Positions 1 to 64,000 of a stretch of 64,000 nt of DNA are shown piece after piece (position 1 is the stretch's first letter; each line of letters begins with the position of its first letter). The notes under the pieces were generated by a model. That model did no database searches and was not told the origin of the DNA. It saw nothing but the letters and a program-made list of their open reading frames with translations. This DNA is from Bacillota bacterium (GTDB lineage Bacteria; Bacillota; Clostridia; Lachnospirales; Lachnospiraceae), in assembly GCA_023395555.1 (NCBI GenBank), contig JAEWYQ010000041.1:1-64000 (forward strand), written 5' to 3'. The translations under genes were made by a program, and so were the position numbers.

Positions 1-3000
1 CGATCGTTTTACCTGACAGTCTCATAGAAATAGGAACTGGTGCGTTTTTTAATTGTAGCTCCTTACAATCGGTTACTCTGTCCAGTGGCCTTAAAAAAAT
101 AGGAAATCGTGCGTTTTTTGGTTGCTCAGCATTGACCGGCATAGAGATTCCGGAGGGTGTTACAAAAATAGAACCGGAGACGTTTTCAGGCTGTTCCGCA
201 TTAACAAGTGTAGTGATACCGGATAATGTAACATCCTTAGGAGATTCGGTTTTTGGCAATTGTATTAAATTAAAAAGTGTATTACTTTCGAGCAACATAA
301 CATCTATTTCTACTTCATTATTTTCCGGATGTTCAGCATTAACAGATATAGTACTTCCAGATAAGGTGGTAACTATAAAAAGCAATGCTTTTGCATATTG
401 TACTTCTTTGAGAAGCATAGAAATGCCAAATACTGTGCAATCGATAGAAAACTATGCCTTCGCTTATTGTAATTCTATGACAAGCGTAGTGCTGCCAAGT
501 ACTTTGCAATCAATAGAAAACTATACTTTTGCGTATTGTAATGCATTGACAAATGTAGTATTGCCAAACACTTTACAAACAATAAAAAACTATGCTTTTG
601 CATACTGTACTTCGTTGCAGAACATTGTAATACCTAACGGTGTAACTTCAATAAAATCAAGAGCTTACTACTTAGATAAAAATTTAAAAACCAATGTGTA
701 TACTAACAATACTATAGCTAAAACATATTCATGGACGTCAGATCGTCGTTCTGTAACGGTATATCCATATGAGGGAAACCCCGATGCATTGCTTTTAAAG
801 GCGAATAAGACAACACCAGCAAGTAGCGTTGTAGTAACAATAAATTATCCGTTTTATTCAACAATTAAGCAGTATAAAATAGGTACAGATGGGGATTGGG
901 AAAACTATGCATCTCCAATCGTGATTAGCGCCAACACGACGGTATATGCAAGAACTCTTGATGTGAATGGATTTGTTATTGATTCTGCCTCTTTGGTAAT
1001 CTCTAATATTATAGAGATTATAATCACTATCAGTGACTATAATCGGGAACCTACTAATAAAGACATTACTGTAACAGCCAGCACTAATATTGGAATATTA
1101 AATGCGACAAGTCATACATTTAGAGAAAATGGAAGTTTTGATTTTATTGTAACTGATGAGAATGGAAAAACAGCAATAGAAACAGTTACGATAAATAACA
1201 TTGATAAAATCCCTCCAATTATAACCTTAAGTGATTATAATACAAATCCTACAAATCAAGACATTACAATAACAGCCACTACAAATGAGGGCTTGTTAAA
1301 TGAAAGCTGTTATGTATTCAGTGAAAACGGTAGCTTTGAGTTTGTAGCAATAGATAGTGCCGGTAATATTACAAAGATAACGGTAACGATTGTTAACATC
1401 GATAAAGTCCCTCCTTCCAAACCATTTATTTCTGTTGTTGAAAATAAACTTACAATAGTAAGCGGAACAGATCGTGAATCGGGCATTAAGCAAACGCTCT
1501 ACCAGCTAAACAACGATAACTGGAAGATATATTCCGAAGCAGTGCTTCTGGCAGACGGGGTCTATGTAATTAGCGCAAAGACAATAGACATTGCAGACAA
1601 CGAGAGTTCTTGCGATGTTTACAATGTAAATATTTATATCAATGCAGTAAATGAAGCAACAAATGCATTAATCAAAGCAGAAAATACCTATCTTCAAGCA
1701 GACCTGGATGTTGCAAAAGTATTGATTAATGCTCTGCCTGCCTGCCCTGAAAAAACAGAGCTAATAGTTCGTGCGGATAACTTGCAAAAGATAATTAAGG
1801 ATAACAATTCCATTATCCTTACAGCAGCTTCTGACGAGATCCCTAGGACGCAAATAATAAACTTTATTATGAAAGCATCAGATATAAGTGATTTATATAC
1901 CATGCAGTTGGAATTTCGTTATGATCCTGAAAGACTTGAGTTGGATCAAACAAATATAAAAAATCTTGCATGGGAAAATGATCAGAACGGGTATGCAGCC
2001 ATCAAGGTGGATTCAAGTGTAGGAGAAATCAGCATCATATATTCACAAAAGGGTGATACGCAAGGAGTAAGTGGGGATAGTGAACTTGTAAGTTTGCCGT
2101 TTAAAACCCTGCAAATTGGAAAAACAATAGTTGAAGTAAGCAAAATTAAGCTTATGAGCTCACAGGGAGAAAGAATAAAGGTACCAGACAAAACAATCCT
2201 TTATGAGATCAATGTTCTGCCCAATCCTATGAATATCATGGTAACAGGAGAAAAGGGACAAGACGAGTGGTATATTTCACCTGTGACAGTAGAAATAACT
2301 GATTTGGATACTAAGGACATCTACTATTCAATTGATGGTATTAAGTTAAATTATACACAGCCATTTTCCATAAATGAAATTGGAGAACATCGTTTAATAG
2401 TAACGGCAGAGGACGGCAGAGGTTATATTAAAGAAGAGGAGCTGGTACTAAAGATAGACTATGATAGTCCTGTAATATCGGTAGGGAATCAGATAAATGA
2501 TTGGAAAAACAGATTAATAGTGATACCAGAATGCGATGACCAGGATGGATCGGGAATTTTGCAGAGATGGTATCAGTGGGCAAATACAAATGAACAACCT
2601 GAGCAATGGGAAGAATATAATGGGGGAGAGATCATTCAGACTGCAGAAAATACCTGGTATCTTCACGTGAAAGCGCTTGATGTGGCTGGTAATGTAGGCA
2701 AGACTGTATTCGGACCATACTATATTGATGGAACTGCTCCGGTTATATCGGTTGATTATGAAAAGAGGGAAGCTTGGGGCAGAGAGGAAGTTATTGTTAC
2801 ACCAGACTTTTTTGATGAAGGAGGCTCACAGCTTAAGAAAATGAGCTACCAATGGAACCAGGATCAGTCCCCTTCCTTAGAGTATATCCCATATATATCA
2901 GGCGGTCTCCAACAGAAAAATGATGGAATATGGTATTTACATCTAATAGCAGAGGATGGGGCGGGCAATTTGAACACGGTAACTTATGGCCCTTACTGTG

Positions 3001-3740
3001 TTGATACAAACGCACCTGTAATTGAGTTTTTAGAAATATCAGAAGGGGTTAACTATACAGATTCAGTAACACCCGAAATATCTATTTATGACATGGGGTC
3101 TGGAGTAAAAACAATTAGTCTTCAATTAGACGGGGAGGAGTATGTGTCCGGAACACAGATTACGGAAAGAGGAGGACATACAATTACGGCGGTTGCTGAA
3201 GATTTTGTCGGCAATAGTACAGTAAAATCCATATCCTTCACAATTTATACAAGTACTGTGTTAACGCTTGACGTTCCTCAAGTAGAGTACAGTGATGTAT
3301 ATACAATTTGTGCAACACTCACCGCCGGAAGTCAAACGGTATCGGGAACCGCAATTACGGTATCAGGAGCTGCGATTTCCATTAAGCTGGATGGAGTCGA
3401 TTTGGGCATCCACTATACCGATTCTCAAGGTAAGGTTAAGCTTGAGGGAATTGCTTTATTCAAAGAGGGTTCCTATGTAGTGGAAGCAATATACCTTCCT
3501 GATCCTTTAGATTATTTTGTCTCATCACAAAGTCAGTCAAGCCTCACAGTTTTAGAAAAGAAAAACGGCTTATATTACGAGGAATATCATGAAATATCAA
3601 ACCTAAGAAAGGTTGCAGTCAAGATATGGATGAGTCAAGATGCTATCAGTGAGAAAGTTAGTGATGGCCGAAGGTCTAATAGATCAATAGATCGAAGATA
3701 TTCGGCCTATTCCGGACGTGATTCGTTTGGAGTAAGATGA
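1..3740 (+). CDS. BspA-type leucine-rich-repeat surface protein with cohesin-like and Ig-like modules (5' end cut by window)
   Basis: The open frame runs back to the window edge, so the N-terminus and any signal peptide are missing. The visible part opens with at least eight repeats of the BspA/TpLRR type (pattern AFxxCxxLxxVxLPxxLxxI), which are extracellular binding repeats. Two short Ig-like repeats follow, containing TNKDITVTA and TNQDITITA, with the linker NIDKIPP or NIDKVPP after each. A cohesin-like module covers roughly nt 1810-2200, with a stretch like YTMQLEFRYDPERLELD. Four further Ig/chitobiase-like repeats lie at about nt 2230-3250. No LPxTG anchor is seen; the tail is short and basic and could be frameshifted. 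The next gene starts 37 nt downstream on the same strand. Inferred role: cell-surface or secreted adhesion or scaffold protein. The domain reading is solid, the function is not. Confidence 0.8.
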   Translation, partial: IVLPDSLIEIGTGAFFNCSSLQSVTLSSGLKKIGNRAFFGCSALTGIEIPEGVTKIEPETFSGCSALTSVVIPDNVTSLGDSVFGNCIKLKSVLLSSNITSISTSLFSGCSALTDIVLPDKVVTIKSNAFAYCTSLRSIEMPNTVQSIENYAFAYCNSMTSVVLPSTLQSIENYTFAYCNALTNVVLPNTLQTIKNYAFAYCTSLQNIVIPNGVTSIKSRAYYLDKNLKTNVYTNNTIAKTYSWTSDRRSVTVYPYEGNPDALLLKANKTTPASSVVVTINYPFYSTIKQYKIGTDGDWENYASPIVISANTTVYARTLDVNGFVIDSASLVISNIIEIIITISDYNREPTNKDITVTASTNIGILNATSHTFRENGSFDFIVTDENGKTAIETVTINNIDKIPPIITLSDYNTNPTNQDITITATTNEGLLNESCYVFSENGSFEFVAIDSAGNITKITVTIVNIDKVPPSKPFISVVENKLTIVSGTDRESGIKQTLYQLNNDNWKIYSEAVLLADGVYVISAKTIDIADNESSCDVYNVNIYINAVNEATNALIKAENTYLQADLDVAKVLINALPACPEKTELIVRADNLQKIIKDNNSIILTAASDEIPRTQIINFIMKASDISDLYTMQLEFRYDPERLELDQTNIKNLAWENDQNGYAAIKVDSSVGEISIIYSQKGDTQGVSGDSELVSLPFKTLQIGKTIVEVSKIKLMSSQGERIKVPDKTILYEINVLPNPMNIMVTGEKGQDEWYISPVTVEITDLDTKDIYYSIDGIKLNYTQPFSINEIGEHRLIVTAEDGRGYIKEEELVLKIDYDSPVISVGNQINDWKNRLIVIPECDDQDGSGILQRWYQWANTNEQPEQWEEYNGGEIIQTAENTWYLHVKALDVAGNVGKTVFGPYYIDGTAPVISVDYEKREAWGREEVIVTPDFFDEGGSQLKKMSYQWNQDQSPSLEYIPYISGGLQQKNDGIWYLHLIAEDGAGNLNTVTYGPYCVDTNAPVIEFLEISEGVNYTDSVTPEISIYDMGSGVKTISLQLDGEEYVSGTQITERGGHTITAVAEDFVGNSTVKSISFTIYTSTVLTLDVPQVEYSDVYTICATLTAGSQTVSGTAITVSGAAISIKLDGVDLGIHYTDSQGKVKLEGIALFKEGSYVVEAIYLPDPLDYFVSSQSQSSLTVLEKKNGLYYEEYHEISNLRKVAVKIWMSQDAISEKVSDGRRSNRSIDRRYSAYSGRDSFGVR

Positions 3741-3777
3741 TTTGTAATTACTAAAGAATCTACGGGGGAAGCTGTCT

Positions 3778-6700
3778 ATGAAAAAACAAAGAAAAATAAA
3801 AAAATTAATCGGCAGAATATTAGCGGCATTATTAATTATTTCGATCATAGCATCATCATTTCAGTTGCCAGCCTTTTATAGAGTTGCTTATGCCAAAGGC
3901 GTCAAAAACAATAGTACGCAGAGAATTCTGGTACAGTATAGGCAAGGGACTAGGAATACGGAGCAAAGATTAGAAAAATCTATTGCTAGGAACAAATCAA
4001 ATATCAAGAATAAGTCTGACACTCAGAAATATAAAAGATTAAAGCATGAAAAGCTTTTCATCACTGAACTGGACCAAACGGAATTATTAAATCTTTATAA
4101 TGACAGTAGTATCCAGTACATCGAAGAAGATTCCGAAGTACAGAAAATGGATGATCATATTACTTGGAATGTTCAGGCAGTAAATGCAGACAGAGTACAT
4201 AACAGAAATATTTTCGGAGCGGGCATCAAGGTTGCCGTATTTGATACGGGAATTGATTTGGATCATGATGACTTAATTGTCTCCGGTGGAATATCCTTTG
4301 TCGAAGGAATAGAAAGCTATAATGATGATAACGGACATGGGACAGCCATGGCAGGAATTTTGGCTTCTGCATTAAATCATCAAGGCTTGGCTGGTGTTGC
4401 GCCCAAGGTAGAATTGTATTCTGTCAAGGTTTTGGATAAGCACGGAAAAGGCTATTACAGCAGTATTATCCAAGGAATTGAATGGGCAATTGAAAACCGT
4501 ATCGATATCATTACCATGAGCTTTGGAGGGACAAAATATTCAGAAATCCTGTATGAGGCTCTCCGGGAAGCGACCTATAACAACATCTTAATTGTCGCCG
4601 CATCGGGGAATGACGGGAGTAAAAGTATTGTATATCCTGCAAATTACCCAGATATAATCTGTGTGGGTGCTACAGATCAAGACAACCGCATAGCCGAGTT
4701 CACCAACACGGGAGAGCAGATGGACTTGGTTGCTCCGGGGGTTGATGTAGAAACAGTTAACCAAGAGGGTGATTCCATTAAGATGAGCGGAACCTCTGCA
4801 GCTGTGCTGCACGCCGCCGGAGTGGCAGCCCTTACCTGGAGTGTAGACAGAAGCTTAAGCATAGAGCAGTTGAAGGCTGTCCTATATAAAAATTCTACTT
4901 TTCTTGGTGATCCCATGATCTATGGATGGGGACTGGTGAATGCGAATGCTGCATGTAAGAATATCGATACTACTGATTTTTCATTGCCGCCTTATGTACA
5001 AGAGGAGCGTATAACAACGAATGATTATGAGGAAGAACGTGTATCTGAATTGGAATATAATGGTGACGTGCAATATTTTCCGCGTGTCAAATTAATATTT
5101 TCTAGTTTGCCGGATAGCTCGACGGCAACCCCCACCCCCACTCCGACACCAAGACCAACGGCGACTCCAACCCCAAAACCTCATACTCATACGTGGACTA
5201 ACGGATATGACAGTGGCCACCCTCATGCAAAATATCGTATATGCTCCTGTGGAGAGCAGGAGTATACAGGGAGCTACCAGTTTGTATCATCCTGTACGAT
5301 TTGTAACCCGCAGGCAGACAGAAATAAGCAGGCGGCAAGCTATGGCGGCGACCCCAAAAATCAAATATGTGTTGGTGAGCCTGTAAATATAGTAACGGGA
5401 AACTACTACTCTTCAGATATTGATCTTCATATACCAGATGTTGGAGATAATTCGCTTGAAGTTGTGCGTTACTATAATTCGCTGGATACCAGGAGCAGTA
5501 TGCTGGGCAATGCTTGGAGAATGAATTATGACAGCTTTGTGATTTTTGACAGTGTCACTGGTAATGCAACAGTTACTTATCCTGATGGATATACTTTGAC
5601 ATATAAGAGTGTGAGCGGACAATACATATCACCAGATATGGTATATGATACCTTCCTCAGAAATGCGGACGGGACGTTTTCCTTAAATTTGAAAAGTAAG
5701 TTAGTGTATCGGTATAATAGTAACGGCAAGCTTATTTCGATTACTGATCAAAACAGTAACACTATCAACATACAGTATAGTGCCATCGGTCAAATCACGC
5801 AAGTGGTCGGAGCTGATGGAAAAAAACTTGTTTTCGATTATATGAATGGGAAAATAAGCAAAATAACGGATCCTGTCAATCGAACGGTAGAGTATACTTA
5901 TGATACGGCTGGCAATCTGGTTCAAGTAAAGGGAACCGGAGGCGGAATTATCCGATATCAATATGATGTAAATGGTATTACAGCCATTACCGATGAAAAC
6001 AATAAAAAATTTATCACGAATGAATATGATGCAAATAAGAGGGTGATACAGCAGTTTGATGAAAAGGGCAACGAAACCCGATACTATTACAATGAAGAAA
6101 ACAAGGAAAACAGCTATGTCCTGGTAACCTCAGGAGTTATAACAAGGTATCGATATGATGACACGCTTTCGATTACACGGGAGAATTATTATGACGGCTC
6201 TTATAAGGAGTATACTTATGACGGCTATGGCAATCAGATAAGCACCAAAGATCAAAATGGCCATATAACTAAATTTACCTATGATCTTCGAGGAAATAAA
6301 ACCTCAATGACTGATCCGATGAACAATATTACTACTTTGTCCTATGATACGAAGGATAATCTTACCGGAGTATCTAAGGGGAATGGCAGCGAGACCATAC
6401 TTTCCTATGATGCAAAGGGTAATTTGTTACAGCTTAGAAGCAAAATAAACAGTCAGGAATATACCGGAATAAAGAATACCTATGACTCCAGAGGAAGACT
6501 TCTTAGTGTTACCGACGCGGAGGGGAATGTAACTTCCTTTGAGTATGGGAACGGAAGTCTACCTGTCAAAGCTATCGATCCGGAAGGAAATATTACACAG
6601 TATGGGTATGATTCACTGGGCAGAAGAATATCAGTGACTACTGCCGATGGAACCACTAAGTTTACCTATAATGAAAAAGACAAGATAGAAAAGATCATTG

Positions 6701-9700
6701 ATCCCGCCGGCAATATAACCAGAATGAAATATGACGCCAGGGGCAATTTGATTAAGAGCATCAATCCGGAGCAGTATGTTTCGAGCCAGGATGACGGTGA
6801 AGGATATACTTATCTTTATGATGGCATGGATCAGCTAATCCGTGAAACGGATCCTTATCTTGCCGTGGGAGCATATCAATACGATGAGGCCGGCAATTTA
6901 ACGAAGGAAGGAAACCCTAATTATTACAACGCCTCCGCCGTGGATAGTTTAGGCTTTGGATATGAATTTGACGGACACGGAAGACTTATACGGATGGCAA
7001 ATCCCTCTGGTGAAAAATCCAGACTCAAATATGATCCGGCGGGGAATATAATTGCGGCCATAAGTGCCAATCACTATGACGAGGCGAGTGACAATGGCCC
7101 GGAGATGAGATATGAGTATGATGCAGCTAACCGCTTGGTTAATATAAAGGACACAGATGGCAATATCATACAACGAATGCTGTATGATTCTGACGGAAAT
7201 ATCGTAAAAGAGATGGATGCGAAGGGGTATCTGAGCGGAACCAATGATTCCGGCAGATACGGAACCCTATATAGCTACAATCTTGCAGGCTGGCTGACGG
7301 AAGAGAGAGTACCATTGAAGATAGAAAATGGTATGGTCTATTATCAGATTACGAGATATACCTATGATAAAAATGGGCAAATTGTAACAGAGAAATCCTC
7401 ACAAAAGTATGTATCCATCGATGGTGAACCATCGGAGTGGAATATCATAACCTACAGCTATGACAAAAACGGAAATGTAAAAACTGTAACCGACTCAATT
7501 GGCGGGATGATTGAATATTCCTATGATGCCATGGGAAGGGTAGTACAGGAAAGCGTCCGGATGGAAAATGAAAAGTATATCATTACCGGCTATGAGTACG
7601 ATAACTGCGGTAATTTGGTCAGAAGCAGGAATCAAGTAGATGCACAGGAACTGGATGAGGGAGGAACCGGAACGGTACAGGCATCCACTGTAATGAAATA
7701 TGACAAAAACGGTAATGTCATAAAGCAAACCACGCCGGAGGGGTACGTAACTACATATGTATATGATGATAATAACAGGCTGATTGCAGTAAATGAACAG
7801 GTCAGGGAAGATATAGTAACAGTTAAAAGAAATTCCCTGAATATAAAGTCACCCAGAAGTATCCTTTACCCTGGGGTACATTACAGCTTTGAACTGGAAT
7901 TGGATACATCCGATACAGTCAACAGCCTTGATGCTGAGGTGAAATATGATGAAAGACTGATGGAGGTTGTAGCTGCAAATACCGCAATTTCCGGTCTTAC
8001 CGTTGATACCGATGAACCGGGAGTGATTAAGCTGTCGGTTGCTGATAATGCCGCCATAAGCGGAAAAGCAACCCTGTTAAGCATAACTTTTGCAATGAAA
8101 GAAGGGCTATCGGGAACAGCATATATCATTCCCTCCAAAGGATTCTGGCAGGACAGTTCAGGGCAATATAATTTTTCCTCTTTGACCGGAAAGACAATTA
8201 ACGTAAAGGCGCCGGATATGAATCAGGATGGCGTAGTTGAAATCGGAGACTTAACCTTGACAGCCCGTGCCGATGGGATGTCCATAGAGCTTCCAGGTTA
8301 TGATGAGAAATATGATATTACAGGCGATGGTGTTGTAAATGATTCCGACCTCGATTATATCAAGGATAGAATTTTTGCCGGAGACGAAATGGTTCTTGAC
8401 AAGATACCCGACACTAAGACTGGAGAAAAGTCGATACAAAGTGCATACACCACAGACTCGGCCATAGTAACAAGAACAACATCCTATGAATATGATAAGG
8501 CGGGAAATCTGATAAAGGAAACTGACTGTAATGGAAGAAGCATTCAGTATACCTATGATGCAAGCAATCGTGCGATTAAGGCAACCGACAAAGAGGGAAA
8601 TACTACCAGAACCTTCTACGATGAGGAAGGAAATGTAGTCAAAATAGTGCAGCCGGAAGGCTATAACCTCGCAGCAGATGACGGGCAGGGAGAGACCTAT
8701 ACCTATGACTCCATGGGCCGCTTAGTTGAGGTTAAGGATGCATCCGGAACTATGGTGCAGAGAAATGTATACGATACGGACAGCCTTCTAACCGCAGCTT
8801 ATGATGCGTCTGGAAAAGCAGTGGAATATACCTGTGATATCGGCGGCAGAACCACTGTCATCACAACTCCGAGAGCAAGAGAAGCAGGGAAGGCTTCTGA
8901 GATTTATACTTATGACGCTATGGGATACATTACCTCTATAACGGACGGAGAGGGCAATACTACCCTCTACGAAAATGATATGTGGGGAAATACCATAAAA
9001 GCCATTGATCCGAACGGAGTCATTACGAAATATACCTATGACGCTCTTGGGAACCTTACCTGTGTGACAGATGGAAAAGGAAACTCTACGGTATATACCT
9101 ATAATACCCTTAACAGCCTGTCATCGATTACTGATGCTCAGGGGCTTACCATGCAATACAAATACGACAGGGAAGGCAGGCTCACCAAAGAAACGGATCG
9201 AAATGGAACGCGTCTGGAATATTCCTATAATAGTGATGGAAACCTTATCAGAAAACAAATTCATGGATCAGAGGAATATGAGCAGTTCCTGTACAATAAG
9301 GATGGAAGCCAGCTTGCTGCAATCAATCGCAATTGTATAGAAACCTATACCTATACACCCAATGGCACTATTAAAAGTATAACAAGGAATGGGAAAACTC
9401 TGCTGGAATATTCCGCGGATAAAAACGGCAGGATCATAAGGGCTACCGATTCTGAGGGCGACACAACAGGATATACTTATGATGCCGCCGGAAGGCTTAA
9501 GAAAGTAACCGATAATGAAGTGGTTGCAGCGACCTACAATTACAATGAAGACAGTACAATCGCAAGCATCCATTATGGTACAGGCATCAAGGCTGCATAT
9601 AGTTATGACAGTGATAAGAATGTCATAGCGCTCACAAATAAAAAGTCCGATGGAAGCATTCTGGATGCTTATTCCTATACCTATGACAACAATGGAAACC

Positions 9701-11382
9701 AACTTACAAAAACAGAGAACGGAGTTGCAACCACCTACGCCTATGATAAACTGGAACGTCTAATTCGAGAAAACGGTACAGCTTATACCTATGATAATGC
9801 AGGAAACAGGCTGACTAAATTCGATGGAGTGAGTACCATATCCTATTCCTATGATGCGAAAAACAGGCTGACACAGGAAGCCAAGGATGGTATATTAGTT
9901 ACATACAGTTATGACAACAATGGGAATTTGATCTCAGCATCGGATGGAACAAAGCATTCTTATGATTCCTTCGACCGGCTTGTGGAAACCGAGAAATCCG
10001 ACGGTACCTGGCAAAAGAATATCTATGATGCTACAGGTCTTCGTATGGTGGTTGTAGAAAACGGGTCCTATACGGAATTTACCTATGATTATGATAACAT
10101 TGTAGCTGAATATGACAGAAATGAACAAAGAAAGACCCGGTATGTCCGCGGAGATGATCTGATATCTCAAGAGGATAAGGAAGGAAACACAGGCTATTAC
10201 CTCCATAATGCCCATAGAGATGTGACTAAAGCTGTAGATGGCAGCGGAAATGTGTTGAACAGCTATGATTATGATGCTTTTGGTAACATTATCTCTTATG
10301 CGGAGCATGTGGAAAATAGGTTCCGTTATGCTGGAGAGCAATATGATGCTGCCACAGGACAAATTTATCTTCGTGCCAGATATTACGATCCAGGGACAGG
10401 AAGGTTTACCCAGGAAGATCCTTATCGTGGTGACGGATTAAATCTCTACACCTATGTAGCCAACAATCCGGTGAAGTATATTGATCCGACAGGATTAGCT
10501 AAATGCAGTGCTGCACAGAAATTTGATAAAGCACTGGATGGACTGCAGACGATATTGGATATCATTGGTTTCATTCCTGCCGTAGGTGATGCAATGGATG
10601 CCATAAATCTCGGTATATCCCTTTTCCGAGGAAATGTACTGGACGCTGTATTTTCTGCTATAGCCATCCTGCCCGCCCTTGGTTCAGCTATCGCAACTCC
10701 AATGAAAACCATCTTCCGTGCGCTCGGTAATTCAAGTGAAATCACGAAAGCAGTCAATGCCCTAGGAGGTTTGTTTGGAGGAGCAAGCAAGATTGTATCC
10801 AAACTGGATGGGATGAAAGCAAGTATAAGAACCTTTGCTAATAAGATTCCCAATGCCATTGCTTCCTTAAAGAATAACTTTTTAGTAAAGACATTGATCG
10901 GCAATAAAAAGCTGAATCAAATTGTGTCGGGTGTAAGGAAGGGCGTTAGCAGCCTTATATCTAAAGCAAATGAGGTAGTCAATGCTGTTAAGAAGATCGT
11001 GAAAAAGAATGCAAAGGAAGAGGCGGCTAAGGCTACTCTAAAAATGAAAATGAATTTGCAATTCTTTGCAGAGAAGGGAACGGTTGAGGCTGTATCGAAA
11101 ATAAATGTAAATAATCAGTTGATAAAGGAAGCTGAAAAAATAGGCAAAAATCAGAGTGTACAAAGAGAAATTAATGAGTTGGTGCAACAGTTTCTGAGTG
11201 GAAATACTAATCCAGGATTAGGATCAAAACATTTGCAAGATGATATTTTTTATTTGAGAGGAAGAAATGGTGCGAGAGTTTTTTATCGAATGGTGGACGG
11301 GGTAATGGAGATACTTGGGAAATCCAGCAAATCAAATGAGCAAAAAGTAATCAATCTTGTTAAAGATATCTTTGGAAAATAG
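3778..11382 (+). CDS. Subtilase-RHS polymorphic toxin with internal cohesin/dockerin-like insert and RelE-like C-terminal toxin
   Basis: This 2534-residue protein begins with a signal peptide (about 1-39). An S8 subtilisin domain follows with a complete triad: D156 (VFDTGI), H187 (NGHGTA), S340 (MSGTSAA), plus oxyanion N278. A Thr/Pro linker (about 450-470) leads to a long RHS/YD array. The array is interrupted near residues 1350-1540 by a cohesin-like module and a dockerin-like pair of calcium loops (DMNQDGVVEIGD and DITGDGVVNDSD). The RHS core ends around residue 2238 (RYYDPGTGRFTQEDP ... DPTGLA). After a hydrophobic helical stretch and a pre-toxin MNLQFFA motif (about 2425), the last 75 residues resemble RelE/ParE-like toxins (RGRNGARVFYR ... 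EILGKSSKSNEQKVI). The immunity candidate starts 9 nt downstream. The start ATG has a modest purine-rich ribosome site. Inferred: a secreted contact toxin whose protease may process the shell or a target. Confidence 0.9.
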   Translation: MKKQRKIKKLIGRILAALLIISIIASSFQLPAFYRVAYAKGVKNNSTQRILVQYRQGTRNTEQRLEKSIARNKSNIKNKSDTQKYKRLKHEKLFITELDQTELLNLYNDSSIQYIEEDSEVQKMDDHITWNVQAVNADRVHNRNIFGAGIKVAVFDTGIDLDHDDLIVSGGISFVEGIESYNDDNGHGTAMAGILASALNHQGLAGVAPKVELYSVKVLDKHGKGYYSSIIQGIEWAIENRIDIITMSFGGTKYSEILYEALREATYNNILIVAASGNDGSKSIVYPANYPDIICVGATDQDNRIAEFTNTGEQMDLVAPGVDVETVNQEGDSIKMSGTSAAVLHAAGVAALTWSVDRSLSIEQLKAVLYKNSTFLGDPMIYGWGLVNANAACKNIDTTDFSLPPYVQEERITTNDYEEERVSELEYNGDVQYFPRVKLIFSSLPDSSTATPTPTPTPRPTATPTPKPHTHTWTNGYDSGHPHAKYRICSCGEQEYTGSYQFVSSCTICNPQADRNKQAASYGGDPKNQICVGEPVNIVTGNYYSSDIDLHIPDVGDNSLEVVRYYNSLDTRSSMLGNAWRMNYDSFVIFDSVTGNATVTYPDGYTLTYKSVSGQYISPDMVYDTFLRNADGTFSLNLKSKLVYRYNSNGKLISITDQNSNTINIQYSAIGQITQVVGADGKKLVFDYMNGKISKITDPVNRTVEYTYDTAGNLVQVKGTGGGIIRYQYDVNGITAITDENNKKFITNEYDANKRVIQQFDEKGNETRYYYNEENKENSYVLVTSGVITRYRYDDTLSITRENYYDGSYKEYTYDGYGNQISTKDQNGHITKFTYDLRGNKTSMTDPMNNITTLSYDTKDNLTGVSKGNGSETILSYDAKGNLLQLRSKINSQEYTGIKNTYDSRGRLLSVTDAEGNVTSFEYGNGSLPVKAIDPEGNITQYGYDSLGRRISVTTADGTTKFTYNEKDKIEKIIDPAGNITRMKYDARGNLIKSINPEQYVSSQDDGEGYTYLYDGMDQLIRETDPYLAVGAYQYDEAGNLTKEGNPNYYNASAVDSLGFGYEFDGHGRLIRMANPSGEKSRLKYDPAGNIIAAISANHYDEASDNGPEMRYEYDAANRLVNIKDTDGNIIQRMLYDSDGNIVKEMDAKGYLSGTNDSGRYGTLYSYNLAGWLTEERVPLKIENGMVYYQITRYTYDKNGQIVTEKSSQKYVSIDGEPSEWNIITYSYDKNGNVKTVTDSIGGMIEYSYDAMGRVVQESVRMENEKYIITGYEYDNCGNLVRSRNQVDAQELDEGGTGTVQASTVMKYDKNGNVIKQTTPEGYVTTYVYDDNNRLIAVNEQVREDIVTVKRNSLNIKSPRSILYPGVHYSFELELDTSDTVNSLDAEVKYDERLMEVVAANTAISGLTVDTDEPGVIKLSVADNAAISGKATLLSITFAMKEGLSGTAYIIPSKGFWQDSSGQYNFSSLTGKTINVKAPDMNQDGVVEIGDLTLTARADGMSIELPGYDEKYDITGDGVVNDSDLDYIKDRIFAGDEMVLDKIPDTKTGEKSIQSAYTTDSAIVTRTTSYEYDKAGNLIKETDCNGRSIQYTYDASNRAIKATDKEGNTTRTFYDEEGNVVKIVQPEGYNLAADDGQGETYTYDSMGRLVEVKDASGTMVQRNVYDTDSLLTAAYDASGKAVEYTCDIGGRTTVITTPRAREAGKASEIYTYDAMGYITSITDGEGNTTLYENDMWGNTIKAIDPNGVITKYTYDALGNLTCVTDGKGNSTVYTYNTLNSLSSITDAQGLTMQYKYDREGRLTKETDRNGTRLEYSYNSDGNLIRKQIHGSEEYEQFLYNKDGSQLAAINRNCIETYTYTPNGTIKSITRNGKTLLEYSADKNGRIIRATDSEGDTTGYTYDAAGRLKKVTDNEVVAATYNYNEDSTIASIHYGTGIKAAYSYDSDKNVIALTNKKSDGSILDAYSYTYDNNGNQLTKTENGVATTYAYDKLERLIRENGTAYTYDNAGNRLTKFDGVSTISYSYDAKNRLTQEAKDGILVTYSYDNNGNLISASDGTKHSYDSFDRLVETEKSDGTWQKNIYDATGLRMVVVENGSYTEFTYDYDNIVAEYDRNEQRKTRYVRGDDLISQEDKEGNTGYYLHNAHRDVTKAVDGSGNVLNSYDYDAFGNIISYAEHVENRFRYAGEQYDAATGQIYLRARYYDPGTGRFTQEDPYRGDGLNLYTYVANNPVKYIDPTGLAKCSAAQKFDKALDGLQTILDIIGFIPAVGDAMDAINLGISLFRGNVLDAVFSAIAILPALGSAIATPMKTIFRALGNSSEITKAVNALGGLFGGASKIVSKLDGMKASIRTFANKIPNAIASLKNNFLVKTLIGNKKLNQIVSGVRKGVSSLISKANEVVNAVKKIVKKNAKEEAAKATLKMKMNLQFFAEKGTVEAVSKINVNNQLIKEAEKIGKNQSVQREINELVQQFLSGNTNPGLGSKHLQDDIFYLRGRNGARVFYRMVDGVMEILGKSSKSNEQKVINLVKDIFGK

Positions 11383-11391
11383 GAGGCTTAT

Positions 11392-11727
11392 ATGGAAATA
11401 AAAAATGTTACATTTCCAACTGCATTAGAAGAAATAGATGACTTGGCAAATGACAACATTGATGTGTTTGTAGAGTTGGAGGATGGGTATACATATGTGT
11501 TAGTAGTTACAACGCCCCAAAATATAGTGCAATTAATGGAAAGAGAAAATAAAGACTATTTAGCTGCAGGACCGCCAATGATTATTGTAAAAGAGTTGAC
11601 GTATGATTGTATCAATTCGAGTTTAAAGTCATTTTGTGAGGGGGACGCTTATTGGCTGAAAGAATATTATTTATCTGGTAATTTTCAAAGTGAAATTTTA
11701 GATGAAATGATAAAAAGGTTACAATAA
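11392..11727 (+). CDS. Candidate immunity protein for the RHS toxin
   Basis: A 111-residue acidic, soluble protein without signal peptide, starting 9 nt after the toxin stop with a good TAGGAGG site. It matches no family I can name. In polymorphic toxin loci the gene directly 3' of the toxin encodes the cognate immunity protein, which here would bind and block the RelE-like C-terminal domain in the cytoplasm. The assignment rests on position, size and acidity (isoelectric complement to a basic toxin), not on homology. It looks compositionally like the toxin tail and is more A+T rich than the RHS core, as expected for an exchangeable toxin-immunity cassette. Confidence 0.65.
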   Translation: MEIKNVTFPTALEEIDDLANDNIDVFVELEDGYTYVLVVTTPQNIVQLMERENKDYLAAGPPMIIVKELTYDCINSSLKSFCEGDAYWLKEYYLSGNFQSEILDEMIKRLQ

Positions 11728-11774
11728 TAACCATCTGAAATAGAGAGTATGGGGATGTTATCAAAAGCATAACA

Positions 11775-11903
11775 GTGATAACTTTGATGCTTTCGATAAC
11801 ACCCTGCTGCTCTAATAAGGAGAACAGGAAAGAAAAAATAAGTGGCAGGGATTTGAAAGAAGTAAATTATTTATTGAAGAAGTTGAATCCTCATAATTTA
11901 TAA
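11775..11903 (+). pseudogene. Short lipoprotein-like remnant
   Basis: A 42-codon frame from a possible GTG start contains a hydrophobic stretch followed by SITPCCSNKENRKEK, which looks like a signal peptide and lipobox followed by a charged mature part, then stops after KKLNPHNL. It has no convincing ribosome site. It may be the truncated start of a second immunity or lipoprotein gene downstream of the toxin cassette. The rest of the 11728-11958 gap shows nothing recognisable. Confidence 0.25.
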
Positions 11904-11958
11904 AATTACCGTTAACACTATATAATTGTGCTAAGTTTTCTTAAAGGAGTGAGGCAAT

Positions 11959-13056
11959 ATGAAAAGAAAGTTTGTATTAGTTTTATTTATTGTAGTGGGA
12001 TTATTAGGTGTAAAGGATAAGGCTTATGCCTCTTCCTCTAAATTAATTAAGATAGAAGCAGGAGTTATGCATAATATTGCATTAAGAGATGATGGAACCG
12101 TATGGATGTGGGGTGATAATACTTCGGCACAATTAGGTGATGGTACAAAATTTCCCAGCCGCATTCCGATACAAGTGATTGGGTTAAGTGATGTAATAGA
12201 CGTTGCAGCCGGACGCTATCATAGCGTTGCCTTAAAACGGGATGGAACCGTATGGGCTTGGGGTGATAATATTGATGGTCAATTAGGGGATGGAACCATT
12301 ACCACTAGATATTCGCCTGTATTAGTTTCAGGATTAAGCAATGTTGTCGATATCTCATGTGGAAGCCGTTTCACGTTGGCTCTAAAACGGGATGGAACCG
12401 TATGGGCTTGGGGTGATAATAGTCATGGAGCAATAGGGGATGGAACTTACATTAATAAAAAAGCCCCGGTTCAAGTTAAAAATATTCTGAATGCAGCAGC
12501 AGTAGAAGCAGGAGGATATCATGCTTTGGCATTAACCGGTAATGGGGAAGTATGGGCATGGGGAAATAATTACGAGGGCCAATTAGGAGATGGAACGAAG
12601 ATGGGAAGATCAACAGCAGTAAAAATTATGAGTGACGTCTCTCGGGTTGGTGCCGGGACATTTAATTCTTATGCTATAAAAAAAGATGGTACCGCATGGG
12701 CATGGGGATTTAATGATGTAGGTCAATTAGGAATTGGAATAAAGGGTGATTCCCAATCCTCTCCGGTTCAGATGATCGAAGCTACCAATGTAAAATATAT
12801 TACAGGAGGAGAATATCATACTGTGGTCATGAAAAATGATGGAACGGTATGGGTTTGTGGTGGAGACATGTGGGGAGAATTAGGCGATGGAATACTTTAT
12901 AATGGTACAGATAACGAAAAAATGACACTAATACAATTAACCGGTATTAGCGAAGCTGAAACAATAGGGGGAGGATTGTTTTATACAGTAGTATTGCTGA
13001 AAGATGGATCGGTTTGGGGATGTGGAAGAAATTATACCGGCGAATTAGGATATTAG
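11959..13056 (+). CDS. Secreted RCC1-repeat (beta-propeller) protein
   Basis: 365 residues with an N-terminal signal peptide (about 1-25, ending KAYASSS). About seven RCC1/BLIP-II repeats follow, each carrying the signature LKRDGTVWAWGDNxxGQLGDGT, which predicts one seven-bladed beta-propeller. RCC1 repeats in bacteria are usually extracellular binding domains. The start is set by AAAGGAGTG upstream of the ATG. No catalytic residues or cell-wall anchor are seen. It follows the toxin-immunity cassette on the same strand with a gap of 231 nt and precedes a terminator, so it may be its own unit. A binding role at the cell surface is inferred; the ligand is unknown. Confidence 0.8.
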   Translation: MKRKFVLVLFIVVGLLGVKDKAYASSSKLIKIEAGVMHNIALRDDGTVWMWGDNTSAQLGDGTKFPSRIPIQVIGLSDVIDVAAGRYHSVALKRDGTVWAWGDNIDGQLGDGTITTRYSPVLVSGLSNVVDISCGSRFTLALKRDGTVWAWGDNSHGAIGDGTYINKKAPVQVKNILNAAAVEAGGYHALALTGNGEVWAWGNNYEGQLGDGTKMGRSTAVKIMSDVSRVGAGTFNSYAIKKDGTAWAWGFNDVGQLGIGIKGDSQSSPVQMIEATNVKYITGGEYHTVVMKNDGTVWVCGGDMWGELGDGILYNGTDNEKMTLIQLTGISEAETIGGGLFYTVVLLKDGSVWGCGRNYTGELGY

Positions 13057-13100
13057 AACAAGAAAGTTAGGCTTCTGTTTTTCTCGTATTATATTTAATG

Positions 13101-13139
13101 AAATAAGCGATGGGATAGTTACCGTACCATCGCTTATTT
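13101..13139. terminator. Bidirectional terminator-like hairpin after RCC1 gene
   Basis: A 13-bp perfect inverted repeat, AAATAAGCGATGG at 13101-13113 and its complement at 13127-13139, with a 13-nt loop. The A and T runs at both ends fit an intrinsic terminator on either strand. It lies 45 nt after the RCC1 stop and separates it from the GGDEF gene. Confidence 0.75.
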
Positions 13140-13329
13140 ATTATATGTAAAATGATCCGCGAAAGATTTATACTTTATATCTTTTCATCCGCATTAGTCA
13201 GAGAATATTGTATTTTGTAAGAAAATATTGTATGATATAAGGGTCAGATGGTCATGCTGCTATGTGTTGTAATGGAGTATGGCAGTAATGGCGTAACCTG
13301 GAAGCAGTCCTGGCAAAGGGGTGGGCGCA

Positions 13330-15264
13330 ATGTCAGATACACAGAAGAGCCGTATGTTTGGAAACGGCAGAAAAACAATAGGGGTTTTTGTAACACAGGT
13401 ATATCAGGAGTTTCAAGAGACCTTAAGCAAGGGAATCAGCGAGCGTGCCAAGGAGCTGGGTTATAATGTGGCGTTCTTTACTAATTTCCTGGGATACGGA
13501 GAATTTGAATATGAGACAGGGGAACGCAGCATTACGACTTTGCCCTGTTATGAGGAGCTGGCCGGGATTATCATCGTGCCGGATACGATGTTTGCCCAGG
13601 GCTTTGACCTCAGCGTCCTGGAGCGGATATCCCAATTTGCATCCTGCCCTGTGGTCAGTGTGAGAAAGAGGATGGAAGATTATTATAATGTATTGGTTGA
13701 CGATACAATGGTACTGGATGAGATCATCCGGCATTTTATCGTGGATCATGGATATAAGCGGATTCATTTTCTGACCGGCCCGAGAAGTAATCCGGCTGCG
13801 GTGCAGCGTCTGGAGTCTTTTCGAAGAATTATGGAGGAATACCAGCTGCCGGTTGGAGACGAGCAGATTTATTACGGTGATTTCTGGAAGTATACCGGAT
13901 ATGATGCGGTGAGATATTGGCTGGCCGACCCTCAGAAGCGTCCGGAAGCCATAATCTGTGCCAATGACTATATGGCGATAACCGTCTGCAAGGCTCTGGA
14001 AGAGCGGGGCATCCGCGTTCCGGAGGATATCGCGGTTTCCGGCTGTGACAATATACTGATGGCGGAGATTTATGCACCGTCTATCACGACGGCCGGGGTG
14101 CCGGTCTTTGGGATGGGCAAGGCGGCAGTTGATAAAATAGATATGCATCATCATAATATTCCTCAGGGCAGGGATACCATAGTGAAGACGGTAACCTGCT
14201 GGAGGGAATCCTGCGGGTGCAGACCGGTTAGCAACCAGGAGGAGGTTTCCAGACAGAGAAGCAGAATTCTCAATGAATTAGAGGCGAAGGAGCTGGCGAT
14301 TTCCAATAATGCTTTTATGTCCGTGGAGCTGACCAGCATCAAGACCATTGCAGAGCTGAATCGCCGGCTGGCCTCCTATACTTATATGAATGAGGATTTT
14401 TCCAGCTTCTATATGTGCCTTTATAAGGATTGGGAGCTTCGCGGAGAGGAGGAGAATGCCGGCATTGTCCAGGGGGATGAGATGGTGATGGAGGTTGGAA
14501 TTCATAATGGAGAATGGCTTCAGAGGACGGAATATTCCCTGCCTGCGCTGATTCCTCCCCGGTATGTGGGAAGTGAACCTCAGATATTTTTATTCAATAT
14601 GCTTCATCATCAGGAGATTTGCTTCGGTTATACGGCAATCAGCTTCCATGACGGGGAGATATATCAGTCTTCTTATCATGGGTGGCTTACGAATATATGC
14701 AATGCACTGGAGAATATCCGGATACACAATGTTTTAACCCGGCTGGTAAGCCGGCTGGAGGATATGTCCATTAAGGACGAGCTGACGGATTTATATAACC
14801 GCAGGGCGCTGGAGCAGCTGGGGAAGCTTTATCTGTTTCAGTGTATTAAGAGCGAGACGAAGCTCATGGTGCTGTCAGCGGATATCGATAAATTAAAATA
14901 TATTAACGATACCTTCGGACATGCCAGCGGAGATGCCGCGATACGGACTGTGGCGGAAGCTCTGCAGTATGCCGCCCGGGATGATGAGATCTGCATCCGT
15001 GTCAGCGGAGATGAGTTCGTTGTAATCGGCATGGATTATGACCAGGATAAGATAGAGGAATTTGCCTGGCGTTTTGAAGAGAGGCTGAGGCAGGTCAACG
15101 AGGAAAGCAACCGGAGCTATCAGGTATATGTAAGCTATGGATGGTATCTCGTCAGGCCGGACGCGGATACGACCATCGAGGAATGCCTTCTGGTATCGGA
15201 TGCGAGGCTGTACCGGATGAAGGGCCGGAAAAAGGAGATGGAACAGACACTATACCGTGCGTAG
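13330..15264 (+). CDS. LacI-type periplasmic-binding-like sensor fused to GGDEF diguanylate cyclase
   Basis: The N-terminal 270 residues or so (RKTIGVFVTQVYQEF ... ITTAGVPVFGMGKAAV) have the fold of the LacI/GalR ligand-binding domain but no helix-turn-helix and no signal peptide, so it is a cytoplasmic sensor. A linker region is followed by a C-terminal GGDEF domain (DELTDLYNRRAL ... RVSGDEFVV). SGDEF replaces GGDEF, a variant compatible with cyclase activity. The position of the inhibitory RxxD site reads RDDE, so product inhibition may be lost. The preferred start is the ATG at 13330, preceded by AAAGGGG; a GTG three codons upstream is an alternative. It makes, or senses and makes, cyclic di-GMP, which pairs with the EAL protein further along the window. 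Confidence 0.82.
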   Translation: MSDTQKSRMFGNGRKTIGVFVTQVYQEFQETLSKGISERAKELGYNVAFFTNFLGYGEFEYETGERSITTLPCYEELAGIIIVPDTMFAQGFDLSVLERISQFASCPVVSVRKRMEDYYNVLVDDTMVLDEIIRHFIVDHGYKRIHFLTGPRSNPAAVQRLESFRRIMEEYQLPVGDEQIYYGDFWKYTGYDAVRYWLADPQKRPEAIICANDYMAITVCKALEERGIRVPEDIAVSGCDNILMAEIYAPSITTAGVPVFGMGKAAVDKIDMHHHNIPQGRDTIVKTVTCWRESCGCRPVSNQEEVSRQRSRILNELEAKELAISNNAFMSVELTSIKTIAELNRRLASYTYMNEDFSSFYMCLYKDWELRGEEENAGIVQGDEMVMEVGIHNGEWLQRTEYSLPALIPPRYVGSEPQIFLFNMLHHQEICFGYTAISFHDGEIYQSSYHGWLTNICNALENIRIHNVLTRLVSRLEDMSIKDELTDLYNRRALEQLGKLYLFQCIKSETKLMVLSADIDKLKYINDTFGHASGDAAIRTVAEALQYAARDDEICIRVSGDEFVVIGMDYDQDKIEEFAWRFEERLRQVNEESNRSYQVYVSYGWYLVRPDADTTIEECLLVSDARLYRMKGRKKEMEQTLYRA

Positions 15265-15310
15265 AGGCAGGTATGCATTGATATGTATGGGAAGACGAGG
15301 AGAGAATTAT

Positions 15311-16771
15311 TTGGCATCAGATGGATTGTATGATAAATTAATAAAGCATAGCAAGGATGGGGGTTACCCGATGCACATGCCCGGACACAAGCGTAATACG
15401 GAGCTTTGCAGGATGGACAACCCCTATTGTTTTGATATAACGGAAATTGATGGCTTTGACAACCTCCATCAGCCGGAGGGCATACTTCGTTCACTTTCAG
15501 AAAGAATCAGCCGTCTTTACGGGGCGGAAGCCTCCTATCCTCTGGTCAATGGCAGCACGGCAGGGATTTTGGCCGGAATATCCGCAGCGGTGAAGAGAGG
15601 GGATAAGGTGCTCCTTGGCCGTAACTGTCATAAAGCAGTTTATCATGGAGTTATCCTCAGAGGTTTGGTTCCGGTCTATTGTTATCCACAAAAAATTGAT
15701 GGAATCCCCTCTGCCGGTGGAATTCTTCCCGAGGATTTGGAGAAGGCGTTGATAACCCACCCGGATATACGGCTGGTGATCATCACTTCCCCCACTTATG
15801 AGGGAGTGGTATCGGATATTGGGGCAATTGCAGAGCTTGTCCATAGATATGGGGCATATTTATTGGTAGATGAAGCACATGGAGCCCATTTTGGATTTTC
15901 CCGCGGCTTCCCGGAGAGTGCGGTGAGGCAGGGGGCGGATCTGGTTATACAGAGCCTGCATAAAACCCTTCCGGCGTTCACTCAGGCGGCAGTGCTTCAT
16001 TCGAATGCTGCGGCTTTGGATTCCAGGCTCAGACAATATCTGGCCGTTTATCAGAGCAGCAGTCCTTCCTATGTCCTGATGGCAGGAATGGATCAGTGTG
16101 TCCGTTTGCTGGAGGAGCGGGCGGAAGAGTTATTTGAAGCTTATGAGCAGAGACTGCTGGGCTTCTATCAGAGAATGGAGAAATTAAAGCACCTTTCTCT
16201 GCTGAGGCCGGACATTGCAGGAAAATATGGTGTGTATGGCCTGGACCCTTCCAAGATTACTGTAATAGCGGCAGGAACGGGCTTTCACGGGCATGAATTA
16301 CATCAGCTGCTTCAGAAGCGCTACCATATGACGCTGGAGATGGAGGCGCCGGATTATATTCTGGCTATGACAAGCATCTGTGACACCGACGAGGGCTTTG
16401 AAGGGTTAGCCCGGGCGCTGCTGGAGATTGATTCGGATATAGAGAAGCGGGCCGCCGGAGATTGTTCCGGGTATGGAGGCCAAGAGTGCTCTGGCAGAAG
16501 TCATCAATGGATGGCGGAGCTGCAGCCTGAGAGGGGGCTTCTTCCCTGGGAGGCATGGGAGAAGGAAGCTGTGACTCTGGACTTCAGGGAGAGTGCGGGG
16601 CGGGTGTCCGCTGCCTTTCTCAGTCTGTTTCCCCCGGGAGCACCGGTTCTGGTGCCGGGAGAAATTATCTCACCCCGCCTGATTGACTATATCCTTGAGG
16701 TACAGGAACAGGGAATAACGGTGACCGGCTTAACAGGCGGGAACGGCGGCCGGATCGAAGTGGTGGAATAG
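15311..16771 (+). CDS. Orn/Lys/Arg decarboxylase-family PLP enzyme (YaaO-like)
   Basis: A fold-type I PLP enzyme of about 486 residues. The cofactor motifs are LVDEAHGAHFGF (pyridine-ring Asp and His) and QSLHKTLPA (Schiff-base Lys). The N-terminal PMHMPGHKRN is typical of the arginine/lysine/ornithine decarboxylase family. I prefer a TTG start at 15311 with GAGGAGA about eight bases upstream; an in-frame ATG at 15287 is the alternative. The gene heads the same run as B. subtilis yaaO-tmk-yaaR-holB-yaaT, so it is the positional YaaO equivalent. It probably makes a polyamine precursor (cadaverine or agmatine); the substrate cannot be told from sequence alone. Confidence 0.85.
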   Translation: MASDGLYDKLIKHSKDGGYPMHMPGHKRNTELCRMDNPYCFDITEIDGFDNLHQPEGILRSLSERISRLYGAEASYPLVNGSTAGILAGISAAVKRGDKVLLGRNCHKAVYHGVILRGLVPVYCYPQKIDGIPSAGGILPEDLEKALITHPDIRLVIITSPTYEGVVSDIGAIAELVHRYGAYLLVDEAHGAHFGFSRGFPESAVRQGADLVIQSLHKTLPAFTQAAVLHSNAAALDSRLRQYLAVYQSSSPSYVLMAGMDQCVRLLEERAEELFEAYEQRLLGFYQRMEKLKHLSLLRPDIAGKYGVYGLDPSKITVIAAGTGFHGHELHQLLQKRYHMTLEMEAPDYILAMTSICDTDEGFEGLARALLEIDSDIEKRAAGDCSGYGGQECSGRSHQWMAELQPERGLLPWEAWEKEAVTLDFRESAGRVSAAFLSLFPPGAPVLVPGEIISPRLIDYILEVQEQGITVTGLTGGNGGRIEVVE

Positions 16772-16813
16772 TGAGCGGGACGGCAGAGCGAAGGAACAGG
16801 AAGGAATGGAATT

Positions 16814-17401
16814 ATGTCTAGAATTTTTATTGTCATGGGTAAAAGCGCCACAGGAAAAGATACGGTGTACAAGCGTCTGCTGGAAATGAAGGAGCTGTCC
16901 CTGAGAACCTGTGTGATGTATACTACAAGACCCATAAGAAGCTCAGAGGTCCATGGAGTGGAGTATTATTTTGTGGATGAAGCTGCCCTGGCAGAGCTTC
17001 AGAAGCAGAAGAAAATTATAGAGCACAGGGCTTATGAGACCGTGCACGGCACCTGGCATTACTTTACCGTGAATGACGGACAGATTAATCTGGAGGAAGC
17101 GGATTATCTTATGATCGGCACGCTGGAGACTTATCTGCAGATCCGGGAATACTTTGGCAGGGAGTATGTGGTGCCCATCTATCTGGAGGTGGAGGACGGC
17201 ATCCGGCTGACCCGGGCCCTCTGCCGGGAGCGGAAGCAGGAGCAGCCCAAATATGCGGAGATGTGCCGCCGCTATCTGGCGGATGAAGAGGACTTCTCTG
17301 AGGAGAATTTATGGAAAAGCGGTATCACAAAGCGTTATCAGAATCTGGATATGGATCACTGCCTCTGTGAGATTCGGGAGGATATAAAAAAATTGCTGTA
17401 A
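16814..17401 (+). CDS. Guanylate-kinase-like nucleotide kinase in the tmk position
   Basis: 195 residues with an N-terminal P-loop (MGKSATGKDT) and the guanylate-kinase GMP-binding features TTRPIRSSEVHGVEYYFV. Substrate-side residues are conserved, so it should phosphorylate GMP or a related nucleotide in the cytoplasm. In Bacillus this slot between yaaO and yaaR is held by thymidylate kinase (tmk); here a gmk-type protein sits there instead. It is shorter in the lid region than canonical Gmk and the P-loop ends in GKD rather than GKG or GKS. It starts 42 nt after the decarboxylase and is probably co-transcribed. Confidence 0.8.
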   Translation: MSRIFIVMGKSATGKDTVYKRLLEMKELSLRTCVMYTTRPIRSSEVHGVEYYFVDEAALAELQKQKKIIEHRAYETVHGTWHYFTVNDGQINLEEADYLMIGTLETYLQIREYFGREYVVPIYLEVEDGIRLTRALCRERKQEQPKYAEMCRRYLADEEDFSEENLWKSGITKRYQNLDMDHCLCEIREDIKKLL

Positions 17402-17436
17402 AGTCAACGGGATTCATGTTATAATGTCCAAGATGA

Positions 17437-17474
17437 GCAGATTAGTTCATGCAGTCCTGGCGCTTCTAATCTGC
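17437..17474 (+). promoter_or_regulatory. Inverted repeat in the leader of yaaR
   Basis: GCAGATTAG (17437-17445) is repeated inverted at 17466-17474 around a 20-nt loop. It is preceded by TATAAT at 17420-17425 without a clear -35. It may be the leader of an internal promoter for the yaaR-holB part of the operon. Function is inferred and weakly supported. Confidence 0.3.
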
Positions 17475-17524
17475 GGATGACAGTGTCAACAGCTATTTAA
17501 TTGCAGTTTCCGGGAGGAAATGAG

Positions 17525-17965
17525 ATGGAGATAAAAGTGAACCAAATGCAGAATATACAGCAAATAGAGCAGAAGGCTCCGGTGCCCGAGGCAGACGGTT
17601 CTTTTAAATATACCCTGGTTTCCCATATCGAAGAACAGCAGCTGAGAGCTGCTTTAAACGGTATGCTGGAGGAAATAACCGCGGAGGGAAAGAAGCTGAC
17701 AAAGCGTATGGACCTGCGGGATATGAAGCGCTATCGGGCGCTGATCAAGGATTTCATGAATGAGATCATTAACCGTTCCCATAAGTTTTCCAGGGAGAAT
17801 TTCCTGGACCGGAAGGGAAGGCACCGGGTATATACCATGATTAAACTGGTGGATCAGAATCTGGATGAGCTGGCGGCGGAGCTGATTAAGGATGAGAAGG
17901 ATCATCTCGCGATTTTGAACAAGATCGATGAAATCCGGGGGTTACTGCTGGATATTCTTACATGA
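17525..17965 (+). CDS. yaaR: YaaR family protein (DUF327)
   Basis: About 146 residues, mostly helical and charged, matching the YaaR/DUF327 family in length and in the conserved core around [17 protein letters not shown] and the C-terminal [14 protein letters not shown]. The biochemical function of the family is not established. The ATG at 17525 follows GGGAGG at good spacing; a TTG 24 nt upstream lacks a ribosome site. The holB start lies 12 nt downstream, as in Bacillus, so the pair is surely co-transcribed. Confidence 0.88.
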
Positions 17966-17977
17966 TCGGAGGTTTTT

Positions 17978-18970
17978 ATGCAAGGGTTTGAACAGATCAT
18001 AGGCCATGAAAGTATCATACAGCATCTTCAGAATGCAATCCGCTCAAGGAAGGTTTCCCATGCCTATATCTTTCACGGAGAGGCAGGAATGGGCAAGAAG
18101 CTGCTTGCCGATGCCTTTGCCTGTGCATTGCAGTGCGAAGAGGGCGGAGCAGCCTGCGGGAGATGCAAGTCCTGTATGCAGGCGGCTTCCGGGAATCACC
18201 CTGACATTATCCGTGTAACCCATGAGAAGGCAAGCATCGGGGTGGATGATATCCGCCTGCAGGTAAACGGGGATATCCAGATAAAGCCCTATAGCAGCCC
18301 CTATAAGATCTATATCATAGAGGATGGGGACAAGCTGACGGAGGCAGCGCAGAACGCACTCTTAAAGACCATGGAGGAGCCGCCGGAATATGCGGTGCTG
18401 CTTCTGCTGGTCAGCAATATTACGGTCCTTCTGCCCACCATTCTGTCAAGATGCGTACAGTTAAATCTTAAGCCGGTGGATAAGGCGGCGATTAAGGAAT
18501 TTCTGATGCTGCGCCACCAGATACCGGATTATAAGGCGGAGATGGCGGCGGCATTTTCCAGCGGCAACGTGGGAAAGGCGATTAAGTATGCCGCCTCCGG
18601 AGATTTTGAAAAAATGAAGGAGGATGTGCTCCATATCCTGAAGTATATAGATGAGATGGAGCTGCATGAGATTATATCGGGATTAAAGGTGCTGACAGCA
18701 AACAAGCCGGTCATTGAGGATTATATTGATCTGATGATGCTGTGGTACAGGGATGTGGTAATGTATAAGGCAACCATGGACCCGGATCTTCTGCTGTACC
18801 GGGAGGAGCGTTCCTTCATCAAGCAGCAGGCTAATGTCCGGAGCTATGATAATATAGATAAGATTATAAATGCAATGGAAAAGGCAAAAATAAGATTAAG
18901 AGCCAATGTCAACTTTGATATTGCCATCGAGCTGATGTTACTTACTATAAAGGAGAACAGTAATGGTTAA
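17978..18970 (+). CDS. holB: DNA polymerase III delta-prime subunit
   Basis: 330-residue clamp-loader subunit. The N-terminus has the AAA+ P-loop (GEAGMGKK), a four-cysteine zinc module (CEEGG ... CGRCKSC) and the ALLKTMEEPP and LSRC motifs of delta-prime/tau proteins. The C-terminal half is the helical collar domain. It loads the beta clamp together with tau and delta. The start has GGAGG at 17968-17972. The stop overlaps the ricT start by 8 nt, indicating translational coupling. Confidence 0.93.
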   Translation: MQGFEQIIGHESIIQHLQNAIRSRKVSHAYIFHGEAGMGKKLLADAFACALQCEEGGAACGRCKSCMQAASGNHPDIIRVTHEKASIGVDDIRLQVNGDIQIKPYSSPYKIYIIEDGDKLTEAAQNALLKTMEEPPEYAVLLLLVSNITVLLPTILSRCVQLNLKPVDKAAIKEFLMLRHQIPDYKAEMAAAFSSGNVGKAIKYAASGDFEKMKEDVLHILKYIDEMELHEIISGLKVLTANKPVIEDYIDLMMLWYRDVVMYKATMDPDLLLYREERSFIKQQANVRSYDNIDKIINAMEKAKIRLRANVNFDIAIELMLLTIKENSNG

Positions 18971-19877
18971 TGTAATTGGAGTGAGATTCCGGAGAGCGGG
19001 AAAAGTATACTTCTTTGATCCTGCCGGTTATCATATAAAACAGGGAGACAATGTAATCGTCGAGACCGCCAGGGGAGTGGAATACGGCGTGGTGGTTCTG
19101 GGCCCCCGGGACGTGGAGGATGAGAAGGTGATCCAGCCGTTAAAGCCGGTGATCCGTCAGGCTACCGACGAGGATATAGCTACAGAAAAACGCAACCGGC
19201 AGAAGGAGAAGGATGCCTTCCAGATCTGCCTGGAGAAGATCAGAAAGCACAGTCTGGAGATGAAGCTCATTGACTGTGAGTATACCTTTGATAACAACAA
19301 GGTGCTGTTTTACTTTACTGCGGATGGACGAATTGATTTCCGGGAGCTGGTGAAGGATCTGGCCAGCGTATTTAAGACCCGGATTGAGCTGAGGCAGATC
19401 GGCGTACGGGATGAGACCAAGATTGTGGGAGGCATCGGAATCTGCGGAAGGCCTCTCTGCTGTCATACCCATTTGTCCGAATTTGCACCGGTTTCCATCA
19501 AGATGGCAAAGGAACAGAATCTGTCCCTGAATCCCACCAAGATATCGGGAGTATGCGGACGGCTCATGTGCTGTCTGAAGAACGAGGAAGAGGCCTATGA
19601 GGAGCTGAACAGCAAGCTGCCGGGAGTGGGGGATTATGTAACCACGAAGGATAATCTCAAGGGTGAGGTTCAGAGTGTCAGTGTGCTTAAGCAGCTGGTG
19701 AAGGTGATTGTAACCCTGGAGAATGACGAGAAGGAAGTACGGGAATACAAGGCGGACGAACTGCGGTTCAAGCAGAGAAAGCGCAGGGAGCGCAATACCT
19801 CTCTGGAGAATGACGAATTAAGAGCATTGGAGCTTTTGGAGAAGAAAGAGGGGAAATCCTTACTGGATGATGAATAG
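18963..19877 (+). CDS. ricT: PSP1-domain protein RicT (YaaT)
   Basis: 304 residues with the PSP1 domain: MVNVIGVRFRRAGKVYFFDP at the start, and the conserved cysteine pairs CGRPLCCHTH and CGRLMCC, which in B. subtilis RicT help bind iron-sulfur clusters in the RicA-RicF-RicT complex. That complex promotes mRNA maturation by RNase Y and affects sporulation and biofilm. It overlaps holB upstream and yabB downstream (11 nt). The acidic/basic C-terminal tail is variable in the family. The assignment is firm by motif and synteny. Confidence 0.93.
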   Translation: MVNVIGVRFRRAGKVYFFDPAGYHIKQGDNVIVETARGVEYGVVVLGPRDVEDEKVIQPLKPVIRQATDEDIATEKRNRQKEKDAFQICLEKIRKHSLEMKLIDCEYTFDNNKVLFYFTADGRIDFRELVKDLASVFKTRIELRQIGVRDETKIVGGIGICGRPLCCHTHLSEFAPVSIKMAKEQNLSLNPTKISGVCGRLMCCLKNEEEAYEELNSKLPGVGDYVTTKDNLKGEVQSVSVLKQLVKVIVTLENDEKEVREYKADELRFKQRKRRERNTSLENDELRALELLEKKEGKSLLDDE

Positions 19878-20619
19878 CAGGGAGGAAGAGTATCTGAAGC
19901 CGGATGAGCGGGCGGATGAGTTGAACAGGAATCATTATAAGATAATTCAAAATACAAAGAAGTTTTGTTTTGGCATGGACGCGGTATTGCTTTCCGGCTT
20001 CGCCAGGGTGATTCCCGGGGAAAGGGTGCTGGATCTGGGCACCGGAACGGGGATCATACCCATCCTGCTGGAGGCGAAGACGGAGGGACAGCATTTTACC
20101 GGCCTGGAGATCCAGGAGGAAAGCGCGGATATGGCGCGCCGGAGCGTTGCCATGAATGGACTGGAAGATAAAATTGATATTATTACCGGGGATATCAAGG
20201 AAGCCTCTGCTTTATTTGGATTGGCTTCCTTCGATGTTGTTACCAGCAACCCGCCCTATATGAATCACGGTCATGGCCTGGTCAACCCCGGCGATGCGAA
20301 AGCCATTGCACGGCATGAGCTTTTGTGTACCCTGGAGGATGTAATCCGGGAGACAGCCAGGCTGCTGAAGCCGGGAGGGCGTTTCTATCTGGTGCACCGT
20401 CCCTTCCGCCTGGCGGAGATTATGAACCGGCTCATGGCTTATAAGCTGGAGCCCAAGAGAATGAAGCTGGTACATCCCTATCTTGACAAGGAGCCGAATA
20501 TGGTGCTTCTGGAGTGTGTCAAGGGGGGGAAATCCATGCTTAAGGTGGAGGCTCCTCTGATCGTTTATCGGGAGCAGGGGGTATACACGGAAGAAATCCA
20601 TACGATCTATGGATATTAA
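19867..20619 (+). CDS. yabB: tRNA1(Val) adenine-N6 methyltransferase family protein (YabB/TrmN6)
   Basis: 250-residue class I SAM-dependent methyltransferase. Motif I is LDLGTGTGIIPILL and the catalytic amino-methylase motif is NPPY (TSNPPYMN). The family modifies A37 of tRNA1(Val). Two adjacent ATG codons (19867, 19870) are possible starts, both overlapping the end of ricT. Position and length agree with YabB in the Firmicutes neighbourhood. Confidence 0.9.
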   Translation: MMNSREEEYLKPDERADELNRNHYKIIQNTKKFCFGMDAVLLSGFARVIPGERVLDLGTGTGIIPILLEAKTEGQHFTGLEIQEESADMARRSVAMNGLEDKIDIITGDIKEASALFGLASFDVVTSNPPYMNHGHGLVNPGDAKAIARHELLCTLEDVIRETARLLKPGGRFYLVHRPFRLAEIMNRLMAYKLEPKRMKLVHPYLDKEPNMVLLECVKGGKSMLKVEAPLIVYREQGVYTEEIHTIYGY

Positions 20620-20692
20620 GGATGGCGCAGCTTGTGCCATCAGAGGATTGACAGGATGAGAGAAGGATTGTTTGTCCAGGAAAGGATCTATT

Positions 20693-21541
20693 ATGTCCGG
20701 TATGTTATACTTATGTGCCACGCCAATCGGGAATCTGGAGGACATTACCTACCGGGTGGTGAAAACACTGCAGGAGGCGGATCTGATTGCGGCGGAGGAC
20801 ACCAGGCACAGCATTAAGCTGCTGAATCATTTTGAGATAAAGACACCTATGACCAGCTATCATGAATTCAATAAGATAGAGAAGGCAAGATATCTGGTGG
20901 AGCAGATGAGGGCGGGTGTGAATATTGCACTGATTACCGATGCGGGAACCCCGGGGATCTCCGATCCGGGGGAAGAGCTGGTGAAGCAGGCTTATGAAGC
21001 GGGGATTGAAGTCACCTCCCTTCCGGGAGCATGTGCCGCGGTAACGGCGCTAACCCTGTCGGGGCTGGCTACCAGAAGATTTTGCTTTGAGGCCTTTCTG
21101 CCCAGTGACAGGAAGGAGCGGCAGAGAGTGCTGAAGGAGCTGGAGAAGGATACGAGGACGCTGATACTCTATGAAGCGCCTCACCGGCTGTCCAAGACCC
21201 TGGAGGAGCTTTTGGGGGTATTGGGGGACCGGAGGATATCCATTATTAAGGAGCTGACAAAGCGGTATGAGAGAGTGCGGCGTACCACTCTTCGGGAAGC
21301 GGTTGCCCAGCTGGAAGCGGAGGAACCGAAGGGAGAGTACGTTCTGGTAATTGAAGGAAGGTCCGGTGAGGAATTGGAAGCGGAGGAGCAGGAGCGGTGG
21401 GGCACTGTTGCTTTGACCGAGCACATGGAGCTCTACACGAAGCAGGGCTTTGATAAGAAGGAGGCAATGAGGGCGGTTGCCAGGGACAGGGGCGTCAGCA
21501 GAAGGGATATCTACCAGATGCTGATGAAGGATGAGACATAA
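20693..21541 (+). CDS. rsmI: 16S rRNA C1402 2'-O-methyltransferase
   Basis: About 282 residues with the tetrapyrrole-methylase fold: LYLCATPIGNLEDITYRVV at the start, AEDTRHS, LITDAGTPGISDPG and LPGACAAVTAL, all diagnostic of RsmI. It methylates the ribose of C1402 in the decoding centre. The ATG at 20693 is preceded by AGGAAAGG; an upstream TTG (20672) is less likely. The Bacillus genes yabA and yazA that usually lie between yaaT/yabB and rsmI are absent here. Confidence 0.94.
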   Translation: MSGMLYLCATPIGNLEDITYRVVKTLQEADLIAAEDTRHSIKLLNHFEIKTPMTSYHEFNKIEKARYLVEQMRAGVNIALITDAGTPGISDPGEELVKQAYEAGIEVTSLPGACAAVTALTLSGLATRRFCFEAFLPSDRKERQRVLKELEKDTRTLILYEAPHRLSKTLEELLGVLGDRRISIIKELTKRYERVRRTTLREAVAQLEAEEPKGEYVLVIEGRSGEELEAEEQERWGTVALTEHMELYTKQGFDKKEAMRAVARDRGVSRRDIYQMLMKDET

Positions 21542-21562
21542 CTGTCTTTTGGAGGTGAAATA

Positions 21563-23104
21563 ATGTCATCAGGGATATTTCGAACAAAAGAGAGAACGGC
21601 GGTTGTTGTAATTCTGGGAATAGCAGCGATTATCTTTGGGTTTATCCTTATCAATCATGAATCAAAAAACAACCGCATTAACGAACGTGCGGTAATGGCG
21701 GAGAACTACCTGAACGCAGGCAGCTATGAGCTTGCCGTGGCGGCATATCAGGAAGCTCTGGCCATGAAGGACAGCGACAGGGAGACTCTGTCCATAGGAT
21801 TGGCGGAGGCTTATGCCGGGATGAAGGACTATGATAAGGCTCTGGAGACACTGCGGGCTGCTTATCAGAAGCTTTCTACCGAAAAGCTGGAAAAGAAGAT
21901 GGAGGAGATCAAGTCGGCCAAGCAGGACTATGACTTTCTTCAATCTATTTCCCGTGCTGATGTTTATTTTTCCAATGGGGAATATGATAAGGCTATCTCT
22001 GTGTATGAGGAGGCCAAGCTGTTAAAGAGCAAGGATGTGACCTCCTATCAGCGCATTGTCCAGGCGTATATTGAGCAGGGCAAATATGACCTCGCCAGGG
22101 AGGAGGTGCTGGAGGGGATAGAGATAACCCAGAGTGAGGAGCTGGAGACCCTTCGGATCACGGTGGACCACTATCTGCTGAAGGAAGACTACGATGTCAT
22201 AATCAGCCAGGCGGAGGAATACATTCTGCAGGAAAATTATGAGGACGGGATGGAAAAATACCGGGAGGCTGCAGAGCTGCTGCCGGACGAGCCTGCGGCT
22301 TACAAGGCATTGGCGGATATCTATATTCAACAAAAGGATTACAACGCCTGTATTCGTCTCTTAAACACTGCCCTGGAGCATACCGGGGATGAGGAGTTGA
22401 AGGAGCTTCTGGATATGGCAAAGGAGCAAAAGGCCGGGGAAGAGGAGCGGGAAAACATACTTTCCGAATTGTGCCAGGCCATGAAAGAACGGAATACGGA
22501 CCGGATCACGGCAGCGATGGAAACGTCGCTGTTCCAAGCGGAGGCTTCGGGAGAAATGCCGGTATTTTTCAATATTGTAGGAGATATCTCCAAAGGAAGC
22601 GGTTTGATCATCTACAGCGGGGAGCAGGTCTACTACGGAGAGATTATGAACGGCGTGAAGAGGGGAACCGGAATGTACTTTATGCTCACCGGAGACCCGG
22701 AAAAACGGGGCTACTATTATTACGAGGGTGAGTGGGGGAATGATCTTCCCAACGGCTCCGGCAGGGTGGCGGAGATGAAGCTTAAGGAAAAGAAGGCCGG
22801 CGAGTTATATAGGGAGGTAACCATTACAGAGGGAATCTTCTATGATGCGCTGGAGGACGGCAGCATGAAGAAGTATTTTTACGAGAATGATGCAGAAACA
22901 GGAAGAATAAAATATCTTGCCCAGAACGGCATCCCCATGGAGAAGAATACCCTTAAGATATCTCCGGCCCCGGCTCCGTCAGGCAAGGCTTACAGTATTG
23001 CGGAGCTGTACCGGGGTGATACCGCAACCGGAGAAGACTATAAGGTGGAGCCGGATACTGTCTGGGGTGTCAGACCCTTCCTGCGGACAAAAAATAAGCG
23101 ATAG
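21563..23104 (+). CDS. Membrane-anchored TPR protein with C-terminal MORN-like repeats
   Basis: 513 residues. An N-terminal membrane anchor (about 15-33, VVVILGIAAIIFGFILI) is followed by six to seven tetratricopeptide repeats (for example NAGSYELAVAAYQEALAMKD). The C-terminal third has MORN-type motifs (YYGEIMNGVKRGTGMYF, YYYEGEWGNDLPNGSGR). Topology predicts a short cytoplasmic tail and an external TPR/MORN region. GGAGGTG precedes the ATG. It sits between rsmI and abrB, where Bacillus has nothing equivalent, and ends in front of a shared terminator. A protein-protein scaffold role is inferred; no specific function is known to me. Confidence 0.75.
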   Translation: MSSGIFRTKERTAVVVILGIAAIIFGFILINHESKNNRINERAVMAENYLNAGSYELAVAAYQEALAMKDSDRETLSIGLAEAYAGMKDYDKALETLRAAYQKLSTEKLEKKMEEIKSAKQDYDFLQSISRADVYFSNGEYDKAISVYEEAKLLKSKDVTSYQRIVQAYIEQGKYDLAREEVLEGIEITQSEELETLRITVDHYLLKEDYDVIISQAEEYILQENYEDGMEKYREAAELLPDEPAAYKALADIYIQQKDYNACIRLLNTALEHTGDEELKELLDMAKEQKAGEEERENILSELCQAMKERNTDRITAAMETSLFQAEASGEMPVFFNIVGDISKGSGLIIYSGEQVYYGEIMNGVKRGTGMYFMLTGDPEKRGYYYYEGEWGNDLPNGSGRVAEMKLKEKKAGELYREVTITEGIFYDALEDGSMKKYFYENDAETGRIKYLAQNGIPMEKNTLKISPAPAPSGKAYSIAELYRGDTATGEDYKVEPDTVWGVRPFLRTKNKR

Positions 23105-23114
23105 CCTGTAATGA

Positions 23115-23148
23115 AAAAGAGCCCGCCGTTCTCACGGCAGGCTCTTTT
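23115..23148. terminator. Bidirectional terminator between TPR gene and abrB
   Basis: A hairpin with arms AAAAGAGCC (23115-23123) and GGCTCTTTT (23140-23148), continued by an inner GCCG/CGGC after one mismatch and closed by a 6-nt loop. It is flanked by A and T runs and lies exactly between two convergent genes. Confidence 0.88.
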
Positions 23149-23158
23149 AATTATGTAA

Positions 23159-23416
23159 CTATTCGATGAGACCTGCAAGCTTTGCAAGTTCTACGATAGT
23201 ATCCTTGGATATTTTCTTTCCCTGATATTCCAGCAGATTGTCCTTGTTGCCGTTAAAAATATCGGTGGGCTCGTACTTCTGAAGAATGATTCTTCCTTCC
23301 TCAACAAAAATCTCCAGTGGATCTCTCTCGCTTACATCCAATGTTCTTCTCAACTCGATGGGAAGAGTAATTCTTCCAAGCTCATCCAGTCTTCTTACAA
23401 TGCCAGTACTTTTCAT
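23159..23416 (-). CDS. abrB: AbrB/SpoVT-family transition-state regulator
   Basis: 85 residues. The N-terminal swapped-hairpin DNA-binding domain is intact (STGIVRRLDELGRITLPIEL), followed by a C-terminal multimerisation segment. The start at 23416 is fixed by a perfect AAGGAGG site; longer upstream frames run into the promoter. In Bacillus abrB also lies beside rsmI on the opposite strand, which supports the name. It is expected to repress post-exponential genes, and spmA/spmB and the peptide loci in this window are plausible but untested targets. Confidence 0.88.
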   Translation of the reverse strand: MKSTGIVRRLDELGRITLPIELRRTLDVSERDPLEIFVEEGRIILQKYEPTDIFNGNKDNLLEYQGKKISKDTIVELAKLAGLIE

Positions 23417-23519
23417 AAATAAACCTCCTTTTTCACTTGTATGGGGAATAATAATAGAATGCTTTACTTCATGCAAGCATACACCTGATAAGCTTACATT
23501 ATTTGTAATGGCATAAATT

Positions 23520-23548
23520 AAGATATCATAGGATTTTTTTGATGTCAA
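23520..23548 (-). promoter_or_regulatory. Sigma-A-type promoter for abrB
   Basis: On the minus strand TTGACA (23548-23543) is followed after 17 nt by TATCTT (23525-23520). It would give a leader of roughly 95 nt before the abrB start. A second TTGACA lies just upstream. Confidence 0.6.
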
Positions 23549-23700
23549 CTAAAATAATTGTCAAAACATAGCACAATTTAAACAATAAATGTAAAAGAGA
23601 ACTAAAAAGTACTAAAAACACAAAAAAACTGCAGGAATTTATGCTGATAAGTGGAATATAGTTATATTGACAAACCAAAAAACGGAAAACGGTGAGGAGA

Positions 23701-24288
23701 ATGCTAAACTACCTTTGGGGAATTATGATTGTGTTAGGGGTAACCATCGGGGTGCTAAGGGGGGAGATCGGTGAGGTCAGCAAAGCCGCGATTAACTCCT
23801 CCAAGGAAGCGGTAACACTCTGTATTACCATGCTCGGAATCATGGCTATGTGGACCGGTGTTATGCAAATTGCAAAAAAAAGCGGGTTGGTGGCTTCCTT
23901 TACCAAAGCCCTGCGTCCTCTGCTCCGGTTTCTGTATCCCAGTATCCCAAGGGAGCATGTGGTAAATGAATATATTGCCTCCAACATGATTGCCAATATT
24001 CTGGGTCTGGGCTGGGCAGCCACGCCTATGGGACTAATGGCGATGCAGGAGCTGAAGAAGCTGAACCGGAATTCGGAGGTGGCCAGCTGTGATATGTGCA
24101 CCCTCCTCATTATTAATATATCTTCCCTGCAGCTAATCCCGGTGAATGTAATTGCCTACCGCAGCCAGTACGGATCTGTGAATCCTGCCGAAATTCTGGG
24201 CGCCGGGCTGGCGGCGACAATCTGTTCTACCTGTGTCGGCGTTCTCTTTTCCATTGCGGCAAGGAGGCTGTGCAGCCGCAGAAAATAG
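23701..24288 (+). CDS. spmA: Spore maturation protein A
   Basis: About 195 residues with four to five membrane segments and the nucleoside-recognition (Gate) domain pattern typical of SpmA (MIANILGLGWAATPMGLMAMQEL). SpmA and SpmB act together in spore core dehydration and heat resistance in Bacillus and Clostridium. The GTG at 23692 or the ATG at 23701 may start it; I prefer the ATG because family members begin right at this hydrophobic segment. The spmB start lies 18 nt downstream. Confidence 0.9.
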   Translation: MLNYLWGIMIVLGVTIGVLRGEIGEVSKAAINSSKEAVTLCITMLGIMAMWTGVMQIAKKSGLVASFTKALRPLLRFLYPSIPREHVVNEYIASNMIANILGLGWAATPMGLMAMQELKKLNRNSEVASCDMCTLLIINISSLQLIPVNVIAYRSQYGSVNPAEILGAGLAATICSTCVGVLFSIAARRLCSRRK

Positions 24289-24306
24289 AAGAAAGGCAGG
24301 GTAATT

Positions 24307-24834
24307 ATGAGGTTTTTGATTTATTTGTCGGATTATATCATCCCATTTATTCTATTTTATATCATAGGCTTCGGTCTTCTTATGAGGACCAATATTTTTG
24401 ATGAATTCATTCAGGGGGCCAAGGACGGCTTTAAAGTCGTATTTGACATTTTACCCACTCTCATCGGTTTGATGGTCGCTATTGGGATTTTACGCGCTTC
24501 TGGAACCCTTACAATCCTATCCGGCATCTTAAAGCCGCTGACCGATCTGCTGCACTTTCCCTCCCAGCTGGTTCCGGTGGCAATGATCAAGATGTTCTCC
24601 TCCTCGGCGGCCACCAGTCTGGTGCTGGATATCTTCAAGGAGTACGGGCCGGATTCCTATCTGGGGAGGCTGGTATCCGTTATGATGAGCAGCACGGAGA
24701 CCATCTTCTACACCATGGCGGTATACTTTATGGCAGCAGGGGTGAAGAAGACGCGCTACACCCTCCTGGGATGCCTGCTGACCACGCTGACAGGAATTAT
24801 CGCCAGTGTAATAATGACCAACCTGGTATTCTAG
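24307..24834 (+). CDS. spmB: Spore maturation protein B
   Basis: 175 residues, several membrane helices, with the SpmB signature IKMFSSSAATSLVLDIFKEYGPDSYLGRLVSVMMSSTETIFYTMAVYF. It is the partner of SpmA in the same operon. The pair shows the host makes endospores. No obvious terminator follows; the next 267 nt to the DUF2264 gene hold a 9-bp inverted repeat (AACATTTCT and its complement, about 24979-25023) and nothing else I can name. Confidence 0.92.
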   Translation: MRFLIYLSDYIIPFILFYIIGFGLLMRTNIFDEFIQGAKDGFKVVFDILPTLIGLMVAIGILRASGTLTILSGILKPLTDLLHFPSQLVPVAMIKMFSSSAATSLVLDIFKEYGPDSYLGRLVSVMMSSTETIFYTMAVYFMAAGVKKTRYTLLGCLLTTLTGIIASVIMTNLVF

Positions 24835-25101
24835 GGATTGCCCCCCTCAGAACAGGGACAGGTCTCTGTTTGCTGTCGGCAGCGTCGATTATGGTTTTGT
24901 AATGAATTTACTGTAACACATAGTTTTTCCTGCTGCAAGCTATTGTTTCTGATCGTAATACAGAATCTAAATCAGCAGCAACATTTCTGAGACAATATTC
25001 ATGGAATTACCCGGAGAAATGTTGTATCATATGAGATATAAAATCATGACAGGGCCGGCTGTCCATACCGGCTGCAGCAGGAAGGGAGCAAGGTTAAAGA
25101 G

Positions 25102-27207
25102 ATGATATTTCAGCCCGAAACATTGGATTATGAATTAAGCCCTTACACGGGACTTACCAGGGAAAGCTGGCTTGAGGCAGCGGAGTACCTTTTAACCGGC
25201 ATTTTTCGCAATATTAAATCAATTCACGATCCCGTGATTATGCCAAGAAAGGAAACAGAGGTCAGCTATCCTCATAAAAATGTTCCGGAGAAGCAGAGAG
25301 AAACCGAGCGGAGAGCGGAGATTTTCGAGGGGCTGGCCAGATCCTTCTTGCTGGCGGCACCGCTGCTTCATAATAAGCCGGACGCGGTCATCTGCAATTA
25401 CAGACTCAGGGATTATTATAAGGAACAGGTGCTGCGGGCGTGTACCAGCGGCGATGCGAATTCTGTCGGGAGCTATGAGGAGCAGATAGAGCTATCGGGA
25501 AGCCGGGACCCCTTCAGGCCCTTTCAGCAGACGGTGGAAACCTGCGCCCTGGTACTGTGCCTGTGGAGCTGTAAGGCGGAGATCTGGGACATCTATACGA
25601 AGGAGGAAAAGGATACCATCGCCGCTTTTCTGACCGGCTATGCCCATGCCAATACGGTTCCCCAGAACTGGCGCCTGTTCAACATGCTGGATATGGCCTT
25701 CTTATACCGGGAGGGGTATCCCATCGACGAGGATATTATGAGGGATCATGCCCAGGCAATTCTGAATTACTATGCAGGCGACGGATGGTACCGGGACGGG
25801 CATTCCTTTGATTATTACTCCTGCTGGGCTTTTCATGTGTATGCACCCATCTGGAACCTGTGGTACGGCTATGAAAAGGAGCCTTATCTGGCACAGAGAT
25901 TTGAAGAGAATTCCAATCAGTTGATGGAGACCTACGGAGACTTCTTTGACCGGGATGGGTTTACCAATATGTGGGGACGCAGTAATATTTATAGAAATGC
26001 GGCCACCTGCGCTTTTGACGCAAATATGATGCTCAGGAATTCCAAAGCGGATCCAGGACTGGCAAGGCGCATTGCATCGGGCTCGTTGATGCAGTTTTTC
26101 ACCAGAGAGGACTTCCTGCATGAAGGGGTTCCTACCCTGGGCTTCTACGGACAGTTTACTCCGCTGGTGCAAGGGTATTCCTGTGCGGAATCGCCCTTCT
26201 GGCTGGGGAAAGCCTTCCTCTGCCTGCACCTGCCGGCAGAGCATCCCTTCTGGACTGCCAGGGAAAACAACGGCACCTGGCAGCGGCTTGGGGAAACAGA
26301 GGTCAAGGAGACTCTATTGAACGGCCCGGCTCTTTGCTTTACCAACCACGGAGCCAACGGGGAGACGATTCTGCGTACCGGAAAGGTGGTTCGAAACCGC
26401 GGGGATGAGCATGGCATGTGGAATTACTCCAAGCTCTGCTTCAACAGCAAATATCCGTGGGAATCCGCGCCATCAAAGGAAGTGGAAGCACAGCAGTATG
26501 TGCTGAAGGATATCACCTCCGGAGAATGCGCCAAGGCCAATGTTACCTTCTGGCATGGAAGGAAAGAAGGGATTCTATACCGGAGACAGTTTTTTGATTA
26601 CGACATCTCCAAGGAGAGCACTTGGATACAGGCCGTGAATCTTGCGGATTTTCCGGTACCTTACGGAATCCTCCGGGTGGACAAGCTGCGCCTGCACCGC
26701 AGACCCATCTCCCTGACGCTGGGGGCCTACGGTTTTCCGGATAACGGGACAGAGGCGGTACGGCGGGAGAACACCTTCTTAAAACGAGGCAGCGAGCTTA
26801 TGGCTCCCTGCAATGAATTGCAGTGCAAGGCAAGAGCCATAATCTTAAAGGGGCATGATTATACCGGCAGGGAGAAGCAGCTTGCCATGACGCTGTATGA
26901 CGGCTGGGATGAGATTGACCTCCTGCACAGCGAAGGAACCAATCCGGATTCCGCCAAATCCATTGTGGTCTATGGAAGCCTTGTCAGAAGGAAGCAGTAT
27001 GGATATGAGCCTTATGTAATGATCTCCCAGGTAATTACGAAGGAGAGCCTGGAGGACTTTACGGAGGAAGAACTCTTCCCCATCGCTTCGGTGGAATATA
27101 CGGACCGGGAAGGCTGCGGAGGCTATGGACCGGTAACTCTTTTGCTGAAGAATGGAAGCAGGAGAGTAATTGAATTTGAAGGGATGGAAGGGAATTTGCA
27201 GCTGTAA
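25102..27207 (+). CDS. DUF2264-domain protein, probable glycan-active enzyme
   Basis: 701 residues, cytoplasmic (no signal peptide). The N-terminal 400 residues match the DUF2264 family, predicted (alpha/alpha) barrel (RDPFRPFQQTVETCALVLCLW, PQNWRLFNMLD, DGWYRDGHSFDYYSCWAFHVY, FTNMWGRSNIYR). The C-terminal part is beta-rich, as in polysaccharide lyases and unsaturated-glycan hydrolases. Family members sit in gut polysaccharide loci and some may act on uronic acids; I cannot name the substrate from sequence. It lies 76 nt upstream of the GH51 gene on the same strand, suggesting joint use on arabinose- or uronate-decorated plant glycans. Confidence 0.75.
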   Translation: MIFQPETLDYELSPYTGLTRESWLEAAEYLLTGIFRNIKSIHDPVIMPRKETEVSYPHKNVPEKQRETERRAEIFEGLARSFLLAAPLLHNKPDAVICNYRLRDYYKEQVLRACTSGDANSVGSYEEQIELSGSRDPFRPFQQTVETCALVLCLWSCKAEIWDIYTKEEKDTIAAFLTGYAHANTVPQNWRLFNMLDMAFLYREGYPIDEDIMRDHAQAILNYYAGDGWYRDGHSFDYYSCWAFHVYAPIWNLWYGYEKEPYLAQRFEENSNQLMETYGDFFDRDGFTNMWGRSNIYRNAATCAFDANMMLRNSKADPGLARRIASGSLMQFFTREDFLHEGVPTLGFYGQFTPLVQGYSCAESPFWLGKAFLCLHLPAEHPFWTARENNGTWQRLGETEVKETLLNGPALCFTNHGANGETILRTGKVVRNRGDEHGMWNYSKLCFNSKYPWESAPSKEVEAQQYVLKDITSGECAKANVTFWHGRKEGILYRRQFFDYDISKESTWIQAVNLADFPVPYGILRVDKLRLHRRPISLTLGAYGFPDNGTEAVRRENTFLKRGSELMAPCNELQCKARAIILKGHDYTGREKQLAMTLYDGWDEIDLLHSEGTNPDSAKSIVVYGSLVRRKQYGYEPYVMISQVITKESLEDFTEEELFPIASVEYTDREGCGGYGPVTLLLKNGSRRVIEFEGMEGNLQL

Positions 27208-27283
27208 TTTACTATATCCAGCATAGGGCGGAAAATCTGCCGCCTGCTGTTATACTGCCCTTTGGCAGAGAAATGGAGTAATT

Positions 27284-29620
27284 ATGAAGATTAAAGTGGA
27301 TGCCGGTAAGCAGGGGGAGAGCCTGGGCGATCTGTTCGGTATCTTCTTCGAGGATCTGAATCATGCGGCGGACGGAGGTTTATACGCAGAGCTGGTTCAA
27401 AACAGATCCTTTGAGTTTGCCGAGGTGGATAACCTCAATTATCATGGGCTGACGGCCTGGGAGAAGATAGAGAAGGACGGAGAGGCCAGGCTGGTTCTGG
27501 AGACGGGGAATCCGGTGAGCAATAAGAATCCTCATTATCTGGCGGTGGATGTTCTGGTTCCCGGAAGGGATGTGGGAGTGCAGAATCTGGGCTTTAGCAC
27601 AGGAATACCGCTCCTTCAGGGGAACAGCTATTATTTTACCTGCTATGCCAAGAGAGAGCAGGATATGGATCAGCCGGTTGTTATCTCCCTCCGAAGTGCG
27701 GACGGAGAGGTTTATGTAAAGCAGGAGATCTTTCCGGATCGGGAGTGGAAGAAATATGAGCTGGAAATTACTGCGCCCTGTACGGATCACAGCGGGCGGC
27801 TGGCACTTACGGTTCAGGGCAGGGGAAAGGTGTATTTTGATTTTGTATCGCTGTTCCCGAAGGATACCTTTAAAGGCAGGCGCAATGGCATGAGAAGGGA
27901 TATTGCGGAAAAGCTGGCCCAGCTTAAGCCGAAGTTCATGCGCTTCCCCGGAGGGTGCCTGGTGCATGACGGTTCGCTGGATTCAGAGGTGAGGGATTCC
28001 CAGTACCGCTGGAAGAACACCATCGGCCCTCTGGAGGACAGGCCCGCAAGAAGAAATAATTGGGGTTATAATCAGACTCTTGGACTTGGGTTTTATGAAT
28101 ATTTTCAATTCTGTGAAGATATCGGGGCAAAGCCGGTTCCGGTACTGCCTGCAGGCTATGATCCCCATCACCACAGGGCCGCGCCCCTGGATGAGCTTCA
28201 GCCCTGGATTGAGGATGCTCTGGATCTGATTGAGTTTGCCAATGGGGACAGCTCCACCCCCTGGGGCAGGAAACGGATGGAGATGGGGCATGGGGCAGCT
28301 TTTGGACTGGAGTATATAGGGATTGGCAATGAAGAGGTGGGAGAAGCCTTCTTTGAACGGTATGCCATCATCCATAAAGCGGTGAAAGAGAGATACCCGG
28401 AGATTAAGATCATCAATACCAGCGGGCCCTTTGCTGCCGGAGGGGAATATGACAGGGGCTGGAAGTCCTCCAGGGAGAATGGTTCGGATCTGGTGGACGA
28501 GCACTATTATTGCGCGCCGGAATGGTTTCTGGCGAATCATCACCGGTATGACAGCTTTCTCAAGACTGATCCGAAGGTGTTCCTTGGAGAATATGCTTCC
28601 TGGGGCAATACTTATTATAATGCTTTGGTGGAAGCCTCCTATATGATCGGGCTGGAAAGGAATGCAGAAGCCGTGGCTCTGGCTTGCTATGCTCCGATGC
28701 TGTGCCATGCGGATTATGTCAATTGGAGGCCGGATCTGATCTGGTTTAATAACCATCAGGTATATGGGACGGCCAATTATTATGTACAGAAGCTGTTCAT
28801 GCACCACCAGGGTGACCGGCTGCTGGAGATCCGCGGGGAGGATATGCCGGAGAATATTATGGCAGACAGGGAACCGGACAGGATAAGCGGAGACATCGTC
28901 CTGGCAGCGAACCAGTCTCATGTGGAGTACAGTGATATTCAGATCATCAATGAGGATACCGGCGAGATACAAAGCTTTGATGCCTGCTGTCTGAAGGAGA
29001 GCCAGACCCAGGCTCTGACCGGTATGAGCGGCGTGAATTACACGATTAAGCTGAAAGCCAGAGAAAAGGAAGGATATAAGGGATTCCGCATTTATTTCGG
29101 CTTAAAGGATGACAGGAATAAATATACCTGGGAGCTGGGAGGATGGCAGAATCAGGATAGTATAATCACAGAGGATATCAATGGGAGGAATTCCTGTCTC
29201 AGCCAATATCTGCTCTCGGTGGAACGGGAGAGGGAATACCTTCTTGAATTAAAGATACAGGGACGCTGGATTCAGGCCTTTGTAGACGGAGTTGCCAGTC
29301 ACCGGATTGAGAGCAAGCCGGTTGTCCTTGAGCCTATATACTATTCCGCCAGCATGGAGGAAGCGGGAGATATTATCATTAAAGCGGTCAATGTTTCAGA
29401 CAGAGACCGGAAAGCCGAGATAGAAATCGTCAATGCCAGTCCGGCAAGGGGCTCCGTCTGGTGCCTGGAAGGCCATGAGCTGGATGCCGTCAATGATTTT
29501 GACCGTCCTGAGGCGGTTCTCCCCAGGGAGAAGGAGCTGTCCTTGAAGGGTGAGAAATCCTTTGAATATGAATTTGCAAAGCATTCGGTAACGATTTTCA
29601 GGATATCCAACCGGGAATAA
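27284..29620 (+). CDS. abfA: GH51 alpha-L-arabinofuranosidase
   Basis: 778 residues without signal peptide, so it acts inside the cell on imported arabino-oligosaccharides. Domain order: an N-terminal beta-sandwich (about 1-200), a TIM barrel starting near MRFPGGCLVHDG, and a C-terminal beta-sandwich. Within the latter lies a laminin-G/concanavalin-like insert (about 565-680). The acid/base is E350 in IGIGNEEVGEAF and the nucleophile is E436 in FLGEYASWGN, both as in GH51. It is longer than minimal AbfA (about 500 residues) because of the extra sandwich domains. A terminator follows the gene. Confidence 0.9.
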   Translation: MKIKVDAGKQGESLGDLFGIFFEDLNHAADGGLYAELVQNRSFEFAEVDNLNYHGLTAWEKIEKDGEARLVLETGNPVSNKNPHYLAVDVLVPGRDVGVQNLGFSTGIPLLQGNSYYFTCYAKREQDMDQPVVISLRSADGEVYVKQEIFPDREWKKYELEITAPCTDHSGRLALTVQGRGKVYFDFVSLFPKDTFKGRRNGMRRDIAEKLAQLKPKFMRFPGGCLVHDGSLDSEVRDSQYRWKNTIGPLEDRPARRNNWGYNQTLGLGFYEYFQFCEDIGAKPVPVLPAGYDPHHHRAAPLDELQPWIEDALDLIEFANGDSSTPWGRKRMEMGHGAAFGLEYIGIGNEEVGEAFFERYAIIHKAVKERYPEIKIINTSGPFAAGGEYDRGWKSSRENGSDLVDEHYYCAPEWFLANHHRYDSFLKTDPKVFLGEYASWGNTYYNALVEASYMIGLERNAEAVALACYAPMLCHADYVNWRPDLIWFNNHQVYGTANYYVQKLFMHHQGDRLLEIRGEDMPENIMADREPDRISGDIVLAANQSHVEYSDIQIINEDTGEIQSFDACCLKESQTQALTGMSGVNYTIKLKAREKEGYKGFRIYFGLKDDRNKYTWELGGWQNQDSIITEDINGRNSCLSQYLLSVEREREYLLELKIQGRWIQAFVDGVASHRIESKPVVLEPIYYSASMEEAGDIIIKAVNVSDRDRKAEIEIVNASPARGSVWCLEGHELDAVNDFDRPEAVLPREKELSLKGEKSFEYEFAKHSVTIFRISNRE

Positions 29621-29723
29621 TGCCGAAGATGCGGTTTTAATCACGAGATCATAAGGAAGCGGAAAAGGTGCTGTCCCAGGGGTGGCCAGCCTGTGATATG
29701 AAAGCCGGAACAGGGTTTCCGAC

Positions 29724-29763
29724 AAAAAGCATCATGCCAGATATGGGGGCATGGTGCTTTTTT
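29724..29763 (+). terminator. Terminator after arabinofuranosidase gene
   Basis: Stem of AAAAAGCATCATGCC against GGCATGGTGCTTTTT with one G-T pair, a 9-nt loop and a following T run: a typical intrinsic terminator about 100 nt after the stop. Confidence 0.8.
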
Positions 29764-29804
29764 GCAGGGCAGTCAAATAAAGTAATTAAAAAGATAAAAA
29801 TATC

Positions 29805-29835
29805 TTGTATGTGACGCAGCGTCATATATTATAAT
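29805..29835 (+). promoter_or_regulatory. MerR-type promoter with dyad in a 19-bp spacer
   Basis: TTGTAT (29805-29810) and TATAAT (29830-29835) are separated by 19 bp. Inside the spacer lies the perfect palindrome TGACGCAGCGTCA (29812-29824), extended by further matching bases on each side. Over-long 19-20 bp spacers with a central dyad are the hallmark of promoters activated by MerR-family proteins through DNA twisting. A MerR gene follows directly, so autoregulation is inferred. Confidence 0.8.
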
Positions 29836-29897
29836 GTTGACAGGAGTTATACAGTTGTAGGAAACAGAACGGATCAACGAAGGGGGGGAGCGGATCC

Positions 29898-29969
29898 ATG
29901 CCGGCATCTACAAGGCAGTTTTGTGCGGGATCAAGGCGGTTTTATGCGGTAAAAAGGGCATGGACATAA
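29898..29969 (+). CDS. 23-residue leader peptide coupled to the MerR gene
   Basis: An ATG with a very strong upstream AAGGGGGGGAG site opens a 23-codon frame (begins MPASTRQFC, ends VKRAWT). Its TAA stop lies two bases before the ATG at 29972 that begins the recognisable MerR sequence. The MerR start itself has only a weak ribosome site. The layout fits translational coupling or a regulatory leader ORF. The peptide is basic and not hydrophobic, and matches nothing I know. Confidence 0.5.
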   Translation: MPASTRQFCAGSRRFYAVKRAWT

Positions 29970-29971
29970 CG

Positions 29972-30772
29972 ATGGGAAAATATAAAGCGATACCGGAAGG
30001 ATATATGACGGTTGGCGAGGTTGCAAAGAAAATGGGGGTCAGCGTCCGCACCCTGCAGTATTATGACAAAGAAGATCTGCTTTCCCCTTCGTCAGAGAGC
30101 GAAGGCGGCCGCAGGCTTTATACAGACAAGGATGTGATTAAACTCCATCAAATTCTGTCGCTGAAGCATCTGGGGTTTTCACTGGAGGACATAAAGAACC
30201 GTCTGATCTCGCTGGATACTCCTGCGGATGTTGCGGAAGCGCTTACGGAGCAGGCCGCCGCCATGCGGGAAAAGATAGAGGCCCTGTCAGAATCCCTGAA
30301 GGAGATAGAAGCATTGCAAGGGGAAGTGCTGCAGATGCAGGTGGTGGATTTCAAGAAATACGCGGATATTATCGTCAATCTGCAAATGAAAAATAAGTTC
30401 TACTGGCTCATCAAGCATCTCGATGATAAGACTCTGGATCATTTCAGGAGCCGTTTCGATAAAGACAGCGCCATGGTAATCATGGACACTTTTATGCATC
30501 TTCTCGAGGAGGCCATGAGGCTTCAGGAGGAAGGGGTGCTGCCTGAAAGTGAGAAGGGGCAGAGCTTTGCCAGAGAGTTTTGGGAGATGATTATGGAATT
30601 TACGGGAGGAGATATGAATATACTGTCCCAGCTCATACAGATGGAAAGTTCCGGAGGCATGAACGATGAATGGAAACAAAAGCAAGTCATGGCCAACGCT
30701 TTTATTGAGCCGGCTTTAGGAGCCTATTTCATGACATTGGATTATAATCCGCTGGGGGAGGGAGCAAAATGA
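29972..30772 (+). CDS. MerR-family regulator of the adjacent ABC transporter
   Basis: About 266 residues. The N-terminal winged helix-turn-helix (TVGEVAKKMGVSVRTLQYYDKEDLL ... GGRRLYTDKDVIKLHQI) is followed by a coiled-coil dimer helix and a helical C-terminal region of about 140 residues that probably senses a drug-like ligand. The ATG at 29972 is chosen because the family begins just before YMTVGEVA; upstream in-frame TTG and ATG codons lack good sites. The stop overlaps the next start (ATGA). It likely activates its own operon from the dyad promoter upstream. Confidence 0.85.
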   Translation: MGKYKAIPEGYMTVGEVAKKMGVSVRTLQYYDKEDLLSPSSESEGGRRLYTDKDVIKLHQILSLKHLGFSLEDIKNRLISLDTPADVAEALTEQAAAMREKIEALSESLKEIEALQGEVLQMQVVDFKKYADIIVNLQMKNKFYWLIKHLDDKTLDHFRSRFDKDSAMVIMDTFMHLLEEAMRLQEEGVLPESEKGQSFAREFWEMIMEFTGGDMNILSQLIQMESSGGMNDEWKQKQVMANAFIEPALGAYFMTLDYNPLGEGAK

Positions 30773-31584
30773 GTTACGCGATACAGATTGACGGACTGAA
30801 GAAAAGCTATGGAGATCATGCTGTGTTGAAAGGCTTGAGCTTCCATGTCAGGCAGGGGGAAATCTTTGCCTTGCTGGGTGTGAACGGCGCAGGCAAGACC
30901 ACGGCCCTGGAATGCATCGAGGGCTTACGAAAGTATGAGGGCGGCAGCATCGAGGTGAATGGCAGGATGGGAATCCAGCTGCAATCCTCATCCCTCCCGG
31001 CTCATATTAAGCCCATGGAAGCGGTGCGGTTATTTGCAAAATGGAATAAAACCAAAATAGATCATTCCATGCTTACCGCTCTTGGGATTGACCAGCTGGC
31101 CAAAAAAATATACATGGATATGTCCACGGGGCAAAAGCGGCGTTTGCACCTTGCCCTCGCTTTAATCAGCAACCCGGACATTGTATTTCTTGACGAGCCG
31201 ACGGCCGGGCTGGATGTGGAGGGCAGAATGTCGCTCCATGAACAGATCCGGGAATTGAAAGCCCAGGGAAAGACAATTGTTTTAGCCAGTCACGATATGG
31301 CGGAGGTGGAAAGCCTGTGTGACCGCATTGCGATTTTGAATGAGGGAAGGATCGTCTTCTTGGGCACGGTTGCGGAGCTCACCTCAAAAATAAGCAAACG
31401 ATATATCATTCACATCAAGACCGGGCAGGGGGATGAGACATTTGAAGCCGAAGACATTGGGGATACCATGCTGACAGTGCTGGAAGAGTTCAAGCAGCGG
31501 GGAATTGCCGTACAGGATATTAAAATAGACAGGGGAACGCTGGAGCAGCATTTTATCGAGATGGCGAGGGGGAATGGCGAATGA
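30769..31584 (+). CDS. ABC transporter ATP-binding protein (drug-resistance type)
   Basis: 271 residues. Walker A GVNGAGKTT, signature MSTGQKRR, Walker B VFLDEPTAG and the H-loop SHDMAEVE are all intact. The C-terminal extension is that of DrrA/CcmA-like exporters. It overlaps the MerR gene by 4 nt and the permease by 4 nt, so the three form a tightly coupled operon. Signature Q in STGQKRR marks the drug-exporter subfamily. Confidence 0.9.
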   Translation: MSYAIQIDGLKKSYGDHAVLKGLSFHVRQGEIFALLGVNGAGKTTALECIEGLRKYEGGSIEVNGRMGIQLQSSSLPAHIKPMEAVRLFAKWNKTKIDHSMLTALGIDQLAKKIYMDMSTGQKRRLHLALALISNPDIVFLDEPTAGLDVEGRMSLHEQIRELKAQGKTIVLASHDMAEVESLCDRIAILNEGRIVFLGTVAELTSKISKRYIIHIKTGQGDETFEAEDIGDTMLTVLEEFKQRGIAVQDIKIDRGTLEQHFIEMARGNGE

Positions 31585-32297
31585 ATGCATTTTGGTACGG
31601 AGCGGTATTACAATGGAAGCTGGATATACGGAGCAAAGCCCTGTTAATCACCTGTTATGTGGTTCCTCTTTTGTTCTTTGCTGTTATGGGGGGGATATTC
31701 ACCTCTGTAAACCCCGAGGCAAAGGCTACGCTGATACAGTCCATGACGGTGCTGGGGGTATCTATGGGCGCGTTCATCGGCCTGCCGCCTTCTCTTACAG
31801 AGATATACGGAAGTGATATAAAGAAAGTGTATAAGGCCAACGGGGTGCCCTTGTATCTTGGTCTGGTTTCTATGTTTTTATCGGCCTTTGTCCATCTGTT
31901 GATTATGTGCGCCATAATATATATGGTTGCTCCCATTGCGTTCGGAGCGGCGTCACCGGCAAATCCGGCGTTGTATTTCGGTTCCCTGGCGGTTCTGATT
32001 GTGGCATCCTTAAGTATCGGGAGTGTTCTGGGGCTGTTGGTGAAAAACCAGGCAAAGCTCACCATGATTTCACAAATAATATTTCTGCCCTCTATGATGC
32101 TGTCGGGAATTATGTTTCCGGTTGATTTACTCCCTGGGTTCTTTAAGGGTGTGGGGAGAATGATTCCAGCGACATGGGGGTATCAAATGATGATGGATGG
32201 CGGCTTTCATTTTGACAGCCTATGTCCTTTGGCAGTTATCTTCTTAGCGGCGGTTGTCCTGTGCAGTTTTTTGTTGAAGAAGCTGCAATCCGAATAG
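31581..32297 (+). CDS. ABC-2 type permease
   Basis: 238 residues with six membrane helices and the ABC-2 signature near the C-terminal half (LPSMMLSGIMFPVDLLPGFF). It pairs with the preceding ATPase as a homodimeric exporter. The 130 nt after the stop, up to the convergent DtxR gene, show only a weak 7-bp inverted repeat. Confidence 0.88.
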   Translation: MNAFWYGAVLQWKLDIRSKALLITCYVVPLLFFAVMGGIFTSVNPEAKATLIQSMTVLGVSMGAFIGLPPSLTEIYGSDIKKVYKANGVPLYLGLVSMFLSAFVHLLIMCAIIYMVAPIAFGAASPANPALYFGSLAVLIVASLSIGSVLGLLVKNQAKLTMISQIIFLPSMMLSGIMFPVDLLPGFFKGVGRMIPATWGYQMMMDGGFHFDSLCPLAVIFLAAVVLCSFLLKKLQSE

Positions 32298-32426
32298 TAG
32301 GCTCTTCGGCGTAAAATCTTGTTTACAAAGAAATTGTAAAAATTGGAGCCTACACTTTCGGAAACTCTTTTTATACATGGTAAATGAGCTGTTTTTATTA
32401 TAGGCTTTGAGCTGGAAAACATTGTG

Positions 32427-32795
32427 TTAATTTTGCATGTTTGCGTGCTTTTTTATGGCGGAAAAGGTCTCATCACTGATGTGATGCTCTATTTTACATG
32501 CATCTTCGGCGGCGGTCTTCTCGTTGACTCCGAGGCGGATTAAAAAATCGGTCAGCAGGGTGTGCCGCTCATATATTTTGCTGGCGATTTTGTGACCCTC
32601 TTCCGTCAAAAAGAGGAGGCCTTCTGCATTTACAGTAATATATCCGGCATTCTTCAAAAGCCCCACAGCACGGCTGACACTGGGCTTGGAATATCCCATA
32701 TATTCGCTGACATCGATGGAACGGACTGCGCCGCTTTTTTTCGACAATATTAAAATGGTTTCAAGATACATTTCCCCGGATTCCTGTAAATGCAT
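32427..32795 (-). CDS. DtxR/MntR-family metal-dependent repressor
   Basis: About 122 residues. It has the winged helix-turn-helix (AVRSIDVSEYMGYSKPSVSRAVGLLKNAGYI) and metal-binding/dimerisation region (LIRLGVNEKTAAEDACKIEHHISDETF) of the short DtxR/MntR/IdeR class without the SH3-like third domain. The metal ligands E-x-x-C-x-x-E-H are present (EDACKIEHH). The ATG at 32795 follows GTGAGG; a GTG 15 nt upstream is the alternative. It is monocistronic. A palindrome of the sort bound by this family lies in front of nrdI, 1.2 kb away. Confidence 0.87.
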   Translation of the reverse strand: MHLQESGEMYLETILILSKKSGAVRSIDVSEYMGYSKPSVSRAVGLLKNAGYITVNAEGLLFLTEEGHKIASKIYERHTLLTDFLIRLGVNEKTAAEDACKIEHHISDETFSAIKKHANMQN

Positions 32796-33060
32796 GAAAA
32801 TACACCTCACTTTAATCGAATTGTAGTGAATCTAATTTGAAAATCTTTTTTGAACCGTCTTTGTTCCGCTTTTCCAGAATATTATTGGAATTTATTTTTT
32901 CCCTCTTCTATCACCGCGGCTGCTTTTACCGACGATCTTGATACTTTTCTATCAATACACATTTATAATACTATATATAAAAATTAAAAACAAGCTACTA
33001 ATACCTTTATTCCTGCCAGTCCAATTCCAGCCATTCCGCTTCAAAATCTCCTCCGGTTTT

Positions 33061-33834
33061 TCAGTTCCATTTTATGAGGTAATCGTCCCTGCCTTGGACA
33101 ATGACATAAATAGAGTCTTTGTCCCGATAGCATTTATCCGTGATTTCCATGGCAGCAAATTCGGGAAAAACAGACCTCAATTTTTCTGTTAAGACGGAAT
33201 CGTCAAGATCAAACGGACATGGCATCAACTCACCTGTTTTCATGTCAAAAGTACTGCCGTAAATACGGTGGTATCGCCCGCCGCCGACATACCAATCCGA
33301 AATATGCATTATGCTGAGCATTTCCTGGTCTGATAATATCACTTTGCTGTAGAGGATATGCTTCAAGGAATATCCAGGTTGCAGAATATAATCATCCTCG
33401 AAACGCTCTCTGTAATTATCAAGGGTTACAAGAAACTCATCCAGTGGGGTGCGGTTCTCCAGAAACTGTGCATTTATTGTTGGTATTTCGCTATCTATAT
33501 TTTCACCGAACCATTCATTGCATGCCTGTTCAAAAAATGTGTTGATTTTTCGGGCAGCGTCCGAATCGCCGGAAACAATCGGCTTATCAAAATAGATATA
33601 CGCCAATGTTCTCCCATCGCTGGTTAAAACCGACTTGTCGACCCGTTCAACGGTAACCTCGTAAAGAGAATCGGAAGCCTGGGCTGGACTGGGATTTTGT
33701 GCGGCGGCAGCGGTCGGGTTAAAATTTGCCATTTCCGGTGCAGCCGGCGTTGGTATTTGAGCCGGGTTGTTTGAGCTGCAGGCGGAAAGCAGCAACAACT
33801 GGAAACATAGGATTAATCGCATGAAACCTTTCAT
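33061..33834 (-). CDS. Lipoprotein with RsiV-like DUF3298 domain
   Basis: 257 residues. The signal peptide ends in a lipobox (LLLSACSS), then an Ala/Pro/Asn-rich spacer, then a DUF4163/DUF3298 domain pair (EVTVERVDKSVLTSDGRTLAYIYFDKPIV ... MKTGELMPCPFDLDDSVLTEKLRSVF) as in RsiV and PdaC. RsiV-type domains bind lysozyme and control SigV, but this protein is a lipoprotein with no cytoplasmic anti-sigma segment and no sigma factor nearby. A lysozyme- or peptidoglycan-binding role is inferred. Confidence 0.75.
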   Translation of the reverse strand: MKGFMRLILCFQLLLLSACSSNNPAQIPTPAAPEMANFNPTAAAAQNPSPAQASDSLYEVTVERVDKSVLTSDGRTLAYIYFDKPIVSGDSDAARKINTFFEQACNEWFGENIDSEIPTINAQFLENRTPLDEFLVTLDNYRERFEDDYILQPGYSLKHILYSKVILSDQEMLSIMHISDWYVGGGRYHRIYGSTFDMKTGELMPCPFDLDDSVLTEKLRSVFPEFAAMEITDKCYRDKDSIYVIVQGRDDYLIKWN

Positions 33835-33995
33835 GGTATGGCCTCACTCTTTCATTTACAGGATATAAATAATCTTCATTATCTCGCAGGATCTATTCGT
33901 ATTACAATTATAGTCCGTGCAATGTAAAAGCACAAGTTTTGTATCGCCCCTCCAACCATTTTATTTTCAAATTTTATTTTCTACGCATTTATTGC

Positions 33996-34046
33996 TTGCA
34001 TTTCACTTGCGTTTTATATATAATATAGTAGTTAGCAAATGCTAAC
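33996..34046 (+). promoter_or_regulatory. Promoter and palindromic operator of nrdI-DUF3793
   Basis: TTGCAT (33996-34001), 17 bp, then TATAAT (34019-34024). From the expected start point onward lies the palindrome GTTAGCA-AA-TGCTAAC (34031-34046). Its GTTAGC/GCTAAC half-sites resemble DtxR/IdeR boxes, and its position over the start site fits repression. A DtxR-type gene is encoded nearby. Confidence 0.72.
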
Positions 34047-34093
34047 CAATCTAATCTAAAACTATTTTTCAAGAGATATATGAGGGAGTTCAT

Positions 34094-34489
34094 ATGATAA
34101 TTGTTTATGACAGTTTAACCGGTTTAGGAAAGGAATTCGCCGAGGCCTTGGGATATCCGGTGCAGCCGGTTGGGCAGGGTGTGAATGAGCCTTGCATTCT
34201 TGTTACCCGCAATGTCGGTCTGGGTAAAATCCCGGAGACCACCATCCGTTTTTTAGACCGGCACAGAGCCTATGTACTTGGTGTGGTGGTAAACGGAAGT
34301 AAAAAATTCGGCCCCTTCTACTGTAAAGCGGCAGACAAGATCAATAACCTTTATGAGATACCTGTTATAAGAAAGATCAGCGGATCAGGAAGCCAGGAGG
34401 ATATCGAGTATGTGAGATGTTCTCTGAAGACATTTCAGCTTCCCGATGACAGGAGGAAGAGCGAATATGTTGGAACGGCACTTAATTGA
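34094..34489 (+). CDS. nrdI: NrdI-like flavodoxin
   Basis: 131 residues. FMN-binding features of NrdI are present: the start (IVYDSLTGLGKEFAEAL), the central VTRNVGLGKIPETTIRFLD, and NGSKKFGPFYCKAADKI. NrdI supplies oxidant to build the Mn-tyrosyl radical in class Ib ribonucleotide reductase, but no nrdE/nrdF is near, so it may serve another iron-linked redox task. The product overlaps the next gene by 23 nt. Expression is probably metal-controlled through the palindrome upstream. A decayed second copy lies at 46.3 kb. Confidence 0.78.
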   Translation: MIIVYDSLTGLGKEFAEALGYPVQPVGQGVNEPCILVTRNVGLGKIPETTIRFLDRHRAYVLGVVVNGSKKFGPFYCKAADKINNLYEIPVIRKISGSGSQEDIEYVRCSLKTFQLPDDRRKSEYVGTALN

Positions 34490-35018
34490 ACATTGCGCCC
34501 CCACCCTGGCCTCATTAAAAACAGCCAATCTGTTCAGCTTTCCCTATGCCGGGGAGATGGAAATGCATGAGAGTATAGCAGAATGGAATATGCAGCTTCG
34601 GGAGAAGGGGCTGGAGCTGATTGTATTGCGCAGGCGCAATCATAGGGCACTTATCTATGCATGCCGGAAGTCAAAGCTGGAACAGGATCTGAAGAAGCCC
34701 GGAGTGGCTCATTTTCTGGCTTCTTACGGCTACACCGGCACGGATACAGAATATGCACTGAACCGGCTGAAGGGGCGCTTGTCCGAGTCAGAGGATTTCC
34801 CCCATGAAATCGGAATCTTTCTCGGATATCCCCTTGGTGATGTGATCGGCTTCATCCGGAATGCGGGACAGAACAGCAAATGCTGCGGATGCTGGAAGGT
34901 GTATTGCAATAAATGCGAGGCGGTCCGCATATTTGCAAAATTTAATAAATGCAGGGATGTGTATCTGCGCCTCTGGAAACAGGGAAGGTCCGTCCTGCAG
35001 CTTACGGTGGCAGCCTGA
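34467..35018 (+). CDS. DUF3793 family protein
   Basis: About 183 residues with the DUF3793 layout: N-terminal HCAPTLASLKTANLFSF, middle GLELIVLRRRNHRALIYACR and C-terminal cysteine cluster (KCCGCWKVYCNKCEA) followed by FNKCRDVYLRLWKQGRSVLQL. The cysteines suggest metal or Fe-S binding. The function of the family is not known to me; it recurs beside NrdI-like flavodoxins, as here. The ATG at 34467 follows AGGAGG in the end of nrdI. Confidence 0.78.
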   Translation: MLERHLIEHCAPTLASLKTANLFSFPYAGEMEMHESIAEWNMQLREKGLELIVLRRRNHRALIYACRKSKLEQDLKKPGVAHFLASYGYTGTDTEYALNRLKGRLSESEDFPHEIGIFLGYPLGDVIGFIRNAGQNSKCCGCWKVYCNKCEAVRIFAKFNKCRDVYLRLWKQGRSVLQLTVAA

Positions 35019-35095
35019 TGGCTGCCTCTTATTTTTCCTCTCTGTTTCGGCTGTTCAGGAAAAATCTACAATAATCCGGCAATATTGCAATAAGA

Positions 35096-36964
35096 TTAAT
35101 AGTGCTTAAACAAGCTCCGTGGTATAAGTGGTAATGTCACCATAATTAACATATTTGCACTATGTACCTTCTCATACAAATCGGCTTGGGAATACCACAG
35201 TTTAGGATACTCTTCACAGTCTGCCAGCAATTCACTGTGACTTCCGATTCCACATATTTCTCCATCTTTCATAATAAAAATCTTCTCAGATAACTTCACA
35301 GTTCCCATTCTATGGGTTACAATCACTGCAGTTTTATCTGCAATTATTTTTTGAAACAAACGGTAAAGATAACTTTCTTCATTTGGATCTATGGCGGATG
35401 TTGGTTCATCTAGTAAGAACACATCTCCCGAACGATAGATTCCTCTTGCGATTGCAACACGCTGCCACTGTCCCCCGGAAAGGTCAGTTCCACCAAATTC
35501 GCGGGATAAGATTACATCGGAATCCAACTCGGCACAGCAATGTAATCCTTCCATATGTTTAATTCTTTCTAAATCCTCTTTCCTTATAAAATTCCCCATC
35601 ATAACATTGTCGTTGATATTCATCGCATATTTTCCAAAGTTTTGAAATACGGCAGTAAATCTTTGATGGATGGATTTTCTTACATATTGATTGGCGGCCT
35701 TACCATTAAAGAAAATATTACCTTCTCCTGGAGAATAGATTCCGTATAACAATTTGATTAATGTAGATTTCCCTGCTCCATTGGCTCCAACAATTGCTAT
35801 ATGTTCTCCCTTTTTAATTTCAAAAGAAATATTCTTTAAAACGGCATCCTCTCCAGCCGGATAAGAAAAAGAAACCTTTTCAAATCGAACTGACTCGAAA
35901 GAATCTAACGCTTCTTTCCCTTCTGGTTCAATTTCTTGATCTTTCAGTATAAAATAATTTCTTATTTTCTCAAGCTCTTCGGACACTCCCCCTGATATTA
36001 TTGCAATAATGTCTTCCATCATCTGAAACAGCTCCCCTAGGGATGTAATCAATGCTACGAACACACCAATGCGAATCATTTGATTACTTACACAGACGGT
36101 CAACACCACAAAAATAACGATATGCCCAATAATCAATATCAATTTTTCGAAATTCTCAAAATTACATTTCTTTCTCAGATAGCTCTGCTCTATCTTAACC
36201 TTTTCAGCAACATGAGCATTAATGTTACGAATAAGCATTTCCTGATATTGATAGATCTGCGTCTCGATTGCATGCTCAACTCCTACTAAAAAGGTTTCCA
36301 GAGTATCTATTTTTCGTTGGATATCTGCTATCAAACCCTCTTGTTTTGCAAACTCTTTTTCTTGCATCTTCGAAACCAGTAATACCGGTACGACGACGAA
36401 TAACAAGATGAGTGGAAGGAATGTATTGGCCCGAAACAGGTAAAAGATGATCACAAGCAACTCCGGCACATAATCTAGGACAATGAGCATAATAGTATCA
36501 ACAAATTTTCTGATACTTTTATTTCCCCGATAAGCTTTATTGATTGTTTCAAGGGTTTTTATGTTCTCAAACTCAATTCCGGATAATTGCCCCACTTTTT
36601 TATTTACCGACTTCTCCATCCAATGCGCCGCTGCCAAATTGTAATATTCATAAAGATAATTTAATATTCCAGGCAATATGGTATTCGAACATACTTTTAA
36701 TTGCACATTACACCAGTCGTACCAATAGTCACAGCCCCGCTTCATAAGCCATAGACCCACGGTGAGAATAATGCTGAGATAATCAATCGATTGGTTTGCT
36801 GTCAATAAATTGATAATATTATCTAGTAATTTCGCAATGATAATTGTCTCAAAACTATACAGCATTGCAATAGAAAACTTCAAAACAATAAGAGTTAACG
36901 TATATGTTTTACTGATTTCCCCAAAGTACTTTATGTAAGAAAAAAAAGATAATGATTTCCTCAT
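35096..36964 (-). CDS. ABC exporter (TMD-NBD fusion), second exporter of the peptide locus
   Basis: 622 residues: a six-helix transmembrane domain (about 20-340) and a nucleotide-binding domain with Walker A GANGAGKST, signature LSGGQWQRVA, Walker B VFLLDEPTS and the H-loop VTHRMG. There is no N-terminal C39 peptidase domain. The LSGGQWQR form is typical of exporters for modified peptides. Upstream AGGGAG precedes the ATG. It follows tldD/tldE on the same strand after 187 nt, so I place it in the peptide locus; the cargo is inferred. Confidence 0.8.
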   Translation of the reverse strand: MRKSLSFFSYIKYFGEISKTYTLTLIVLKFSIAMLYSFETIIIAKLLDNIINLLTANQSIDYLSIILTVGLWLMKRGCDYWYDWCNVQLKVCSNTILPGILNYLYEYYNLAAAHWMEKSVNKKVGQLSGIEFENIKTLETINKAYRGNKSIRKFVDTIMLIVLDYVPELLVIIFYLFRANTFLPLILLFVVVPVLLVSKMQEKEFAKQEGLIADIQRKIDTLETFLVGVEHAIETQIYQYQEMLIRNINAHVAEKVKIEQSYLRKKCNFENFEKLILIIGHIVIFVVLTVCVSNQMIRIGVFVALITSLGELFQMMEDIIAIISGGVSEELEKIRNYFILKDQEIEPEGKEALDSFESVRFEKVSFSYPAGEDAVLKNISFEIKKGEHIAIVGANGAGKSTLIKLLYGIYSPGEGNIFFNGKAANQYVRKSIHQRFTAVFQNFGKYAMNINDNVMMGNFIRKEDLERIKHMEGLHCCAELDSDVILSREFGGTDLSGGQWQRVAIARGIYRSGDVFLLDEPTSAIDPNEESYLYRLFQKIIADKTAVIVTHRMGTVKLSEKIFIMKDGEICGIGSHSELLADCEEYPKLWYSQADLYEKVHSANMLIMVTLPLIPRSLFKHY

Positions 36965-37151
36965 TTACTTACTCCCTATTTAATTGATAACCCGGCTCAA
37001 TATCATCAATACCGCATACTATAAAAAGTTCCTAAAGCTCCAGTGAATTAAGCCGCTGAAGTAAAGATTTTACTTTGAAACAATAAAACGAATAAAGCTA
37101 CCGTAATCCTCGAAAATGGTTGAGCTCCTAACCGTCTTTTTCTATTCTCTC

Positions 37152-38456
37152 TTATTCTGCGCCGTTTACATTCACCTTCAGCAACTTAACCGCCTTCGGG
37201 CCTTCAAAGCTGTTGATCCTCTGAAGTTCCTTTGACAGGTACAATTCCTGGTGCAGCTCGTACAAATTGCCGGTTATGGCTCCGCCGGTAACGGGAACGG
37301 TCCTCTCCCCGTCAAAATACCAGGCAAGGCGGATCTCGCCGCCAAAGTCTCCAGTCATAGCATTCATACTAAAATCCGAGAATATGGCAACTTCAATATG
37401 GGGTTCTTCTCTCAATTGTGCTACCGTATGCTTTCCGCCGAGCACTCTTCTGTTCTGGATGATGCCGGTAGGCTCTACGTCCAGATAATGTGCATAACGA
37501 AGGCTTGCCATATATCTCCTTAAGATCCCATCTTCCAGGATAGTCACCGGTGCCAGGGGATATCCATCCTCGTCAAAGCATCCGGATAAGGTGGAATTCT
37601 CTAAGAAAGGGTCCAGCATAAGAGTGATCCGATCTCCCTTTACATCGTTACCCTGCACCTTATCACCGATCTTCCAGATAGAGCTCTGGTTATAGACCTG
37701 AGCCGCATTGCTTTGCGTGGAATAGCTGGAGAGGAGCTCCATTACCGCTTCTCCAGTTAGTATTACCGAAATCTTTCCAAGGGAAGGCGTAGGCTTTGCC
37801 ACTGCCCTGTCCTTGGCGATTGTTATTATTTTCTTTACCTCTTCGATGAATGCAGCCCTGTTAAATTCAGCAAACTTCAAGCTCTTATACAGTTCGATTT
37901 CTTCGCCGTCTTCCTTCCAGTTTGTAATGAATTCCGTCATGCTCTCATAGGCCATCATAGTAACGTCAATTCCTTCGGAGTTCACAAAATGCCGGTGGAC
38001 TTTCTTCAGAAAGATTTCGGTGGAATTAATTCCTCCCTTATCACAATGATCCTCCTGATAGATAGCCTTTGCAATTTCACTCAGCCAGTAAGAAAGTGTC
38101 TCCCTGTCAAAGTTGCTGGCCTTCAATTGCCCATGGCAGCTGCCCGGTGTTGCAAGCGGATAATAGAGGTTCTTCACGAATTTTGCTGCAAATGCGGCCT
38201 CATCAATGGCCTTTTTTATTTCCGAAGCCTGCATGGTAGGATGGATAACGGTAGATGCCGAGCCCATATATCTGGTCCCGTCCTCTATATAATCAACGTA
38301 TACGGTGATTTCGTAATAATGTACCTTTTTCGCCCGATCCATATCACAGTTTTTCTTAATGAAATAAAGCTCATTTTCTTCTGTCAGGCTTTCAAGGATC
38401 TTATATCCGGTGATATCTTTATTTCCCTTCAACACTTGAATTATATGATTAATCAT
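37152..38456 (-). CDS. tldE: TldE/PmbA metalloprotease subunit
   Basis: 434 residues, TldE/PmbA family (U62), with the conserved C-terminal core (GEIRLAWYFDGERTVPVTGGAITGNLYELHQEL). TldE has no metal-binding motif of its own and partners with TldD to digest unfolded peptides and remove leader peptides, for example in microcin B17 maturation. Its ATG overlaps the tldD stop (TGATG), so the two subunits are translationally coupled. Placement next to exporters and near a radical SAM maturase suggests leader or precursor cleavage here. Confidence 0.9.
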   Translation of the reverse strand: MINHIIQVLKGNKDITGYKILESLTEENELYFIKKNCDMDRAKKVHYYEITVYVDYIEDGTRYMGSASTVIHPTMQASEIKKAIDEAAFAAKFVKNLYYPLATPGSCHGQLKASNFDRETLSYWLSEIAKAIYQEDHCDKGGINSTEIFLKKVHRHFVNSEGIDVTMMAYESMTEFITNWKEDGEEIELYKSLKFAEFNRAAFIEEVKKIITIAKDRAVAKPTPSLGKISVILTGEAVMELLSSYSTQSNAAQVYNQSSIWKIGDKVQGNDVKGDRITLMLDPFLENSTLSGCFDEDGYPLAPVTILEDGILRRYMASLRYAHYLDVEPTGIIQNRRVLGGKHTVAQLREEPHIEVAIFSDFSMNAMTGDFGGEIRLAWYFDGERTVPVTGGAITGNLYELHQELYLSKELQRINSFEGPKAVKLLKVNVNGAE

Positions 38457-39862
38457 CAGCTCAACCTCGCTTTTGCTTTAATATAAGGACCGCCAGAGGA
38501 AGTTTTCACAATTTCTTTATACCCTTTCCAACAATAACCCGCACCCTCAAGCTCAACCTTATCGGATACCATACTGATGGACTTTAATAGCTCCGGCACA
38601 TAACCGGTCATGATAACCGGTGAAATAAGGTTACCGGTGAATTTACCGTCCTTGATTTCCCTTCCTACTCCTGCAATACACTGGATCCCCCAATTCTTCG
38701 GATCCTCCATGCCGCTGAACATGTACTCCAGCTGATAACCGTATTGGATGGATGCCAGCATATCCTCATAAGAATCATCCCCGGCTTCAAAGAATGTATT
38801 GGTCATTCTGGCATAGGCCTTCCGCTCAAAGGATTGCCTCCTTCCGTTTCCGGTAGGTATTGTCCCAAGCTTTAGGGCCGACAGCAAATCCGAAATTCCG
38901 GATTTTAGTATTCCATTCTGAATCTCTATCGTATCTGTACCCAGGGTGCCCTCATCATCAAATAAATAGGAGGCCATATGCTTTATCGCTGCGGCTCCGT
39001 CATGCATGGTCGTCTTAACCGAGGCTACCTGTTTGCCGATAAACTCATCACCTTTTGCCCTTTCTTTTACAAACATATCCATCTCAACACCGTGTCCGAA
39101 CGCTTCATGTGCAATCAGTCCGGCAATATCCGGATCACAGATTACTTCATATTCTCCGGGTACTACGGGCTTGGCATCCAGCAGCTTAATGACCTGATCT
39201 ACCACATATTCATATAGTTCTTTGAATTTATGGGTGATTTCATATCCCTGCATGCCGGTTAACGATTTATAATAATCCTTGATTTTCCCTTCTCTTCTGG
39301 CAAATGCGAACATGGAGGATTCGCCCAGCATATAGGACTGCTCCAGATCCTTATTTCCCGATAGGAAGATCTTAGACACATGAATAAAGCTATAGCTTAC
39401 GTTAAAATTAACGATATGCTCCGAGCCGGCCAGAGCTGCATCCCTGACCGCTGTGAGATCCTTCAGAATCTGTTCTGAGGTCAGCTGTTCCGGATCAATC
39501 TCAACCTCTCCGCAGAATTCCCTGGTTATCTCCTCTTCTTGAAGCACAGGATAGGAATTCACTATCATATCCTTTGGAACCCGGTTCAGTTTCGTATGAA
39601 TTTCCTCTACCACGGTATTCAACCTGTCTTCATCAATGTCGTTAAATGAATATTCCGAGTAATTCACACCATTATGTATGCGGACTACAAAGCCTCGTTC
39701 CGCCAGAAAATAATCGGTCACCACAGTTCCTGTCTTTGATACCCGGTAAGTCTTTCCTTTGGTATCCGTACCCAGAACAGATACATACCTGTAGCTCTCA
39801 TACAGCTTGTTAATCAGCTTCCTTAATAGTGGTTTACTGTCCGATAAAAATGTAGATTTCAT
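38456..39862 (-). CDS. tldD: TldD metalloprotease subunit
   Basis: About 468 residues. The zinc motif HExxxH is intact (LIAHEAFGHGVEMDMF) together with the downstream family core (VGREIKDGKFTGNLISPVIMTGYVPELLKSI). TldD forms a heterodimer with TldE in the cytoplasm, with the active site buried so that only unfolded or short peptides enter. Start choice is open: ATG 39862 or GTG 39871, both after GGAAAGGGCGG; a more distant TTG is unlikely. Between this gene and the ABC exporter at 40760 lies a transposase remnant. Confidence 0.9.
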   Translation of the reverse strand: MKSTFLSDSKPLLRKLINKLYESYRYVSVLGTDTKGKTYRVSKTGTVVTDYFLAERGFVVRIHNGVNYSEYSFNDIDEDRLNTVVEEIHTKLNRVPKDMIVNSYPVLQEEEITREFCGEVEIDPEQLTSEQILKDLTAVRDAALAGSEHIVNFNVSYSFIHVSKIFLSGNKDLEQSYMLGESSMFAFARREGKIKDYYKSLTGMQGYEITHKFKELYEYVVDQVIKLLDAKPVVPGEYEVICDPDIAGLIAHEAFGHGVEMDMFVKERAKGDEFIGKQVASVKTTMHDGAAAIKHMASYLFDDEGTLGTDTIEIQNGILKSGISDLLSALKLGTIPTGNGRRQSFERKAYARMTNTFFEAGDDSYEDMLASIQYGYQLEYMFSGMEDPKNWGIQCIAGVGREIKDGKFTGNLISPVIMTGYVPELLKSISMVSDKVELEGAGYCWKGYKEIVKTSSGGPYIKAKARLS

Positions 39863-40129
39863 AACCTTCACATCAATTCCGCCCTTTCCTGCTAACCTTA
39901 TGCGCAATTTATATTGTTGTAATTGGGAAAATAATGATGGTATCGTTTTATTTTAACCACTACTTTAATGCCTCTATCGTCAAGATGTATTTATCAAGGA
40001 TTTCATTGCCGGTGGTGTAGGATTTTCTGTATCTCTGATAGTATAGATTGCATTTGATTTATATATTGAGTGGCTTCCAAAAGATCCCACTTTTTATAAT
40101 TGTGCTAAGGCATAAAATGTGGTTACTGA

Positions 40130-40590
40130 TATCATGTTGGAAACTCTTGGTTTCTTCCTTTTGTTTACTATTGATCCCGATAGTGTTCCGCGCTGTAAAT
40201 GGGCTTATGTATGAATTATGGTGGATATGATCCTAAGTGTAAATTCAGGTGTCCGAAGGCCAACAGGAAACAGGGATGCTTTTGTGAAGCCCCTTGTTCC
40301 CCTGCCAAGTATGGCAGGCAATACATACACAGTTAAAAGATAATCCACGTATTTTTAACATACTGCCAAGAGACAGTGAGGAGTGGGGTAAGGGGTAAGA
40401 CAGAAGAACTTCTGTGGAACGCTCTAACAAGCGTGAGAAACAGGATTATATACTAGAAGACGGCAAATACCGCTCTACGAAGATGTGGTACTGCCGCCTC
40501 TATGGCATCATGATGTGTCAACATCTTGATGCCTGGGAAATGCCCTCGATTAAAGACTTCCAAAAAATGATTATGAAGCATGTCGCTTAA
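40130..40590 (+). pseudogene. Decayed IS transposase, 3' part
   Basis: Pieces in two frames read like the C-terminal part of a DDE transposase: CKFRCPKANRKQGCFC and APCSPAKYGRQYIH, then after a frameshift NPRIFNILPRDSEEWGKG, an in-frame stop, RRTSVERSNKREKQDY and MWYCRLYGIMMCQHLDAW. The TSVERSNKRE plus IMMCQHLDAW combination is a common transposase end. The rest of the 852-nt gap between tldD and the ABC gene (39863-40129 and 40591-40759) holds nothing I recognise. The remnant splits the tldD/E group from the maturase group, so insertion may have separated one ancestral cluster. Confidence 0.65.
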
Positions 40591-40759
40591 AAATGTTTCA
40601 CAATACATATTTTAAAGCATAGTAACCACTATGTCTATTTCTCATGCGAAAAATTACTTTTTTTCCAAAGACACTAGTATTCAATTTTTTAATTTACGTT
40701 AGAATTAGAATTATCTAATTCCAAAAAGATACCATAATTTTTATAGCTCGTATTTTCAA

Positions 40760-42454
40760 TTATCCTTTAAAAATGCCATTTGATATTTGGTAAAAAAGAT
40801 TGCACAATGTCAATGGACGATCGTCATGAGATATCATGATGATTGTTTTATCTGTAAAAAGCTCCTCTATTATTTCCAGAATTATGTCTGCATACTCTTT
40901 ATCAATGAAATTCAGTGGCTCATCAAAGATATATATTTCACAATCCCTGTAAATTCCGCGAATCAATTGAATTATTTTAGCTTCTCCGCTGGAAATATTA
41001 CTTGCATTCTCTTCAATCATCTTTCCCAGAGTAAGCCCTCTGTTTTCGAGGATTCCCACTAATCTTTCCGATATCTGTCTTTTTCCACCCAATATGATAT
41101 TTTCTAAAACCGTTCCATGAAACAGTTGTGGTGCGGCCGGTAACAGGCATATATGTCGCCTGATTGTATCCTCTGCAATTTTTTGATAACTTTTCCCGTT
41201 ATACAGAATCTCTCCCTCATAATCTGTGATAATTGCACACAGCATATTAGCAAAGGTACTTTTGCCGCTTCCATTTTCTCCGGTAATCCCCACCTTTTCT
41301 CCGCGATGTATTACAAAGTCCAAGCCCGAAAATACGATCTTGCTTGCTGTCGAATACCGTAGCCCTCTCACTTCCATCTGTTCAAACGTATCCAATTCTT
41401 CAATCCTGTTATCGTCAGATATGTTGATTCGATCTGAAGCATTCCCTTGCCAGATGGGTTCCTTGCCAGTTGTCTGATCTGTTCTATGTATTTTCTTTCC
41501 TTTCATTCTTAATGCCAGTGTATGTTCACCCAACACTTCCTGTAACCGTTTTTTATGTACCTTGTATTCAGCGAACTCCTTGGGAAAGTCCATATAGAAC
41601 TCTAATGGCGTCCATAACTTAGAAAAATACAGGGACATTGCTAAAATCATCCCTACTGTTAAGGAACTATGAAACACCAGAATGCCTCCCAAAAAATAAA
41701 CCGAACTGGTGAGTAGATTTAACAAGCCGGTGATTAAAGCATAATCATAAACAGTCTCTGTCTTGCAGATTGCCTTTTTCGCATCAAATCTCTTTAAAAA
41801 ATAACTGTCAGCCCTTTTTCCGAACCAGTTGCTTCCATTGTTGACCCTGAGAGAGTAACTGCAATTCAACGCTTCCTCCATATGTGAGTTAATGTCATCC
41901 TGCACGCTTTCCGCCGCATCCGTTAATGTTCCAACCTTATTGGCAAGGATACGGTAAAATATCGCCATTAGAGGAAAGGGAAGCAGCATCAAGGCTGTAT
42001 ATAGAACATTGATGCGCAGCATTGCAAAAATAATCCCACCCATATATATGCCATTCAACCAGAGATTCACTTTTTTCCTTAGTAAGAAATCACGGCATCC
42101 GGATATGTCGGATTGATATCTCTGCAAATAATACCCGGTGCCATTTACACGGAGGATTGAATACGGCATGCTGCTGATGTAATGCAGAAAATCCTGCCGC
42201 ATAAACAACATGGTTCCTTCTTCATAACAAGTGGCAATATAATTGGACGTACATAAGCAGATCATGAAAAGTAACGTAATCAATATGCTCAACACCCCAT
42301 AATATACAATTTGTCGCATATCCTGTTTCGTAACCGCATCCACTAAATATTTCGTCAAAATTGGCAGCAAAATCGTAAATGATCTTTGTCCAATCAAGAA
42401 CAGAATATATAATATCTTTCGCCATTCAGATGTATATTTCTCTACTTTTTCCAT
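40760..42454 (-). CDS. ABC exporter (TMD-NBD fusion), first exporter of the peptide locus
   Basis: 564 residues: a six-helix transmembrane domain (about 10-300), then an NBD with Walker A GENGSGKST, signature ISSGEAK and Walker B YIFDEPLNF. The signature departs from LSGGQ and the D-loop is irregular (LNFIDKEY), so ATPase behaviour may be atypical. There is no peptidase domain. It lies 145 nt downstream of the Cys-Cys peptide gene, with a strong hairpin between them, and probably exports the modified product. The weak expression expected past the hairpin would keep exporter levels below precursor levels. Confidence 0.8.
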   Translation of the reverse strand: MEKVEKYTSEWRKILYILFLIGQRSFTILLPILTKYLVDAVTKQDMRQIVYYGVLSILITLLFMICLCTSNYIATCYEEGTMLFMRQDFLHYISSMPYSILRVNGTGYYLQRYQSDISGCRDFLLRKKVNLWLNGIYMGGIIFAMLRINVLYTALMLLPFPLMAIFYRILANKVGTLTDAAESVQDDINSHMEEALNCSYSLRVNNGSNWFGKRADSYFLKRFDAKKAICKTETVYDYALITGLLNLLTSSVYFLGGILVFHSSLTVGMILAMSLYFSKLWTPLEFYMDFPKEFAEYKVHKKRLQEVLGEHTLALRMKGKKIHRTDQTTGKEPIWQGNASDRINISDDNRIEELDTFEQMEVRGLRYSTASKIVFSGLDFVIHRGEKVGITGENGSGKSTFANMLCAIITDYEGEILYNGKSYQKIAEDTIRRHICLLPAAPQLFHGTVLENIILGGKRQISERLVGILENRGLTLGKMIEENASNISSGEAKIIQLIRGIYRDCEIYIFDEPLNFIDKEYADIILEIIEELFTDKTIIMISHDDRPLTLCNLFYQISNGIFKG

Positions 42455-42557
42455 ACAAGCACACCACTTTCTATATATTGAAGTTTTGGTATTTACCTAT
42501 ACTCAATATATCATAACATTCCTTAAAATTCCATGCACGTAATTAGCCAAAAGCAGA

Positions 42558-42591
42558 CGAAGAGGAATTATTTCAGCATAATTCCTCTTCG
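42558..42591 (-). terminator. Hairpin between precursor peptide and exporter
   Basis: A 13-bp perfect stem, CGAAGAGGAATTA (42558-42570) against its complement (42579-42591), with an 8-nt loop. Such attenuators after a precursor gene commonly reduce expression of downstream maturation genes. No long U run follows on the minus strand, so it may be a processing or stability element rather than a full terminator. Confidence 0.7.
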
Positions 42592-42599
42592 TTATTGCC

Positions 42600-42689
42600 C
42601 TAGTGCCTGCCTGAGCAGCAGCTATCCCTGCTTACTTTGCTGCTAATATGAATCAAATCTGGGGTACTTTTTTTCTTGATAACAATCAT
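42600..42689 (-). CDS. Candidate RiPP precursor, 29 residues with C-terminal Cys-Cys
   Basis: A perfect AAAGGAGG site eight bases upstream drives an ATG at 42689. The peptide has a basic start (MIVIKKKSTPDL), a short leader-like middle and a core ending SRDSCCSGRH. It lies on the same strand between the radical SAM/SPASM maturase and the ABC exporter, flanked on both sides by strong hairpins, which is the usual place for a peptide precursor. The two adjacent cysteines with Ser and Asp nearby could be thioether donors. It matches no precursor family I can name, and it is shorter than most. Precursor role is an inference from context. Confidence 0.55.
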   Translation of the reverse strand: MIVIKKKSTPDLIHISSKVSRDSCCSGRH

Positions 42690-42735
42690 CTTGTTTGCCT
42701 CCTTTCGTAATATGGTAGTTTTATTGTCACACTAT

Positions 42736-42786
42736 ATATTATGATTAAAGCGTCAAAAGCACCTTTTGACGCTTTAATCATAATAT
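42736..42786. terminator. 24-bp perfect inverted repeat between maturase and precursor
   Basis: Arms 42736-42759 and 42763-42786 are perfectly complementary over 24 bp with a CAC loop; the core is AAAGCGTCAAAAG. It follows the maturase stop by 76 nt and precedes the precursor start by 47 nt. It could terminate maturase transcription, be a processing site that frees the precursor mRNA, or be a relic of a small mobile repeat. Confidence 0.65.
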
Positions 42787-42862
42787 GTATTACACTATTT
42801 ATTACATCGAAGTTTGACCAAACTCTATATTGTATACCTCTAATTTATTATCTGCATTAATA

Positions 42863-44209
42863 TCAAGAAATTATATCCTTATAATATTCCATGGTTATTT
42901 TTCGATTAAGGTTCAATAGTAAATCCTTTCTACATAATATATAATCCATATCACCTCTTGCTATCATGGCATCAAATCTACAATCACAATGACAAATAGG
43001 TATAAATGGACATTTTTTACGAAAGCATTGTTCATATAATTCAAAATTCATCAGCGAAGGGATTTGAAAAAATGCATCTTTTCCCTCCCATTGTCCTGAA
43101 CTTTCATTGATCCGTCCAACAGAGCTTAAACATTTGTATATGTTTCCATCCGGTGATACCACAAATGAATGTTTCAGTTTTCCTATGCACATTGAACTAA
43201 ACAAGAAAGAATCATCAATTTGAAATCCTAACTTTAATGCTGCTTTATATAATTCTAAGTATTTTTCAATAAAACTATTGTTATTCACTATAGTCTTAGA
43301 AATATAGTTATATGCATCATTCCCTTCAACTGTTTGTGCGATATTTCCAAAGGAAAGATTTAATCTGTCCTTTGAAAAATTATCAGCTAAAAAAATCAAC
43401 AAATCGGGAATTTCTTCAACATTTTCATTGTCATAATTGATTCTCAAATCAATACTTTTTATAAGATCTTTTTCTAATATATATTTTAAGTTATGTACAA
43501 TTGTCTCAAATGTTTGTCCACCTGATTTTAACCGTCTTCTCTTATTATTAATCTCGCCTACTCCATCCAATGTGGCCTGAAGCCGAACCCAATTATATTT
43601 ATTTAACAGTGCCGCTTTCTCTTCATTTAATAAATAGGTATTTGTAACAATGCTTGTATACATTTTTATATTGTGTCTCTTTAGCAATTCTTCTACATTT
43701 TCAAGAAAATAAGGAACGACTGACCAATTACATGTTGGTTCCCCGCCATGTAATGTCAACATTAATTTCCGAAGTTGTTTGTTTGAATTTAAATATTCTT
43801 CCATTCTTGCTAAAATTATAACTACATTTTGCTTTGTCATCATAAAGGATCTATCAACACCATCTTGGTAACAATAGGGGCAATTAAAATTACAAGATGT
43901 TGTTGGTAAAAAATGCACATGCATTGTATCGTCATTATTCCACTGCTCATGTAATAACTTTAAAAAATTTTCTTGTTCATCAAACGTGTCTTCTATAATA
44001 AATCCATTGTCCACAAGTTGCTCATATATTTCTGTTTTCCCATTGTTTTGGAAATATTTCATTATTTTATCCACAGTTAAGTGATGGATATCTTTATATA
44101 TTGTTCTTTCAACGCCCAATATAGATCCATTAAGTGTATTTTTAATAATCACATGCTTCTGCGTATCCATATCATCATATGTATCAAACATGAACATCGT
44201 CCATTTCAT
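42863..44209 (-). CDS. Radical SAM/SPASM peptide maturase
   Basis: 448 residues. An N-terminal segment of about 95 residues (possible peptide-recognition region) precedes the radical SAM core with the 4Fe-4S motif CNFNCPYC (C106, C110, C113). Then come the glycine-rich SAM motif LTLHGGEPT and the SPASM domain with its cysteine set (MCIGKLKHSF ... GNIYKCLSS ... CFRKKCPFIPICHCDCRFD ... ILC). SPASM enzymes of this layout form thioether or C-C links in ribosomal peptides. AGGGAGG lies 11 nt before the ATG. The peptide substrate is inferred to be the downstream 29-residue product. No neighbour suggests a quinohemoprotein or formylglycine (anSME) role. Confidence 0.85.
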   Translation of the reverse strand: MKWTMFMFDTYDDMDTQKHVIIKNTLNGSILGVERTIYKDIHHLTVDKIMKYFQNNGKTEIYEQLVDNGFIIEDTFDEQENFLKLLHEQWNNDDTMHVHFLPTTSCNFNCPYCYQDGVDRSFMMTKQNVVIILARMEEYLNSNKQLRKLMLTLHGGEPTCNWSVVPYFLENVEELLKRHNIKMYTSIVTNTYLLNEEKAALLNKYNWVRLQATLDGVGEINNKRRRLKSGGQTFETIVHNLKYILEKDLIKSIDLRINYDNENVEEIPDLLIFLADNFSKDRLNLSFGNIAQTVEGNDAYNYISKTIVNNNSFIEKYLELYKAALKLGFQIDDSFLFSSMCIGKLKHSFVVSPDGNIYKCLSSVGRINESSGQWEGKDAFFQIPSLMNFELYEQCFRKKCPFIPICHCDCRFDAMIARGDMDYILCRKDLLLNLNRKITMEYYKDIIS

Positions 44210-44604
44210 TTGTGCAATACCTCCCTGTTATTTAGTCAAGTGTTTTTTCTTTAAAATTAAGGGATTTTTGATTTATATCTCAGACGAATGAATCTCATGG
44301 ATATTCGGCGCCTTGCCAGATTTATTTATGCCGTTAACACCCAATGTCATGATATCTGCCGTAAGCTACTTTTAAATATGTATAATAAACCATTGTAAAG
44401 TACGGTCCTGAAAATTATGGAATTACCTCATTTAACGTTGATTTGCATTAGATTTATTTCTGATTTGAACCAAATTTAAAAACAATTATCATATATATTA
44501 TTATACCTAAGTTTGCGATATAACAATCATTAACCAAAATCTCTATCATATTCCACAAACTATTATGCTTGATTTAAACATTTGTGTCAGTATTAGCGGA
44601 ATTA

Positions 44605-44676
44605 TTATCCGAAGATCAATTTCCATAATTCGTCGAACAAGCCATATGTTGATACATCAATATCTATAATATTCAT
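44605..44676 (-). CDS. Possible 23-residue peptide upstream of the maturase
   Basis: A short frame starts MNIIDIDVSTYG and ends LFDELWKLIFG. It is hydrophobic with amphipathic character and no cysteine. AGGAGG lies just one base before the ATG, which is unusually close. It follows a promoter-like region with the LytTR-type direct repeats. It could be a signalling peptide, a leader ORF or chance. The remaining 395 nt to the maturase start show nothing else I recognise. Confidence 0.3.
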   Translation of the reverse strand: MNIIDIDVSTYGLFDELWKLIFG

Positions 44677-44718
44677 CCCTCCTAGATGATAACATAGCAC
44701 ATGAATATTATGGATATC
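44660..44718. repeat. Inverted repeat around the 23-codon ORF start
   Basis: A 17-bp imperfect inverted repeat: ATCTATAATATTCAT near 44662-44676 pairs with ATGAATATTATGGAT near 44701-44715, with a 24-nt loop that contains the ribosome site. It could sequester initiation or bind a regulator. Confidence 0.45.
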
Positions 44719-44759
44719 TACTATTTCTTGTTTAACGGTCAAATAACTCCTTTAACGGT
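44713..44759 (-). promoter_or_regulatory. LytTR-type direct-repeat operator and promoter
   Basis: On the minus strand ACCGTTAAA occurs at 44759-44751 and again at 44739-44731, repeat period 20 bp. It fits the AgrA/LytTR consensus of paired 9-bp repeats about one helical turn pair apart. TTAAAC within the second copy is followed after 17 nt by CATAAT, a weak -35/-10 pair, as expected for an activated promoter. A LytTR regulator is encoded 0.5 kb upstream, and the peptide locus follows downstream. Confidence 0.6.
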
Positions 44760-44764
44760 AATAT

Positions 44765-45263
44765 TCAACCAAAATCAATCGATTTCGTTACGGGTAACAT
44801 AAGCGTGACTATAAATTCTACAGGCTGAATATCAACCTTGAATGCACCATGATTTTTTCTACTGATTTTTAAACATTCCTCAATCCGATGCCATGATTTT
44901 CCTTATCCTGTTTTTGTCCCTGGCAATCCATGAATCAGGGTTATATCTTCCGTATCAAAGCTGTTGCGGATCTCTATTTGAAAGTTATTTCGTGTGGAAT
45001 TCATTTAAATGTACAGAAACTTTTTCTCCTGCTTTTGGTGAAGCATTGCTTCGACGGCATTTTACAATGAATTGGGATAGGATGGAGCATAATTCTATAT
45101 TGTTTACGGCTAACTCACCATTACATAATTCGGCTATATGAATCTGAACATCATATTTCAGCATTTGAACATAATAGTTAAGAATTGCATCGATAATTTC
45201 ATTACCTACAGTATAACTTTTCTTTTGAATTTTAAGTAATGCGTCTGCATCTGGCCGTATCAC
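44765..45263 (-). pseudogene. Decayed GHKL (AgrC-like) sensor kinase
   Basis: The frame begins with GTG overlapping the response-regulator stop (GTGA) and resembles the start of a GHKL ATPase domain (IIDAILNYYVQMLKYDVQIHIAE ... IELCSILSQF). It then shifts frame. Further on KENHGIGLRNV, a stop, then KSVEKNHGAFKVDIQPVEF and VTLMLPVT read as the G-box and C-terminal end of such a kinase. The sensor membrane domain is absent. So only a 166-codon relic of the kinase ATPase remains and the response regulator has lost its adjacent partner. Confidence 0.75.
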
Positions 45264-45958
45264 CCCCTATAATTGATATCAAAGCAGATATATTTTTGTT
45301 CAAACTCCTTTTGTTTTCGGCGGGAGATGGGAAGGAGTTCACCGTCAATCTCCAGTGTGGTATTTGTGTGACTGCCGGTATATTGGATTTTCACGATATA
45401 TTGTTTATGAATACGGATGAATAACCGGGGGTCTAGTAATGCCTCTACCTCATTCAGTGACAAATCTCTGCGGAAATAAACGTTATGAACTTTCGCTTCG
45501 CAATATCCGTTAAATGCCTTAAAATATTTAATGTTTTTTTGTGGTATGTTGTGGGGGAAGTAATCTAAGTATAGCAAGACGGTTTCCTCGCCTATTTTCG
45601 TTTTTAATAATGCACCAATCGCCTCTTCAATCTCAGCAAAATCAAAAGGCTTTGTAATGAAGCGGAATGCATTAATCTTGAAGGCATCCTTATACCATTC
45701 CGGATTACCGGAAGTCATAATGATTTTACAAGAGGGATTCTCCTTATTGATTGCTCTGCCTGTTTCAAAGCCATCCATCCTTGGCATAGCGGCGTCCAGA
45801 AAAACCGCATCAAGCTCTTTTATTCTTTCAAGCAGGCTGGGGCCGGATAGAAAGGGTAATATTTCTGCATTTACCTCTTTCTGCTCTAAGCTTTGATTTA
45901 CTAATTGAGTAAGTATCTTTACGACCAAAGGTTCGTCATCACATATTCCTATTAACAT
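45260..45958 (-). CDS. LytTR-family response regulator
   Basis: 232 residues: a receiver domain (LIGICDDEPLVVKIL, phospho-acceptor Asp in AVFLDAAMPRMDG, conserved Thr/Lys in TSGNP and FITKPF), then a LytTR DNA-binding domain (IKYFKAFNGYCEAKVHNVYFRRDLSLNEVEALL ... FIRIHKQYIVKI). AGAAGGAG precedes the ATG. The usual kinase partner downstream is a pseudogene. Paired 9-bp repeats 0.5 kb downstream are a likely target, placing the peptide locus under its control. The upstream stretch to 46327 (about 370 nt) shows nothing I recognise. Confidence 0.88.
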   Translation of the reverse strand: MLIGICDDEPLVVKILTQLVNQSLEQKEVNAEILPFLSGPSLLERIKELDAVFLDAAMPRMDGFETGRAINKENPSCKIIMTSGNPEWYKDAFKINAFRFITKPFDFAEIEEAIGALLKTKIGEETVLLYLDYFPHNIPQKNIKYFKAFNGYCEAKVHNVYFRRDLSLNEVEALLDPRLFIRIHKQYIVKIQYTGSHTNTTLEIDGELLPISRRKQKEFEQKYICFDINYRG

Positions 45959-46327
45959 TCTTTATCTCCTTCTGTGCACTTTTTTACGCATCTCAATGTG
46001 TACGGAGGATGATGCAAGTATAAATTTGTGAGGTTGAAAGTGAAATTTTCTCAGCCTGTACTTCTAAGCACTCAATTCTGTGGAAAAATAACAGAATGGG
46101 ATCAGCTTATTCCCAGGGAATTTGTTACATGGATATTTTAACCTAAATATGTTTCAAAATCAACATTAATTGACATAGAAAGAAGTCTCTTTCTATCTTT
46201 CGTAAAAAGGAATAGAATAAAAAACTGGACAGTCAACAGTTTTTTTACTTTAACAAGCCTGACAGTCCTCTGTAATATTCTGAATAAATCTTGTTATGTT
46301 TAAAGCCGGTTTTTTATCCATAATGCG

Positions 46328-46735
46328 ATGTCGGCCAGGGTAAAATCCCGGAGATCGCCAGACGTTTTTAGCCCGGCACAGAGCCTATGTACTTGGTGTG
46401 GTGGTAAACGGAAGTAAAAGATTCGGCCCCTTTTATTGCAAAGCGGCAGACAAGATCAACAATCTTTATAAGATGCCTACGATAAGAAAGATCCGTGGAT
46501 CAGGAAGCCAGGAGGGCATAGCAGAATGAAATATGCAGCTTCAGGAGAAGGGTCTGGAGCCGACTGTATTGCGCAGACGCAACAATAAGGCGCTTATTTA
46601 TGTATGCTGGAAGGTATACTGCAATGAATGCGAAGCGGTACGCATGTTTGCAAAATTCAATAAATGCAGGGATGGGTATCTGCGCCTTTGGAAACAGGGA
46701 AGATCCGTTCTGCCGCTTACTGTGGCGGCCTGATA
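46328..46735 (+). pseudogene. Decayed second copy of nrdI-DUF3793
   Basis: Nucleotides 46332-46515 are closely similar to the nrdI segment 34217-34402 (for example GTACTTGGTGTGGTGG identical), with a frameshift and stop. At GGAAGCCAGGAG the copy jumps directly to the DUF3793 middle (GGCATAGCAGAA). It then skips the stretch from RALIYAC to GCWKVYC and ends like the intact gene (FNKCRDGYLRLWKQGRSVL). Two internal deletions are therefore visible. It lies 12 kb from the intact pair and directly behind the chemoreceptor gene. Confidence 0.85.
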
Positions 46736-48700
46736 TTAGACACAGAACCGGTTTACCATGGCTTTCAATCCTTCCGAAAGTTCTTTCAGCTGATGGCATA
46801 TTTCTGCAATATCCTGAACGGCTGCCGATTGTTCTTCCACGGCAGCTGCGGCCTGTTCTGTTCCGGCTGCGTTCTGCATGGCTATGGCTGACATGGAGTG
46901 CAGCATCTGACGTATCTCACCGTTGGCGCTTTCCATATCCTGCTCCGAGCGGTTTAATTTCTGCACCGCTGTTTCCGATGCCTTCATTGCTTCCGAGATG
47001 CTCCGGTACCTTTCTACGGTATCGGATACGTCTCTTTGCTGATCCTGGGAGGCGGCCAGAACCTGGTTCATATTTTCTACCACCAGTTCGACGTTCTTAA
47101 TCAGGCCGTTCAGTATTTTATCTATGCTTTTTGCTGACGCCGCCGATTTTTCTGCCATGATCTGAATTTCTCTTGCCACCACGGCAAAGCCGAGACCGGC
47201 TTCCCCAGCCCTTGCCGCCTCTATAGTGGCATTCAGGGCAATGAGATTTATCTGACTTGCCATTTCTGTAATAATACTGCTTGCCTTGCTGATCTGGGCG
47301 GAGCTTTGCTTCATGGACTGCATTCTGTCACAGGCATTTCTTGTTGCTGCATCACTTTCTTCTGTGAGTAAGGAGAGCCTTTCCACATCCTCCAATCCTG
47401 CATTGACCAGACACAGCACCTGATCGGTTGAGGCGTTGAGTTCTTGCATACATTGATGATTTACTGTTATTCTCGCTTCCAGCACCTTTGCCTGCGCCAT
47501 GCCTTCCTCTGTGTGCTTGGCCTGATTCTGGGCACCCATGGCGATGTCGTCAACGGTCCTTGATATTTCCTCGGAGGCCAGGGAGGATTGCCGCGAAGTA
47601 GAGGCCAAATTCATGGCGGTGTCTGATACCTGATGGGAGGATCGGGTAATCTCCGTGATAATATCCCGGAGATTTGCGGTTAAGGACTGGAAGGCTCCGG
47701 ATAAGGTTCCTATTTCATCCTTCTGGTTAAGATATCCCGCCGCAATATTTTCCCGGATATCCAGTTTCCCGATTTTTTCGGAATGCTTTGTCAGAGCGGC
47801 CAAAGGCCCCGTAAGCCGGACGGCCATTAGAAATACAAGACCCAGGCTGACGATGGATACTGCGATCATGGCCGCTATAATTCTGGCCAGCATAGAAGGA
47901 ATGGCAGACATAATCTCCTCTTCCTTTGCAGTGACAATAAAGCGCCAGTCTGTGCCGCTTACCGGTGCAAAACCGGCATATACAATACCATTGCTCATAT
48001 GGAGGGTGGCGGCTCCGGCCGTTTCCTCCAGGATCTTTTCATAGGCCTTATCCTCGCCCTCCTTCACCGGATTGTACCGTTGGGTGACCTTTTGGATATC
48101 AGGATGGGCAATTACTGTTCCGGAACGGTTCATGATAAAGGCGTACCCGCTTTCCCCGTATCCGATGTCTTCGGTTATTCCGCACAGATAATCCGCCCCC
48201 ATACGGGCAATCAATGCGGCAACTACCTCCCCGTCCTTCCATACAGGCACGGTGGCTTCTATCTCGGGCTTTATGGTAACTCTGCTGATCACCACATCCG
48301 AGATTGCCGATCTGCCGTCCAGAGCATCTTTTACATAGGTTTTGTCACTCATCAGGCGCACGGTTCCATCAGTAAAATGGGTGTAACCGTTTGGGAGAAT
48401 ATAGCCGATATCTAAGAACTCTGTTTTCTTCAATTCCTCCAGAAGAATTTCAGTATCTGCCTCCCATCCCATATCCATTATCTTCGCGTTTTTAGAAATC
48501 ATGGTGAGGGCAGAAATCATAGAACTGATCCGGCTCTGGGTAAGCTTTGCACTTTCGGAAGCCAGCAGCTGTAAGGAGTACTCCGCTTCCTCCTTCAGGG
48601 CCTTTTTTCCTGCCGAAATAGCGATTACCCCGATCAATGCCGCAATGGAAACTGCCAGTAACGCGGAGAAGAAAATCAGCTTTGTCTTAATACTGTTCAT
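46736..48700 (-). CDS. Methyl-accepting chemotaxis protein
   Basis: 654 residues: an N-terminal membrane segment (about 8-30), a dCache-like extracellular sensor (about 35-270, [23 protein letters not shown]), a second membrane segment (about 278-300), HAMP, and a long cytoplasmic signalling coil. The hairpin tip reads [30 protein letters not shown], as in all receptors that bind CheA/CheW. The dCache class often binds amino acids or organic acids. It overlaps the upstream EAL gene by 4 nt (ATGA), so chemotaxis and cyclic-di-GMP turnover are translated together. Confidence 0.9.
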
Positions 48701-49560
48701 CTATCCGTCCCTCCCATAAGAACTCCTTTTATATAATCCATTGGAGAGGAGCATCGCCCCCCGGGACGGTGCCTTTTTTCCCTCAGCCTTCGAATGGCGG
48801 AGATTAATCCATCCGGTATATCCATGATACTTTCCGACGGCCTCTGGATATAAAAACCCTGTCCGTACTGTACGCCAAGTCCAATGAGGGTTTTCAGCTC
48901 TTCATAGGATTCGATGCCTTCTGCAATTAAATTAATCCGTGATATTTTCGACAGCTCTGCCATACCCTTGACCAGCGCGTATTTGAGCCCATCCTGATGG
49001 ATTCCCCGGATAAGCTTCATATCAAGCTTAATGTAGTTGGGATTGATATCGCTGATGAGATTTAAACCGGAATAACCGGCGCCGGCATCATCGATGGCGA
49101 CGGTATAGCCCTGCCCCCGGTAGTGGCTGATGGCGGACAGGAAGCCCTGCATGTCGAGAATCACATTCCGTTCTGTGATCTCGAAGACGATGTGCTGCGG
49201 TTTTATATTGAATTGTAATAGGAAATCCCTGGTGAAGCCTTTTTTAAAGTTCTCATCATGCATGACATTAGGATTAACATTTAAGAATAGCATTTTATCA
49301 TAAGGCGGCACCATTGATTTGTATGCGGCCTTTAGTGCAGTTGTCCTGCACAGCAGTTCCAGCTCCCAGAGCCTTCCGTGCTCACTGGCAACGGAAAACA
49401 GCATCTCGGGGCTTTTAATGGAACTGTCATATGTGATCCGGCTCAAGGCTTCGTGTCCTAATATGCTGCCGTCCTTTAAGGATATAATGGGCTGGAATAC
49501 GCTTTTAATGGCTTTGGTTTTAATAATATAGTCCAGTGTATCTGATAGTTCGGTCTTCAT
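48697..49560 (-). CDS. EAL-domain cyclic di-GMP phosphodiesterase
   Basis: 287 residues, a stand-alone EAL domain without sensor. Catalytic signatures are present: [36 protein letters not shown] and EGIES, so hydrolysis of cyclic di-GMP to pGpG is expected. Its stop overlaps the chemoreceptor start by 4 nt. It may oppose the GGDEF protein at 13.3 kb. Sequence upstream of 49560 (about 260 nt to the small membrane gene) shows no clear signal. Confidence 0.9.
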
Positions 49561-49821
49561 CCGTATCCTCTCGTATTGATTTTTTTATTTAATAGTATCA
49601 ATTACGGGAGGATGTATCCTGCATGAAACAGTAAAGAATATGTTAAATTTGTGTAAGTGTATTTTGCCTTATTCTGCTGTTTTACATAGGTTTCACATTG
49701 TTTTAACCTTAATGTGATAGTTGGCGGATCACAGGTGCTTTATAATTAGGTCATAGATAGGATGGGATTAGATCCTGGATAAAACAGGATGGATAAAGCA
49801 TGAATTTAGGAGGTTGATCTT

Positions 49822-49962
49822 ATGGTGATAAATTTAATAATACTTACTCTGTTGTTGGGAGGTTTTCTGATTTTTGCATTTGCCATGCACCGCAGACGAT
49901 ACGGTAAGAACTATATTGCTTCTTATCATTGGTATACAACCTGGATTCCCGGCAACACGTAA
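49822..49962 (+). CDS. 46-residue single-span membrane protein
   Basis: TTTAGGAGG precedes an ATG whose frame encodes an N-terminal membrane helix (about 3-22, LIILTLLLGGFLIFAFA) and a basic, aromatic tail (MHRRRYGKNYIASYHWYTTW). It has no homologue I can name. It lies just ahead of the IS element. In the +1 frame across its end, a segment ending SVSEIAETIENNAFTAFSAK (stop at 50029) looks like the tail of another broken gene. Confidence 0.45.
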   Translation: MVINLIILTLLLGGFLIFAFAMHRRRYGKNYIASYHWYTTWIPGNT

Positions 49963-50035
49963 CGATTTATCTGTATCAGAAATCGCTGAAACCATTGAAA
50001 ATAATGCATTTACTGCATTTTCCGCAAAATAATGA

Positions 50036-50084
50036 TTGCTTTTTGCCTCGTCATGTGATATAATAAATTATACACATGACGAGG
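50036..50084 (+). promoter_or_regulatory. IS promoter with flanking inverted repeat
   Basis: TTGCTT (50036-50041), 17 bp, TATAAT (50059-50064). A 12-bp perfect inverted repeat, CCTCGTCATGTG at 50046-50057 and its complement at 50073-50084, brackets the -10 box and ends next to the ribosome site. It may be an operator for the transposase or a hairpin blocking translation of read-through transcripts. Confidence 0.65.
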
Positions 50085-50095
50085 AGGCGGTCAAA

Positions 50096-51709
50096 ATGGC
50101 TATTATATACCAGACAGATAAAAGATCCGGAATCACTTATGCATATGAGGCTGAATACTTCTGGGATAAAGAAAAACAGCAATCACGCTCAAAGCGAAGA
50201 TTAATCGGCCGTGTTGATACCCAGTCAGGAGAAGTTATTCCTACGGATGGACGTATGAAGAAGTCCAGGGAGTCAGCAAATAAACCCACCAAGAAACGTG
50301 GGCCGGTTCCGCCCGAATGCTCTGCGAGGAATTTCTATGGTGCAACCTATCTGCTGGATGCCATTGGTGATAAGCTTGGGATTACACAGGATCTGAAGAC
50401 CTGCTTTCCTGACACTTACAAACAGATACTATCGATAGCCTATTACCTCATCCTTGAGGATAGCAATCCGCTTTTCCGATTTGAAAAATGGGGGATCCTT
50501 CATAAACATCCCTTTGGCAAAGACATTCCCTCACAAAGAAGCAGCGAGCTGTTTATGAGCATCTCTGAGGAGGAAAAAAATCGTTTCTTTGCCTGCCAGG
50601 GGAAACGGAGAATCGAAAATGAATACTGGGCATACGATACTTCGTCTATCTCCAGCTATTCTCAAGCATTGCGCCAGGTTCAGTACGGCAATAATAAAGA
50701 GGACGACAGGCTTCCACAGTTGAACCTTGCACTTGTGTTTGGTGAACAATCCAATCTGCCATTTTACTTCCGTAAACTTGCGGGAAATATACCGGATGTC
50801 AAAACAGTGCAGCATCTGATTGCTGATCTGGATCAGCTTGGATTCAAAAAGGTCAAGCTGGTCATGGATCGCGGGTTTTACAGCGAAGATAATATCAATG
50901 CTTTATACCGGGAACACCTGAAATTCCTTGTGTCTGCCAAGACATCCCTTTCCTTTATTCGCAAGGAACTGGATACGGTTTATGATGATTTTCGTACCTT
51001 TGAATACTATGATGATAATTATGAACTGTATTCAACAACCATACAAAGTGAATGGAATTATACACAAAAACGCCCGTACAAAGGGGATACGATTGAAGAA
51101 AAACGCCGTATCTACATTCACCTGTATTATAACATCGATAAAGCTGCGGAGGATCAGAAGATCTTCGATCGAAAGCTTATGGAACTCAAGAAGGAACTTC
51201 TGGACGGCAAACGAAAACCGGAGCACGAAAAGCTGTATAAAAAGTATTTCATTGAAAAGTCAACTCCGGTTAAGGGAACCCAGGTCAGTGTAAAAGAAGA
51301 GACCGTAAAAGAAGCAAAACGCTACTATGGGTTCTTTACCTTAATTACGAATGAAACAATGGATTCCATCACTGCACTGGGGCTCTATCGGAACAAGGAT
51401 GTAGTGGAAAAAGCGTTTGGCAATTTAAAAGAACGTTTAAACATGAGGCGTACCCTAGTCTCCTCCGAGAAAAGTCTGGATGGGAAATTATTTGTTGAGT
51501 TTGTCGCACTCATTTATTTATCTTATATCAAGAAACAGATGCAGGATGAAAAGCTATTCAAGGACTATACACTGCAGGGAGTGCTTGATAAGCTGGATAT
51601 CATTGAATGCTTTGAAAATCCTGGTCAGGACCTTCGTGTCGGGGAAATCCTTGAAAAGCAAAAAGACCTATACCTTAAGCTTGGAGTGGAGCCGCCCGTC
51701 TCGTTATGA
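50096..51709 (+). CDS. IS1634/IS4-like DDE transposase
   Basis: About 537 residues. The catalytic core includes LVMDRGFYSEDNI (second D region) and the late helix YRNKDVVEKAFGNLKERLNMRR, characteristic of IS4-superfamily enzymes with the YREK-like motif. The frame is complete and undamaged, so the element may be active. The ATG at 50096 follows GAGGAGG; a TTG at 50036 lies inside the promoter. Family placement (IS1634 versus a neighbouring IS4 group) is not certain. A hairpin (GCCCGTCTC/GAGACGGC) covers the last codons. Confidence 0.85.
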   Translation: MAIIYQTDKRSGITYAYEAEYFWDKEKQQSRSKRRLIGRVDTQSGEVIPTDGRMKKSRESANKPTKKRGPVPPECSARNFYGATYLLDAIGDKLGITQDLKTCFPDTYKQILSIAYYLILEDSNPLFRFEKWGILHKHPFGKDIPSQRSSELFMSISEEEKNRFFACQGKRRIENEYWAYDTSSISSYSQALRQVQYGNNKEDDRLPQLNLALVFGEQSNLPFYFRKLAGNIPDVKTVQHLIADLDQLGFKKVKLVMDRGFYSEDNINALYREHLKFLVSAKTSLSFIRKELDTVYDDFRTFEYYDDNYELYSTTIQSEWNYTQKRPYKGDTIEEKRRIYIHLYYNIDKAAEDQKIFDRKLMELKKELLDGKRKPEHEKLYKKYFIEKSTPVKGTQVSVKEETVKEAKRYYGFFTLITNETMDSITALGLYRNKDVVEKAFGNLKERLNMRRTLVSSEKSLDGKLFVEFVALIYLSYIKKQMQDEKLFKDYTLQGVLDKLDIIECFENPGQDLRVGEILEKQKDLYLKLGVEPPVSL

Positions 51710-51954
51710 GACGGCGGGAATCCAGGATACAAGAATTTTAAAGTAAAATAAAAGCTGCAGTAAAGGATGTCGCCCTTGGCTGCAGCGTGTTTTGCGTGTT
51801 TTATAGCTTTCCAAATCTGTATTATGGTATAAATCAAATAATTGATTACTTTTGCTTAGACAAACCTGGCATATGTAATAGGAATAATCAAGGTCTATAA
51901 ACATAGTACCCTCATCTTTCTCAGGAAAATTAACAATAGTAATCAACCAGTACT

Positions 51955-52092
51955 TTAATTCTTATTTTTTCTTTTTTTGCGGATAATCAACAGAACAACA
52001 ATAACAATCAAAATAATAACAATTACAGATAACAAAAGAGGTGCTTTCCATACATTGGTATCAGTAATAATAACTCTCTCTACATATTTCAT
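51955..52092 (-). CDS. 45-residue single-span membrane protein, copy 1
   Basis: The frame encodes MKYVERVIITDTNVWKAP, then a membrane helix of Leu, Ile and Val (about 18-37) and a strongly basic tail (RKKRKNKN). It is nearly identical to the copy at 54563 (two differences: T12V and V33A). Here the upstream ABC gene is decayed, yet this frame is intact. Its place in a peptide-immunity region suggests an immunity or accessory membrane peptide; no family is recognised. Confidence 0.6.
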   Translation of the reverse strand: MKYVERVIITDTNVWKAPLLLSVIVIILIVIVVLLIIRKKRKNKN

Positions 52093-52288
52093 ATCACTTC
52101 ATTCCCGCCCTTTCTTGGTTTAAAAAGATTACTTTATCAGCAATTTCTGAGTATTCAAGTATGTATTGTTAATATTATGATATGATTTTCCTTTAGAATA
52201 TTGAAAATATTAAAAATAGTTGAATATTTACTTTATTGAAAGAGGCTGTTGGTTCATCAAATAAGATGACATCTAAGCCTTTAATTAA
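52089..52288 (-). pseudogene. Remnant of ABC ATPase 3' end, copy A
   Basis: Matches the C-terminal NBD coding part at 54697-54900 (EPTAS ... EYSEIADKVIFLN) but with several one- or two-base deletions that break the frame. It ends with the same GTGATATGA junction into the 45-residue protein. Confidence 0.75.
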
Positions 52289-52692
52289 TTAAAGAAGTTT
52301 TTTATGCCCGGTCTGCAACGGGGGCTTAAAGGTTCGGGATAAACCTAATTGCTTTCTCTTTCATTATTATGACCATTCCTTTCCGCTACGCTACAAGGCA
52401 CAAAAGGGACATGAAAATCGATTGCCGTAACACAGCATTCAAATGATTGTGCAGAAATTGTACTTGAGGAAACAGGCACACTACAGAGCACGTGGAGGAG
52501 AGTGGGCACAGCCCTTACGCTGACCAGTGCCTTTAACCCTGCAAATTTATCTTTGGAGAGACAAACCACTTCAATCCTACAGTGAGCATCGCTAAGCTAC
52601 TTATCTCTTAATCTTATGAGATACAATAAAAGTATCGTGGAAGCTGAATAAATCAACAAAAAACGGTTAAATGATAAAAAAGCCTTGAACAG
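52289..52692. other. Unassigned stretch
   Basis: About 400 nt without a convincing gene. A 74-codon frame on the minus strand (52345-52569) has no recognisable family and no good ribosome site. Its higher G+C than the flanks suggests a fragment of an unrelated gene brought in by recombination. Confidence 0.3.
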
Positions 52693-52891
52693 TCAATCGT
52701 CCATGTACATGCTTAGGGAATCTCTGTTATAATGACGTTCATTGACAAACCTTTCAAGCTTTTCATACTCACGAGCTTCTATAAGTTTATAGACAATTTT
52801 AACCCAAAGATCAGTAAGCATATTATTATCTGTAACATCGGTGTTCAGCGAGAAATCGCTTACACGTTTTTCAACAACAATAAGCATTGCG
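52677..52891. repeat. Direct repeat, copy C (3' part of SdpI-like gene)
   Basis: About 215 bp repeated at 54242-54456 with around 90 percent or more visible identity. Copy C is part of the intact SdpI-like gene. Confidence 0.85.
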
Positions 52892-53202
52892 AAAACGAAC
52901 ACAAATCCTATTCCGTTACCCACAAATACCGCGATATCAGTATTAATGTCGAATATTAATATAAGAATTTCAGCAAATACGGCTAATATTAATGATACAA
53001 ACCCAAATTTGACAGTTGTGCAGTAACCGATAATCTGCGCAAACAACCATTTCTCTAATGATTTTTTCGCAGCGGGAACAGAAATGCCATTAGAGCCTAT
53101 CTCCATTTTTATATGGCTTTTTAAGTAGAACCCTGTCGCAAGTAATGTAAAAGGAACCACCAGTGACAACATAACATTTAAGATTACAGTAAGGATATTC
53201 AT
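52693..53202 (-). CDS. SdpI-like membrane protein
   Basis: 169 residues with three membrane helices (about 3-25, 55-85, 90-112). Between the first two lies a stretch like the SdpI motif (IGSNGISVPAAKKSLEKWLFAQIIGY), which in that family is GxRTxxxxxSxExWxxA. A charged C-terminal tail follows. SdpI gives immunity to the SDP cannibalism toxin in Bacillus. AAAGGAGG precedes the ATG, 15 nt after the ABC fragment stop. The similarity is moderate and the arginine of the motif is not clear, so I treat immunity as likely rather than proven. Confidence 0.5.
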   Translation of the reverse strand: MNILTVILNVMLSLVVPFTLLATGFYLKSHIKMEIGSNGISVPAAKKSLEKWLFAQIIGYCTTVKFGFVSLILAVFAEILILIFDINTDIAVFVGNGIGFVFVFAMLIVVEKRVSDFSLNTDVTDNNMLTDLWVKIVYKLIEAREYEKLERFVNERHYNRDSLSMYMDD

Positions 53203-53217
53203 TATTTCCTCCTTTAA

Positions 53218-53855
53218 TCAGACCTTTCCCATTTTTATTATCACATCCTCATCACCTATCAATGACGGATCATGTGTAACAATTATAATTATTTTATTCG
53301 ATTTGATTCTTTGCAGAATATCTGCAAAAATCTTTTTTCCTTCTGATTCAAGATTAGCCGTAGGCTCATCAAAAATCATTACGTGAGGGTCTAAAACAAG
53401 CTGTCTGATAATGGAAATTTTCTGTTTTTCTCCACCGGACAGATTATTTTGCTGAACATTTATCTGACTATCAAGCAACAGTTCTTTGTCTACCTTTCCA
53501 TTGCAAAACGAAAAGGCATCAAGGTATTTTTCGAGGTCATTTCCGCTGTTTCCAAACAAGGTAAGATTTTCATTTATCGTTCCACAAATCAGACATGTAT
53601 CTTGTTCGGAATATCCCATTACCTTTCTCTTTAACCATATCATATCTAACTCTCGGATATCAATACCGTCAATAAAAATAGTCCCTCTCATTTCGTCCAC
53701 GTAACATCCGAGAATAAGGTTTAAAAGTGTAGATTTTCCAACACCGTTTTTACCCACGATACAGTATATATTCCCCTTCTTAAAAGTGTATGAAAAATTA
53801 TCCAAAATCGGTTTGTCGTATCCAAAACTTACGTAATTGAGGCTAATTGTATCTG
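53218..53855 (-). pseudogene. 5'-truncated ABC transporter nucleotide-binding domain
   Basis: The frame reads as a full NBD: it enters at DTISLNYVSFGYDKPILDNF, then Walker A GKNGVGKST, signature LSGGEKQK, Walker B VMIFDEPTA and THDPS. The transmembrane domain that should precede it is missing. Just upstream (53856) the sequence changes to unrelated DNA, and no good start codon exists; a TTG at 53805 is the only candidate. Thus it is the 3' end of an exporter gene cut by rearrangement. Whether a free NBD is still made is open. Residue order suggests a bacteriocin-type exporter. Confidence 0.7.
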
Positions 53856-54241
53856 GTTTCCATGAAACCGGAAACCAATGCCCTAAAGAGTTCGATCATA
53901 AGGGTAGCAGCTCCTGTGAAAGAAAAAGTCCAGTTCTGCTATTACCGGTTAGTGAAAGGGATCTGTGGCATACTATCGTATGCAAGAGAGGGCGTCAGGC
54001 TCTGGTTCAGGACAAAACGTCGTGCATACCGCCAACTTTGCCTTAAGCTGATCATTTAAATAGATAAAAAACAATTTTCCCAAGGCCCGGTTTCAGCGGG
54101 GCTTATTAAAGTATCACTAATCTAAAGCTGTTGTTATAATTTCTTTCAAAAAACGCTAGATTGGCACTTTGGTACGATTTATTCATCTTTCAGTTGCAGT
54201 TTACGGAAACTCAAGTTATATACTAACACCAGGTTAAATGA
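53856..54241 (+). other. Unassigned insert with orphan frame
   Basis: A plus-strand frame at 53862-54059 (KEKVQFCYYRLVKGICGIL ... TKRRAYRQLCLKLII) has base composition unlike its surroundings and may be a transposase tail. It starts exactly where the ABC domain is cut. From 54060 to 54241 nothing is recognisable. Confidence 0.35.
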
Positions 54242-54456
54242 TGAAAAAAAGCCTTGAACAGTCAATCGTCGATGTACATGCTTAGGGAATCTCTGTTATA
54301 ATGACTTTCATTGACAAACTTTTCAGGTTTTCCATACTTACGAGCTTCTATAAGTTTATAGACAATTTTAACCAAAGATCAGTAAGCATATTATTATCTG
54401 TAACATCGGGTATTCAGCGAAAAATCGCTTACACGTTTTTCAACAACAATAAGCAT
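54242..54456 (-). pseudogene. Truncated SdpI-like gene copy (repeat copy D)
   Basis: Carries the last 70 or so codons of the SdpI-like gene, including the MYMDD end, with frame-breaking changes, then joins abruptly to repeat copy B at about 54456. Confidence 0.8.
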
Positions 54457-54900
54457 TTTTGCTTAGACAAGCCTGATGCATATAATAGGAATAGTCAAGG
54501 TCTAAAATAACATAGCACCCTCATTTTTCTCAAAAAATTAACAATAGTAATCAACCCGCACTTTAATTCTTATTTTTTCTTTTTTTGCGGATAATCAACA
54601 GAGCAACAATAACAATCAAAATGATAACAATTACGGATAATAAAAGAGGTGCTTTCCATACATTGACATCAGTAATAATAACCCTCTCTACATATTTCAT
54701 ATCACTTCATTCCCGCCCTTTCTTGGGTTTAAAAAGATTACTTTATCAGCGATTTCTGAGTATTCAAGATTATGTGTTATTAATATTATAATATGATTCT
54801 CCTTTAGAATATTCAAAATATTAAAAAATTGCTGAATACTTACTTTATCAAGAGAGGCTGTTGGTTCATCAAATAAGATGACATCTGAGCCTTTGATTAA
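54457..54900. repeat. Long direct repeat, copy B
   Basis: Counterpart of 51850-52288. It contains copy 2 of the 45-residue membrane protein and the end of the chimeric permease/ATPase gene. Confidence 0.85.
54563..54700 (-). CDS. 45-residue single-span membrane protein, copy 2
   Basis: Same protein as at 51955 with V12 and A33. Its ATG overlaps the stop of the preceding ABC gene (ATGA), so the two are translationally coupled. That coupling ties the peptide to an ABC immunity or export function. N-terminal segment about 17 residues, one membrane helix, basic tail probably in the cytoplasm. Confidence 0.62.
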   Translation of the reverse strand: MKYVERVIITDVNVWKAPLLLSVIVIILIVIVALLIIRKKRKNKN

Positions 54901-55266
54901 ATCTCTTATAATTGCAGTCTTGTGTTTTTCCCCTCCGGAAATTGTTGAAGTTAGGTTTCCGACGATAGTTGTATTTATACTCCATTTCATAAAAACAATA
55001 AACAGTATTATAGGAATTACGGAAAAGCAAAGTGTTGAAGGCAAACTAAAAGAAAGCAATATTAAAAGTAAATCATTGGTATTATTAATATTGATTACTG
55101 CACTCCCGTTTAAGAGCCAACCAATTGCAATTGATAAAACCAATTCTAATATAAAGCATGCAAGAACAAAGCCAATATATAAAAATATGTACGTACCAAT
55201 GTCATACAGCTTTTCATGTGGATTAATTAATATTTTTTTTCTTAAAAATAATGTAAGATATCGCAT
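54697..55266 (-). CDS. Chimeric ORF: ABC permease start fused to half an ATPase
   Basis: About 189 residues. Residues 1-105 are a membrane segment with three helices, like the third subunit of LanFEG-type transporters (MRYLTLFLRKKILINPHEK ... FIVFMKWSI). Then without linker comes the C-terminal half of an NBD (STISGGEKHKTAIIRD, VILFDEPTASLDK, ITHN). Walker A is absent. This looks like an in-frame deletion joining two genes. The start ATG (55266) after GGAGTGG overlaps the upstream permease by 44 nt. Confidence 0.65.
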   Translation of the reverse strand: MRYLTLFLRKKILINPHEKLYDIGTYIFLYIGFVLACFILELVLSIAIGWLLNGSAVININNTNDLLLILLSFSLPSTLCFSVIPIILFIVFMKWSINTTIVGNLTSTISGGEKHKTAIIRDLIKGSDVILFDEPTASLDKVSIQQFFNILNILKENHIIILITHNLEYSEIADKVIFLNPRKGGNEVI

Positions 55267-55987
55267 AAAAAACACCACTCCAAATAAAGATAATTATTAT
55301 ACTTCTCAATAGTTTAGAAGAATCCCAATCTCCAGCATAAACATGATTTCCACTAAACAAATAGGAAGGTATAAATTCTTTAATAGCTTTGACTTGTTCC
55401 AATATTCTCATTAGTATCAGCAAAATCATATAATAAAATAAAGCTTTCATTTGACTTTCTAACATTGAAATGAGTGTAACAAGTGAACAAGTAAATACAA
55501 TCATTAATAAAATAATTATAAAATAACTTCCTAGCCGGCCTTCAATTAAAGACATAAAATTATCTGTATAGTATTTTCCGTTTCTCCCAATCAGGAGATA
55601 AAACAGCCAGCATGATGTAAACAACAAGGCAATATAAAGTATGCTGTAGGTAACTGATAAGCCGGATTTTATTAAGAATATTTGCTTTCTGCTTTTTGCC
55701 ATAGTAAGCACATAAGCAATTGTCCCGTTGTTAAGCTCTGACGCCCAGATTCCAGCGACAGTTACCGCAATAATTATCTGGATTAAAAATAATTCGCTAA
55801 CAAAATTATAGACAAAAACTGAAAAAAACATTCCACCAATTCTTTCAAGTCCTGAGATTATCATAATATCACTATCAGAACCTAAAAGTGATGCAAAAAG
55901 TGCAGAGCATCCTATTATAAAAAATAGAAATATAAAAATTTCTTTTTTGTGTATCATTTTAAAAATTTCAAATTTTAAGACTCTCAT
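55223..55987 (-). CDS. ABC-2 type permease of immunity transporter
   Basis: About 254 residues with six predicted helices, of the LanE/BcrB-like type (MRVLKFEIFKMIHKKEIFIFLFF at the start, long periplasmic-free loops). GGAAAGGAA precedes the ATG at 55987, inside the end of the ATPase gene (20-nt overlap). It pairs with that ATPase. Such transporters protect producers from their own bacteriocin by expelling it from the membrane. Confidence 0.78.
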   Translation of the reverse strand: MRVLKFEIFKMIHKKEIFIFLFFIIGCSALFASLLGSDSDIMIISGLERIGGMFFSVFVYNFVSELFLIQIIIAVTVAGIWASELNNGTIAYVLTMAKSRKQIFLIKSGLSVTYSILYIALLFTSCWLFYLLIGRNGKYYTDNFMSLIEGRLGSYFIIILLMIVFTCSLVTLISMLESQMKALFYYMILLILMRILEQVKAIKEFIPSYLFSGNHVYAGDWDSSKLLRSIIIIFIWSGVFYAISYIIFKKKNIN

Positions 55988-56885
55988 GCACAATTTCCTT
56001 TCCAAAATATTTCTCTAATCCGACTTTCTTATTCTCTATATTTATTAACATGCTTTCTGAATACAGATCAGAAATTAGTTTAAATGATATAGAATCGCTT
56101 TCATTAACAGAAAGAATTCTTTTGTCTTCGGATAAATGCACCTTTTTTCCTAATGCAATGATCTCTTCAGCTATTTTATCAATAGGCTTTTCAAAAATAA
56201 ATTCTGTAATGTTCTCAACGAGGTTTTCCGTTTTATCATGAACAAGAATTTTACCATTTTTTAAAACGGCAACTTCTGAACAAAGCTCTTGAATGTCATT
56301 TAATTGATGGCTTGAGAATATGATTGTACATTTGTGGGCATTATAAAGTTCTCTTATCTTTTGCTTAAATAAATCAGTACCAGAAGGGTCAAGCCCTACA
56401 AGCGGTTCATCAAGTATGAGAATATTAGGTTTTGTGATTAAAGCTTGTGCAAGGCCAACCCTTTGTTTCATTCCAAAAGAAAATTTATTGACTTTCCTTT
56501 TTTTGACTTCACTTAAACTTAGAAAATCCAGAATATTATTTATTTCATTATCAGAATTATTTGTATACTTACCGGATAATATCAAAATTGACTTCAGATT
56601 ATTATAAGTACTTAAGTAAGAATAATAACGAGGTTCAAGCAAAAATCCGACGTTATTTAAAATATGGTCCTCATTGTTATCAACACGCTTGCCTTGAATT
56701 AAGACGGTGCCTTTGCTAACGGTAATTAATCCAAGAATAGATTTAATCAATGTTGTTTTGCCAGCTCCATTTTCCCCAATTAGCCCTAATATTGAGTTCT
56801 CTTTAACAGATAGTGATATTTCCTTTAGTACAGATTTGGTATTATAGGATTTATTAATTCCTTTTACTTCTATAATATTTGACAT
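55968..56885 (-). CDS. ABC ATPase of immunity-type transporter (LanF/BcrA-like)
   Basis: About 305 residues. Walker A GENGAGKTT, signature FSFGMKQRVGLAQ, Walker B ILILDEPLVGLD and H-loop SSHQLN are complete; the FSxGMKQR form is typical of BcrA/LanF. The ATG at 56885 is preceded by GAAAGG. It forms an operon with the permease and probably the chimeric third subunit. Upstream 56904-57189 separates it from the CPBP-ABC gene, so it may have its own promoter. Confidence 0.85.
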   Translation of the reverse strand: MSNIIEVKGINKSYNTKSVLKEISLSVKENSILGLIGENGAGKTTLIKSILGLITVSKGTVLIQGKRVDNNEDHILNNVGFLLEPRYYSYLSTYNNLKSILILSGKYTNNSDNEINNILDFLSLSEVKKRKVNKFSFGMKQRVGLAQALITKPNILILDEPLVGLDPSGTDLFKQKIRELYNAHKCTIIFSSHQLNDIQELCSEVAVLKNGKILVHDKTENLVENITEFIFEKPIDKIAEEIIALGKKVHLSEDKRILSVNESDSISFKLISDLYSESMLINIENKKVGLEKYFGKEIVHESLKI

Positions 56886-57023
56886 AAATTGATTACCTTT
56901 CATTATGTAAATTTTATGTTGTTAGACCATAACTCTTTTCCAAAAGTAAAAAAATATCAAATATCTACTGTAGTAAAGTGGAAAAGTAGCAGGATATCTT
57001 CATCGTCAAGTTATTGAGAGCTT

Positions 57024-57188
57024 TTTGAATTACTGTTGCAATCGCAAAAATTAAAAAACCTGGCCTTTTTGAATCAGTGGCAACCATCAAAACTGCATAT
57101 ACCGTCCGCATTCGTGACCTGGTTCAAAGGAAAAGTACTAAATCAGGGGCTTGATATTCTTTTCAGGCTCCTGATTTTGAGCCACTGA
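57024..57188 (+). pseudogene. Short orphan frame, likely mobile-element tail
   Basis: A 54-codon plus-strand frame without start (NLAFLNQWQPSKLHIPSAF ... VTWFKGKVLNQGLD) ends just before the CPBP-ABC stop. A hairpin (AAATCAGGGGC with its near complement, 57140-57177) covers its end and could terminate the minus-strand operon. Identity is unknown. Confidence 0.3.
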
Positions 57189-57189
57189 C

Positions 57190-60100
57190 TTAGAACTTTT
57201 CTAATCTATTACACATGTTTACGTTTCTTCCTTCTTTTATATTTATTACTTTATGAGCGTCCGCTATACAAGTATCCCTGTGAGATATTAATATGACGGT
57301 ATGATTGTATGATAATTTCTTAATTAAATTATTAATTATTAATTCAGTATCATTATCAAGAGATGAAGTTATTTCATCAAATAAAAACATATGAGGTTTT
57401 CTTAATAATGATCTTGCTATTGATAATCTCTGTTTCTGTCCTTGTGATAAATCAATACCTCCTTCACCTAATTTTGTATTATAACCATTAGGAAGTGTCA
57501 TTATAAAATCATGAATAAATGATTCTTTACATGCTTCATATATATCCTCATCAATTGCATTTGTATTAGCTAATGACAAGTTTTCCTTTACCGTTCCTGT
57601 TATCATAAAAAAATCTTGTGTCACATAAGATATATTTTCGCATAAGATTGTTCGAGGTATACTTCGTAATTCAACCCCATCAATATAAATATTGCCTGTA
57701 TAATTATCAAATAATCCAAATAGCAAATTAAATATAGTAGTTTTGCCTGATCCGCTTTCTCCAATAATAGCTGTTATGTTATTTGGTTGTATTTTAAGAC
57801 TTAAGTTTTGCAGAGTATATACTTCTTCTCTTTCATTATATGTAAATGATACATTATCAAAAATAATGATCCCATCAAATATATTATCTTTTACATGATT
57901 ATTTATATCTTTATCCATTGTCGGATAAAAAATTAATAAATCAAAAACTCTTTTTAATGAAATTATGGCTTCTTGTACTTCTGTATTTAGTCTTGATATT
58001 TTATATAAAGATCCTGTAAACATAGATGAGTAAGTATTAAAAGCAACCATTTCACCCAAAGTTAATTTATTAATAAATATCAAATATGCACTTATAATAA
58101 TTATTATAATATAGCTTACAAAATTAATAAAATAGGATAAGGTATTTGCAGTGGTATTAATAACAACTTTATCTACTCCTATTTTATATAGTCGCTGTAT
58201 ATGTTGTTGATATTTTCCCCCTATCATATTTTCAATATTAAAAATTTTAATCGCTTTAAACCCTTGTAATGTTTCTTGTAAAAAAGATAGATAGTAATCT
58301 TTTCCGTTCTTTAGAATTTTTTCCTTCTTACTAATTATTTTACCAAAAAAGAAAAAAATAACTAATGAAATTGGAAACATTGAAATTAGTATTACAGAAA
58401 GTATCCAATTTATTTTAAATAGAATGAAAGCTATTATAAATGCACTTGCAACATCTATAATTATTAAAACTTTACTGGTTAATATATTGGAAAATGCTCG
58501 AACATCTTGTTCAAGTTTTTCAATAAATTCTCCTTTTTTACTTTTCCAGAATTCATACAATGGTAAGTTAAGTATACCATCAAAAATTTGTTTACAAATA
58601 GTTAATTCAATACTACAAGCTATTTTTATCATTAAATAACTTTGTATAAAATTTATAATAATACCTATTAAAAATATTCCAATAATAATTATCATTATCC
58701 TAGGTAATATATCATAATTATGTAATGTAATATTATCTATAATATCTCCAAATAAAAGTGGTTGTATGTTTTGTAATATAGTATAAATAATTATACAAAT
58801 GAACGAAAATGCAAATCTAATCTTATATGGTTTTAAATATTTAAATGTACTTAATAAAATATCTTTAATACTATCTGTATTAATTTTAGGTATAATAACA
58901 TCATTTTTAGCTTTTACTTTTGCTATCCAAGATTCATTTATAAACTTAGAATTTAATACAATAAACTTACATTTTTTTTGATATAATATTAGTATTACAC
59001 TAATTGGAAGTATTATAAATATAACAGCTATAAATCTATCAAATGTTGAATTAACAGTAGTTTGAGAGAAAAGAGCTGTGGAGTTAATGATTACATTATA
59101 AATAATATGAGCTAAAATAATCGGTAATAATCCTACTCTAATATAGATGATTGCGTATATAATGGAAGGTATAAATAATTCTATTATTCTTGCGTACCAG
59201 GGATATACAGGATAAAAAGTGTGTAATAAACCGAAAATTATAGCTTGAAATAGAACAACTATAAATATAATACTATTTTTAAATTTCATTTTTTTACTAA
59301 TCAGAATAATACTCGCTATTGGAATAGCTCTACAAAGAAGCTCTTCCATAATTCCTGCTCGAATTGCACTTAATACCGGAGTTAACCATGGTAGATAAGT
59401 TGTATTTACTATGAAAGAAGAATCCCCTGATGGTGACCACCAATCAAAATATGAGGTCGTTATATTAAATAATATAATCGTATATAATAACTTAAATATT
59501 ACTAATATATAACCTATAATTACTTGATTGAATATTTGTTTTGATTGAAGCACCTCACGATTAAGTATGCTCCACAATTGTATATGTTTGGGAAAAGCTT
59601 TTCTAGTTAATCCTTCTGCTACTATAACTACAATGGTAAAAATAATAACATTAATAACAAATTGCATTATAATACTTAATATAAGTGAACTATAACTTAC
59701 TGATTTTGGACTTAGTTCATTAGCCGGTAATTGATTTAATTGAGATATTAATTCGAAGCTTGCCATTATTGTTCCTAAAAAAATTGATTTTCTAATAATT
59801 ATAAAATGATTTTTAATTAAATATATAATTCCCAATAAGCAGCAAATAAAAAAATAAAACAAATACATTGATAAGTTTCCGATTTGATAAATTATATTAC
59901 TAAATATTTTTAAATTATTATATTTATTTTTGAATACACTTGGTATATTAATATATTTAAATAATGATGTTATTTGATCTCCTACTACCGATATATTTAC
60001 TCTTAGTGGTATACCTTCTAGGTTTTTATTTTCATATGTATAATTATATTGTACACAACCATTATTTAGGAATAATTTATTACTATCTATAATTATATAA

Positions 60101-60570
60101 TTAGAAAGATTTGTATTTAAATTGTTTTTTGCATATTCAATTATTTTTTTCTCTAATATATTAGTATTTGTATTATTGTAATTTTCTTTATTTAACATTT
60201 CATTGACAAACCCGTAAGGATCCCCTTGTGGTGTCAGATATATTTCTGATTTATTCCCATTATTATTTATAAATTTTATAATCCATTTATACGGAGAATA
60301 AATATCGGTTTTTGATATTTCGTCCACTTTCAGTTTATTAAATTCTAAATAAGCTTTTTCATCTTGGTTCATATCAAATGATGCCATAATTTTACATCCA
60401 TTATAATTTATATTCAACTCATCAGCTAAAATGATAGCATACTCTATAGCTGTTTCTTTATTAATAGAAATTTTTACATCTGAAGTAGAAATTAATTTCA
60501 AAAACAAAAAATAGGCCAAGAAAAGAAGTAATATTAAACTCAATATACTATATTTCTTTAGTTTTCTCAT
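57190..60570 (-). CDS. CPBP intramembrane protease fused to ABC exporter (SkfC-like plus TMD-NBD)
   Basis: 1126 residues in one frame. Residues 1-250 hold a signal-anchor and an extracytoplasmic domain. About 240-535 is a multi-helix CPBP (CAAX/SkfC-type) protease with all three motifs: E409-E410-xxx-R414 (MEELLCR), F446-xxx-H450 (FGLLH) and H488-xxx-N492 (HIIYN). From about 570 on is a complete ABC exporter: six-helix domain, Walker A GESGSGKTT, signature LSQGQKQR, Walker B LFDEITSSLD (Pro replaced by Ile). The N-terminal half corresponds in layout to SkfC of the sporulation killing factor operon. The fusion would join leader cleavage and export in one protein, in the way C39-peptidase ABC transporters do with a different protease. 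It follows the permease by 22 nt. Confidence 0.88.
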   Translation of the reverse strand: MRKLKKYSILSLILLLFLAYFLFLKLISTSDVKISINKETAIEYAIILADELNINYNGCKIMASFDMNQDEKAYLEFNKLKVDEISKTDIYSPYKWIIKFINNNGNKSEIYLTPQGDPYGFVNEMLNKENYNNTNTNILEKKIIEYAKNNLNTNLSNYIIIDSNKLFLNNGCVQYNYTYENKNLEGIPLRVNISVVGDQITSLFKYINIPSVFKNKYNNLKIFSNIIYQIGNLSMYLFYFFICCLLGIIYLIKNHFIIIRKSIFLGTIMASFELISQLNQLPANELSPKSVSYSSLILSIIMQFVINVIIFTIVVIVAEGLTRKAFPKHIQLWSILNREVLQSKQIFNQVIIGYILVIFKLLYTIILFNITTSYFDWWSPSGDSSFIVNTTYLPWLTPVLSAIRAGIMEELLCRAIPIASIILISKKMKFKNSIIFIVVLFQAIIFGLLHTFYPVYPWYARIIELFIPSIIYAIIYIRVGLLPIILAHIIYNVIINSTALFSQTTVNSTFDRFIAVIFIILPISVILILYQKKCKFIVLNSKFINESWIAKVKAKNDVIIPKINTDSIKDILLSTFKYLKPYKIRFAFSFICIIIYTILQNIQPLLFGDIIDNITLHNYDILPRIMIIIIGIFLIGIIINFIQSYLMIKIACSIELTICKQIFDGILNLPLYEFWKSKKGEFIEKLEQDVRAFSNILTSKVLIIIDVASAFIIAFILFKINWILSVILISMFPISLVIFFFFGKIISKKEKILKNGKDYYLSFLQETLQGFKAIKIFNIENMIGGKYQQHIQRLYKIGVDKVVINTTANTLSYFINFVSYIIIIIISAYLIFINKLTLGEMVAFNTYSSMFTGSLYKISRLNTEVQEAIISLKRVFDLLIFYPTMDKDINNHVKDNIFDGIIIFDNVSFTYNEREEVYTLQNLSLKIQPNNITAIIGESGSGKTTIFNLLFGLFDNYTGNIYIDGVELRSIPRTILCENISYVTQDFFMITGTVKENLSLANTNAIDEDIYEACKESFIHDFIMTLPNGYNTKLGEGGIDLSQGQKQRLSIARSLLRKPHMFLFDEITSSLDNDTELIINNLIKKLSYNHTVILISHRDTCIADAHKVINIKEGRNVNMCNRLEKF

Positions 60571-60592
60571 TAGGAGGCCCTCTCACACATTC

Positions 60593-62158
60593 TCAATTTT
60601 TTTTAATTTTCTGTATAAGTTTAGTTAAAATCAAACACGATATCGATATATTAAAATATAAAAATATTATATGAATATTTTTAATGTTATTTGAAATATT
60701 AATAAAATCTAATGGATAAATTTTTAGTATTGGACCTATATACCATAATAAAACAAAAATAACTTCTGAATATTTAGAATTATTAGTTAATGAATTTATG
60801 ATTAAAGACAAAGATGATATTAACATAGCACTTGAAATAAGCAAAATTATACTTAAGTAGTAATGATTATCAAACTTTATAGACTTAATAATAAAAAAGC
60901 TGTTTAAAAGAATATATAGTATAGTATTAGAAAGAAACATTGATAATATATGATAACCTGTATAGTAATGAGTTGAAGAAATAATAGGAGTTATCCTGTT
61001 TTTATACTTCATTACTTTATTTCGAGACCATAATGGTAAAGTACATAGAAAAAGAATAGAAGGTAAAATTTGATTATCATAAATAAAGTTTAAAGAATAT
61101 AAAATTAAAATTATTACATACCATATCCAGAAATATCCATAAGCATTGGCTTTCATATCTGATATAATTAAATTATATAAACTAAATTTTAATTTAATGG
61201 ATTTACATGCATTGTAGTCATTCTTGTTTTTTTCTATTTCATTATTATAATTTTTATCATTATTTAAAAAAATATCCAATTCTAAAATACTATAATCTGA
61301 AGTTTTGCATATAAATGTCCTTCTAAAAAGTATACTTGCAATTATACAAATTATAACTGCGAAGAAAATACACCATACAAATCTAATATAAAACATCTGG
61401 TTAACCCAATCAATACCATTCCATATAAAGGTTGAACTATATTTATCATTACCTATGACTGTATATGACATATTATAATCAGGTATTACATTTTTTAAGT
61501 CTTTCATTATATTCGGTAATATATAACTTGTGCCTATTAAATCAAACACAAACGGCTTGCCTTTAAATGATAGAGATACAAGTGTAATCCATATAAAGAA
61601 ATATATAATATTTCCTAAAGAACCACTTAATACAAAGTTACTATCAAATAAAACTGCAATAGCAGAAATTACAAGTATAGTCGGGGTAGTTATAACTATA
61701 AAAGGCAAAAATATATTATATAAAATTATATTCATATCCTCACCACGAATCACCTGAAGAAATATACACATTATTGACATAATAATTGATATGATAGATA
61801 AGTTTAGAAAATTGCTAAAAAACTTTCCTATACAATATTCTATATTGCTTATAGGGGTACTGGCAATAATTAATCCAATGTTGTTCTTATTATCTTCCGA
61901 TATTGAATTCCTTATGTAATAAAAACCTATTAAACTTAAAAACATAGAGGTTAATAAGGCCACACCGCTTCCTATCCATGACGAATTATAGATGCCTCGA
62001 TACCCATTAAAGTTAAGTACATTTATAATCGAATTGTCTGAAGGCAGATACATTATTGACAATACTATACATAGACCGACAGTACACAAAAATGAGTATT
62101 TTCTAGATTTATGAATAACATTAGTATAAGCTATTCTAGCTATTGTTTTATAATTCAT
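60593..62158 (-). CDS. ABC-2 type permease (SkfF-like)
   Basis: 521 residues with about twelve membrane helices and one large external loop (about 200-260, FVFDLIGTSYILPNIMK). The size and the ATPase pairing fit SkfF, the permease of the sporulation killing factor operon, which exports or protects against the toxin. Its start overlaps the ATPase stop by 4 nt. Very A+T-rich with many ATA codons for Ile, unlike the 13-30 kb genes. Confidence 0.75.
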   Translation of the reverse strand: MNYKTIARIAYTNVIHKSRKYSFLCTVGLCIVLSIMYLPSDNSIINVLNFNGYRGIYNSSWIGSGVALLTSMFLSLIGFYYIRNSISEDNKNNIGLIIASTPISNIEYCIGKFFSNFLNLSIISIIMSIMCIFLQVIRGEDMNIILYNIFLPFIVITTPTILVISAIAVLFDSNFVLSGSLGNIIYFFIWITLVSLSFKGKPFVFDLIGTSYILPNIMKDLKNVIPDYNMSYTVIGNDKYSSTFIWNGIDWVNQMFYIRFVWCIFFAVIICIIASILFRRTFICKTSDYSILELDIFLNNDKNYNNEIEKNKNDYNACKSIKLKFSLYNLIISDMKANAYGYFWIWYVIILILYSLNFIYDNQILPSILFLCTLPLWSRNKVMKYKNRITPIISSTHYYTGYHILSMFLSNTILYILLNSFFIIKSIKFDNHYYLSIILLISSAMLISSLSLIINSLTNNSKYSEVIFVLLWYIGPILKIYPLDFINISNNIKNIHIIFLYFNISISCLILTKLIQKIKKN

Positions 62159-63036
62159 TTTTTACCACCCTTCAAACATGATGTTAAATATAAATAAGCA
62201 TCTTCAAAACTAGGTAACATTTTAGTGGCATTGTATTTAATCGGATCTTTTGAAATTGCTCTTACTTTTTTACCTTTTAAAGTATTAGAAATATTGCTTA
62301 TAACTAAATCGTCTCTAAGTTTATTATATTCCTCAATGGTAAACTCCGCTTCCCATACTTTCCCTTCAGCTTTTAATAATAATTCATCTGGAGTATCATA
62401 ATATAATAAATTACCCTCAATCATTATGGCCACCTTGTTAGCAATAGATTCTAAATCAGCAACTATATGAGTAGAAATAATAACTATTCGATTTTCCGAA
62501 ATATTAGATACCAAATTTCTAAATTCAATTCTTTCTACAGGATCTAGTCCATTTGTAGGTTCGTCTAAAATTAATATTTTAGGATTATTCAATAAAGCCT
62601 GTGCTATACCTAGCCTTTGTTTCATACCACCCGAATAATATCCAATTGGCTGTTTTCTTATTTCATATAAATTTAATAAATCAAGAAGTTCAGATATTCT
62701 GCTTTTAATAATACTAGCGTCGATACCTTTTAAAGAACCAATATATAATAAATTTTCAATAGCATTTAAGTTATTATAAAACCCAAAGTCTTGCGGCAAA
62801 TAACCGAGTACTCTTCTAATTTCATATGGTTTTTTAACAATATTCGTTTCATTATAAAGTATCTCCCCACAGTCTGGTTTCTCTATTGTAGTTATAATTT
62901 TTAATAGTGAAGTTTTTCCTGCTCCATTAGGTCCAAATAAGCCCAGTATACCAGGTTTAATATTAATGTTTAAATTCTTTATAGCATGAACTTCATTATT
63001 ATAAATTCTTTGTATATTTCTTATATCCAGATTCAT
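62155..63036 (-). CDS. ABC ATPase (SkfE-like)
   Basis: 293 residues. Walker A GPNGAGKTS, signature YSGGMKQRLGIAQ, Walker B ILILDEPTNGLD and H-loop STHIV are complete. A C-terminal extension (VWEAEFTIEEYNKLRDDLV) is shared with SkfE/Bcr-type ATPases. GAGGAG lies about seven bases before the ATG. It starts 19 nt after the radical SAM gene and is coupled to the permease. Confidence 0.85.
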   Translation of the reverse strand: MNLDIRNIQRIYNNEVHAIKNLNINIKPGILGLFGPNGAGKTSLLKIITTIEKPDCGEILYNETNIVKKPYEIRRVLGYLPQDFGFYNNLNAIENLLYIGSLKGIDASIIKSRISELLDLLNLYEIRKQPIGYYSGGMKQRLGIAQALLNNPKILILDEPTNGLDPVERIEFRNLVSNISENRIVIISTHIVADLESIANKVAIMIEGNLLYYDTPDELLLKAEGKVWEAEFTIEEYNKLRDDLVISNISNTLKGKKVRAISKDPIKYNATKMLPSFEDAYLYLTSCLKGGKK

Positions 63037-63055
63037 ATGTTAGTCTCCTCGTATA

Positions 63056-64000
63056 TTAATGGATACATTTTGCAACTTTTACTAATTCTAATGTATCTAA
63101 TGCATTATATTTAATTGATTTGCATTTAGAATTTTTTGTGGTTAATTTATGATAAGGACAACCGCCCATACAAGCGGGAAGTACAATACAATTGGTACAA
63201 TCCTCATTACTAAAAGGATCATATAGTAACCATTTATAAATATTATGGGTAAAAGAATTATGTAGGATTGATCCTACCCTTTCTTCTTCTCGTCCTATAT
63301 GGTTCCAGCACTTGTATAAATCTCCCTTCGGGTCTATTACATAGGAGTTAGAAGAAACAGCTCCACATATAGAGGGGTTACACGATGGAATTAATCCAAT
63401 CTTAAAACCTTTATTTAATGCTTCTAACTGAAACTTAATCTCCTCAACAGAAAAATCACTAATTGTCATACAACTTGATTCTATACATCCATTGTTTATA
63501 TCATCTACAGGAGCCAAATATAAGCTCACTTTACCTTTTAGATTGCATTCTTCAATATAATTTAACAGTTCATATGTATGATTTATATTAGTTTTATCAA
63601 CATTAATTCTAATGACAATTGGAATGTCGAGACATACATCTTTTATATTATTAATAATTCTATCAAAAGTCCCTTCTCCGTTATATAAAAGTCTTCTTGA
63701 ATCATGTATACTACGTGGTCCATCAATTGTTACTTGCACTCTCTCAATTTTTAATTCTTTTAGTTTTTCAACATTCTTTTTGGTCAAATAATAACCGTTA
63801 GTTACGATTGAAGCATAATAAGCAATGTTATCGTTTGTAATAGTTCTAATAGAGTTCGTCATATTTTCTATCTCATCTAGTGCAAGTAATGGCTCTCCAC
63901 CGTACCATGAAATACCTATGGAACTACATCCAAAAGAGTGTTTTTTTATAAATCTAATTACTTCTTGCTGTACTTCATAATTCATCCGATTTTTTCTATA
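63056..64000 (-). CDS. Radical SAM/SPASM maturase (SkfB-like), N-terminus beyond window
   Basis: The C-terminal 310 or so residues are visible. They include the glycine-rich SAM-binding motif WYGGEPLLA, VTNGYYLT, the VTIDGPRSIHDSRR strand, and a SPASM domain with cysteines in ICGAVSSNSYVIDPKGDLYKCWNH and DCTNCIVLPACMGGCPYHK. The 4Fe-4S CxxxCxxC motif must lie upstream of the edge, and the frame stays open there. Gene order with SkfE-, SkfF- and SkfC-like products points to a thioether-forming (sactipeptide) enzyme; the precursor gene is probably just outside. Confidence 0.85.
   Translation of the reverse strand, partial: YRKNRMNYEVQQEVIRFIKKHSFGCSSIGISWYGGEPLLALDEIENMTNSIRTITNDNIAYYASIVTNGYYLTKKNVEKLKELKIERVQVTIDGPRSIHDSRRLLYNGEGTFDRIINNIKDVCLDIPIVIRINVDKTNINHTYELLNYIEECNLKGKVSLYLAPVDDINNGCIESSCMTISDFSVEEIKFQLEALNKGFKIGLIPSCNPSICGAVSSNSYVIDPKGDLYKCWNHIGREEERVGSILHNSFTHNIYKWLLYDPFSNEDCTNCIVLPACMGGCPYHKLTTKNSKCKSIKYNALDTLELVKVAKCIH

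Follow-up and report, generated by a model that had tools for sequence, protein, structure and literature searches.

A predicted CPBP-type protease fused to an ABC exporter beside a radical SAM gene in a Lachnospiraceae contig

Described systems and the locus under study

In yeast, the CPBP-type protease Rce1 and the a-factor ABC exporter act on one peptide as two separate proteins. CPBP (Abi) proteins also act as bacteriocin immunity factors, MroQ and the M79 family are of the CPBP type, and public annotation contains CPBP fusions with ABC-2-type permeases. SkfC, encoded in the skf cluster, is one that we take to be a CPBP protein. PCATs are described as carrying an N-terminal C39 protease and an ABC exporter in one chain, in a source that also presents MroQ as an integral membrane metalloprotease (M79) that removes the leader of AgrD (PMC10885120). 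The skf cluster of Bacillus subtilis is described as comprising a radical SAM enzyme, an export/resistance pair and SkfC, named as the putative protease (PMC8172795). A paper of 2025 calls the prokaryotic CPBP members largely unexplored (PMC11980579).

We analyzed a stretch of 64,000 nucleotides (the window) in which a gene on the minus strand (57190..60570) encodes a protein of 1126 residues, composed of a membrane anchor, a PepSY-like domain, a CPBP-type bundle, and the transmembrane domain (TMD) and ATPase domain (NBD) of an ABC exporter. As in the C39 PCATs, a putative protease and an exporter share one chain, and the predicted logic is close to theirs; however, the cysteine protease of PCATs is unrelated to the membrane-embedded CPBP half of the window protein, which in addition carries a PepSY domain. 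SkfC is a separate gene product, whereas the CPBP part encoded in the window is fused to the exporter, and where Rce1 and the a-factor exporter are two proteins, the window has a single chain. MroQ of the agr system offers a parallel as a membrane protease for a peptide leader, but it is not known to be fused to a transporter. Our best reading, judging from sequence comparisons, is that the window protein would be an exporter for a radical SAM-modified peptide that acquired a CPBP protease, and an independent analogue of the C39 PCATs. Should cleavage of the cargo by the CPBP half be real, then unrelated proteases gave rise to coupled leader removal and export on two or more occasions; moreover, the operon allows a guess at the substrate of the CPBP half in the window.

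The sequence-only reading of this DNA knew of no described example. Among the matches listed in the open-licence literature we also found no description of a CPBP-exporter fusion, but a second fusion has been deposited: protein P0001 of Ruminiclostridium cellobioparum, entered as an ABC transporter ATP-binding protein, a name that mentions the transporter only.

The fusion gene and its CPBP site

The reading frame runs from ATG to TAA over 1126 codons with zero internal stops, as had been read before, and a ribosome-site-like GAGAGG lies 8 bases 5' of the ATG. The G+C content of the frame is 23.5%. The length of this stop-free frame at such a G+C content, together with the presence of the same fusion in P0001, puts it beyond chance. 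An assembly or reading artefact was nevertheless considered, and nothing was found in its favor: the G+C content is steady along the frame (19%-28% per 100 codons), and P0001, which represents 2 clustered sequences found on 14 contigs of several sources, aligns with the window protein across both halves, which makes an assembly join very unlikely. We regard the probability of an artefact as negligible.

From the N-terminus (all coordinates within this gene refer to the minus strand), the predicted model starts with a membrane anchor helix, basic residues first (residues 3-26; 60493..60564). This is followed by a PepSY/YpeB-like domain, which shows the PepSY fold and is predicted to lie outside the membrane (residues about 33-210; 59941..60474), and by a CPBP-type membrane bundle assigned from Pfam and the model (residues 211-540; 58951..59940). 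A linker (residues 541-586; 58813..58950) leads to the exporter half, for which Pfam analysis of the whole protein detected the transmembrane domain PF00664 (residues 587-855; 58006..58812; E 7.6e-37) and the ATPase domain PF00005 (residues 920-1069; 57364..57813; E 3.4e-28). All five ATPase motifs sought are present, namely Walker A (937), the Q-loop (985), LSQGQ (1041), Walker B (1061) and the H-loop (1096), and the complete TMD-NBD exporter described in the sequence-only reading was thus recovered. That reading also recognized the CPBP half, but it overlooked the PepSY domain, as well as the missing second half described below. On the whole fusion protein, Pfam listed no C39 family.

The model predicts ten membrane helices ahead of the ABC half; for this count, its helix 211-253 was shortened to the hydrophobic part, 230-253. 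The predicted inner loops contain three (425-430), two (326-343) and ten (534-583) Lys or Arg residues, with none at 254-258 and 480-481, and the predicted outer loops contain none (375-395, 449-459 and 497-505) or one (280-292). From helix count and loop charges together, the PepSY domain is predicted to be extracytoplasmic and the ATPase to be on the cytoplasmic side, which is the orientation required of an exporter. In the model from which the helices were taken, 31 of the 33 ten-residue blocks of the CPBP bundle have a mean pLDDT of 86-98, and the remaining two have values of 68 and 74. A full-length model has a mean pLDDT of 68.7 overall, with low confidence in the ABC half.

When residues 1-561 were scanned alone, Pfam placed PF02517 at residues 394-494 with an E-value of 4.7e-10 and 40.1 bits, against a cut-off of 22.4. 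The family was absent from the listing of the whole protein at E<=0.01. The earlier expectation that domain searches would yield both families therefore held for the front half given by itself, but not for the full-length scan. The EExxxR, FxxxH and HxxxN/D motifs sit in predicted membrane helices of the CPBP half. They read EELLCR (residues 409-414; 59329..59346), FGLLH (residues 446-450; 59221..59235) and HIIYN (residues 488-492; 59095..59109), so that E409, E410, R414, F446, H450, H488 and N492 are all present; the motifs had been reported as intact, and the residue numbers then given for E409 and H450 were correct. E410 and R414 are found in 37/37 aligned rows, and E409, H450 and H488 in 36/37 each. 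Position 446 is F in 31/37 rows and W in 6/37, and position 492 is D in 31/37 and N in 6/37. Jointly, E409, E410, R414, H450 and H488 are kept in 36 of the 37 rows, including both ABC fusions.

A Foldseek comparison of the front-half model with the PDB gave zero matches at E<=0.001. A second structure comparison (VIA) listed PepSY-type chains, the PepSY domain filling the list, and no Rce1 entry was among the matches listed. A PDB sequence search (query A4) returned 9 rows, none of them credible (best E 0.27).

Relatives of the front half

P0001 is a protein of 1691 aa with the same fusion of a PepSY-CPBP front end to an ABC exporter, and it differs from the window protein by an extra PepSY-TM half. 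In BLASTP alignments of the two proteins, identity was 56% over 565 columns for the ABC halves and 39% over 561 columns for the front halves. A second match of the window protein's front PepSY region, to residues 637-866 of P0001 (E 1e-9), points to an internal repeat. The second PepSY-TM half of P0001 is located where the window protein has its linker; about 540 residues of P0001 are missing there, and both flanks remain alignable. The stand-alone relatives have both PepSY-TM halves, which makes it simpler to assume that the window lineage lost the second one.

A search with residues 1-570 identified at least 8 proteins among the 7999 candidates sharing most words. ABC domains were present in P0001 only, and the other seven (1094-1148 aa) align along P0001 as far as its ABC half. 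A profile search identified at least 48 proteins among 7996 candidates scored, of which, according to precomputed Pfam assignments, one had ABC domains, which was P0001 again. The window's own protein was absent from both result lists. The fusion is real and rare, with two cases from two protein searches. In plasmids, the front half gave one weak place in tblastn at E<=10 (E 0.4), inside a 542-aa protein scoring PF02517, and in phages zero matches were obtained at E<=1e-5. The viral_contigs search (query A2) returned 9 pattern matches, with zero relatives among them.

Eight loci were returned for the front end, and five of these were scanned by Pfam. SpoIIE was detected in L024, L025 and L028, and L022 and L023, which are full-length stand-alone front ends, showed no family at E<=0.01. 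By eye, and for frames of at least 150 aa, the neighbors of L023 (in L031) include no radical SAM or ABC gene, which speaks against our best reading. The search behind these eight loci covered 395 genomes from the phylum to which G001, the genome that carries a Bacteroidales locus, belongs; at least 43 of them had a front-end match at E<=1e-5, with at most two candidates scored per genome.

L024 (1471-3903) has a front end like that of the window protein (PF02517, 30.8 bits), but its output domain is a SpoIIE phosphatase, and the residues at positions 409, 450, 488 and 492 are G, M, Q and V. The CPBP catalytic residues have been lost, and L024 is likely a pseudoprotease sensor. This fusion from Bacteroidota indicates that the module can serve without proteolysis, which again counts against our best reading, and the PepSY-CPBP half of the window protein could likewise tune the exporter as a sensor or gate, with no need for proteolysis. 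The stand-alone relative P0003, from which E409, H450 and H488 have also been lost, fits such a role. However, the whole catalytic set is kept by both known ABC fusions, and we consider a purely sensory role unlikely. The front end is thus found with and without the putative catalytic residues, and their retention in both ABC fusions, set against their loss in the PepSY-CPBP-SpoIIE fusion, favors an active protease in the window protein. The two ABC fusions are set apart by the second PepSY-TM half. Comparison with the SpoIIE fusion, whose catalytic residues are gone, makes the question of protease or sensor directly testable.

The exporter half, its gene neighborhood and a possible mechanism

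Upstream of the fusion gene, and on the same strand, lie genes for a permease, an ABC ATPase and a radical SAM enzyme, in that order. The permease gene (60593..62158, minus strand; 521 aa; ABC-2-like according to a weak Pfam match under the cut-off) stops 22 bp short of the fusion gene, its start overlaps the ATPase gene (62155..63036, minus strand; 293 aa) by 4 bp, and a gap of 19 bp separates the latter from the gene for a radical SAM/SPASM peptide maturase (63056..64000, minus strand), which is cut by the window edge. The part of the maturase inside the window is closest to TIGR04334 (Clo7bot; 239.1 bits) and TIGR04463 (237.5 bits), both under the full-length cut-offs, and its SPASM domain scores 58.4 bits with TIGR04085, over the cut-off of 27. 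No precursor peptide gene is visible within the window, which ends inside the radical SAM gene. Downstream of the fusion gene, 286 bp precede another ATPase-permease pair, followed by decayed ABC pieces and duplications. The genes of the apparent operon have a G+C content of 23-30%, versus 41-55% in 1-kb steps at 14-32 kb of the window, which suggests that the AT-rich block with the fusion gene came by horizontal transfer.

The ABC half had 502 plasmid records at E<=1e-40 in tblastn searches, and the top two matches were exporters of Sarcina sp. JB2 (36.4%) and P. bifermentans (33.7%). We then constructed an unrooted tree of 16 exporter rows, hand-picked from the matches and the window, in which five rows, including both sactipeptide-locus exporters, were flagged for unusual letter make-up. 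In this tree, the two fusions pair (100/99), and the plasmid exporters of Sarcina and Paraclostridium join them in a group of four rows (100/99), apart from which the two C39 exporters pair with each other (96/96). The C39-type exporter profiles TIGR03796 and TIGR01193 match below cut-off, and only from profile positions 161 and 155 onward. A genome_contigs scan with a single sequence gave six loci (five Pelagibacteraceae, one Bacteroidales) that match residues 904-1098 alone, which is the ATPase part, and these were rejected as relatives.

The Sarcina plasmid p2 locus consists, in order, of a radical SAM gene, an Apre_1838-family sactipeptide precursor, an ABC ATPase, two permeases and the exporter. 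On the P. bifermentans plasmid, a putative bacteriocin precursor is located ahead of the exporter, and upstream is a 308-aa frame matching the C-terminal part of RumMC. Both precursors are 66 aa long; against TIGR04067 (cut-off 45), the Sarcina precursor scores 56.4 bits, over, and the Paraclostridium precursor 40.8 bits, under. The exporters of these RumC/Apre_1838-type loci resemble the window protein in their grouped exporter half (34-37% identity) and in lying in radical SAM loci, but they have no fused protease, and their radical SAM genes are RumMC-like, whereas that of the window is TIGR04334/TIGR04463-like.

These loci bear on the possibility that the exporter half carries other cargo, such as a lipid, a drug or an unmodified peptide, and that the radical SAM neighborhood is incidental. 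ABCB1-type chains are the best sequence matches of the exporter half among solved structures, with the a-factor exporter also among the matches, and the region downstream of the fusion gene is a mosaic, in which duplications and decayed ABC pieces accompany an IS-like transposase; both would suit such a cargo. On the other hand, the two nearest unfused relatives in the plasmid collection belong to sactipeptide-type loci, and the spacing with the radical SAM gene is tight. We therefore judge a different cargo to be quite improbable. As for the mosaic region itself, positions 51850-54900 contain an AT-rich segment in two copies that have diverged (their pieces are 84-96% identical). Both copies include a 45-aa membrane peptide as well as ABC ATPase pieces in decay, and a transposase-like frame (50036-51709) adjoins them.

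Alternatively, the CPBP half may act as an Abi-type module that protects the producer itself, while the chain exports a peptide whose leader is left unprocessed. Abi immunity is known, and unfused genes of the CAAX endopeptidase family are present about 6 kb downstream of ctpM in the P. bifermentans Clo7bot region and also, alongside an existing C39 exporter, in a bacteriocin locus of P. sordellii. Nevertheless, fusion to the exporter suggests action on the cargo, and the separate ABC ATPase-permease pair could already provide protection; a self-protection module is in our opinion rather unlikely.

We give roughly even credence to the reading that the fusion protein is a maturation-and-export machine for a radical SAM-modified, ranthi- or sactipeptide-like peptide, with the CPBP half cutting at the membrane. 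According to this proposal, the radical SAM/SPASM enzyme would modify a precursor, whose gene is probably located just beyond the window edge; the exporter half would move the modified peptide out, the fusion protein probably acting as a homodimer; and the CPBP half would act at the membrane to cut the leader or some other segment. The PepSY domain on the extracytoplasmic side may hold or gate the substrate or the protease, and the separate ABC ATPase-permease pair would most simply serve self-protection, or else a second export step. Points against this reading, besides L023, L024 and P0003, are the absence of a visible precursor gene, the immunity role of CPBP (Abi) proteins, the hand-picked and partly flagged rows of the exporter tree, and fold searches among whose listed matches there was no Rce1 structure. 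A more specific version is tentative, possible rather than probable: an intramembrane glutamyl protease and an external PepSY gate would be built into the exporter as a second independent protease-exporter, unrelated to the C39 protease of PCATs, that cuts a radical SAM-modified peptide inside the membrane or during its exit. With respect to the peptide-processing exporter proposed in the sequence-only reading, the exporter kinship (100/99), the radical SAM/SPASM gene in an apparent operon, the conserved CPBP site and the lack of a C39 domain agree with it, and cutting of the leader by the CPBP half is the part that we infer.

Several other loci were observed in the course of these analyses. 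The P. bifermentans Clo7bot locus (L013, 5627-11333) contains seven annotated Clo7bot Cys-rich peptides followed by the radical SAM gene ctpM, a gene for a peptidase-MA-like protein (weak Pfam match) and an exporter gene. Within the window, positions 35096-44209 (minus strand) form a second possible RiPP locus, which includes a radical SAM/SPASM-type gene at 42863-44209 (its best NCBIfam match, TIGR04463, stays under cut-off) together with a TldD/PmbA-like protease pair at 37152-39907 (also under cut-off) and two frames resembling ABC exporters. Finally, a 2534-aa frame at 3778-11382 (plus strand) has, by eye, a subtilase-like start followed by YD/RHS-like repeats.
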